The position numbers were made by a program, and so were the translations under genes. From contig NC_084790.1 in the NCBI RefSeq assembly GCF_028858725.1, forward strand, positions 4,222,001-4,286,000: 64,000 bases of DNA. The letters run 5' to 3'. This document shows positions 1 through 64,000 of the stretch, in pieces; position 1 is the stretch's first letter; each line of letters opens with the position of its first letter. The notes beneath the pieces were generated by a model, which did no database searches, was not told where the DNA came from, and saw nothing but the letters and a program-made list of their open reading frames with translations. Source of the DNA: Colius striatus. Taxonomy: Eukaryota; Chordata; Aves; Coliiformes; Coliidae.

Positions 1-3000
1 CAATCCATACTAATTTAATACAAGTTTTGAAGTCTAGTTATCTGCTTCCATGGTGTTTGTTCTAGATTTATCCCTTCTGCTCTAGCCAGGAAAGGCTGTT
101 TCAAAGGCCAGTGGTGTGCTGCTGGTCTGCTTTTGCCTGGATGGTTGGAAGCATAAGAGGGATTTCATCATCATGCCCCTTCCTTTTCTTCTGTGTCAGG
201 GATGTGGCTTCTCACAGCAGCAAACGTGATGCTTTGTGGAAGACTGTGCTTTATACAGGCTGTGCAAAACGTGTATACAGAAAAGACACATTTTTCTGTG
301 TGCTGTTAAGAATAACTTATTCTACTGAATGACACCTGGTATTAAAGGATGTTGAGATAAATGATAGGAAAAGCAGCCTTAGGCCATTTAGTTTCTATCC
401 CATTTAGTTTTTATCCCTAATCTTAAAAGCCTGGAAGTCTAAAATAGCCTCAACATTTCTTTTCAGACTGGTTTTATTATTCTATGAACTTGCCAGAAAC
501 TTGGAATGTCCATTGACATATTTAACTAGCAATACAGGCTGCTGTGACATACAAAATATCCCAATCCAGCCTGTTTCCACCCAGCCTCTGTCATCTCAGC
601 ACCAAGTTTTTGCAGGAAAGCTTGAGAAAACAGGTCTGGTGATGGACCCTGGCCCTTCACAGCCTCCCAGCGGAGGGGGAATTCCAAGCAGAGATTCTCC
701 CCGCCCCGGGTGCACATCCTGCCTCAGCCTTGTCACATTAAAGTAAAGGACTTTTTAAGTAAGACGAAAACAAAACATTCCTTTAGTGTAGTATTGGTCA
801 AAAGTTAGCTTCTATGGAGAAGCAGTTTGAGGCTTTGACTTGCACTGGAGTGCAGGTAAGCTTTGTCTGTGGAGCAGAACGATGGGCAGAAGTCAAGAAG
901 TTACCTGCGTTTTGCACAAAGCTGTTTGAGTGTCCGTGATGCACAATCCCAGCTGGCAACAGGCAGTGACTGTTGTCTGCATCCTCACAGTAAAATTCAG
1001 ATTCAGACAAAACCGTGTTGCTGGTACAGATGAGACAGAAAAGGCTCGCTGGCTGCAGCTGTAATCTATTTTAATACTTCCTGCCCCTTGCCTGTCCTCT
1101 TCTGGTCTGGTTCCTTTTCAGAAGTCTCCTGCTGCTATCTGATTTGCTTCTTTAATTTCTCTCACCCTTTTTTGTGAGGGAGGGTGCTGACTCACATGTG
1201 AAATTCTGGCCCGGACAATAATGGGAAAAAGGGATAGATCTGCCTGTTTGTTACTGGTTTTGTAACTGAGGAAGAAGTATCATCCTCTCATTTTCCTGTG
1301 AATAGTTCCTCTGTGTTTCTCCTTCATTAGAGCTTTCCCCAGAATTCCCTTAATTTCCCTGATGATCAGGTAAGCCACGTAATAGGATGATCCAGTCCCA
1401 GACTGCCCACACACGTTGGTTCCTTTCGCAGCCTCAGCAGTGTCTGTCCCGACCTGCTGTGGCACACGGCAGTTACCTGACTGGCATCAGGTAGCGTTTG
1501 TGACCGAGGCTGAATGCAGTCCTGGACTTGAGGAGGCGTTTCTCTGTCCCATCTGCTGAGGAAACAGACTTCACAGAATTTGTGTTAGCTGGGGAAGTGG
1601 CAAAACTTCCATTTGAGTTATCTGCAAAATGGACTGACGAGTTGCCTGTCTAGTGGAACGTTTAGGACTTGCTATACTTGTGATGTCTTCTGGTAGGAAG
1701 TGATAAGTGTCTATGGGGAGGGGGAACAACACTTTCTCTGCATGGCATTTGGGGAAGGAATGCTGAAGAGTTCATGTCCCAGTTCAGCATCATGGTTCAG
1801 TATCCTGAGATAATGAAAAAGCAAGCTGTGATTCAGAAACCCAGCTTTTAAGTTTGCCTGGCTCTCAGAGCACTGGATTTAGTGTTCTCCTGCAATCGCA
1901 GAGTTATTCTGTTGGTGGTTTGTGACCACTGGTTGGGGCATACAGAAAAGCTCCTTGGGAGCAGCACATTAGCTTTTCACTCGAAGCAGTGATCTTTGAT
2001 AGGTGATGGTGCTGGGGTGATGCTCAGGTACGGAACATTTGCTGCTTGAAGAAGCTGCTGACTGTCAGGCCTAGCCTACAGCTCCATAAGCCATCAAGAT
2101 CTTACTTTCCTTTTTTAACTCTTAATCTGATCCTCTGCCACTCAAGTGACCTAGCTGATACTGGCTTTATTTGCTTTGCATACACACAACCAAATTGATT
2201 TGAGGAACTTAAGCTACTAGAATCATCTTTTTTAGGTGATTCTAATCTTTTAAGCTTTCTGTACTGTCAGCAGCAGTTTTTACCAGGTATATGGCCTAGG
2301 AAAATAGACTCCAAGTTATTAAGAGGTTAAAGAGAAACTCTTATTAATGAAATTAAATTGTTCTCATTATTCCCTGCTTTGTTTTTGGAAGTGTTGAAGG
2401 CATGCTGCTAAATGGAATGAGGCATCACTGCTCAGCAGTCTGGGTTCTCAGGTCACTGTAATCATTCCTCCCACAGGCATAAATGTGTGGAGGTTGTTTG
2501 TTTGTTTGTTTTTTCACCAGGACAAGACAATACCATGGCTTTTTAATACATGTAGATATGTAGATGCACATGAGGCTTTACTGTCTGTTTTTCTTAGGAC
2601 TCAGTTGGAAAGAGAAGTGTCTGTCTTCCTGCAGCTAGTGAGATCATTTCATCTGGTCTGAAGGACTGTTTCAGATTTGTAAGATGTTGGCCACTGTGAT
2701 AGTGGTTTGCACAGATAAACAGGTCTCTTTCTCACCTTGGAAGAGTTCAGTGCTTTGCCAGAATCGTCTCTCCCCCGATGCAGCACCAAAGATCACATCT
2801 CCCTTTTAAACCGTGCTTCATGATTTTGAAATCATACGTGTATTCCTCATGGCTCCTAAGGACTGCCCTCAATTTACTGTGAGAACAATATGAGCACTGT
2901 CATACTTTTTCTTTGGGCTTCTGTTCACCTGCAGCCTGTGCCCTTTTCTGTTATGGAAACCCACCCTGCTACTACTGTGCCTTCAGCCTCCATTTGCTGG

Positions 3001-3457
3001 GTGTCAGGGCTGCGCTTGTCATAGTCCTTCCCTCCTACACATGTGCCATATGCTTGTTTGAGGTGTAGTTACACTTTACTGTGCTTTAGTGTACCTCCAC
3101 AGAGCTGACACACAGATGGAAGCCTGTTGTAATGCTGTAGGTGATGCCTTCCTGTAGTCAGCCAACAAACACACCCTAATTGTCAGTGACTTTAATAGAC
3201 AAATTAAAAACCTCACTTTCTATTTGACCTATCCGTTCTTGGACCATTTTTAAATGATGTTGGATGTCATATTCTCTCCAACTGTGGTCTAGCCTGGGAG
3301 TTTGGAAGCTTGAATGCAAAGTTTATCCTTTGAGAATGTATCAGGCCAGATGTCTCTCTTGAAATGGCCTCATTCACCAGCAGTTTCTTCCCTAGAGTAA
3401 AGCGGGTTCCTTAATGAAAATATACAGCTAACTTCTTTCAATTGTTTTTGTTTACAG
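1..3457 (+). other. FBXL20: FBXL20 intron upstream of the first visible coding exon
   Basis: This is AT-balanced, non-coding sequence that ends in a good 3' splice site (tttacag) at 3451-3457. The small open frames here have no recognisable domains and no splice-compatible structure. Human FBXL20 has 14 further N-terminal residues before the methionine encoded at 3458. I found no matching exon here, so the first exon lies upstream. Apart from short T-rich and GTTT tracts (near 2495-2510) I see no repeat or RNA gene. Confidence 0.7.
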
Positions 3458-6400
3458 ATGTTCTCAAACAATGACGAAGCTGTGATCAACAAAAAACTTC
3501 CAAAAGAGCTGCTGCTTCGGTAAGTCTCCTCCCAGTTTGTGAGCCTGGAGTCTGTGTGGTGTGTGTTGTCCTTTGCAGCCAGGAGCCGATTTGGATGGTG
3601 TTCTCCTAAGTCATGAGCTTGTATTGGGCCATAGGCAAACAGAAGCAGACCAAAGGTCTACACAAGCAGCAGGTTTTGCTGAATATTCTGAGGTCTGTTT
3701 TTTAAAATGCTACATTGATTTGCTGCTTGCACATTTTATAGGTGTAAGAGCCATAGGACTAAACAAGTCCTTAATGGAAATGAAAGGTAAGTATGGGCTA
3801 ATGTGTAGAGCAGGATTCTGCCTCTCTCAGGTGTTCCATTTAGAAAAGTTAATTCCTCAGCTCCAGTTACCTTCAAGCAGGCTTTATCCTGCTCCTCATG
3901 CATAAGACACGAATGTTCAGCACCTGGCAGGATGGTCCTGTTGTTAAAGATCAAATGGAATAGACTTTGTGGATCTCATCAGACAGCTCTGCCCTCTCCT
4001 TCTCTCCGTTTCTGCCCACACTCCTGTGTGTTTGCCCTCCCCAGTGCTGAGTAGTGGGATGTGTGTACAGGGCAGGATTACAGAATCACAGAATGATGGG
4101 TGTTGGAAGGACCTTCTAGAGCTCATCCAGCCCAGCCCCCTGCTAAAGCAGGTTCCCCTCAATCAGGGGGCACAGGAGCGTGTTCAGGTGGGTTTGGAAA
4201 CCTCCTGAGAAGGAGCCTCCACACCTTCCTTGGGCAGCCTGGGCCAGGGCTCCCTCACCTCAGCACCAAACGTTTTTCTTTGTGTTTATGTGGAATTTTT
4301 TGTGTTCCAGCTTTTGTCCATTACCCCTTGTCTTGTTACTGGATACAACAGAAAACAGCATCACCCCGTCCCCTTGGCATTCACCTTTTAAGTACTTGTG
4401 TTAATGAGGTCCCCTCCCAGCTTTCTCTTCTCCAGACTAAACAGCCCAAGGTCCTGCAGCCTTTCCTCATCAGGAAGATGCTCCAGTCCTCTGATCATCT
4501 TGGTGGCCCTGTGCTGGCCTCTCTCCAGTAGTTCTCTGTCTCTCTGGAGCTGGGGAGCCCAGAGCTGGATACAAAACTCCAGAGGAGGCCTCACCAGGGC
4601 AGAGTAGAGATTGTAACCTGGCTGGTGATAGTTTGCCATCATGAAGCAAAGTGGTGTTCATCAGTGTTTAAGCTGAGATGCCAGACTGTAAATGATGAAG
4701 GCAATTGCAGGTGGCAGCTTGAATTATTAACACCAACAAAAGTCTTGCCCTGCAAGAAACTCTCTAGTGCTGTCAGCACTCAGTAGCAATAAAAAGTCTA
4801 GGGAGAGGAGCTCTGACACAGGAAACTGCTTCAAGCTCGCTTGTGAAATAAATAGGGGGGAAAAAAAAGCCTGACTGTCTCTTCTTTGACTGCAGTGCCT
4901 CCTCTGTTCTCTGAAATGGTATCTCCAATCTGATCCAGTTTCTTTTGTTCTGGTTTTAGTTATCCAAAAGCAAGATACATGACTTCCACAGTCTTCCTCA
5001 CTAATAGTGTAGGGATTTGGGTTTTGACATGGGTGTACAGACAAACCATTGTCTCTGACTACAGTTGTCTTCACCTAGCACTTGCCTGTAACTGTTGATG
5101 TATGTGTTTTGCAGCAAAAGAGGAATGTGAAGAGTGAGGAAAGTGCCTCTCTGAGTTTTCTGAGAGGAGGATTCTTTTTCTGATGGGAGCAGTAGGTACT
5201 GATACTGCAGGTGCAACAAAACCAGGATTTGCCTTTGTGGTAAGGTGATCGGCTAGGGACAACTTGTGAGGAGCCCTGATGAGTGAGGCAAGGAGCTGTG
5301 TGGCATGAAAGTAGGGAGAAAAAGGCCAGAGGCTGGAATTTAACTGACATTTAGCCTGGTCTTCAGAGGAAGAGGTTTGTCACTTGGCTCCCGAGGAGCA
5401 GGACCTTAATGAGAGCTTGAGTGAGAGTTTTCTGGTGGATGGGTCAAAGTGAGATGATCCTGAGTAGGGGCAATGAGCACATCTTGGTCCATAAGGAGGT
5501 AGCTGGTGTTGAGGAACCTTACTAGACAATTGGAGAAGGATTTGTGGTAGGAGGGAAGGCCATGCACCAAGCAAGGGACTTTGTTGGTGCAAGCTGCACT
5601 GTGGCTGAGTTCTCAGCAGTTTGCACACTTCTGCCCTGTGGAAGTGTTTTTGTCTTTTTGTGTCTTGATATCCTTAATCATCCTAACCTGCTGTAGAACA
5701 AAGCAAGTGTTCAGGATTGTGTGGAACCTAGGAGGAATCGGGAGACTGAGTTTATAAACGTTAAAGTTCATAAGTAGTGGTTTTGAGAGTTGGAATTCAC
5801 TGTTAGCATACTGTGAAAATTAATTACTGTGGATTGACAGTGCAGCCTTTGAAAGAGAAACTTGGATGCATTTATCTGCAGGAATCTCCTGTAAATGAGC
5901 ATCACTGTCTACAAGACAAAGACTGATGTGTTTAAGCAGTGCCACTGTGTAATGTCTTGTTCTCTGGTTTGTTCATTCTGCAGATGGCATTGATGTCTCA
6001 TGTATGTGGTTGCAAAGTGGAAAGCTGTACTTGAGCAAAATAAAGAGTGGGAGGATATAAAAGGGGTGAACAACAGCCTTTGTCACACCCCAAGATACAG
6101 AAATGTGCAACTCCAGTAATGCTTTTGTCTGGGAGGATGAGGTGGAGGTGTGAAGTGTTCTGGAGGGCTGTCCTCAGACATCTCTCCTTTAACCATGTCC
6201 ATGATTCAACTGTGTTCTGCTCTAACACAATGCTGGTAATGGTGCCGTTTGTCCTGTGTTTCCCCAAGAGCAGGACTCTAAACAAAGCTGTCTAGCAGCA
6301 CGTGGGCTTGTAAGAGATCAGCTGATGGGTCACAAATCCTTCTCCTCATACAGCTGTACCCTCTTCAGCTTTGTCTCCTGCCAGCTGAGCTTCTAGCAGC

Positions 6401-9400
6401 TTACACCTTTATATGTGAATATTCTGTTACATACTTGAGCCAAACCAACAAAAAACAGAGTTCCCTCACACCCTCATTCCTTGACTACTGCATTTCAGGC
6501 CCAGTGGCTCTGGACAGTGAATTCGTAGTCCACATCAGCACTGGCTGGTTATTTCCCTGGAGGGAGGAATCATGTCCCTGTTTCCCTGTGCTGGCATAAA
6601 CTGTGCCCAGGTGGAAAGGTGCATTTGTTCTTTGAGGGCTGAACTCCAGCCATAAGCCGTGCTTTTCTGTGGCAGTGGTGGTCTCTGCTGGCTTCCTGAA
6701 GAAGGTTTCCTCTCAGCATGACGTGGGGCTACTAAACAGCTTACCCTTGGCAGGGCAAAGGGGACTGGCCTGCCAGAGTTTGTCTCTTCCTTGTTGGTTC
6801 ACAGGCAGGTCAAGCAGTTTTCAATTCTCTCCTGGCTTAAGCGGCTTTCACTCCGTGCCACCTCCTGCTGCCTGCTAGCCCGTTTTCAGCACGTCCCGGT
6901 TGCTGGCACTGGCTTTGCCATCTGACCTTCAAGCCCTGTGTTGATTTATTCCTTGGGAGCTTGAATTCTGCTCAGGACAAGGAAGGGACCGAGTAGGAGG
7001 CAAGATGGTGGATTGGCAGCAGCGTTATCCTTTCTCTCGTCCTGGCCAGCCCATGGGCATCAAATGAGTACAGAGCAAAACTTAACTTGAGTGGTGGGTC
7101 ACTGACAGAAGTTGGTGTTGGTAATTTTAGTAAGGCTAAAGGTCTAAGCTAGCTCACCTCAAAGCCTGCAGCATCCAGGGATTTCATTAGTCTTGACCCT
7201 AATCTAATTAGAGTGGCAATGGGAAAGTGAGTCCTAAAAAACCCTGAGTGGATTAAGAGGTTGCAACCTGAAAAATGCTCTAACTGCAATGTGTTTTAGC
7301 TAAATTCTTCAGTGCTGGACTGTTCAGGCAAAGCCCTGGTCTTAGGAAGTTACCTTGCAGTGAAACAATTTAATCTGCTGCAATACCAGTTGCGTTTTAG
7401 TTCCTGTTTGGAATACTCAGCCTGCCTTCACCTGTGACTCTGATAAAGTTATTGGTGTGGAGTATTTTTTTACTGTCAGCTCTGAAGAGTAAAAACACAG
7501 ATGTGAGAGTACAGCAGTCAGCCCAGCTATGTGCCTTTTCATCTATTAAGGCAGAATTGGGCTAACCATTATTCAAGTAGTACTGTTCACTCTGCTGATA
7601 ACTACTCTACTTCCTTTCATCAGATAAACCCAATCTGACCAGAGCAGCAGTATTTTCTAAGGGTTTAATGCTTTGGATGATCCCCCTCTAGCATTCCTCT
7701 ATTACTGAGAGAGAATCTGAAGCTGACTAACTCAACTGCATCAACATCTCCCGTCAGCACAATATGTTTCCCCACTGTCATGTCCAGTTTTAACTGAGCC
7801 TGAGGATGTTGGCAGAAATGTGCATTATTTCAAGGGAACATCTAGGTTACCTTTGCTTTATTTTGTACTGTGCAGGTTGCTGAATAGAGACCCAGCGTTT
7901 ATGACCCATTGTCTTGCTCCACAACCGTGGAGGAGAAGAACTTTGTCCTTCACACTACTCTGTTCCTTCTGGAAGACAACAACTGCTTAGTCATTGCTGA
8001 GCCCTGTGGGGTTTTGGGTTGGTTTGGTTTTTCTCATGTTCCTCCAGCAGCTACTTGGAGGAGACAAAGCCCATCCTCAGGGCTGTGTTAGAAAACGTAG
8101 CTCAGGTCATTGTGCCTGCAAGTCTTTACTGTGCTCCTGCTGTTTTCTCCAGCTTGTGTGAAGGGGTGGTAGTTAGTGCCAGTTCTTAAATTACCAAAAT
8201 GCACAGCAGTGACTACAGCTGCAAGAGTGATTATTTTATTTTTGCAGTCTTGATTCAGCTGAGTCACTGGCCAGTGTCCATGAACAAATGCAAGAGCAGT
8301 TCAGAAAACACTAAAGTCTCTGAAGCTTTTCAGAGCCAAAACCTCTGAGTTAGATGAGGGAACTCCTGGCAAAGCTCAGCAGCATTCATCTCAGAGGTGA
8401 GAGGAGCAAGTGTTTTGCTGTGTTGACATCCTTTTGCTGTGTGGGTAGACTGGGAAGGGAGGAGCAGGAAGTAGAAAAGAATTTGGTCAAGAGGGATGAG
8501 GTGGTTATTAATAGCCTGGGATTTCCATGGGGAAAGCAATTTTAATGAAAATACAGAAAGCTTGCATAGTTGTTGACCCAGCCACTGTTCTCATGGAGGT
8601 TGTTTGGTATGGGGTTCTTTGGTCCTGCAAGTGGGAATATAAGGTGAAAGTAAGAATTTTCCCTAGCTTCTCTCATTTCCCCAGGCTTTCCTTGAATTGT
8701 TGTACATTGACATTGTGCTAAATAAGTCCTCGGTGCTCACATACATGCATAAATAAATGACATTGAATTCAAGGAGACAGCTTGTCTCTAAGCAATGAGT
8801 ATGGAACTGCTTCCGGAATCCAGGAGTGGGTTCCCAAAACAACATAACAGTAAAGTGCATAGTGGCACTTTTCCACACCTTTGGCCTCAGTGTATCTCAG
8901 CATGTCACTGTAAATTTTGTCTCACAATGAGATGTACAAGGAACAGACGAGAAATATCTTAAACCAAACTCCCTGAGTCTGTGAGCACTGCAGAAACACA
9001 GGAGAGCACTTATTCTGCCATGTCCTGACCGAGCTGAATGTTTGACTGTTAAGCTAAGGCATTCTCCATAATTTTTGAAAGATCATGGAGGACAGGAGGG
9101 ATGTCTGAGGACTGGAGGAAGGCCAAAGTCACTCCAATCTTCAAAAAGGGCAAGAAGGAGGACCTGGGAAACTACAGTCTGGGCAGCCTCACCTGCATCC
9201 CTGGAGAGGTGATGGAACAGCTCATCCTGGATGTTGTCACTAAACATATGAAGGAAACAATGGTTATCAGGGGCGTCAACAGGTATTCACCAAGGGGAAA
9301 TCCTGTTTGACCAACCTGATGCCTTCTACAAGGGTATAACCAGCTGGCTTGATGATGTCATCTACCTTGACTTCAGCAAGGCTTTTGATACTGTCTCCCA

Positions 9401-12400
9401 TTACATCCTCATCAGAAGGCTCAGGCAGTGTGGCTGGGATGAGTGAGGGGTGAGGTGGATCGAGAGCTGGCTGAATGACAGGCCCAGGCTGCCCAGGGAG
9501 AATGCGGAGGCTCCTTCTCAGAGGGGGATGATCAATGGCACAAAAACGAGTTGGAGGCCTGTGGCCAGTGGTGTTCCACAGGGATGGGTTCTGGGGTCAG
9601 TCTTGGTCAACATCTTCATCAACGACCTGGATGATGGCAGAGAGTGACCCTCAGCATCTTGCTTGCTGGCACCAAACTGGAAGCACTGGCTGATTCCCCA
9701 GAGGCTGTGCTGCCATTCAGCGGGATCTCAACTGGATGGAGATTTGGGCAGAGAGGAACCTCATGAGGTTCAACAAGGACAAGTGCAGAGTCTTGCAACT
9801 GGGGAGGAACAACCCCCTGCACCAGCACAGGCTGAGGGACAGCAGCTCCTGGAGAGCAGCTCCAGGAGAGAGACCTGGGAGTGCTGGTTGATAATAAACT
9901 GACCATGAGCCAGCACCGTGCCCTTGTGGGCAAGAAGCCAATGGCAGCCTGGGGGCATCAAGAAGAGTGTGGGCAGCAGGTGGAGGGAGGTTCTGCTCCC
10001 CCTCTGCTCTCCCTTGGTGAGGCCTCATCTGGAGTCCTATGTCAAGTTCTGGGCTTTTCAGCTCAAGAGTGACAGGGAACTGCTGGAGAGAGGCCAGTGC
10101 AGGGCCACCAAGATGATCAGGGGAATGGAGCATCTTCCTGATGAGGAAAGGCTGCGGGAACTGGGGCTGTTTAGTCTGGAGAAGGGAAAGCTGAGGGGAG
10201 ATCTCATTAATATTTGCAAATAGCTAAATGGTGGGTGTCAGGAGGTTGGGGCAGCACTTTTTTTTCTGTTGTATCCAGTGACAGGACAAGGGATGATGGA
10301 AAGAAGCTGAAACACAACAAGTTCCATTCAAAGATTAGGTAAAAGTATGTCATTGTTGAGGTGAGGGAGCCCTGGCCCAGGCTGCCCAGGGAGGGTGTGG
10401 AGGCTCCTTCTCAGGGCGGTTTCAAATTCCCCCTGGACACATTCCTGTGTGACCTGATCTAGGTGGGACCTGCTTTAGCAGGGATTTGGACTAGATGATC
10501 TGTAAAGGTCCCTTCCAACCCCTCCCATTCTGTGAAGCCATGTGATACCTATAAGCATCTGTGTTTTGATAAATAATCTGCGTTTGTCCTCTGTCAGTGA
10601 TGTCCTTTGCCACCAACACAGATGTTTCTAAAGCGCTTTTTATGTACCTGCAGGTCAAGAAAGCTTGATCAGGCAATCGTTGTGTCCTGTTCTATCATTT
10701 CAGCTTTGCCTGTGTACCCTCCTAAAAGTTGAAAAGCCAGAATTTGCTGTTTGTATATAGCAATATCCAAGTACACAGTGTCTGGGAAGGTGAGCAGCAC
10801 CTACCAACCTGCCTACGAAACTTGGATGACCCCTCATCATTTAGGACAAAGTGCAGTTCATCTATGTGGACACCATGTTTATTCTTTGTTCTCAGCACCT
10901 CTCCCCCTAGCTTTATCAGTACCAGTGCTATTTATTTGTTAAAATGTGTTCTTTGTACCTCTCTGGGGAGATGAGTGCATCATACAGCTTTCTTGGGGTT
11001 ATAGGAGAGCTTCAGTAACGTTTTGGTACAGGGTGTTTGAGTTCATAACAGAAAGAACATTCACACAGAAAGAATGTGCTGCCAGCAACATCTGCTTGTT
11101 TCTGGGTGTCTTGCAGCACAAGCAGGCCTGCTGAGAATATAGGAAAGTACAGGTATAGCCCCCCAAGCCCCTAGTCTTGTAGGGAAATGTCTCAAGTGCT
11201 ACTGGTATCCAAATGACTGCTAATCAGGGTATACAGTGTTCTCTGGAGAAGGTCTGCACACTTTTGAAGCAGTGAAGGTTTTTTTGCTCTCAGAATTTCT
11301 CCTGGACAGCTGTGTAAAAATAAATACTCTTGTCAGATAAATAGCAAATAGCATTGGAACAAAATTGCTTGCCCCATACCTCTAACACTTGCATCTGGTA
11401 ACGTTTGCCTTCTCTTCCTGGCAGTCTTCAAAACATTAAAGCACATGTGCAAGGGTTCTCTTGTATTGTCATAGCAAAAGCATTTCATCCTACTCTTTTA
11501 TAGTCGCTATCAGAGATAAGGAGACCTTACTAACTTTCTCCTGTCCACTTGACCTCTGTTTCGTGTTTTGAGTAACCATTAACCATCATTATTGATCTGT
11601 TGACACGGATGGGAGAGCTTTCAAGGGGCTTTCCTGCATTCACAGATGGGGTGTATATGTGCCTGGGATCAAAGCATGGATGTCTTAGCCCAGTATGGTG
11701 TTGCAAAGCATTACTGCCTAATTCCTTATCCCAGTAAATAGGACAGCAACACCAGGGTGTTGGCCTTAGTGCTCGAGTGTGCCAGGGTAGAGCAGTGACA
11801 TACCCCAAAGCAGTGACCACAGCAGTGTCATACTGAGCATGTCTCCTGGACTCTACTGACACAGTCAGCTGGCTCTGCAAGTTGCTTTGCAGCGTTGCAG
11901 GGCAAAACAACCCCTCCTGCCTCTGTGTTAGCAACACTTCAGCGTGAGCACAGCTATATGAAGACTGTGAAATAATCCATCTGCCAAAGTCAGGCCGTGG
12001 CAGGGCTTTGATCCGTTCACTGTTAGTTTTTACGCTGCTGCCTTTTGGAAAGCTGTTGCTGAAGGGGTTTTTCAGATGAGCCATAGAATCGTGGAATCGT
12101 TTTGGTTGGAAAAGACCTTCAGGCTCATCAAGTCCAAGCCCTGCCTGCTCACTGCCCAGCTTACCACTAACATACAGCCCTCAGCTCCACGGCTTTGCAA
12201 TAGCTCCAGGGATATATCTCGTATATGGCCACCCCCTCCCAGGACAGCCTGTGCCAGTGTCTGACAGCCCTCTCAGTGAAGAATTTTTTTCCCCTCACTT
12301 TCAGTGTAAACCTTCCCTGGTGCAACTTTGAGCCCATTTTCTCTTCTATCACTCCATATGTGGGAGAAGAGACTGATTCCTATCTCACTACAACCTCCAG

Positions 12401-15400
12401 CCAGGGATTTGTAGGGAGTGCTCATGTCTCCCTCAGGCTCCTCTTCTCCAGGCTCAACACCCCCATTCCCTCAGCCCCTCCCCAGCACCCCTGTGCTCCA
12501 GCCCCTTCCCCAGCTCAGTGCCCAGCTCTGGCCATGCTGCAGCCCCTCAGTGTCCCTGTGGCAGTGAGTGAGGGGCCCAGCACTGAACACAGCCCTGGAG
12601 CTGCAGCCTCCCCAGGGCCCAGCACAGGGTAACATTCACTGCCCTGGGCCTGCTGCAATCACTGCCCCGGTCACACTGGTGCTGATACAAGCTGGCATGC
12701 CCTTGGCCTTCTTGCCTGCCTGGGCATGCTGCTGGCTCCTGTTGAGCAGAGGCATGGGCACAGAGATGCTTCTCCATCTCCCAGAAGCTATAACAGCCCA
12801 ACGTGATTGTTCCTGACTGAGCTCAATGTTTGTGAAGCTACTCAATACCTGATAAATAATCATTGAGCTTGCTGTCAGTACTACAAAGTGTGAGCTGAAT
12901 GTTTCACAGTGGCTCAGTGTCTGTGGTTTGCTGGTTTGCTTTCAGTTGTGAACTGCTAAGTCTGCGCTTCTTTTCATAGCACAGCTTCCAATTGAATTAG
13001 AGAGAAGTTTCGCTGTCTCCAGTCCTTTTTCCCCCCTCCTTTGTTCTCAATGTTCCCTTTGTTTAAAACCTTGATAACCAATAAGGTATCTTTTATTTCT
13101 CTTGCAGAATTTTCTCTTTCCTGGATGTGGTCACTCTGTGTCGTTGCGCTCAAGTTTCCAGGGTAAGAACCTTCCCCCTTGCTGGTGGATTTTAACAGTT
13201 GATTGCATTTGGGTGAGAATCCCCTTGCTCCAGCCTTCCCTATCACGTCAAACCAGGAGGATTTGTACTAGGGAGCTTTCTGCAACTCAGCTGTTGTTAT
13301 TTAGCATCACACCACAATACCAGAAACTTCTGATGGCACCAGTGAAGGGAGACTCAAAGCAGGAATACCATTTTGTTGATGTCTCAGGCCCTGAGCAGGT
13401 TATAAAGGGGGAGTGTCTGGCTTTTTGTCCAATAGCTTTCCAGTCAGCCTGGGTTTGTATAGGACACCTGGGCTGATGAAAATCCTGACTAAAATGGCAT
13501 CATGTGGATTTTGGTGGAGATACTGACATTTTGATTTGCAAAGGTGCTGCAGTGTCAGTGAAAGCTTACTGTCCTATATGGAGGTAGTTGAAGTAAGCAT
13601 GGAAGAAAATGAGAAAGAATGGAGCATCTGCTTTATTTAGGGTTGGATTTTTTTCCCTTAAGTAGCTCCTAGTTTTGTGGGCTTCATCTATGGAAATCCA
13701 GCTTGGATTGTGATTATTTGCTTAGGAGAATTCCCCCAACTGCAGGCCCAGTTATCTAGAGCAACCAGGTTTGTCAGATACTTTGTCCTGCCAGTATCTA
13801 TAATAAAGGCACACAGAGGGAACATTACTACAGCAGGAGTGGCAAGTGACAGGGGACACTGTTTGTAGTGGTGTGTTCACTATGCTGGGAAAGCTGGTGC
13901 TGAGTGATGCCTGTAAAAAACTGATCTATCTTGGGTTCAAACAGGAGCCATAACTTGTTTCATTATTCAGAGTGTATAAGAATAAAAAAATGACTGTGCT
14001 GAATCATTTCAAATCCCATTAGAAGATATCCTGTGTGATGTCTGTGCAGTATCATCTCCTGTTCCCTTGATAACGTAGGTCTTCCAGCTGAAATTCACTG
14101 CTCCAGGAGACCAGTATTAAACAAAATGGGCTGTCAAAGATACTTGCCAGTGTCAAGATGTACTCCCATTTTTGGCACTTGCTCCTGTTTACACAGTCCA
14201 CGGGGCATCAGGGAACATATTAGTCACGATGTGCCACAGTCTGTAATGTAAAGGGCTGGAGTATCTGCACGGGGCTGCAGAAAGGCTGTGTGCAGTGTTC
14301 CATGTGTTACCTGTGAACATACACCGTGTTACAGCTTCCATCCACTGGTGCATTTCTTTATCACTGGAGCTCTTACTTTTCTCACAGTGACAACTAGACC
14401 TTAAACCAAATATCAACAACGAGATGTAAATTGCAGAAGATCAGTCAGTGCTTACAGTTCTGTTGGCTATTCCAAGTCTGTATGTGGCTTGCACAAGAAC
14501 TAGTATATTGTGATGGAGATGGAGCTTAATGCACATGATGCATGGGGTATAAAAATGTGCCTATAGTCATATACATGCACTCTTTCATAATGGCAGCCTC
14601 ATGGTTATTGTGAGATCTAGCTCTTCACTTTCATAATGCAATTAAAACTTGAAGTACAGTACTGTGTCGACAAGCTTTTTGATTCACTGAGGGCAGAATT
14701 GCTAACTTTCAGTTCCTAGTTCTCATTTGTAGCATGAACCACATGAGATTTATTTGCTTGTTTTACAAAGAAACAAACCCCAAACCAAACACTTAAGTCA
14801 GAGGTAGTGAGCCCTGTCACTCTGTCACTGTACGCTTGCACCACTGAGTGTGTAGCTGTCGGGTAAGAGCTGGCTGCTTTATCTGGACAGCTTGCAACAC
14901 CTCGAGTTTCTCTGTCTGTGGGACACGGCATCTCATTGCACTGAGCTGTGGAAGTGCCTTGGACACCTCTTTCTGCTGGAGGAGAGAGAGAAGGCATGTG
15001 AAATGTCAGCCTCAGCCTCTGCATAGGGGATCTCACCGCACAGTCCTCTGTCCCAGCACCACTGTGCCCTCAGGCAAAGCTCAGAGAATCCCAAAATCCC
15101 TGAGTGGTAGGGGTTGGAAGGGTCCACCAGCCCCATCCCCTGCTAAAGCACGTTCCCCTCCATCAGGGGGCACAGGGACGTGTCCAAGTGGGTTTGGAAA
15201 CCTCCTGAGAAGGAGCCTCCACACCCTCCCTGGGCAGCCTGGGCCAGGGCTCCCTCACCTCAGCACCAAAGGAGTTTCTCCTCATGTTTAAGTGGAGCTT
15301 TTTGTGCTTCAGCTTTTGTCCATTACCCCTTGTTCTGTCAATTGAGACAAAAAGTTCTGTCCCATCCTCTTGACAGACACCTTTTAAATACTTGTGTTAA

Positions 15401-18400
15401 CGAGGACTCCTCTCAGCCTGGGCCAGGGCTCCCTCATCTGAACATCAAAGAAGTTTCTCCTTGTGTTCCAGTGGAACTTCCTGTGTTTCCGATTGTGCCC
15501 ACTACCCCTTGTCCTGCCAGAAAGAAAACTGGCCTCATCCTCTCTACACCTGCCCTTTAGGGATTTATCAGCATGGATGAGGTCCCTTCTCAGCCTTCTT
15601 CTCTCAGTGTAGATGCCCAGCATAGGGTCTGCTCTGGGACTCCTGCTGTCCTCCATCTCCATGCTGGTCCTAGTACACCTTCTAAAGATGCTGGGGTAGC
15701 TGATGGTGCTGCAGAGGGGATCAGATGCCAGCCAGGATGGAAGATGCTTGCGCTGCCTCCCGTCCCAGAGCAGCCTCAGCAGCAATGGAGTGGACACCAG
15801 GGGGGCACCACGGGTTTGCCTCTGGGAGGGGAAGTCGTGGAGAGCACAACGTGTGTAGGTGAGGGGACTCTGGTAACTGCCTCGATTGCCTGTCTGCTGT
15901 AATTACATGTTGCTTTTACCTCTGAGGCAGAATGCTCTTTCTAAAAGGAATAAACTGTAACTGGGACCCCGCTGGCTCCTTTTTTCATATTAACCACAGG
16001 TTTATGTTTTTTCCCCCGATAAAGGCGTGGAATGTTCTGGCCCTGGATGGCAGTAACTGGCAGCGGATTGACCTGTTTGATTTCCAGAGGGATATTGAGG
16101 TATAATTAAGTGACATATAAACCCCTTTTTTTCTTGTTAAAATGTAATTACAGCCTAGAATGGATTAATACTCCCAGTGTAACCCTTCTTACCTACCATG
16201 GGGAGAGGAATCATTAATTTCCGTTCCTCTTAGCTTCAGGGAGTCTTTCAAGGTCTTGGCAATCCATTCAGCTTTTGAAAATGGACAGAATTATATATCT
16301 GTATCAAGACTTACAGGAAGTAGGAAAGTATTTCTGTGTGTATTCTGAGAACAGAAATAGTCAGAGTGAGTTCTTGTGGGGAAACTACTGCCACTGTCTA
16401 GCAGAATTTAGGCTCCTTTTCCTCTCACTCAAATACTAACATAGCATTGACTTAGACCATTTTAAGACTGACTGTCTTTTGCAACATGGCCTGCAGTATG
16501 TCTGTCCTTTCCTGTCTATCCTTAACATCAAAATTGGAAATGGAAGTGAAGGTGATCTGGGGTCAGACGAGGTCGAAATTGTTCCTAAAAGAGGCAGCTT
16601 TGGAGATGCTTCACTGTAGCTGTTCGAAGTCTGTTAGCAGTGGACTTCTTGGCAGTGACAGGAATGGATGCTGTTCTTAAAATGAAAATTGCATTAATCA
16701 GGAACAGAGATGAGAGGAAAAAAAACCCCAACAACTCCTGAAGTTTCCTATCAGAGTGTTATATCCTCTTTAGAACGTGTTGAAGGAGGGAGGTAGAGAG
16801 TGTATCATTTTAACTTGTTACAGACAGAGGCATAAACCAGATGATGACTGAAGTCACACCTTGTGGGAGCTGGTGGAAAATACATTATTTGTGGAGGAAA
16901 GAGTTAAAATAATCTCTTTCTACCAGCTGTGTATCTAAGCAGCCAGATAAAGGAACAGGCCTGTGATGCTCTGACTTCAGCGTGCTCACAGGGCTCTCAG
17001 TGGCCCGAGACTTGTTGAAGGAAGTAAACAGTGTGATTTTTGCTCTTGATAGTGCTTTATCTTTTAACATACCTTGAAAGTTCTGGACCCATGTAATTAT
17101 TTACCTTCATGGAGACAGAGCAAAGTTATTGGTGCTGCTTGGTCTCCGGATGTAGGAGCTGCTCAGCCTTGCTGCTGCTGTTAGTCTGTAGGAGGGAGAG
17201 AGGCAGGAGTGCTGTGAATACAAACGAGGCTTTTCTCATTCTTGAGTGGTTTTTGCATGGTTTTAATGTCTCTTTGTTCTCTTAATGCCACTCCATACAT
17301 CAAAACCACATGTTCTTGCATAAGCATGGGCTGCCCCTTTTTAAACAACAGTCCTCAGTGCCTTGTGCCTAACCTGGACTTTCTGATGTCCTAAATGCCC
17401 TTTGCTTTAAAGGAATGTGAAGCCATCAGTTGCTGTCATTCTATACATAAAGGCATTGAAATCCTCTGTTTCAAGCCTATGAATTCATAGGCTTGCTAGA
17501 GGAATTGCAGAAACACACAGGCTGTTCTGGATTTTCCAGCCTTTCCACATGGACATGCAGGTCGAACTTTACTCCCATCAGCCAGGGCAGAGCTCACGTA
17601 TTGCTCTGGGGCTCCCGAAAGCCACCAGCCAGATGTCATCAGAAGCTCATGCAGAAATCTAGCTAAGCTGCTGTCCCTCTTTTATCCATTGTGGTATTTA
17701 CATTGTACCAAGTCTGATCCATGCTGTTTTGGGGTTTTTTTTTAATGGAAAAATATGATAGAAGAAATAACTTCATCCTTTTAAAGGTCTTAAATGCCAG
17801 CTTGTACTTGCAGAACTGAGTGATGTTCCTGTTCTGTGAGGAATAACCTCATAGACTGAAGTAGCAGAAAAGGTTTTGGAATTTCTGGACAGGGACGGAG
17901 ATGTTATCTCTGTGGTTTTGGCACGTCTTTCAAGGTGAGAGGTAGCTGGGTAAACGCTAGCTCCAAGTGAGGCTCCCTGGGGCTTCACAGGATGATAGAG
18001 GATGGAAGGGACCTCTAGAGATAGAAAATATAATAGAAATTTCAGTATATCCATTTATAGTACTTGTTTGGAAATCCTAGTAGCCATGTTATAGCCATGG
18101 CATTGCTGCTTTCATCTTTCTTGGGCAGTCTGTCTTGACATCCAGGAGCTCCGAGTTGGTGGAGGTTCCTGGGTCATCAGCCTGAGTGGCTTTAGGTGAT
18201 TGTTCCTTGTCTCTCCGTCTTCAGAAGCTGAATAAATCTCCCCCTCCCTGCCTTAGGTTGTTACCATTGCTTCTTTCTTTTGTTTTATTAGCACTGTTTT
18301 CACTAGAAAAACAAAACTGTTGTTAGGCTGCTTAATTTTGAAGTCAACTTTTCGAAGGCTGGGGTGTCTTCTGGGTTTTAATGACGTTCTTTCTGTCTCC

Positions 18401-21400
18401 GACAGGGCCGAGTAGTTGAGAACATTTCTAAAAGATGTGGGGGTTTCTTGCGGAAGCTGAGCCTGCGTGGCTGCCAGGGAGTGGGAGACAATGCGTTAAG
18501 GTAGTGATGCGGCTCCTTTCTGCCCTTAAATGTGACATAAAGAACGAGTCCCTTTCTACAGCCACAGAGGATTGGCATAACTTTACGAGCCCTGTGGAAC
18601 TTTATCCCTGTGTGTCTGACTTTACACATGGAGAGCGGTAACATCCAAGCCTCTCTCCTTTGTCATTTTTTAACTTCACACGATAACTGGGGTTTTTTTT
18701 ATCAGTTCTCATTAAAATAATGCCAGCTGCTGCTGCAAGCTAAGTAGTAATTGGCAATGGATTACAAGCTTTTGCCTTTAGGCTGGGAAATCCCAAGGCA
18801 AGACACAGGACAACATAAATTATTTACTTACTTGTTTATTTTCATTGAGACCATTTAACAAAATTGCATCTGATGCATCACAGTTAAAACAAATGCTGTA
18901 AAACATCTGGAAGTCAAGTGGCTGCAAAATCTTGTGTTTTCCCTCTCCTTTAATAAAGGACATTTGCACAGAACTGCAGAAATATTGAAGTCTTGAACCT
19001 GAATGGCTGTACCAAGATCACAGATGCGTGAGTAAAGTCTCTTTCCTTGTTTACCCTGTCACCTCCTTTTCTGTGTGCACTGTGCTATATTCTTCATACC
19101 TTTTGTTTTTTAAGAAAAGGCCAGGCTTGTGCATGTGTTAGAAACAGTATTGCATGTTATATGAAATGTATATGACTTTGAATGACTCTTAGAGAATCAC
19201 AGAATGGTGGGGGTTGGAAGGGCCCTCCAGGTCTCACCCAGCCCACCTCCCTGCTAAAGCAGGTTCCCCTCCATCAGGGGGCACAGGAATATGTCCAAGT
19301 GGGTTTGGAAACCTCCCGAGAAGGAGCCTCCACACCCTCCCTGGGCAGCCTGGGCCAGGGCTCCCTCACTTCAATGTCAAACAAGTTTCTCCTCCTGTTC
19401 CAGCTTGTGCCCATTACCCCTTGTCCTATCACTGGCCACCACAGAACAAACACTGGCTCCATCCTCTGGACACCTGCCCTTTAGGAATTTCTCAGCACTG
19501 ATGAGATCCTGCCTCAGGTTTCTCTTCTCCAGGCTGAACAGCCCCAGTTCCCGCAGCCTTTCCTCATAAGGAGGATGCTCCAGTCCCCTGATCATCTTGG
19601 TGGCCCTGTGCTGGCCTCTCTCCAGCAGTTCCCTGTCGCTCTGGAGCTGAGGAGCCCAGAACTGGACACGGGACTCCAGATGAGGCCTCACCAGGGCAAA
19701 GCAATGCATAAATGTGTCTTATATGCTCTCTTTCAGTACGTGTACCAGCCTCAGCAAGTTCTGCTCTAAACTCAGGCACCTCGATTTGGCTTCTTGCACC
19801 TCCATAACCAACCTGTCTCTGAAAGCACTGAGGTAGGAGGCAACAACAGAGACTTTTGCTGGTTGATTCCAGGTAGTTTGACCCACCCTTGCTCTGGATA
19901 TCTCGTGTGCCTTGGAAGAGACTGATACAGGCTGAGGTGTAACTGATTGGAATTCAGGCATTCCTCATCAGAACTCAACCTTCACATGTTGTACCCTCTG
20001 GTTTTGGGGGGAGACGGAAGTCTTAGTCTGCCTTTTTAAAATGCACTTTTAGTAACAATCAACTTCTTCTCTGTAAGTGTACCAGCAATTGTTCACCCTC
20101 TAGCTGTGTAAATACCAACATGTGGCCGTTTGTCTTTTTAAACTGCTCAGGAGACATATAATTGCTTAGATCTGCTAGAAGGAATTGCCAAGTGACCTGC
20201 AAAAGGAAGGGGCAGACAGACATTGGTGGGAAGATAGTGGGACAGAGAAAAGGAGACAAATCCTACTAAAGATAACAACAAAGGCCAAGCTATTAAAAAA
20301 ATTAAGTGAAATACCAGTGAAATAAAGTAAAATATAGAAAAGCTCTGTCGCAGGGGATAAAATACTGGAGGGAGAATCTAGATACCAGAAGGAAACACAA
20401 AAATGAATGATTGAATTATTTTGGTAGCTACCTCAAAATACTTTGAGCCTGGTTTTTCCTTCCTTTGAGGGCCTTCATGCTTGCCTTTGATTTCACGTGG
20501 TGAAACTTGTGCTGCAGCTGGCTTAAATACATGTTGATGTATCTTATCTCTTCCCAGCTGCAAATGACACTTGAGTGTTGCTCCTGCTCTCAGCCATTTG
20601 CAAATGCCAAGTTACACGTGGAAAGTAAGAAGAGGCACAGCAGCTATTGACCCTGTTTTGGGGGTTGGTTGAGGATAGTTTGGTTGTATTTAGATCCAGA
20701 AAGCCCATGTCCTCATATGGAAGTTGGGAAGTGTCCAAAATGGGATAAATCAGTGGTCCTTTACCCTACAAATACCCTGCTTTAGAGCTCATGCCTCTGG
20801 AGAACTCCTTACTCCTGGAGATGCTGTTTGACTAAAGGGTCCCCATGGGTATGTGGGATATGGATGTACTTCTCTGCGTTCCAGAAGTGGGAATTTCCCA
20901 GGTTGTGGCTTGAAGCAGAGTTTCTTTCCAAAACAAACCCTGAGTTCTCACGCTCTTTGTTGCCTTTTCACTTCCAAAGCGAGGGATGTCCACAGCTGGA
21001 ACAGCTGAATATCTCCTGGTGCGACCAAGTGACTAAGGATGGCATCCAGGCCCTGGTGAGAGGCTGTGGTGGGCTCAAAGCCCTGTTTCTGAAAGGCTGC
21101 ACGCAGGTATGGCTCTGGAGGGTGCTCAGATCGAATAACAACAGCTGTAACCCAAAGTATGAGGGTAAAATTGTGTGAACCTTTAAGACCTTTGAGCTCA
21201 GCCAGAATAGCAGGACAGTGGTGGTGGGGGGTGACCCCCTTGTTTAACTTTTTGTTACTTAGACTAACTTCCTCTAATCTGTCTTTACAGTCTTAACCTG
21301 GTGAATCATTGAAAAGTTTAGTTTGTTAAGCACTTGCCTGTGTTACAGCTTTACTAAGGAGTTACATCAGTTGTGAACCAGAGTGTCCAGAACATCAGCC

Positions 21401-24400
21401 TTAAACATTTCATGAGCTCCTTGCAAAGCTATCTGAACAAAGAATGTGGGGAATCATTCTTACTTTGCAATGGGCTGGGGTCCTTTAGAAAGGAGCAACC
21501 ATGTGTCTTAGAGTCTTTTCCTTCAAAAAGGAGAGTAAAACTGACCCCACAGGAGTTGAAACCTCTGACCCAGAGACTCACAAGCTCATGAGCCTCAAGG
21601 TAGACCTGGGAAATGATCTCTGATCTGTTCAGTCCTTGTGCCCAAGCATTACTTTATGTTGGATTCGTTTGTTTTTTTCACTTGGGGGTAGGGATTCCTT
21701 AAGTATGAGTCAGTACATGCCATTTTTGTCTGCTATGTATAGATAAACAGCTCTATGCTTTTATTTTGCAAAAAGCATCTTTCCTCTGTGCGTGGACACA
21801 AAGTCCTGAAAGGTTCTTCTGAAAAGCAAAGCAAGAGCACACTGGTGGTGTGTGCAAAGCAGTAATACCCTGTGTGCACAAGAGAGCCCAGCTGTAAAGG
21901 CTGGAGTCAGTAGTTTTTCTAAATTTATACTGCTGGTGGATTTTTAGTATGTGAGATGGGTATCCATGGCTGTAAAATCGGCTTGATTAAAGATACAGCA
22001 ATCTCAGCCTATTTTGAGAATTCAGGTCATAGAAACAGCTTGAGTTTCTAGTAATTTATGGAGTTGGAGTGATATTGATGGCAATATATCCTTGCTATCA
22101 ATTACTTGCCATCTGTTCTTATAGATTTAAGAATAGCAGGCTTTTTTATCATCAGAAAGCAACCTGGGTATGTTTGTGCTCCTCACAGTAAGACTCTTTA
22201 GAGTTCCAGTACTGCAGTATAAAAATAGTGTTACTGACAGGCCCTCATTAGTGAAGCATTTCCTGAATTCCTGTAAATACTGTCTGATTCCACCACTTGC
22301 TTTGTTAATGACGCATGTTTGATCAGATCATCTTTTCTTTAAATCAGTAACTCGGGTCTTGTGGGTCTTTGAACTCTGTTCCTGCAATGGTGTTAAAAAA
22401 AATAGTCCTGCACCTATTGCTGTGTGTTTTGAGACTGCAGTGCCCTCCTTCCCTATAGGTATCCGAAGCACAGATGCTTTATTGTCCTCAAAGCCTTATT
22501 TTAAAGATTGTTTCCCGTGTGAATGGGTTTTTTCAGTCTCACGATTCTTCTTTCCAGCTTGAGGATGAAGCTCTGAAATACATCGGCGCCCATTGTCCCG
22601 ATCTGGTGACTTTAAACCTTCAAACGTGCTTAGTAAGTAAAACTTCCTCTCATTTCCCAACTCATCCATCACTGTGCAGCTAGAGGACACCTCTCAGCAG
22701 AACCACACAGAATGTACTCCATCCCTGAAACGTCATCATCTGTTGCAGACAGAGCCAGTTGTGGATTTACGAGCCTTCTAAAAATAGTCAATGAAAACCA
22801 GCTTTTTGGTAGCATTCAGTAATGTTGAATAAGCCCCCAAAACAGTGTCAGAGCAGTCACTTGGTCAGAATTGTTTGTTTGGAAGCCCTGCCCACTGGGC
22901 TTCTAAACTCGTTTGCAGGACTGGCTGGAAAAATTCTTTCCATCGTGCTGGAGTGTTTGTGTGGTGATCTAGCCAGGCAGATCCTCTGCTCTCTTCAAAA
23001 CTGAACCAAGAAGTGCAGTTCCCTGCACAGAGGGCTCTAAACTCGTCACTCTGCGGTGCCAAAAATGTATGTTTATGCCAAAAAAAGAAATTGGAATGGG
23101 CTCTTTGTACTTACTATCCTGTGGTTAGCCTGGCACAAGGAAGAGCTGGACAGCCCCTTCCTTTTCCACAGGATAGGGCAAGGCCTTTGGAAGCTGCAGG
23201 GCTGGCCTTTCCCAGCATTACCAGTTACTGGTCTGGCCTGAGACCAGTGCTCATCCAGCCTAGGTGCTTGCAAAGGAGGAACTGAACTGTTAGCAGGTTC
23301 CAGACCTGCATCTGGGCTCTACAGGAGAGACAGGCAGAGGGGGGAAGAAAACTAATGAGGTTCTCGATCACCTCCACTGTAAATACCAAGTTCTACTTGG
23401 TTTCTGTTTCATCTCGCTCCAGAGTTTGGGCTGACCAAATTGAGTCTGAGTGCTGAAGATTCAGGACCAAAGAGCTCAGGGAGGTTCAACCTGGTCCTCC
23501 AGCGTGCACAGCCTCTGCAATCTCTTGTCCCTTTTTGCCTTTCCTGATTCCCATATGGCTCCTTGGGGCAGCCACCCTGGGCCACAGCCCGTTACGCTCT
23601 TGCTGCTGTAGAGAAACATGTGGAGCAGGTTTGTCTGCTGTTGCCATCCCAGTCCTGGACAGCCCGTGTGTCTGGGGACACAGCAGGTCAGTGGAGCTGC
23701 TGTGCCACAGGATGAATTTAACGTGATTTGGGCTGTAAGCCTGGCTCTCGTGGTTCAGGTTTTGCTCCCAAACCACTGGAGTGTATTTTTAAAAGGCTGT
23801 TTATAAAAGTAACCTGCTGCTTATTTTGTGGGAAGCTCTGACTGTTAGGTGCTTTCCTGTCTTGAGTTTCAGCCAAGAAGGTCTTTGCAGGCCAGGGTTG
23901 CAGAGGCAGCCAGGAGGCCGAGCCTATGCCTACTGCTACCGAGCCTTTCCCCCAGGCTCACATGGCCCAAGCTCAGAAACATTTCCATGCACATGGAATC
24001 AGTTGCCAAATGTCTACAAGCCACTTCCAACGTGGCTTACTGTTTCAGCTGCTCCAGTGAGAGATTTTGGTTTTGGGTTGAAAGAAGCAGAGCTTGGCCT
24101 CAGTTAAGTGTCTGATTGGAAGTCTGAGAAGGAAAATATGCAGTGCCTTGCGCCTCCACCTACGTCGTTATGGCTTGTGATGTTGTTATTGTTTTTCTTG
24201 TAGCAAATAACAGATGATGGTCTCATTACAATATGCAGAGGATGCCACAAGTTACAATCCTTGTGTGCTTCAGGCTGCTCTAACATTACAGATGCCATCC
24301 TGAACGCCCTGGGACAGAACTGCCCGAGGCTTCGGTAAGTTCTCACTGCAGAGCCACCCGAGCTCCAGCGTCCCGTTGCAAAGCATCTTTGGTGACGTGG

Positions 24401-27400
24401 TCGTGTAGTTATTGAGCCATTCCAGACTCTGAAGGTCTTTCTGAAAGTGCACTTTGTATCACTGAGCTTTTTCCTGGCTGGGGTGTGAGCACAGTTTTAC
24501 CCAAACTTCTGGTTTCTAACCCTGGGCAAGTAGAAGAGCTCCGTGCCGTGGTGGTGTGTGCTGCCAGTAGACTCACGTCGTCACGGTTCTCCCGTTACAC
24601 CACCTTTGTCCTTTGATGACAAACAGTAGAGGTTAGGTTGCTTTGGAACTGAAAGCTCGTTTAAACAGCATTGTTTCTCCTTGTCATGTGAGATTAACAG
24701 GTGCTTTTGTAGCAGACGGAATTTGTGCGAAGTTTCACTCTGCTTGCCAGGGTGGGCTTCCAGCGACATCTCTGCAGGTGCTTGCTTTTCTGTTATTACC
24801 TTCTTTTTTAATTAGGACAAGTTCCTTCAGGAAGGACTTTGCTATAACTCAGAAAATGGCCAGGTGCAGGAAGAAGAGACAGTTTTATTGTCTGACATCT
24901 GTAACCGCTGAGCAGCTTGTATTAGATGGCATAAAAATACAAGTCTTCAGGGGAAAGCCAAGCACAGTTGTGTTCTGTGACAACTCACTTTAAGAATTAT
25001 GGGTGCAAAGTGCAGTGTACAAGTGCATGGAAACCAATTTTGAAAGAGGAAAGTAAAATATCATTTTGGTTTCGAGTGGTTTCTGTGTTTATGTTCAGCT
25101 GCAGCTTCAGGGCATTAAGGTCCACGCAGTAAAATGCATAAGGTGGCTTAGGAAAGTTGGCTTCCTCTTCTATAAAGACAGATAAATATGTGAAGGAAAC
25201 CTGTAGAGCTGTGGTAACTGCCTGCCAGAGGGTTCATCTGTTGTCACGGAAGCAAGCAGTTTGCCCTGTAGAAGACTTCAGACTCTTCTGTTGTGGCATT
25301 AAATATTTATTCTCCAGTGCTCACCTGCCAGGTAGTTGTGTGTTACACCCATGATGATGAGATCTGTGTTTTGGGTGGAAACCAGAGGAGACCACACGGG
25401 GAGGTTGCAGAGTGTCCAGCAGTGAAGGTTTTTAAGGGCATCTCAGCCCAGTGTTTGTGGGATCAGACCCCCTCCCTGCTTCACAGCAGGGTTCAGACCA
25501 GATGGCCCCTGGAGTTCCCTTTTAGCCTGACTTCTTTCTTTCTGTCCTTGTGACCTACACTCAGGTATAGAGGGTGGGTGCTCTGTGCAAATTATCCTCT
25601 CAGAGAGCACAGCCTAAACCGGGTCAAACTTTTCTGGGTTGCTGGAAGCTTCTAATGAAACACTCTGAAAAGCAAAATGACTCCACCATGGTTATTATAA
25701 ATTCTTTCTGTGCAGAATATTAGAAGTTGCAAGGTGTTCTCAACTAACAGATGTGGGCTTTACCACTCTAGCTAGGGTAAGTGCTCATTTCCACTTTTTC
25801 AGCAAGTACCTTTGCTTTCCTTTCATGATAGATACAACCAAACAGTAGATTTCTCTTGAACGTAGATTGTTGCAACGTGTTTGGTCTCAGCATTTGAGCA
25901 TAAGCAAGTTGCAGAAACCAAGTTGTGTGTAATCACTGATGTTGGCCCGACCCACACATCTAGGAGGATGTGCACACAGGCTGCATGAAATGTGAAGTAC
26001 TTGGGAGTTAGAAACTTCACTGTTTGCTTTTCTAGATTAGTCTGGGTTGTGTATAAGTGACCCCAAATTTATCTACCTTTACTTCCTAATAATAAAAAGC
26101 AAACCCTGTGTGCCTTTAAATGGGTGAAACTGGGACATTTCCTCTACTGTATTTGGTGCTGTTTGTAAAGAAGCAGCAAACCTCCCTGCCAGTTGTGATG
26201 TGTTGTGGAGAAAACCCTTCCTTTTCAAAAAGAGCTGTCTTTATCTGTGGTGGTGTTTATGTTTGCTGTCTGAACTTTGCACTTAGTTTGTGTGTTCCGT
26301 CTCCTGTTTGTTCCCAGAACTGCCACGAGCTTGAAAAAATGGACCTGGAAGAGTGCGTGCAGGTAGGAGGTGCCACCTCTGGCTGTTTCTCTTTCAACAG
26401 AGTGCAAAAACGAGTGGGAAAAGCAGTAGTTTGTCTCCAAATCAGAGCTGGATTTAGAGTCCTGATCAAGAAGATGGGGTGTATTTGGTTAAGAGAATTC
26501 CTGCTCTTGTAGTTCGGTGCTTTGTTTGGGTTTCATAGTAATGGCTGTAAGTAATAACAAAGTAAATAGTGCTGTGAATAGCAAAAAATCTTTAACAGCA
26601 GTAGATGTGCCCTGAAAGTCAAGTAATACGTGTGTGAATTGTGAAACTTGACACAACAAAGTCCCAGAGTCTGACCTTTACACGTGAGGCAAAGGAAGGT
26701 TTGTGCTGGACACAGTGGAAATTACCTCTGGATTGAAAACCTGTAGCCAGGCTGTTTGAACAGCAATGGTTTTAGAGAGGGCAAGGTCTCAAAATGAAGC
26801 TGAGGAGCTCGTGCTGCTTCCTCAAAGGCAGAGGGATGAAAGGTATTGATTCTGTCAATGCTGAGCCTCATAACCCTGAGCTGCAGACACATTCCTTGGC
26901 GTTATGGAGAGGTCTCCTGTGGGCTGTATGCCAATAACCATCTCCAGGGAGCATTTACAGGGGCAAATAGTTGCATTTACTCAAGATGCCATGAAAAAAT
27001 AAATCTCTAAGGGTAGATTGGAAATCAATTCAGATAAAGACAGTAGAGAGAACAGGACTTTCCTTTCCTCTAGTCTGGAGGAGGCTGACAGGAGGCTGTA
27101 GTGAAGTGCAGACAGTTACTTCTCCCAAGTAATGTAAAAGGAAACGGAAACAGCCTCGAGTTGCCCCAGGGGAGGTTTAGATTGGAGCTGAGGCAGAACA
27201 TTTTACCTGAGAGGGTTGTCAGCCCCTGTCCTATGCTGCCCAGGAAGGTGGGGGAGTGCCCCAAAGCCAAAGCCGTGGAGCTGAGGTGCTGAGGGCCGTG
27301 GGTCAGTGGTGGGCTGGGCAGGGTGAGGGCAGGACTGGGACTCCAGGAGCTGAAAAGGCTTTTCCAACCCAAACAATTCTGTGATTCTATGATTTTGCTT

Positions 27401-30400
27401 CCTGCCATAAGAACAGCATAACCCCAGAATTCTGCATTTCCTGATATTTACAAGGCAGAAATTCATGAGATCACAAGAGGAAATTACAGTAGTCCAGACA
27501 GGAAGTGATTTAAATTAACCCAAAAAAGGAAGAGGCAAAGTTGAGCTATGTCCTTGGACTGACTGCATTGAGCAAAGACATCCCTTCTGAATGCTTTCAG
27601 ATGAGAAAGCCTCTTTCTTCCTGAAGAAGAAAGAGAGAACAATTCAGCAGTCCAAGGAGCTGCTGGGAGGAGGTTTGAAACACCTCTTGTACTTGGAGAG
27701 AGACATTTAGCAGACACTGGGGTGTTGGAGAGCTCTGCTCACTTGCTCCTCTCAATTGTGAGCTATTTCATGAGACCCACTTAAAGTTCAAAAAGAAACC
27801 CAAGTGATTCCTCTGCCTTAAGTGGTCTTTTAAGGCCAGGAGTTGATTTCTGTAAGGGAGTGGAAGAATCTGTAGGTGTGAAATGTGGTAATGCAGGAGA
27901 TGAGTGCCTGAGGGGCTCAGGATGGTGAATGTGGGGAACAGTGGCATTGGATTAGGTAGAAGAACTGCAGTTTTTCTTTTGTAGGGGGTACAAAAGAAAA
28001 GTCCTTGTGCAAAGCACCCAGCATGAAAGGGCTTCTTCTCTTTTTTTCCAGATAACAGACAGTACACTAATCCAGCTTTCCATACACTGTCCAAGGCTTC
28101 AGGTTCTGGTGAGTGTCACAAGTGAGACTTTCAGCATTTTCTTTCTATAAACAAAGGGATTTGAAGCACTGCCTGGGGGGAATTTGCTTTCTTTGACTTC
28201 ACTGACATGTTGCGAAGGCTTGGAAGAATTCAGCTGGAAACTTGACCCCAAAGAACCTATTGTCCCTCCCCTGCTGTTAACATGAATCGTACACCAGGCA
28301 CCCACAGCTGCCTGAAAATGAGTTGTAGGACACTGGATCCTCCTGGTGCCAGGCTCTGCTGTCCTCAGCAAGCCTGGCAGGTTCTGTCTGCAGCAGAAGA
28401 GCCTACAGACCTGTACCATGGAGCTGGGCAACTGAGGCTGGAAACTTTCCTGGCTCTGGAAAACGATTTTCCTCTTTGACTTCAGTTACTGGGAGTTTAG
28501 TCTCAGTCTGCCCTGTGTCCTTGTGTGCACTGCTCTGTTGCCATCCTGAGGAAACCTGTCCTGGGAGGTGGGGGAATGCAGTCAGTGGGCTCTCTTGTGC
28601 AGCCATCTCTCTTGTGCAGCCCCTCAACAAAGCAAGAGGCAACAAGTGACTGGACAAGAGGAAGCAGCCTAAAGTTGCTCCAGGGGGGTTTTAGATTGGA
28701 GCTGAGGCAGAACTGTTTCCCTGAGAGGGGTGTCAGCCCCTGTGCCAGGCTGCCCAGGGAGCTGGAGCAGTGCCCAGCCCTGGAGGGACCCCAAAGCCGT
28801 GGAGCTGAGGTGCTGAGGGCCGTGGGTCAGTGCTGGGCTGGGCAGGGTGAGGGCGGGGCTGGGACTGCAGCAGCTTCAAGGGCTTTTCCAACCAAAACGA
28901 TTCTGTGACTCTATGAAGATGCAACTGCCCCCAGAGTAATGCCCCGAGTAGGTGACATGGTATCTCTGCAGGTTCTTAGACCCAGTGCCAGGGCCCTTCC
29001 CATGACCTGTGAGGCCACAAGTGTTGCAAAGGTGGTTTGTTTGATAGCAGAGGTATTTATTCTATTTCTGTCTCACCCTGGCACCATGGAGCTCACCTTT
29101 CAGCAGTTGCCTCTCCCATTGTGCTTAGCTATGAGTTTTCCTCTCAGAGACACATCAGCCATTGGAGGCCCTTGGAGCCTGGTAACACTCCAGTGCTATA
29201 GACCTATCCAGAACATGGCCAGCTAGGCCATATCCATGGCATGTGGGCTGTCTTCTTTCTCGTCCCACAGTGTCCCCTGGCTGGGTGTTGGCTTCTGCTG
29301 ACTTGCTGTGTTTGCATGTAGAGTTTGTCCCACTGTGAGCTGATCACGGACGACGGGATTCGCCACCTGGGAAACGGCGCCTGCGCCCACGACCGTTTGG
29401 AAGTGATCGAGCTGGACAATTGCCCCTTGATCACTGATGCCTCCCTGGAGCACCTGAAGAGCTGCCACAGCCTGGAGAGGATAGAACTGTACGACTGTCA
29501 GCAAATCACACGGGCAGGGATCAAGAGACTCAGGGTAAAACACCGCGAAGGCTGGGACTTGAAGGTTTTATCCCATGGGGAGGAGGGAGGGCTGTGGTTT
29601 CAGGTTTTAAAAGTGCTGTGAGAGCCATCACCTGTGGAATTAAATAGCTGCCATGCACAGGTGAATTTTAGCTGGTAGGGAAGGGAGATAATTGCTGTGT
29701 GCACTGAGGAGCAGCTGAAGGAAGAAAGGAGGAGAGACCCAGCATGTTTTACAGGCTTTTCCAAATGAGGGACCAGGAGTTTGGGCCACAGCAGTTGTGC
29801 AGAGGGACACCTGGGTGTGCTCAGCGTGGATTGTTGTGTGCTCACGTTGACACTTTCCATATCACCCCTCAGGCTGGTCCTGTGACACTGCCATAGGGGA
29901 GGCTGCATGGCCTCACAGCGGAACACAGCCAGGGCCAGTCTGTCACTGTCACTAGCCACTGGGCACCTGAGGCACCTCCTGTCCCAGAGTTTCCCTCCCA
30001 ACTCTGTTCTTCCATCTGTAAAAGAGGAGCAGTGATACCACTTCATTGGCAGGGCATGTATTGGTGCAGTCAGGGGTGGTTCTGTTCCCCACAGCCACCA
30101 CAGGGTTGCTGGTGAGGAAAAAGCATCATTTGTTCTTTTTCTCTGTCCTTGTTTTCTGGTAACAGCGAGAACTGGTTAATCCACAGGCTGGGAGAATCAT
30201 GCTGGTAACTGAGTTTGCCTCTAGTTTTTATGGGTGTGTTTGTGACCTGGCAAGTAAGCCAGGGCTGTCACAGCTTCTCTGTGACTCCTGCACTGCCATT
30301 CACAGAGTCCCCGAATGGTGGGGGTGGGAAGGGCCCTGCAGAGCTCACCCAGCCCCATCCCCTCCTAAAGCAGGTTCCCCTCGCTCAGGGGGCACAGGAA

Positions 30401-31210
30401 TGTGTCCAGGTGGGTTTGGAAACCTCCAGAGAAGGAGCCTCCAACACCCTCCCTGGGCAGCCTGGACCAGGGTTCCTTCACCTAAGCACCAAACAGGTTC
30501 CTCCTCCTGCTCCAGTGGAACTGTTGGTGTTCCAGCTCGTGCCCGTTACCTCTTGACCTGTCACTGGCCACCACAGAGGAAAGACTGGCCCCATCCTCCT
30601 GACACCCATCCTTTGAGTATTTATGTTAATGAGATCCCCCCTCAGTCTCCTCCAGCCTGAACAGGTCCCACAGCCTTTCCTTAGCGGGAAGATGCTCCAG
30701 TCCCCTGATCATCTTGCTGGCCCTGTGCTGGCCTCTCTCCAGCAGTTCCCTGTCCCTCTGGAGCTGGGGAGCCCAGAACTGGACACAGGAGTCCAGATGA
30801 GGCCTCACCAGATATGGCAGAGCAGAGGGGGAGCAGAACCTCACTCCACCTGCTGCCCACACTCTCTTAATGCCCCCCAGGCTGCCATTGGCTTCTTGCC
30901 CACGAGGGCACGGTGCTGCTCATGGTTAGTTTGTTATCAGACAGCACTGCCAGGTCTCTCTCCTGGAGCTGCTCTCCAGCAGGTCACCCCCAGCCTGTCC
31001 TGGTGCAGGGGGTTGTTCCTCCCCAGCTGCAGGACTCTCTATGTCCCTTGATGCACCTGCTGGGGTTACCTGCCTCTTTACATGCTGTGTTTGTCTTTCC
31101 AGACCCACTTACCCAATATCAAAGTCCACGCCTACTTCGCGCCCGTGACTCCCCCTCCGTCGGTCGGAGGCAGCAGGCAGCGCTTCTGCAGATGTTGCAT
31201 CATCCTATGA
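3458..31210 (+). CDS. FBXL20: FBXL20 (SCRAPPER), F-box and leucine-rich repeat protein; 14 coding exons, first exon outside window
   Basis: This is the substrate receptor of an SCF (SKP1-CUL1-F-box) ubiquitin ligase. The family member is known at presynaptic sites, with RIM1 as a described target. Exons by splice sites and homology: 3458-3519, 13108-13162, 16025-16099, 18406-18500, 18959-19027, 19737-19832, 20980-21106, 22558-22632, 24204-24334, 25716-25776, 26318-26362, 28052-28108, 29322-29534, 31103-31210. Together they give 422 residues. With the 14 missing N-terminal residues this equals the 436 aa of human FBXL20. The F-box is in the first three exons ([20 protein letters not shown]). 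The rest is a run of LRRs with the typical C..ITD pattern ([25 protein letters not shown]). The C-terminus CCIIL is a CaaX-type prenylation signal shared with FBXL2. All junctions are GT-AG and in phase, and no break is seen. Identity is near certain; the exact 5' end is not visible. Confidence 0.97.
4081..4625 (-). mobile_element. CR1 LINE fragment, antisense, 3' part
   Basis: Read on the minus strand, it encodes the end of the CR1 ORF2 protein ([20 protein letters not shown], then the [10 protein letters not shown] region). It ends in the CR1 3' tail, seen here as its complement (cagaatcacagaatgatggg at 4081). It is 5'-truncated, as most CR1 copies are, and lies in the first FBXL20 intron visible here (3520-13107). 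Confidence 0.9.
9065..10536 (+). mobile_element. CR1 LINE, longest copy in the window, with reverse transcriptase region
   Basis: About 1.5 kb in sense orientation, running from the N-terminal part of the reverse transcriptase ([17 protein letters not shown]) through motif A ([11 protein letters not shown]) and the SGVPQG motif to the C-terminal [17 protein letters not shown] segment and the CR1 3' tail (cccttccaacccctcccatt). The coding frame is interrupted several times, so it is inactive. It lies in the first FBXL20 intron visible here and is the most complete of all CR1 fragments in the window. Confidence 0.95.
12082..12755 (-). mobile_element. CR1 LINE fragment of a second subfamily, antisense
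   Basis: The tail reads as catagaatcgtggaatcgtt followed by a TTGGTTGGAAAAGACC-type block. The interior has the conserved antisense block starting at aggctcaacacccccattcc. This 3' end differs from the GGTTGGAAGG type seen at 4081 and 19193, so at least two CR1 subfamilies are present. Confidence 0.8.
15082..15620 (-). mobile_element. CR1 LINE fragment, antisense, with an internal duplicated segment
   Basis: A tail-type start (agaatcccaaaatccctgag) is followed by the usual antisense CR1 3' block. The segment containing cctgggccagggctccctca occurs twice (near 15237 and near 15418), each time followed by the gtttctcct block. This suggests an internal duplication or a second CR1 copy overlapping the first. 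Confidence 0.75.
17989..18025 (-). mobile_element. Possible CR1 3' tip
   Basis: A short match to the antisense CR1 tail (ggatgatagaggatggaagg). It is too short for a firm call. Confidence 0.35.
19193..19708 (-). mobile_element. CR1 LINE fragment, antisense, close upstream of FBXL20 exon at 19737
   Basis: The tail (agagaatcacagaatggtgg) begins at 19193. The minus strand encodes the [20 protein letters not shown] segment of CR1 ORF2. The copy ends less than 30 bases before the FBXL20 splice acceptor at 19731-19736, so the branch-point region of that intron is partly CR1-derived. Confidence 0.9.
25390..25550 (+). mobile_element. Possible old CR1 tail
   Basis: Weak resemblance to an eroded sense CR1 3' end (cagggttcagaccagatggc, then a tggagttccctttt-like block). 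It is much more diverged than the other copies, so the call is uncertain. Confidence 0.35.
27085..27395 (+). mobile_element. CR1 LINE fragment, sense, 3' end
   Basis: It contains the CR1 3' block (gagctgaggtgctgagggcc) and ends in ttccaacccaaacaattctgtgattctatg-type tail sequence near 27395. It lies in the FBXL20 intron between the exons at 26318 and 28052. Confidence 0.85.
28625..28918 (+). mobile_element. CR1 LINE fragment, sense, 3' end
   Basis: Same subfamily as the copy at 27085: the interior gccaggctgcccagggagct is followed by a tail ending near 28918. Two copies of one subfamily in the same orientation lie about 1.5 kb apart on either side of the exon at 28052-28108. Confidence 0.88.
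30301..31065 (-). mobile_element. CR1 LINE fragment, antisense, just upstream of the last FBXL20 exon
   Basis: It starts with an antisense tail (cacagagtccccgaatggtg) and continues through the complement of the [17 protein letters not shown] segment to about 31065. The last FBXL20 exon begins at 31103, so most of the terminal intron is CR1 and little unique sequence remains before the acceptor. Confidence 0.9.
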
Positions 31211-33298
31211 CACTGGCAGCAGTCGCCCCAGATGCAAACTGAGTATTTCCTGACACTTGTAGAACCACGAGGGACACCAGTATCTTCGAGGGAAGCGATA
31301 CCAGTGTCGTTGGCGAGGGCCAGTGAGCAGGGCTGGGGGTGCCAGGCCCCCGGACCTCCCCCCACCCCAGACGCCTGCATCTCCCTCCTCCGCCTGCCCC
31401 AGCAGACTGATGGACTGGGCAGTGTGGGAGCTGGAGCTGAGATGGCTCTTTCTGTAGGTGGATCGGTGTCCCTCTGAACCATTCCTACTGGGCGTGCTCA
31501 GACAAAACCATCCCGGTAAGGAGGGGAGGGGATTGCAAACCCGGAACAACTGTTGCTGCTGCTGAGCTTGGAATAGCAACTGAAGCCCTTTGGAGAGGGG
31601 GGAGAGAAGGGGGAGAGGAAAGGAACATGCTTTAAGCCTGCATCCCAGAGAGAGAAAAACAACCCCAACCACCCCAAACCTGAAACTCCCGCCAAGCTCT
31701 GTGTCCGTTTTCCAGGGAGGGAACGAACCAGCAGCTGTTGTGAGACGTGATTTCCTTGTGCTTCTCCGCTCCCCGTGCTCCCCCCGTGCATGCCCACCTC
31801 CGAGCTTCATCTCTCTCCCCTGTCCTGTGGCATCCAGCTCAGAGCCTTCCTAAATTGTCGTGATAGAGCTCGAAATCCGTCATGCCGGGCTGGTTCGGTT
31901 TGTTTCTTACCCTCCCTCCACCTTGCTTTTTGGGGATGTTTTTTACAGGTTTCTAACTCGGTCACTTTTCTCTTATTTTTTTTTGTTGCCATTTGAGTTA
32001 CAAATTAATCGTTTTAAGTTAGAGAAAAGTACTTGTTTTACCCTGAGAAGCCTGAGCCTGTCACGGCCTGTTTCGAAGTGGAAGTGAGCTGTGCTGCAGG
32101 CTGGGCTTCTTGCAAGCTTCCTGGCTGGTTTTCATCAGCAGTTTGGGTCTCCAGATTCGTTTTGCATTTCGGGTTTTACCCCAGTGACAAGAACAAGAAC
32201 TCTTGAGACAGAGGAGGGGAAAAAAAAAGGGTTCTAGTCTCTGCTCCAGGGACTGTGAGTTCCCTACTCGTCCTCTCCTGTCCCTCTGACCTTCATCCTC
32301 CCTCCCAAGGAAAAGCAAAATAGAATCTTTTTGCTTGTTGCCCTGATCAAGAGATCAGGGAGGAGGAGGAGGAGGAGGAGGCACGGGCCTGAAACTGGCC
32401 CTAAGCTGCTGGCACATTTTTCCTCTGGGTGATTGTGCTGACGTTGGCATCCTCTGCAGGTAAGTGTCTTTGCCCAGGAGGAAGAACCCTCTGAGTGAAA
32501 TGGGGATTTGCTCTGTGCCAGTCCTGCCTGGTCTGTGTCCTTAGCAACTGGTTTTGGGGCATTTCAGGCAAGATGAGGCACTTCTGAGGAGCAGAAGCTC
32601 CGGACTCCTCAGTGCTGGCAGTTCCAGATGCCCAGTACGAACCAAGAGCAGATGGGCAGATGCCAAGGGCTTTAGGAGGGCAGAACTTGGCCAAACCCTA
32701 AGGGGTTTTGTGAAGGACATGTGGATGATTCTGCTCTCCCTGCCCTCTGCACCCTGGGATGGAGGGAAGCACCTGTGTGACGGGTGCTTGCTGCTGGCTG
32801 AGGCAGTGAGGAGCGAGGCTGTGGCTCCATCCCAGCTGCCAGCACCCAAGGGAGCAATGCTTTGTGTGTTGGAGGAGGAGTGGGGCTCAGCTTTATCCCT
32901 GGGGCTTTGCTCCAAGGACAGTGCTTTGCCTTCCCAACGCCTTCTGAGCCCTTCAGGTGGGGCAGAAGGGTCACTTGGCACCAGCGAGCTGCATCCCCCT
33001 TCAACTCCAGTATCTGTAGATGCCTCACCAAGCCCTGCAGATGCCCAGTGTGCTGGGAGGAAGCCCTGTGTGCTGTGTTTAAAAGGATACTGTCAACTCC
33101 TTGCCTCTAGCCCGCTCTGAACCTGGGATATTTATTCAACCCCCTCTCTAGCGCTGCGGATTCTCTCTCCCCGACGAGCAGGTCCCTCTGCTTCACCTGC
33201 AGAACCCCCTTCTCCCCCTTTTCAGGGTGGCAGAAGATTATGGTCCTTCCCAGGATGACAGAAGGCCTGGGGGGGTGGGGAGTTCCCCCCTCCCTTTT

Positions 33299-33402
33299 TG
33301 TGTGACCTGCTCTAGGCGGTCGTGCTCTGGCAGCGGGGTTGGACTGGGTGATCTCTCAAGGTCCCTTCCGACCCTTAACAGCATCTGTGATACTGTGACC
33401 CC
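33299..33402 (+). mobile_element. CR1 3' tip in the probable FBXL20 3'UTR
   Basis: A sense CR1 3' end: gttggactgggtgatctctc followed by aaggtcccttccgaccc and a short degenerate ending. Only the last 100 bases or so of the element are present. Confidence 0.75.
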
Positions 33403-33668
33403 TCTGTTCAGCTTCTGCTGGGGCTGGGGATAGCTGACATGGATTTGCAGGAAGCCAAGGTGTAGTTGGCTGACTGATTCCTTTGTACCAGAGCAGAGTT
33501 TTGCAAGGAAAACTCACGAATGCAGAACCCAAAGCATTTTAAGGGGGATTTTTTTGTGTCCAGACAGGGTGACAGCATTAAGGTAGCTCAAACTACTTGA
33601 CAGTGTCCTTTTAAGTCAATTATCCGTCTTCAAATGGACTCTTCCTTCTGTTTGTATTTATGAATACC

Positions 33669-33674
33669 AATAAA
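33669..33674 (+). terminator. FBXL20: AATAAA polyadenylation signal (proximal, FBXL20)
   Basis: A canonical hexamer about 2.46 kb past the FBXL20 stop codon, in a locally AT-rich patch. It is a plausible proximal cleavage signal. The variant AGTAAA at 35532-35537 is the likely distal alternative. Confidence 0.5.
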
Positions 33675-35560
33675 CACCATTTTCCAAGCCGTGTCTTACC
33701 AGAGGAATACCTTTGTGAGAGCAAACAGCCCCTCCTGCCCCACTCCTCCCGTGCCTGGCGGCCACAGCAGCCATCAAGCACTGAGATTCGGGGCCCCGCC
33801 ACGTCCAGAAGCGGCTTTGTCCCGGGGGTTTGAGGGGGTGAGTGATGCAAAAGGGGGGCTGTGCCGTAAGATCTGGGGAGGAGAGAGCCCCAAGTGAAGA
33901 TGAAATACCTTTGTGAGGTCCCTCCTCGTGCCAAACGTTCAGCAGATCCCTGTGTTCTCTCGGGACAGGGTCCTCGGTGTGGAACTGTGAGCTTTTGGCC
34001 CCACGTCAGCCCTTTCCTTGCCCTCCTTTCAAAACCAGCGTGCCCCACTAAGTCTGAATTTGAGCCCCTCGAGCTGCCCTTGGGCTTGAGGAGCAGCTGA
34101 GAGCTGAGGTGAAGGGAAGCAGCCCTGATCCTCCTCAGCTGGCACTGCCAGGATCCTCCAGAAAGCTTCAAAGAGACTTCAGGCACCCAAAAATGTGGCT
34201 TTTCCTGATTTCTCAAGACCCTCCCCCCTCCTCCCCAGCAGCACTTTCGTGCTGCCAGAGAGGTTGAGGCTGTGGCAAGTGTCAGGAGCTGTCACAGAGG
34301 TGGTTTCAGACAAACATTAACGAGTTCCTGCTTTCTGAAGCTGGCTGTCGTGTCCTGTGGGGTTTCTCTGGCTCTGAGGGTGGTGTTCATGGCTGGCCCA
34401 TGGTCTGGGTGGGGTTGGCTTTATTTGGGGGGGTGGGGGGAGGTGGATGGGAGATCTGTATGACAAGGTTCTTTGCTAATGTCTCATGGTGGGGATGTGC
34501 CCCGAGAATGATGTTCAAAACACCTTGGCCTCTTCTGATGAGGGACTGTGTGTTTGGGGGGGTGGGTTGTTGAGGGGGAAGGTCCCATCTTGCCTTGTTT
34601 TCTGGCATCCAATCGAGCTGGCTGAGGTTTCCCTTCTCCCTGTGTGCTGAGAGCCTGGCAGAGGCACCCAGCTCTCAGGTGCCAAGATCCCTGTGCAGGC
34701 AGCCGAGAGGGAAGGGAAAAAAGACGCTGAGGGAGAAGCCATTTTCCTCTTTCATCCAGAGGTTCCATCCCCACTCAGGCAGCCCGTGCCTTCCCAGCCC
34801 CTCGCTGCCCCCCGGGCATCCCCCCCGCACACACACACACACATCCCGGGACCCTTCCTGAGTGATTGGCACCCGGGCTGGGTGCAGAGCAATCGTCTCA
34901 GGACAGGAGCCCAGCGCTGCTGACACCTCATCCAGCCCCTGGCACTGCCCCTGAGCCTGAGCGGAGGTTCGGAGGTGATTTTTGTTGTGAAGAGATGAGG
35001 AAATAGCATCCGCTGAGCCCAAGGGCTGTGCCAGCCCCTGCCCTGCCCTGCCCAGGCTGCTGGAGGGAGGCTGGGAAACGCTGCAATCCCCCCGCTCCCG
35101 GCACCCTGCATTTCTCCGTGCTGCAGCCACCAACCTTCCAACATGCCCAAAGGTGCATCTGAGCTCAGCTGCAGCCGCGGCACCCCCCCGCCCCCCACCA
35201 CCGGCTCAAAGGGGATCATCCTCCCTCCTCTATGCAAATCCACGGGGTCCCTCCTCCTCCTCCTCGTCCACTGGCCCCACCGGCGTGGGGGCTGCCTTGT
35301 CCCCCGTGGGGGGCAGGGCTGGCTGCCTCCGTGGTTTTTAACACGTTTTTAAACTCGGGTGGGCTCGTGGGGGTCTGTTCTGCCAGGACACACGAGCTGG
35401 AACCTTGTCATACCCTCCCTTGGTTCTCTACATATATATATATAATAGAGATCTGTAAAATACTATTTTAATGACATTGTAATCTGTGTTTTCCTTGACA
35501 CTGTGTGGAGATAATAATGCCATTAACTGAAAGTAAATCGATCTATATCTGTAGCTGAGC

Positions 35561-36334
35561 TGCCCCTCGTCTGTGATGCGCCGTGGGCCACCTCTGAGGG
35601 GCACAGGAGGGGCTGTGGGGCAGGGGGAAAGGGCCGGTGGGACTCAGCTCGGGGCTTCCCCCAGCACCGAGTGTTTTGGGGAGGGTCAGGGGTGGTTTTC
35701 TCTCCCCACCCTGCACCCACCAGTGACAGGTCTGTGTCTGCCCTTGTCCCCACGCTTGCTGCCGTCTCTGTTTGCCAGCACCTCAGTCTCAGCCCCAGCG
35801 CCCTCTCCGCTTCTCGTCCTCCGGCTCTGTCCTTCCTCCTGCCACTTCGTTTATCCCAAACCCGTCCTTTGCCCTGTGAGTCGTCTCCTCCCAAAGGCAT
35901 CCCCTGCCTCCCTTCACCACCCGACTCTGCCCTTCGTGCCGGCGGCATTCGCACCCGACGGTTCGTGGGGGGAAGGGGCAGTCCTTGGGGGGAGGACTCT
36001 GTGTTAGAAATAGCCCATTCCCCGAGGCAGAAACGCCGAAATGAGGCATTTCTGGGTCTGGCTGGTTGGGGCTGCCCCGGGCTCTGTGCCACAGCCGGCT
36101 CCAGCTCTGCTGGGTGGGACAGGACCTGCTCTGCCCAGCCATGCTCCTCGCTGACCCTGCTGCTGCCGGCAGCTCAAGGGGAAGAGGCTGATCCTGTGCC
36201 CAGCCCCGCTCACCGACCGGGCCCAGGGGCTCCTGGAGGCTCCCCCCACGCAGGGGGTGCAGGACCCGGGGGACCCCTGGCCCAAAGCCCAGCAGGCGCC
36301 GCAGGGATGAGGCTCAGGGCACCTCCCTCCACTC
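35561..36334. other. Gap between the convergent 3' ends of FBXL20 and the CP2-family gene
   Basis: GC-rich sequence with overlapping open frames on both strands. None shows a recognisable domain, and I take them as products of base composition. No repeat or RNA gene was recognised. Confidence 0.5.
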
Positions 36335-36340
36335 TTTAAT
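36335..36340 (-). terminator. ATTAAA polyadenylation signal for the CP2-family gene
   Basis: Read on the minus strand this is ATTAAA, the commonest variant hexamer. It lies about 290 bases after the stop codon at 36627-36629 and gives the gene a short 3'UTR. It is the only good signal seen in the expected range. Confidence 0.6.
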
Positions 36341-36626
36341 CCAAACTGGGGATGAGGTGAAGGTGTAGGGGGATTCAGCCACTGTCAGCTCAGGGAGAAG
36401 GAGATGGAGGTGAGTGGTGGCTGGGATGCGCCCCCTTCCTCTTGCCCCTCTGCACAAGGGGCCAAGTGAGGCTGGCAGGGGTGATGGGAGGGCAAGCTGA
36501 GCTTGGAGAACAGGCTCACAGGGATGATGCCAACCTCAGGCTCCTCTCTCCATCCCTGCACAGCTCACTCTGGCACTGGTGGGAGCTCTCCCTTCTCAGG
36601 GGTGATGCAGCTCGAGGGTCCAGGTC

Positions 36627-39600
36627 CTACCGCAGCAACACGTGGTAGCCCTCTGGGCCAGGTGCTGCCCAGAGATGTGGCTCAGACGGGGCCGTTGTCA
36701 CTTGCCCACGTCCCCTGGCCACTGTGTTACCTTTTCCAACAGCCACCACAAAGCATGTCTCATCCAGAATGTTCCTGATCATCTGTGGGACCGTGGGGTG
36801 AGGTGAGGGAGCCCAGGCTGTGGCTGCTCATCCCATCCCAGAGCCTGGACCCCTGTCCCACTGCAGTGAGGGGCACCCAGGGGGGCTGACCCCAGAGGGC
36901 TGGGATGGTTGCAGGGTCTGGCACCACCCAGGTGTCTCCCTTGGTCCTTACTGTGTCGCTGACGAGGATGTGGATGCCGGAGGGTCCCTGCCGGGACAAC
37001 CGCAGGATCTGGCCCACGGGCAACCCCAGCAGCTCGGCCAGCTTCCCAGCCAGCTCGGCCACCGTCAGCTCCTCCAGGTGCAGCTCCTGGTACAGCCCTG
37101 GAACACGATGGGGATGGGGTGATGAGCACAGACCCTCCACCTCCACCTGCCCTTCACCCACCCACCCACCTGAACACCCGTCCTCTGTGCCCTCGGCCGC
37201 GCTGTCGGGCTCCCGCGACACGTAGAGGGTCAGTCGGGGCTGTGGGCACCTGTGGAGGCAGAGAGAGGGGGTGAGGGGGGGCCACAGGACCCAGACAGGC
37301 TCCCGGGGGTCCCTGGAAAGACATCAGAGCCCACCTGCCCGTCAGCGTGTGGCAGAGGCGGATGCCGTCAGGGGCTCCACAGATCTGGATCAGGTCCCTG
37401 CGGGAGAGCTTCAGCAGATCAGCGCCTGCGGACAGTGGGGTGGGGAAGTGGTCAAGGGGGGTGGCAGCCACAGGGGCTGCCTCTGCCCCACACCCCAAAC
37501 CCAGCACTGCTCACAGCCTCACCTGTGAAGTTGGCAAAGGTGCGGGAGTAGGCAGAGAAGCGTCGCTTGTGCAGCCACTGCTGCGTCTCCAGGGGGGACG
37601 CACAGGGGCTCAGCGCCTGCAGCAGCAGGAGCAGGGCCTCAGCTGGGGCTTGATCTGAGGGGGCATGTTCTCAGCCCAGACAGCCTCTCCTGGGGGGCCC
37701 TGGGGGGCTACAGGGGTGCTGGAGGCCGTGCTGATGGCACCCTCACCTCGCCAGGACTCTCCGTGGGGCTCTCGGCAGCACAGGCGGGCGACACGCAGCC
37801 CCTGTGGGGAGTGAGGATGGGGTTGGGTGAGAGACCCTGGCAGGGAGTGGGAGTCCAGGGGGGGCCCTCACTTACCTGTCAGGGCTCAGCAGCTTGAAGG
37901 AGTGAGGAGACGGCAGCCCCGGGGTGCCTGGGGGGGTGTGGGGAGCAGCCAGCGCATCCGGCCATGGGGCACACTGAGGATGGAGGGAGGGGGTCAGGGG
38001 GGTGCAAGGTCCTGGAGGCCACCCAGCCCACGGGGAGGGTGCTGGGGCCGGGTCCCACCTCCATCAGGACGGTGCTCTCGTAGGACGGCTGGAATTTCTC
38101 CCTCTCAGGCACCGGCTGCTTCTCCACCTTCTCCCGGTCCGTCTTCTGCTTCCTGTCGGCTCCCTTGGGCTGTGCCAGGGGCAGTGAGGGTGGCCCAGGG
38201 ACCGCTGCCACGGCAGCCAATGGGACCCCAGGCCCCCAGACACCCAGACCCCTGGGGTGCCCAGACCCCCATAGTCCCGCTCCCCACGCAGCCACCCCAG
38301 ATGCACCCAGGCCCTCGTGCTCGGAGCAGGCGATGCCAGGAATGGGAGGCACTGGTCACCCCAGGGTGGCTCAGACCCCCCCTCCTCAATACCTTGAACA
38401 CCTTGACGAGGCAGCTGGCAGAGTGGAGGTGCTCAGGGGGGTCTCCCTTGCCCCCTGCCCCGAAGGTGTCGATCTGAATGCGGAAGGGAACACCTTTCTC
38501 CCCTCCGTTCTTCCGCAGCGTGAACTCGGTGCTGATGCAGTGAACCTGGCCAGAGATGGGGCTGATGAAGCCCCCCTGCACCCCCTCAGCCCCCCTTCAG
38601 CCTCCCCAGCCCCTCTCTGGGCCTGGCCCCCACCTGCACAAAGACAGACGTCCGCCTCCACGGGTCCCAGAGGAACTCCACCGTGTTGAGCAGCGTGGGG
38701 TGGATTTGGGGATCGACGACGCCGACGGAGAGTGGGATGTCTGCGCGTGGTGGGCGGGGGTGGAGAGTGAGCACAGCCCCCGCAGACCCCCACCCCGGCC
38801 CCCTGCCCTCCGCCGGCACTGACCGATGTCGAGGATGCGATCGCCCGGGCGGCTCCACCGCCACCCCTCCAGCTGCTGCTGCTCCGAGTACTGCAGCCGC
38901 CTGTCGTGGAAGACCACCCGCACCAGGCTCTGGCGCGCAGGATCAGGCCCGGGCCACCAGCCACGGACCCGCGGAGACATGGGGCTGCACTGGGGCTAGA
39001 CCAGTGCTGAGCTGGTCTGCACTGGGGCTGGGCTGGGACAGGACTGGGGCTGCGCTGGGACTGGACTGGGACAGGACTGGGGCTGGGCTGCGGTTGAGAC
39101 AGGGTTGGACTGGGGGTGAAGTGGGGCTGAACTGGGACTGAACCGGGATTAAAATGGCATTGAGCCGGGGCTGGACTGGGATTTCAGGTCCGAGCTGCTC
39201 CCCACGGCTTCGCCCCAGGATTTTGGGGGTCCTCAGTCCCCTCACCTTGAGCATCCTCCGTCCTTCCGCGCCGGGCTCCGCCCGGGGGTTTCCCATCATC
39301 CGGATCTCATACGACTGCCCTGCGCAGGGTGGGGAGAGAGGGGGGAATAGGGGGGCAAAAGTGGGTGCTGAGCACCCCGGCAGTGGCGAGTCTCACCTCC
39401 TCAGCCAGGTGCCCACCGTCCCCCCAGCTCACCCTGGTTGAGGTAGGTGAGAGTCTCCTCGTGGTAGCGGACGGCGGGAGATGTGGGGGCACAGAGGATG
39501 TACTGGAACGGGGGGCAGGGGGGCTGCGAGGTGGAGATGCCGTTGGGTTCCTCCTGCTTCATGAAGGGCAGCCCGACGGGGGGGTCCCTGTGGGAAACAA

Positions 39601-39777
39601 CGCCGTCCCGCAGGGGAGACACTCAGCCGTGCCTCAGTTTCCCGAAGTGGCAGGGATGATTTAGGGTTGGGGGCAGGGGGAAGGAGCTGTTTACCTGAGC
39701 ACCCCAGAGCTGGAGATGGGGTACATCTCCCCAGGACTGGACCAGTAGTGGTCAGGTTGGCCGTGCCAGAAGAGCAT
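36627..39777 (-). CDS. CP2/LBP-family transcription factor (fourth paralog beside TFCP2, TFCP2L1, UBP1); complete, 15 exons, 480 aa
   Basis: A sequence-specific transcription factor of the Grainyhead/CP2 superfamily, expected to be nuclear and oligomeric. Exons on the minus strand: 39695-39777, 39433-39587, 39246-39319, 38824-38929, 38634-38740, 38393-38545, 38059-38169, 37876-37973, 37747-37801, 37523-37616, 37335-37425, 37170-37249, 36952-37097, 36731-36782, 36627-36664. The sum is 1443 bases, 480 aa plus stop (human TFCP2L1 is 479 aa as I recall). The start [11 protein letters not shown] matches the TFCP2L1-type N-terminus, and MKQEEP keeps the K-x-E of the sumoylation site known in TFCP2L1. 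The CP2 DNA-binding domain covers about residues 45-250 ([67 protein letters not shown]). The SAM-like domain is at about 315-375 ([31 protein letters not shown]). The C-terminal oligomerisation region ends EGYHVLLR (family GYHIILK). All junctions are GT-AG and in phase. The exon 10 acceptor (37617) is the least certain. No break is seen. Only the paralog name is open. Confidence 0.93.
38960..39180. repeat. Degenerate short tandem repeat (ctgggact-type) in an intron of the CP2-family gene
   Basis: Repeats of about 10-12 bases around ggactgggctggga fill most of the intron between exons 3 and 4. The copies are imperfect. It is G-rich on the plus strand and so C-rich in the transcript. Confidence 0.6.
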
Positions 39778-40894
39778 GTTGGGGGGTATCCGGGGCGGGG
39801 GGGAACGACACACGAGGTGACAGCAGAGACGGGTTGGTGTGTGTGTCCCCCTCCCCTTTTATAAACACGGGGAGGGGCGGGGAGAACGGCGTTGGGTCCA
39901 GCTCGGGGAGGGAGTTGACAGTAAATAGTAGGAAGGGTGATGTGTGTGTCCCCGTGTTTGTTGTTAATACAAAGAGGGGGGTGGGGGGAACATGAGGGGA
40001 GGGGAACGGACACACGGGGCTGTTCACGGGGTCTCTCCGGCCACCGAGGTGGGCAAAAGCCACGGTCCATCCCATGAGCAGCCCCACGCGTGTGTGTCCC
40101 CCGCCAATCCCCTCGTCCCAGCCCAGCCAAGGACATCTATCCTGCCCCCCCCCGCCTTGTCCCCCCCAATAAAAACGCGTTCCAGTGCTCCTTGTCCAGG
40201 GCTAGAAGCCAAGCTCGCCCTGTGCCAGCCCCGCGGCTCTCGCTGCATTTTAACTCCGTCTCGTTTCACACGGGTTTGGCTCCTTTTGGGGAGGAAAAGG
40301 ACGATTTGCTCCCGGAGGACTCTGAGAAACCTCCCCCGGGTGTCACTGAGGAAGGGGGGGGGTTACAGGGTATTAGTGTGGGGAGAGGGGGGGACATACG
40401 GGTGCTGCCCTCGGGAGGGGGGAGGGGAATGTCAAAGCGGGGTTGTCCGTGGGTGCTGCATCCCCTCTGGGGCAAAATGAGGGGGGGAGTTTATGTGTGC
40501 TGCCCCCTCCCGAGGAGGGATTGAGAGAGGCGTGAGCGCTGACCCCCCCTCCCCAGGGATATCGAGGGGGTGGCGGAACGGGTGATGCCCCATAAGTGTT
40601 AATGGAGTGGGGGGGTCCCTGGGTGCTGCCCCCGCCAAAAGCTGTCGGCGTGGGGGTTTCCCCCACTGCCCCCCCATATGTGATGCCTGGCGATGGGGGG
40701 GGACAAGCCCCTCCCCATGGTGGCCGACAACCAATGAGCAGCCAAAGATTAACATATTTCTCCATCCCCCCCCCCCCCCCCGATGGGAAGGTGCCGGCAG
40801 CAGCTTCAGCGCAGCGTTGTCGTGACCGGGTCGCGGCGCTGTCGCGACAGCGGGGAGGGGGGGTGGGGGGGAGGAAGGGGGGCGTGGTGGGCTC
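39778..40894. promoter_or_regulatory. Head-to-head intergenic region between the CP2-family gene and STAC2
   Basis: About 1.1 kb separates two divergent start codons. It is very GC-rich with poly-G/C runs. It contains the minus-strand TATA box (39856-39863), GT-rich blocks (39836-39848, 39940-39950, 40090-40100) that look like copies of one degenerate motif, and an AATAAAA stretch at about 40169. Long antisense open frames cross it but are unsupported. It should carry both promoters; I cannot place the STAC2 start of transcription. Confidence 0.5.
39856..39863 (-). promoter_or_regulatory. TATA box of the CP2-family gene
   Basis: Read on the minus strand this is TATAAAAG, a canonical TATA box, 79 bases upstream of the start codon at 39775-39777. 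It would place transcription start near 39830 and give a 5'UTR of about 50 bases. It sits in a GC-rich surround, so the AT-rich octamer stands out. Function is inferred from sequence and position. Confidence 0.55.
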
Positions 40895-43800
40895 ATGACG
40901 GAGCCTCCAGAGGAAAAGGAGTCGGCGGGGACCCCCGAACCCCCCCCCGCCGGCCCCGGAGCCGGGCATGGCAGCAAGGTACGGCCGGGGGGATGCGGGC
41001 GTGCAACGGGAGGGGGGATGTGAGTGTGCAAGGGGGGGATCAGTGTGCACCCTATCCCCAGCTTTGGAGTGTCGCTGGGGAGGAGGGTTCAGCCTCGAAG
41101 CTACCCCAGCCCCCCCCGCCGGCATCACTGCCCCGGATTCCCGGTCAGGCTGGGGTGGTGCAGCGGGGGAGGGGGCACTTGGGGGGGTCCCTGCTACCCC
41201 AGGGAGGTCTCTGCAACCCCCGGGCGAGGTTCCCCTGGCCCCTCCAGGGGTCCCTGTCATCTCGGAGGGGTCCCGTGGCCCCTCCTGGGGTCGCTGCCAC
41301 CCCGAGGGGAGGGGTTCTGCCATCCCGGGGGGGGGGATCCCTCCGGCAGATGCTGCGGCTGAAGCGGTCCTTGTCCCTCCGGACGCTGCTGCGGAGCAAG
41401 AGCGTGGAGAACCTCTTCCCGCGGGCGGGAGGGGGTGTGCAGGGCCCCGTCCCCCCCCCCGTCCCCCCCGCGGACACACGGCTTCCAGCAGTACGTCTTC
41501 AAGAAGCATTGTCCCTGCGAGCTGTGCCGGCAGCTCATCGCAGGTGGGGGCTGCGGAGGGGTTCCCGGGGGTAAAGAGGGAAGTGGAGGGGCTACCCCCG
41601 ACCGTGACCATGACCCCCCCCCCCGCCTCGCTGCCCGCAGGCAACTCGCGGCAGGGCTTGCGGTGCAAGACGTGCAAGGCGGGAGTGCATCTCTGGTGCT
41701 CCGAGGGCATCTCGCACCAGCAGTGCCCCGGCAAGACGGTACGTGCTGGGTGGGAGTACGGGATGGGGGGGAACGACAAGACACACAGAACCCTGCCAGC
41801 CCGCCCCCGACCCCCCCCGGCACAGCCCTGACCCCCCCGGGGGGGTGCAGGCATGGGGTGTGAGCGTGGAGATGTCAGTGCGTGTGCAAGGACCGACCCC
41901 CGCACACAGGGACCCCCGGCCTCAGGACCTCTGCGGCACCCCAGCTCTGCCCCCTCCCGGGGCTTGTTCCTAAAGCTCCCTGTTTTTGTTTTTCCCCCAG
42001 GCCACTGTTTTCCGCCGCAATTTCAGCTCCCCCCTCTTGCTGCCAGAGCAGGGGGGCTCCGCGCAGAACGAGCCCCCCCCGGGTGAGCCCTTCCCAGCCC
42101 TGGCTGCACCGCGGAGCCGGGGTTGCACCCGCCGTGGGGTGCAGACTGGGCTGGAGGGGCCCTGACACCCCGCTGTGTCCCCCCCACAGACCCTGACACG
42201 AGTGTGGACCCGGTGTACGAGGCGCTGCGGTTTGGCACCTCCCTGGCACACGGCACCAGCCCCACAAAGCTGCCCCCCGACATCCAGGTACCCCCCCAGG
42301 ACTGGAGAGGCGTGGGGGGGCACCATGGTGGGGATCCCGCTTTCCCCCCCCCACGGCCCTTCCTCTGCTCCAGGGTGAGACAGCAGCAGCTGAAGAGGAG
42401 AGTGGGGACACCCCGAGCAGTGTGGGGAGCCTGAGTGACAGTGGTAAGGGGGTGGCTTGGGGTGGGGGCACGAGGTGGGGAGGGGGGGGTCAGGCCTGAC
42501 TCCATCTGTCTGTCCCAGCAGCTCTCACCCCAGTGGAGAGGGACAGTGTGGAGGAGAGCCCCGGGCAGCAGGTGAAGGTCCAGGGGGCCAAGATGGGGAT
42601 GAGGGGTGGGGATTGGGGTTTTGGGGTACTGCACCGGGGCTGTGGGGAAGAGGGATGGGGCACTGATATGGGGCTGTGCAGTCCGGCTGGGACTGGAGGG
42701 TAGGGCTGGGGGCTGTGGGACACTGCAGGGGGCCACAGGGCAGGGCTGGAGGCTGGGGGGCAGAGCTGGGGGCACAGTGGTGGGGCTGGTGGCGTGCGGT
42801 GGTAGAGCTGGGGCTGTGAGGCATGGCTGGGAGCCGTGGGGTAGGGCTAGGGACTGTGGGGGAAGATTGGGGGCCATTGGGGCAGGACTGGGGGCTGTGG
42901 GGCACGGCTGGGGGCTGTGGGGCATGGCTGGGGGCTGTAGGGTAGGGCTGGGTGGTGGGGGGCATGGCTGGGGGCTGTGGGGCACAGCTGTGGGTAGTGG
43001 GGCAGAGCTGGGAGCTGTGGGGCACGGCTGGGGGCTGGGAAAGAGGGCTGGGGGCTGTGGGTCAGGGCTGGGGGCTGGGGGGCAGGGCTGGGGGCTGTAG
43101 GATACAGCTGGGGGCTGTGGGGCAGGGTTGGGGGCTATGGGTCAGGGCTGGGGGCTGTGGGGCAGGGCTGGGGGCTGTGGGGCACGGCTGGGGGCTGTGG
43201 GGCAGGGCTGGGAGCTGTGGGTCAGGGCTGGGAGCTGTGGGGCAGGGCTGGGAGCTGTAGGGTATGGCTGGGGGCTGTGGGGCAGGGCTGGGGGCTGTGG
43301 GTCAGGGCTGGGAGCTGTGGGGCAGGGCTGGGGGCTGTAGGGTACGGCTGGGAGCTGTGGGGCAGGGCTGGGGGCTGTGGGGCAGGGCTGGGGGCTGTAG
43401 GGTACGGCTGGGGGCTGTGGGGCAGGGCTGGGGGCTGTGGGGCAGGGCTGGGAGCTGTAGGGTATGGCTGGGGGCTGTGGGGCAGGGCTGGGGGCTGTGG
43501 GTCAGGGCTGGGAGCTGTGGGGCAGGGCTGGGGGCTGTAGGGTACGGCTGGGAGCTGTGGGGCAGGGCTGGGGGCTGTGGGGCAGGGCTGGGGGCTGTAG
43601 GGTACGGCTGGGGGCTGTGGGGCAGGGCTGGGGGCTGTGGGGCAGGGCTGGGAGCTGTGAGGCAGGGCTGGGAGCTGTAGGGTACGGCTGGGGGCTGTGG
43701 GGCAGGGCTGGGGGCTGTGGGGCACGGCTGGGGGCTGTGGGGCAGGGCTGGGAGCTGTAGGGTATGGCTGGGGGCTGTGGGGCAGGGCTGGGGGCTGTGG

Positions 43801-45124
43801 GGCAGGGCTGGGAGCTGTGGGGCAGGGCTGGGGGCTGTAGGGTACGGCTGGGAGCTGTGGGGCAGGGCTGGGGGCTGTGGGGCAGGGCTGGGGGCTGTAG
43901 GGTACGGCTGGGGGCTGTGGGGCAGGGCTGGGGGCTGTGGGGCAGGGCTGGGAGCTGTGAGGCAGGGCTGGGAGCTGTAGGGTACGGCTGGGGGCTGTGG
44001 GGCAGGGCTGGGGGCTGTGGGGCACGGCTGGGGGCTGTGGGGCAGGGCTGGGAGCTGTAGGGTATGGCTGGGGGCTGTGGGGCAGGGCTGGGGGCTGTGG
44101 GGCAGGGCTGGGAGCTGTGGGGCAGGGCTGGGGGCTGTAGGGTACGGCTGGGAGCTGTGGGGCAGGGCTGGGGGCTGTGGGGCAGGGCTGGGGGCTGTAG
44201 GGTACGGCTGGGGGCTGTGGGGCAGGGCTGGGAGCTGTGAGGCAGGGCTGGGAGCTGTAGGGTACGGCTGGGGGCTGTGGGGCAGGGCTGGGGGCTGTAG
44301 GGTACGGCTGGGGGCTGTGGGGCAGGGCTGGGAGCTGTGGGGCACGGCTGGGGGCTGTGGGGCATGGCTGGGAGCTGTGGGGCAGGGCTGGGGGCTGTGG
44401 GGCACGGCTGGGGGCTGTGGGGCACGGCTGGGGCTGTGTTCACAGGCTGCCCGCGGGCCGGCACGGCGGGACGGGGCACCCATGTTCTCTTACGTGGCTC
44501 TCTACAAGTTCGTGCCGCAGGAGCAGCAAGACCTGGCGCTGCAGTGAGTGGGGCGGGGGCTCAGCGGGGTTGTGGGGCACCGGACCCACGGGGGCAGCGG
44601 AGGAGGGGAGGCAGCGACGCGTCCCCCCGGCTGCCCCACGCCTCCCCCCGCCAGGCCCGGCGACAGGGTGACGCTGGTGGATGACTCCGACGAGGACTGG
44701 TGGAAGGTCGGGGGGCTCTGCGGGGAGGGCGCCCGGGGGCCGGTGACGGCGCAGCAGCGGCTCGCTGGAGCCGGGGGCAGGGTCTCAGCCGCGCCCCCCC
44801 GGCCGCGCTGCAGGGGAAGGTGGGCGACCGCCTGGGCTTCTTCCCGGCCAACTTCGTGCAGCGGGTCCGGCCCGGCGAGAGCGTGTGGAGGAGCTGCCGC
44901 GCCGTGCCGGGCGACAGGGAGCGGGGCCGGATCGGCCTCCGCCTGAACCAGGTACCGGGCGCACGACGGGTCCCGGCGCGTCCCGCCCCGAGCTGGGGCC
45001 GCGCCCCGCCGACCCTCCGTCCGTCCAGATCTGCGTGGGCGTGGGCAGCTCCCGGGGCCTCGTCCGGGTGACCAGCGGGAGGAAGCGGGGGCTGGTCCCC
45101 GCCGAGGCACTGACCGAGATCTGA
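40895..45124 (+). CDS. STAC2: STAC2, C1 and SH3 domain adaptor of L-type calcium channels; 11 coding exons
   Basis: A cytosolic adaptor whose family binds the II-III loop of CaV1 channels through SH3 domains, promotes surface expression and slows inactivation. Exons: 40895-40978, 41350-41543, 41641-41738, 42001-42082, 42190-42287, 42374-42443, 42519-42571, 44446-44543, 44655-44706, 44814-44951, 45029-45124. Recognisable parts: [18 protein letters not shown] near the N-terminus; a C1 zinc finger with its Cys/His ligands ([29 protein letters not shown]); the conserved [14 protein letters not shown]; the first SH3 ([40 protein letters not shown]); and the end [11 protein letters not shown], diagnostic for STAC2. 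The product is about 353 aa against 411 in human. Exon 2 (41350-41543) reads out of frame across a poly-C tract (41451-41469) by one base, which is more likely an assembly length error than a real break because everything downstream is conserved. Intron 7 holds a large minisatellite. Confidence 0.95.
41150..41335. repeat. Degenerate 25-30 bp tandem repeat in STAC2 intron 1
   Basis: About six imperfect copies of a unit built on ggggtccctgccaccccgag run almost up to the acceptor of exon 2 at 41349. Copies differ at many positions. Confidence 0.55.
42605..44440. repeat. 20-bp G-rich minisatellite with higher-order structure in STAC2 intron 7
   Basis: The unit is about ggggctgtggggcagggctg, 20 bases, present roughly 75 or more times. 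It is degenerate from 42605 to about 43100 and highly regular after that. Variants (tagggtacggctgg, gggtcagggctgg, gaggcagggctgg) recur in fixed order, giving blocks of about 300 bases; for example the block at 43464-43760 is repeated almost exactly at 43764-44060. Because 20 is not a multiple of 3 and the unit lacks stops, long open frames appear on both strands. They are not genes. The transcript strand is G-rich, with four or more GGG runs per two units. Confidence 0.95.
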
Positions 45125-45422
45125 GCGGCAGCTCCGCGCGTCCCCCCCGGCATCTCCAGCTCAGGGAGCCCCGGACGGGTGGTACTTGGGTTACTTGCCC
45201 CCCTCCCCCGGCCCGAGCTGTCACGGGGCGGGAGGGGGGTGCCCAGGGATGGGATGGCTGCTCCCACCCCTCCGGGGCGGGTGGCACACGGTGGTGTGCG
45301 TACAGAGCCCTGTGTGTCCACAGCAGAGCCCGCGGCACACCCGGAGCTGTACCCGGCCATCCTCGTGTGCCCACACAAGCAATAACCCCCATGCCCTGCC
45401 CACGACACCCCCCAGCTCCACC

Positions 45423-45428
45423 ATTAAA
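45423..45428 (+). terminator. STAC2: ATTAAA polyadenylation signal of STAC2
   Basis: The first good hexamer after the STAC2 stop, about 300 bases downstream, followed by a GT-rich stretch. It implies a short 3'UTR. Confidence 0.6.
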
Positions 45429-45439
45429 TACCACCACGG

Positions 45440-46520
45440 TGCCACCGGGTCGTTTCTCTGCTGTTTCACTGCGCGGGGGCACACGAGGTTTGTCTCAGCC
45501 ATGTCCCCGTGGGGTGGCACATGTCCCTTGCCCTGGGCACCGTGAGGCACCGGCAGTGTGGCCGAGAGCAGAAGGGGGAAGACACGTCTCTGGTGTGAGC
45601 TCTGCAGCCTCCAGCCCTCCCCTCCTTCCCAAGTGCTGCTGCTGCTCCTGGCAAAGCTTTCTTGGGGAGCAGGGGGCTGTGGGATCGGAGCCCCTCAAAA
45701 GCTTCCCCTGAGTCCTGGGGGGCTTAGTGCTGTCTCCCTGCTCCGTGGCCCCCAGCACCCCAAGGACCATCAGGGCTGGGCCGGCTCCTGAGGGTGCTGG
45801 CCCCACCAGCTGTGAGCAGAAGCCCCTCTCAAGGGCCATAAGCACCCTGGGGCTGCATCAGCTGCCCCCCTGTCAGCTCTACCCCTGGCTGAATTGTTTC
45901 AGGTGCCCCCCAGAGCTGGAGGTTTTGGCTACCGAAGAGAGGGCAAGGGCCCTGTGCCCTCCTCCAGCCTGGCTCAGCCACTGGCCACCGCCCTGGTGGG
46001 CTGGGGGTGCAACCAGGCTCATTCCTGGGGAGGGTGGGATGGAGCCCTGGGGGCTTGGTGGCCCCCTGCAAGCCCTCCTGTGCCTCCTGGCCAAGATGCT
46101 GCTGAGAGGGGACCTGCCCCAGCTCAAGCCTTGCTGGAGGAGCTGCTGCAGCCTTCCTCTGGGAAAAGGTTCCAGGGAGATGACAAGATGTGCCCCAGAC
46201 CCCCTTTGCCCCCCACCCTTCATTCCAAAACCCTGCAGGGCAGCCCTCTCCTCAGGGAGGTGGTGAAGGCAGTCACAGCAGAGGGGCAGCTGACACAGGA
46301 TACGTGCTGTGCCCTTGGCAGCAGCCCTGGGGCTGCCCAGGGCAGGACAAATCTGGTGCTGGCAGCACCAAGGAGGGCTAGACGTTGCCCACAGCCCACA
46401 TGCCCAGCTTGTCTGCTTCCCAAGACCTAGCACTGAGGCTGGGAGTGGTGAAGTTCTTCCCTCAGCCCTTCCACCCCCTCACAGAACCCTGCAGAGAGCA
46501 GGCACATGCCAGGAGTCCCA
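45440..46520. other. Intergenic region between convergent STAC2 and RPL19
   Basis: GC-rich and CpG-poor sequence. Overlapping open frames on both strands (45727-46433) show no domain and no splice logic. It lacks a clear repeat signature apart from CCCAGC/GGGCTG-rich text resembling eroded CR1. The end of RPL19 transcription should fall near 46520, where the minus strand carries only a weak AAATAAG-type signal. Confidence 0.5.
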
Positions 46521-46573
46521 GACTTATTTTACTGAGCGACCACGGATGGAAAACAGGATGTACAGAAGACAGT

Positions 46574-50660
<4,087 letters not shown>

Positions 50661-50744
50661 AACTGCCTTCCATAGCGAGAAATGGGCTCCCCCTGTCCCC
50701 ACTGCGGGTGTGCAGCCGTTCCTCAGTCACCGCAGGAAAAGTCC

Positions 50745-50945
50745 TTCTCTTTGGGCAGAGCTGTGTCCCTGAGACGGGTGTCAGCCCCTGTGCCAGGCTG
50801 CACGGGGAGCTGGGGCTGTGCCCAGCCCTGGAGGGATCCCAAAGCCGTGAGGCTGAGGTGCTGAGGGCCGTGGGTCAGTGCTGGGCTGGGCAGGGCTGGG
50901 ACTCCATGAGCTTAAAGAGCTTTTCCAACTGAAATAATTACCCTT
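50745..50945 (+). mobile_element. CR1 LINE 3' fragment, sense
   Basis: A 200-base 3' piece (ggtgtcagcccctgtgccag, then gctgaggtgctgagggccgt) ending in a diverged tail. It lies about 40 bases from an oppositely oriented CR1 at 50984. Confidence 0.85.
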
Positions 50946-50983
50946 TGTTCAGAGAGTGTGAACATCTGGGGTCAGCGCAGGAG

Positions 50984-51735
50984 AGAATCATAGAATGATG
51001 GAGGTTGGAAGGGACCTTTAGAGATCATCCAATCAAAACCCCCTGCTAAAGCAGGTCCCACCCAGATCAGGTCACGCAGGAACGTGTCCAGGTGGGTTTG
51101 GAAACCTCCCAAGAAGGAGCCTCCACACCCTCCCTGGGCAGCCTGGGCCAGGGCTCCCTCACCTCAGCAGTGAAAGAGTTTCTCCTTATGTTTCAATGGA
51201 ACTTACAACTTCTTTCCATCACCTCTTGACCTGTCACTGGATATAACAGAAAAAAAAGTGCTGCCCCAACCACCTGACATCCACCATTTAGCTATTTGTA
51301 AATATTAATGAGATTCCCCCCTCAGTCTTCTCCACACTGAACAGCCCCAGGTCCCACAGCCTTTCCTCAGCAGGAAGATGCTCCAGTCCCCTGATCATCT
51401 TGGTGTCCCTGTGCTGGCCTCTCTCCAGCAGTTCCCTGTCCCTCTTGAGCTGAGGAGCCCAGAACTGGACACAGGACTCTAGAGGAGGCCACACCAGAGC
51501 AGAACCTCCCTCACCCTGCTGCCCACACTCTTCTCGATGCCCCAGGCTGCCGTGGGCTTCTTGCTCACGAGGGCACGGTGCTGGCTCATGGGCAGTTTAT
51601 TATCACTCAGCACTCCCAGGTCTCTGTCCTGGAGCTGCTCTCCAGCAGATCACCCCCAGCATGTCCTGGTGCAGGGGGTTGTTCCCCCCCAGCTGCAGAA
51701 CTCTGCACTTGCCCTGGTTGAACCTGCTCCGTGTC
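50984..51735 (-). mobile_element. CR1 LINE fragment, antisense
   Basis: It starts with agaatcatagaatgatggag and carries the complement of the [20 protein letters not shown] segment. It forms a tail-to-tail pair with the CR1 at 50745-50945. Confidence 0.9.
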
Positions 51736-52254
51736 TGGTGTGGACCAAGTTCTACGTCTTCTGCAGTGGCTGTGTTATGGTGCTGTGGAGAAAAGGGGCA
51801 ATTCATGTTTTCCTGTGAAATAGCCCCTCCATAATGGGGCAGCAGGGAGGGATGGCACTGCTGGGGAGCATTGGGAACACTGGGAACATCTCCCCAGTAA
51901 GTTTCACTCAGTGACAGTAGTCATTGAGGTTTGAGTGTATTGGTGACAGTTGGAGATCTGAGGCACACACAGGCCCAAGGATGTTCTGTAGCTCTCCCAG
52001 GTGGCAACCAGTGGCCTCCATGTCAGAGAAGTGACCTCAAACAGTGCTGCAGCCTCTCCAGAAACACATTGATGAAGAGTTCCTGAGGGAAGGGAAAGCT
52101 TGCAGAATGGCATCGTATTGATTGTAACGGGCTTGAAAACGTGAGGGCTTCTCTGTGGATGAATTCCTGCTTTAAAGCGATTTTGTCTCAACAAAATCTT
52201 GCTTTTTAACCACTCTGATGTTAAATAGAGCCCAAACTAATCGTTTTCCAGTTG

Positions 52255-53032
52255 AGGTTTAACAATGACAAAGGCCAGGTCCTGCATCTGAGTCACAGCA
52301 ACCCCAGGCAGTGCCACAGGCTGGGACAGAGGGGCTGGGAAGCTGCTGGAGGGAAAGGGCCTGGGGGGGTTGGTGCCAGCAGCTGAACATGAGCCAGCAG
52401 CGTGCCCAGGGGGCCAAAAAGACCAAGGGCATCCTGGCTGGGATCAGCACTGGGGTGGCAGCAGGAGCAGGGCAGGGATTGTCCCCCTGTGCTGGGCCCT
52501 GGGGAGGCTGCAGCTCCAGGGCTGTGTCAGTGCTGGGCCCCTCACTCACTGCCACAGGGACACTGAGGGGCTGCAGCGTGGCCAGAGCCGGGCACAGAGC
52601 TGGGGAAGGGGCTGGAGCACAAGGGTGCTGGGGAGGGGCTGAGGGAATGGGGGTGTTCAGCCTGGAGAAGAGGAGCCTGAGGGGAGACCTTCTTGCTCTT
52701 GGCAACTCCCAGACAGGAGGCTGTGTCGGGGGGTTGGTCTCTTTTTCCCAAGTTACAAGGACAGGACAAGAGGGAATGGGCTCAAGTTGCCCCAGGAGAG
52801 GTTGAGATTGGAGCTGAGGCAGAACTATTTCCCTGAGAGGGGTGTCAGCCCCTGTGCCAGGCTGCCCAGGGAGCTGGGGCAGTGCCCAGCCCTGGAGGGA
52901 TCCCAAGGCCGTGGGGCTGAGGTGCTGAGGGCTGTGGGTCAGTGGTGGGCTGGGCAGCGTGAGGGCAGGGCTGGGGCTGCAGCAGCTTCAAGGGCTTTTC
53001 CAACCAAAATGATTCTGTGATTCTCTGATTCA
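52255..53032 (+). mobile_element. CR1 LINE fragment, sense
   Basis: About 0.78 kb of the second CR1 subfamily: atgagccagcagcgtgccca, then the gttcagcctggagaagagga block and the tail ttccaaccaaaatgattctg. It is the longest copy of this subfamily here. Confidence 0.9.
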
Positions 53033-53099
53033 TTTCCCTCTTTCCTTTCAACCAGGGAAGGTTGTGAGTGGCTGGAGAGTGAGAGCCCCTCAAGGCTCC

Positions 53100-54956
53100 T
53101 TGTGAAACACCCCAAACAAGATGCAAACGGCTCCTTTTGAATCTGGCGGCCGCGGCACTGTCAACATATGGCATGAGAAAAGGAGCCGATGGCAACAGAT
53201 TTTTGGTTCATTTCGAGAGAAAAACACAGATAAACACAGGCTTTTGCTGTTTAAAAACCGGCTCCTCATCTTGATAAAACAAACAGCAAAATCTGGAGGT
53301 TCCTGAGGCGGGAGAGTTGCTGGGGTTTAATTACCAGCCTCGGAAGTCCGTAGGTTAGGGAGAGTTTCGAGTTTAAGACGTGCTTTCTGCAGCAAGAAAC
53401 GAGATCCCTGTTTCCCCAGTGCTGGTTTTGCCGCTGGAAATTGGAGTCCCAGAGAGTTTTTGGCCAGAGGGGGGATGGAGATGGAAGACAGATGTAGGTG
53501 TATGTCCCCAAACCCTGCAGGATGTCATCTCGCGCTGGCCAGGGATGAAGACATCCACCTGGCCCCAGATTCCAGGAGAGGTTTTGGTGTGGGTAAAGGT
53601 GCTGCTACTCATGCCCAAGCCCCTTCCAGATGAGTCTAGGGGGAGATCCGGGCTCCTTCCTGGCAGGTTTCCCTCTGCCACCGCCCCAAAACCCCCTCCC
53701 CACCCCCCTAAAACCCCCTCCCCACCCCCCTCTGCCCTCCCCCTCTCACCCCCCGCCCCCTGCGTGGGCTGGTGCCTGCGTAGGCACCTTTCAGGGCCGG
53801 TGATGGATGAGGGCTAATCGTGGAAAACGTGGTGTCAGCTGTCCCGCTCCCCTGGGCAGGACCAGACCCGCTGGTGGGGAGGTCGTGGGGGGGTCGGGTG
53901 GGAAGGGGCGGGAGGACAAGGCATTTTTATCTTTCCATCAGCTGGCAGCGTCAAGGGGGGAGGTGGGAGGGGGGGTGTGAGCGGGGTCTACCCCCTCAAA
54001 AAATGGGGTCAGTCGGCTCCCGGGGTGGGTTTGATGTGAGATGAGTGCGGGAGGTCTCAGCCTGGAGATGGGGGGGGTCGACCTCAGCGGCAGGGGGTGG
54101 GCAGGGGGCAGAGGGAAACCACGCTGTGGCCCCCTCCGGGGTGTCAGTGGCCCTGGGACCCGCTGGCTGAAGGTAGGGAGGGTACTGGGGTCTTCACTGG
54201 GGGTGTCCCCACCCCACTGCGGGGTCCCTGGGGAGCCCCTTCCCTGGGTGCCTCACCCGGGGGGTGCAGACGGCTCTGCGCCCGGGCATGGCACAGAGGG
54301 GCTTGGGGGGTGCGGGAAGCTGTAGGATTTGGGGCAGCCCTGTCCTGAGGGAGCCCCGGGTTCCCCAAACCGGGGCACATCCCGCTCCGGGTGCTGTTTG
54401 GGGATGGGGGCACGTGTGTCACCACCCCCCTCCCCATCAGAGCTACACAACAGCGTGGGGTCCCCCATCTCTTTTTGGGGTCCCACCCCTCATCAAGCAA
54501 AGCTGAGCGTGCAAGCCGTGGCGAGCACCACCGTGCCTCCCCCAATTTGGGAAGGGGGGATCATCACCCCATCCTTTCTCCCCCCACTTTGGGGGTACCC
54601 TACCTGGGGAGAGGAGGGGGGACCCCATTCCTGCACCCCCCCTTCCGTCTCTGGAAAGCGATGAGAGGCGGCTGAAGCGGAGGCAGCCGCCCGCCCACCA
54701 TCCCTCACCCCCCCGCCCCCCGCCGCCATCCCCACTCCTCCTTCCTCCTCCTCCTCCTCCTCCTCCTCCTCCTCTTGCTCGCTGCACTCCAGGGCCACCG
54801 TCACCGCGGGGGCCGTACGGCGGAGGCCAGGCCTGAGCTCCATCGTCAGCTCCTCGTCCCTGTCCGGGAGGAGGGGGAGAGAGTGAGCGTGTGTGTGTGT
54901 GTGCCGTGTTCCCCCACCCACCCCAAAACCCGCCGCCCCCACACCCCGGGAGCTCC
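53100..54956 (+). promoter_or_regulatory. CACNB1: CACNB1 upstream region, probable promoter and 5'UTR
   Basis: A non-repetitive block of moderate GC at about 53100-53420 follows the CR1. Then comes very GC-rich sequence with poly-C and poly-G runs. At 53919-53955 an A/T element (gcatttttatctttcc) is followed directly by an E-box (CAGCTG), a muscle-promoter-like pair. A (TCC)n tract lies at about 54736-54775 and a GT run at about 54888-54904, just before the start codon at 54957. Transcription start is not identified. Confidence 0.4.
54736..54775. repeat. (TCC)n simple repeat
   Basis: About a dozen TCC triplets in the presumed CACNB1 5' region. Confidence 0.9.
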
Positions 54957-62904
<7,948 letters not shown>

Positions 62905-63232
62905 GTAAGGCCACCCCCTGACACCCCCTGGGACACCCCCTACCCAAGCCTCCATCTGTATCAGCCCAGCACCTTCACACCCAGCCCCTCTGGCCCATGG
63001 TGCTTGCCCAGCTCACGGTGGGGGGGTGGGGGTGTGACTAACACGGGGGGGGGGTGGGGGGGGGGCACTTGCTGCCCTGAGCTCCCCCCAGCCCATTGGG
63101 CTCAGTCTCTCTCCCATCCTCCCATTTTATCTTCTCTGTGTGGTATTTTTGTTTTCTTTCCTTTGTTTTTCTCCTTTCCTTTGGGTTTCCTCCCCTCCGT
63201 GCCGCATCCTTTCTCCCCTGCTCCTGATACAG

Positions 63233-63241
63233 ATGTCTTGG
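63233..63241 (+). CDS. CACNB1: Candidate 9-nt CACNB1 microexon
   Basis: The nine bases ATGTCTTGG lie between an acceptor (tgatacag) preceded by more than 100 bases of pyrimidine-rich sequence with a TGC near its end, and a donor gtatgtag. Nine bases keep the phase between exon 10 (phase 1 out) and the expected next exon, adding Asp-Val-Leu before AEVQSE in the GK domain. The mammalian proteins I know lack this insert. No transcript evidence is available. Confidence 0.4.
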
Positions 63242-63489
63242 GTATGTAGTTTGGACCCTCTTGGACCCCCTGGCACCCCTCTGCCTGGTGAGGGGGCACT
63301 GAGGGGCTGATGTCTCCCCTTGGATCCCCATGCTCCCTGCCTGGCCATCGCCAGGCTCTGGGGCACAGCAAGGACTGGGTAGAGTGTGAGGGTTGGGGGA
63401 CACCGTGGTCACACAGCCCCATCTGATCCTCCACCTCAAGCGCATGTGGTCTAGGGGGGCTTTTACAACATCCTTTCACTCTCTGCAGC

Positions 63490-63800
63490 TCCCTGACAGG
63501 AGGTTGCACTGAGGTGGGGGTCAGTTTCTTCTCTCAAGTGATAGAACAAGAGGGAACAGCCTCAAGTTGCCCCAGGGCAGGCTGAGATTGGAGCTGAGGC
63601 AGAACTGTTTCCCTGAGAGGGGTGTCAGCCCCTGTACCAGGCTGCCCAGGGAGCTGGGGCAGTGCCCAGCCCTGGAGGGATCCCAAAGCCCTGGAGCTGA
63701 GCTGCTGAGGGTCATGGGTTTGTGGTGGGCTGGGTAGGGTGATGGCAGGGCTGGGACTGCAACAGGTTCAAGGGCTTTTCCAGCCAAAATGATCCTATAA
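63490..63800 (+). mobile_element. CR1 LINE 3' fragment in the last visible CACNB1 intron
   Basis: A sense copy of the same subfamily as 27085 and 28625: aggctgcccagggagctggg, gatcccaaagccctggagct, tail near 63800 (ttccagccaaaatgatccta). Confidence 0.88.
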
Positions 63801-64000
63801 TGGTGCCAGAGCTGGGAGCCTCCTGTCCCCTTCCTCCTGCAGTGACCTCCCCATCCCTGGGGCTGAGGTGACACTGGAATGGCCAAATCCCAGTACAAGA
63901 CTCCTCCTGCTCCCACCCCATTCCCAACATCACACCTCCCAGCAGTTTCCCCCTCAGCCCCCGTGGCCCCTCCCGTGCCCCCCTGACCTCGCTGTGTCCC
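63801..64000 (+). other. CACNB1: CACNB1 intron, right edge of the window
   Basis: GC-rich and C-rich sequence with no exon recognised. The next expected coding exon (AEVQSEIERIFEL) should lie to the right. Confidence 0.6.

Follow-up and report, generated by a model that had tools for sequence, protein, structure and literature searches.

A fourth vertebrate LSF/CP2-type transcription factor gene in the bird Colius striatus, with indications of a link to a frog ionocyte factor

In the 64,000-nucleotide stretch of Colius striatus DNA analyzed here (the window), we identified an intact gene that we interpret, with a probability of about 0.9, as the bird orthologue of a fourth vertebrate transcription factor of the LSF/CP2 type. 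It is probably an ohnolog of TFCP2, TFCP2L1, and UBP1 that is older than the split between sharks and bony vertebrates and was kept in many tetrapods and in a lungfish. In human, the family is counted as three in a table of PMC6585022 (TFCP2, TFCP2L1, and UBP1), a paper that places these genes at 12q13, 2q14, and 3p22.3. We found no description of a fourth CP2 gene in the open-licence literature that was searched, and as far as that literature goes, the window gene adds a member to a family already known. The sequence records indicate that the fourth lineage is widespread but recorded under its paralogues' names. On sequence grounds, the intactness of the gene, its domains, its orthology, and its conserved neighborhood can be regarded as established. 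The main addition to the preliminary description of this DNA is a link to a frog ionocyte factor.

Splicing by script on the minus strand gave 15 exons between positions 39777 and 36627, with GT donors and AG acceptors in 15 of 15, consistent phases, and a coding sequence of 1443 nt including the stop, which encodes 480 amino acids with no internal stops. The coordinates, exon number, and protein length in the preliminary description were thereby reproduced. Splice sites were picked by hand with known family members as a guide. The acceptor of exon 10 is ambiguous in the window alone and was set by homology, the 94 nt picked being those of both paralogues and of a bald eagle protein (P0001).

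Pfam matches, all above their cutoffs, bore out the three domains that had been proposed for the protein: CP2 (PF04516; residues 54-244; E = 4.8e-51; 173.6 bits), SAM_3 (residues 316-373; E = 1.3e-16), and GRHL1_C (residues 379-479; E = 3.9e-16). A CP2 domain followed by a SAM-like and then a C-terminal oligomerization domain is the arrangement of the LSF/CP2 subfamily. All coding exons lie on the minus strand. Exon 1 (39695..39777) is a first exon of the MLFWH type with the donor GTAAAC. The CP2 domain starts in exon 2 (39433..39587), continues through exons 3 (39246..39319), 4 (38824..38929; 106 nt), and 5 (38634..38740; 107 nt), has its core in exon 6 (38393..38545; 153 nt), and ends in exon 7 (38059..38169; 111 nt). 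Exons 8 (37876..37973) and 9 (37747..37801) encode a linker, and the SAM-like domain starts in exon 10 (37523..37616) and occupies exon 11 (37335..37425). The GRHL1_C domain starts in exon 12 (37170..37249); exons 13 (36952..37097) and 14 (36731..36782; 52 nt) encode more of the C-terminal domain, and exon 15 (36627..36664) ends in EGYHVLLR and the stop. About 290 bases past the stop, a string match on the minus strand (ATTAAA; 36335..36340) is a candidate polyadenylation signal. By sequence, the best match among solved structures was the human TFCP2 domain (8y7v; residues 54-269; E = 6.9e-111), followed by GRHL1 and GRHL2.

In the assembly, a CP2-family search returned 15 matches and one that used the human TFCP2 domain returned 19, and both sets fell on the same six places: C40, which carries the window, C13, C7, C6, C3, and C30. 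The last three are loci of GRHL-type sequence. From C13 we spliced a TFCP2L1 of 475 amino acids and from C7 a UBP1 of 501 amino acids, each with 15 coding exons, so that three CP2 genes were found in the assembly, the window gene included. TFCP2 was not found, as 19 of 19 matches to the human TFCP2 domain were at the six known places; the assembly may simply lack TFCP2 sequence. All exon phases are identical in the window gene and the bird's own TFCP2L1 and UBP1, and 8 of the 15 exons have equal lengths in the three genes (106, 107, 153, 111, 94, 91, 52, and 38 nt). The window gene model is far beyond chance, because both paralogues share its 15 exons, its phases, and these eight lengths.

The window gene resembles TFCP2L1 (also CRTR-1 or LBP-9) in domain order, exon number, phases, MLFWH first exon, and similar length, but TFCP2L1 has its own gene on C13 and its own clade, and the two proteins are identical at 73% of positions in the CP2 domain (140/191) and 39% in the linker (26/66). 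With UBP1 (LBP-1a/b) it shares domain order, exon phases, and a mirrored neighborhood, whereas UBP1 has its own gene on C7, a main start exon beginning MAWVLKMDEV, and 70% identity in the CP2 domain (133/191). The likeness to TFCP2 (LSF or CP2c) is in the CP2 domain, which aligns to 8y7v; the two were separated by the tree, in which TFCP2 had two rows.

Three protein searches, each contributing its best 120 of 2449, 2436, and 2615 matches, gave 296 proteins, each row being a cluster at 90% identity. A 60-row tree was built from 54 of these, picked for spread and full length, and six other rows (the window gene, the bird's own TFCP2L1 and UBP1, one human TFCP2 domain, and two human GRHL domains). 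One of the 54, P0055, is a TFCP2-like record in which a stretch is repeated; of the two TFCP2 rows, one is a partial domain. The 60 rows included no ray-finned fish, cyclostomes, or invertebrates. A tree of the DNA-binding domain used the same 60 rows, and topology tests used 58, with GRHL omitted.

The window gene fell in a fourth CP2 clade of 30 rows with support of 100/100 (100/99 on the DNA-binding domain alone), which was recovered likewise without the GRHL outgroup and upholds the distinct fourth lineage that had been proposed. Its sauropsid members, with the window gene, are eagle, crane, manakin, crocodile, tortoise, lizards, and snake; the others are platypus, marsupials, placentals, frogs, salamanders, a caecilian, and a lungfish. 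For the lungfish protein (P0076), the bit score was 614 against TFCP2L1 and 611 against the window gene, but its placement in the fourth clade was fully supported. UBP1 formed a clade of 15 rows, including three sharks and a coelacanth (100/94), with the fourth clade outside it. TFCP2L1 was apart from both; its position was poorly fixed at the GRHL root, and without GRHL it formed one clade (100/100). In both 60-row trees, the window gene grouped with TFCP2, TFCP2L1, and UBP1 and not with the GRHL genes, which belong to the same superfamily and share its C-terminal domain family but have loci of their own and form a far outgroup.

The neighbors of the gene are FBXL20 and STAC2, as the preliminary description had claimed. 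Coding matches to human FBXL20 cover 3455..31207 on the plus strand, convergent to the window gene. STAC2, matched with the human protein, lies head to head with it about 1.1 kb away on the plus strand, from a likely ATG at 40895 to the last coding match at 45121 (40895..45121; coding matches 41347..45121), with a Pfam STAC2_u1 match at window positions 42177-42254. The names FBXL20, FBXL2, STAC, STAC2, TFCP2L1, and UBP1 follow the human proteins and their families, and the matches given here support them. A mirrored arrangement of FBXL2, UBP1, and STAC had also been noted, and we found this pairing in the Colius genome itself: on C7, FBXL2-like exons on the minus strand (4823383..4804879) are convergent to UBP1 on the plus strand (4770619..4801337), with a STAC gene on the same chromosome. 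Within the assembly, the STAC2_u1 family had two matches on C7 (3.64 Mb), one on C40 (in the window), and none at any other place, and topoisomerase II matched on C40 (3.78 Mb), on C7 (18.0 Mb), and once, with a stop inside, on C39. FBXL20/FBXL2, STAC2/STAC, and topoisomerase II are therefore each paired on C40 and C7, as in a paralogon.

The split that separated the fourth gene from UBP1 predates that between sharks and bony vertebrates, as the shark UBP1 rows are inside the UBP1 clade and the fourth clade is excluded from it at the support given above. Ray-finned fish and cyclostomes were absent from the best 120 matches of each of the three protein searches. Since three families are split over C40 and C7 and shark UBP1 groups inside the UBP1 clade, the gene fits an ohnolog of the vertebrate genome duplications, and the combined sequence evidence supports reading it as the fourth. 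In the best tree, the fourth clade and UBP1 were sisters (88/90), and joining the fourth clade to TFCP2L1 (p-AU = 0.32) or to TFCP2 (p-AU = 0.09) was not rejected; the GRHL root was on a branch of 3.7. We therefore regard UBP1 as the best, though unproven, sister. An old paralogue made by duplication of one gene or segment rather than by the two genome duplications would be in keeping with tree tests that fix neither the sister paralogue nor the root, but we think such an origin unlikely, given that the FBXL, STAC, and topoisomerase II families are all divided between the same two chromosomes.

As judged by these comparisons, the window gene evolves faster than its paralogues. It matches crocodile at 155 of 191 positions of the CP2 domain, compared with 185 of 191 between the bird's own UBP1 and alligator, and the bird stem of the fourth clade is long (0.27 in the 60-row tree). 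GC at third codon positions (GC3) is 0.84, versus 0.49 and 0.50 in the paralogues, and part of the faster change may be due to this high value. The window protein keeps 118 of the 139 CP2 positions that are invariant in eight paralogue rows. Its identity to bald eagle is 93% in the CP2 domain (177/191), 53 of 58 in the SAM domain, and 82% in both the linker (58/71) and the C-terminal part (79/96). The long stem and the change faster than that of UBP1 and TFCP2L1 might be taken to mean that the gene is decaying in birds, still readable yet weakly constrained and scarcely expressed. We consider this improbable: high GC3 may explain part of the change, 15 of 15 exons are intact and their splice sites canonical, the CP2 domain is the part most like that of eagle, ahead of the linker and C terminus, and long orthologous proteins are recorded for many birds, although some are flagged as low quality.

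Queried with three proteins, none of them TFCP2, 176 of the 296 proteins matched the window gene best, 103 matched UBP1, and 17 matched TFCP2L1. The preliminary description had proposed a fourth ohnolog retained in this bird and lost in mammals. Its first part fits the C40/C7 pairs and the tree, but we reject the loss, as platypus, marsupials, and many placentals carry the gene and their rows are inside the fourth clade. The best 120 matches to a lemur protein included lemurs, Saimiri, tree shrew, colugo, carnivores, ungulates, whales, bats, pangolin, moles, and afrotherians. Rodents, lagomorphs, xenarthrans, and catarrhines were missing from the matches listed in the searches with the window gene and the lemur protein (best 120 each), and rodents and one catarrhine were present among the TFCP2L1 and UBP1 rows listed by the third search. 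Absence of rodents, lagomorphs, and catarrhines from the best 120 matches is not proof of loss; because the rows are clusters at 90% identity and the best 120 matches are listed, a hidden catarrhine member is possible, and a hidden rodent member is less likely.

In several species, the fourth gene and a paralogue are separate records whose contigs differ in length, as in Molossus nigricans (P0138 and P0207), Megaptera (P0068 and P0280), and Spea (P0064 and P0282). Many fourth-gene records are named "transcription factor CP2-like protein 1," some are named "upstream-binding protein 1," and some carry only a domain name; "TFCP2 factor" is the name given to two rows from birds (P0082 and P0085). 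The last name, together with the lack of TFCP2 among the 19 assembly matches, could suggest that the window gene is the bird TFCP2, moved to a new place; a union of TFCP2, represented by two rows, one of them partial, with the entire fourth clade was not rejected (p-AU = 0.09). We find a moved TFCP2 very improbable, as grouping the window gene with these two rows was rejected (p-AU = 8.4e-7), mammalian orthologues are in the same clade, and the neighbors are FBXL20 and STAC2.

The N-terminal MLFWH had been noted as resembling TFCP2L1 more than UBP1. We rejected it as a sign of kinship with TFCP2L1, because UBP1 also has MLFWH, as an alternative first exon. In the bird's own UBP1, an open stretch of this type (MLFWHSQPEHYYHHQYPTSNSSYLR) is found at C7:4765363, 5.3 kb upstream of the MAWVLK exon, and MLFWH occurs in 6 of the 103 proteins (of 296) that match UBP1 best, such as shark P0221 and frog P0293. 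A MAWVLK-type exon was found neither at 30 to 45 kb of the window nor in 40 kb around TFCP2L1. The parsimonious view is that the ancestor had two first exons. That TFCP2L1 or UBP1 was copied to a new place recently, or in birds alone, as the database names and the MLFWH start common to the window gene and TFCP2L1 might suggest, is scarcely credible, since trees with the window gene joined to bird TFCP2L1 or bird UBP1 were 464 and 460 log units worse under the model used (p-AU = 9.9e-54 and 4.2e-11) and the bird has both paralogues elsewhere as full 15-exon genes; the preliminary description had named a recent copy inside bird TFCP2L1, UBP1, or TFCP2 as a result that would overturn it, and the tree rejected each.

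A link to function comes from a 2026 paper on Foxi1 that studies Xenopus laevis "ubp1" (PMC12768278). The cloning primers given there encode MLFWHSQ at the start and FHCILR followed by a stop at the end, and the quantitative PCR primers encode YIATDT and VADLFS. P0119, an X. tropicalis protein of the fourth clade and the only Xenopus row, is the one protein of the 296 that contains YIATDT or VADLFS; it has both. Other frog rows of that clade have sequences like YISTES and LADLFS at these places, and four frog UBP1 rows have YVCQEQ or YVCQDI and MAAVFN; salamander and caecilian TFCP2L1 rows have YVCQES or YVCQEP and IANLYT. A C-terminal HCILR is found in only 7 of the 296 proteins, all from the window-gene search and all matching the window gene best, and the four frog UBP1 rows end in FHIIMK, LHIIMK, or FHVIMK. 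FHCILR itself is the C terminus of 0 of the 296 rows, and the C terminus of P0119 is mispredicted. The MLFWHSQ start alone is not decisive, because some UBP1 rows have it. These four primer peptides, which cover parts of the X. laevis sequence and not the whole, point to the fourth gene, an orthologue of the window gene, as the frog "ubp1" by which beta-ionocytes are specified, which would thus be neither UBP1 nor TFCP2L1. The frog gene has been named after, and discussed as, a different paralogue in PMC12768278 and PMC6213935, the latter a 2018 review that groups frog ubp1 with mammalian UBP1.

In the frog experiments reported in PMC12768278, knockdown of "ubp1" lowered the beta-ionocyte marker slc26a4 and prolonged dll1, and overexpression gave extra ionocytes; the significance of some automated counts varied with settings, for example, for the effect of ubp1 knockdown on foxi1 and slc4a1. 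From its frog orthologue, the fourth gene would be expected to act downstream of Foxi1, promoting beta-ionocytes that carry pendrin and shutting off dll1, a Notch ligand. By analogy with the family, its CP2 domain would bind CP2-type DNA sites, and its SAM-like and C-terminal domains would form dimers or higher oligomers, perhaps with paralogues. The likeliest sites of action in birds would be intercalated cells of the kidney and other ionocytes; by this analogy, an ionocyte role in birds is plausible, though we put it at slightly below even odds.

The authors of PMC12768278 treat frog Ubp1 versus Tfcp2l1 in beta cells of the mouse kidney as differential use of factors. Frog tfcp2l1 is also a member of this ionocyte gene set, and a simple exchange of one factor for another between frog and mouse need not have taken place. 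Judged by the primers, work on acid-base-transporting cells of frog skin was done on the fourth gene while being compared with mammalian UBP1. Correct naming opens the questions of whether the fourth gene acts in kidney intercalated cells of birds, reptiles, cats, and pigs and of what substitutes for it where it is gone. We speculate, while holding it rather unlikely in full, that selecting beta-ionocytes downstream of Foxi1 is an ancient task of the fourth gene in tetrapods. Birds, reptiles, amphibians, and many mammals would still use the gene in this way, and its loss toward mouse and human would have left the task to TFCP2L1. If this were true, the contrast between frog Ubp1 and mouse Tfcp2l1 would conceal a switch from one gene to another, and the step in which beta-ionocytes are selected would be poorly modeled by mouse and human.

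The human TFCP2 domain, searched against the Colius striatus assembly, recovered no TFCP2 gene: all 19 matches fell on TFCP2L1 (contig C13), UBP1 (C7), the fourth CP2-family gene, or GRHL loci. Either TFCP2 is missing from this assembly or it was lost in Colius striatus. Among the matches listed, public protein records label orthologues of the fourth gene variously as TFCP2-like protein 1, UBP1, or TFCP2.

One TFCP2-like ENA protein retrieved by the database searches (P0055; 590 aa) carries a stretch of the DNA-binding region as a repeat, which reflects either an assembly error or an exon duplication. The squirrel monkey (Saimiri boliviensis) orthologue of the fourth gene (P0133) had an unusually long branch in the 60-row tree, 0.21 versus 0.05 to 0.07 in that tree's seven other placentals, as if the gene were decaying or its prediction were poor. 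Topoisomerase II, with genes on C40 (the contig of the fourth CP2-family gene) and C7, gave a third match at G000:C39:40540303-40540473 in the same assembly; it contains an internal stop and is perhaps a processed copy.

The fourth gene and STAC2 lie head to head, with a spacing of ~1.1 kb (window positions 39777-40895), and from this arrangement they may share a two-way promoter. In Colius striatus UBP1, an alternative first exon, MLFWHSQPEHYYHHQYPTSNSSYLR, is located at C7:4765363, 5.3 kb upstream of the MAWVLK exon, the main start exon, and has counterparts in shark (P0221) and frog (P0293, as MLFWHTQ) proteins. This shared exon suggests that there were two ancestral promoters, which were afterwards divided among the paralogues.
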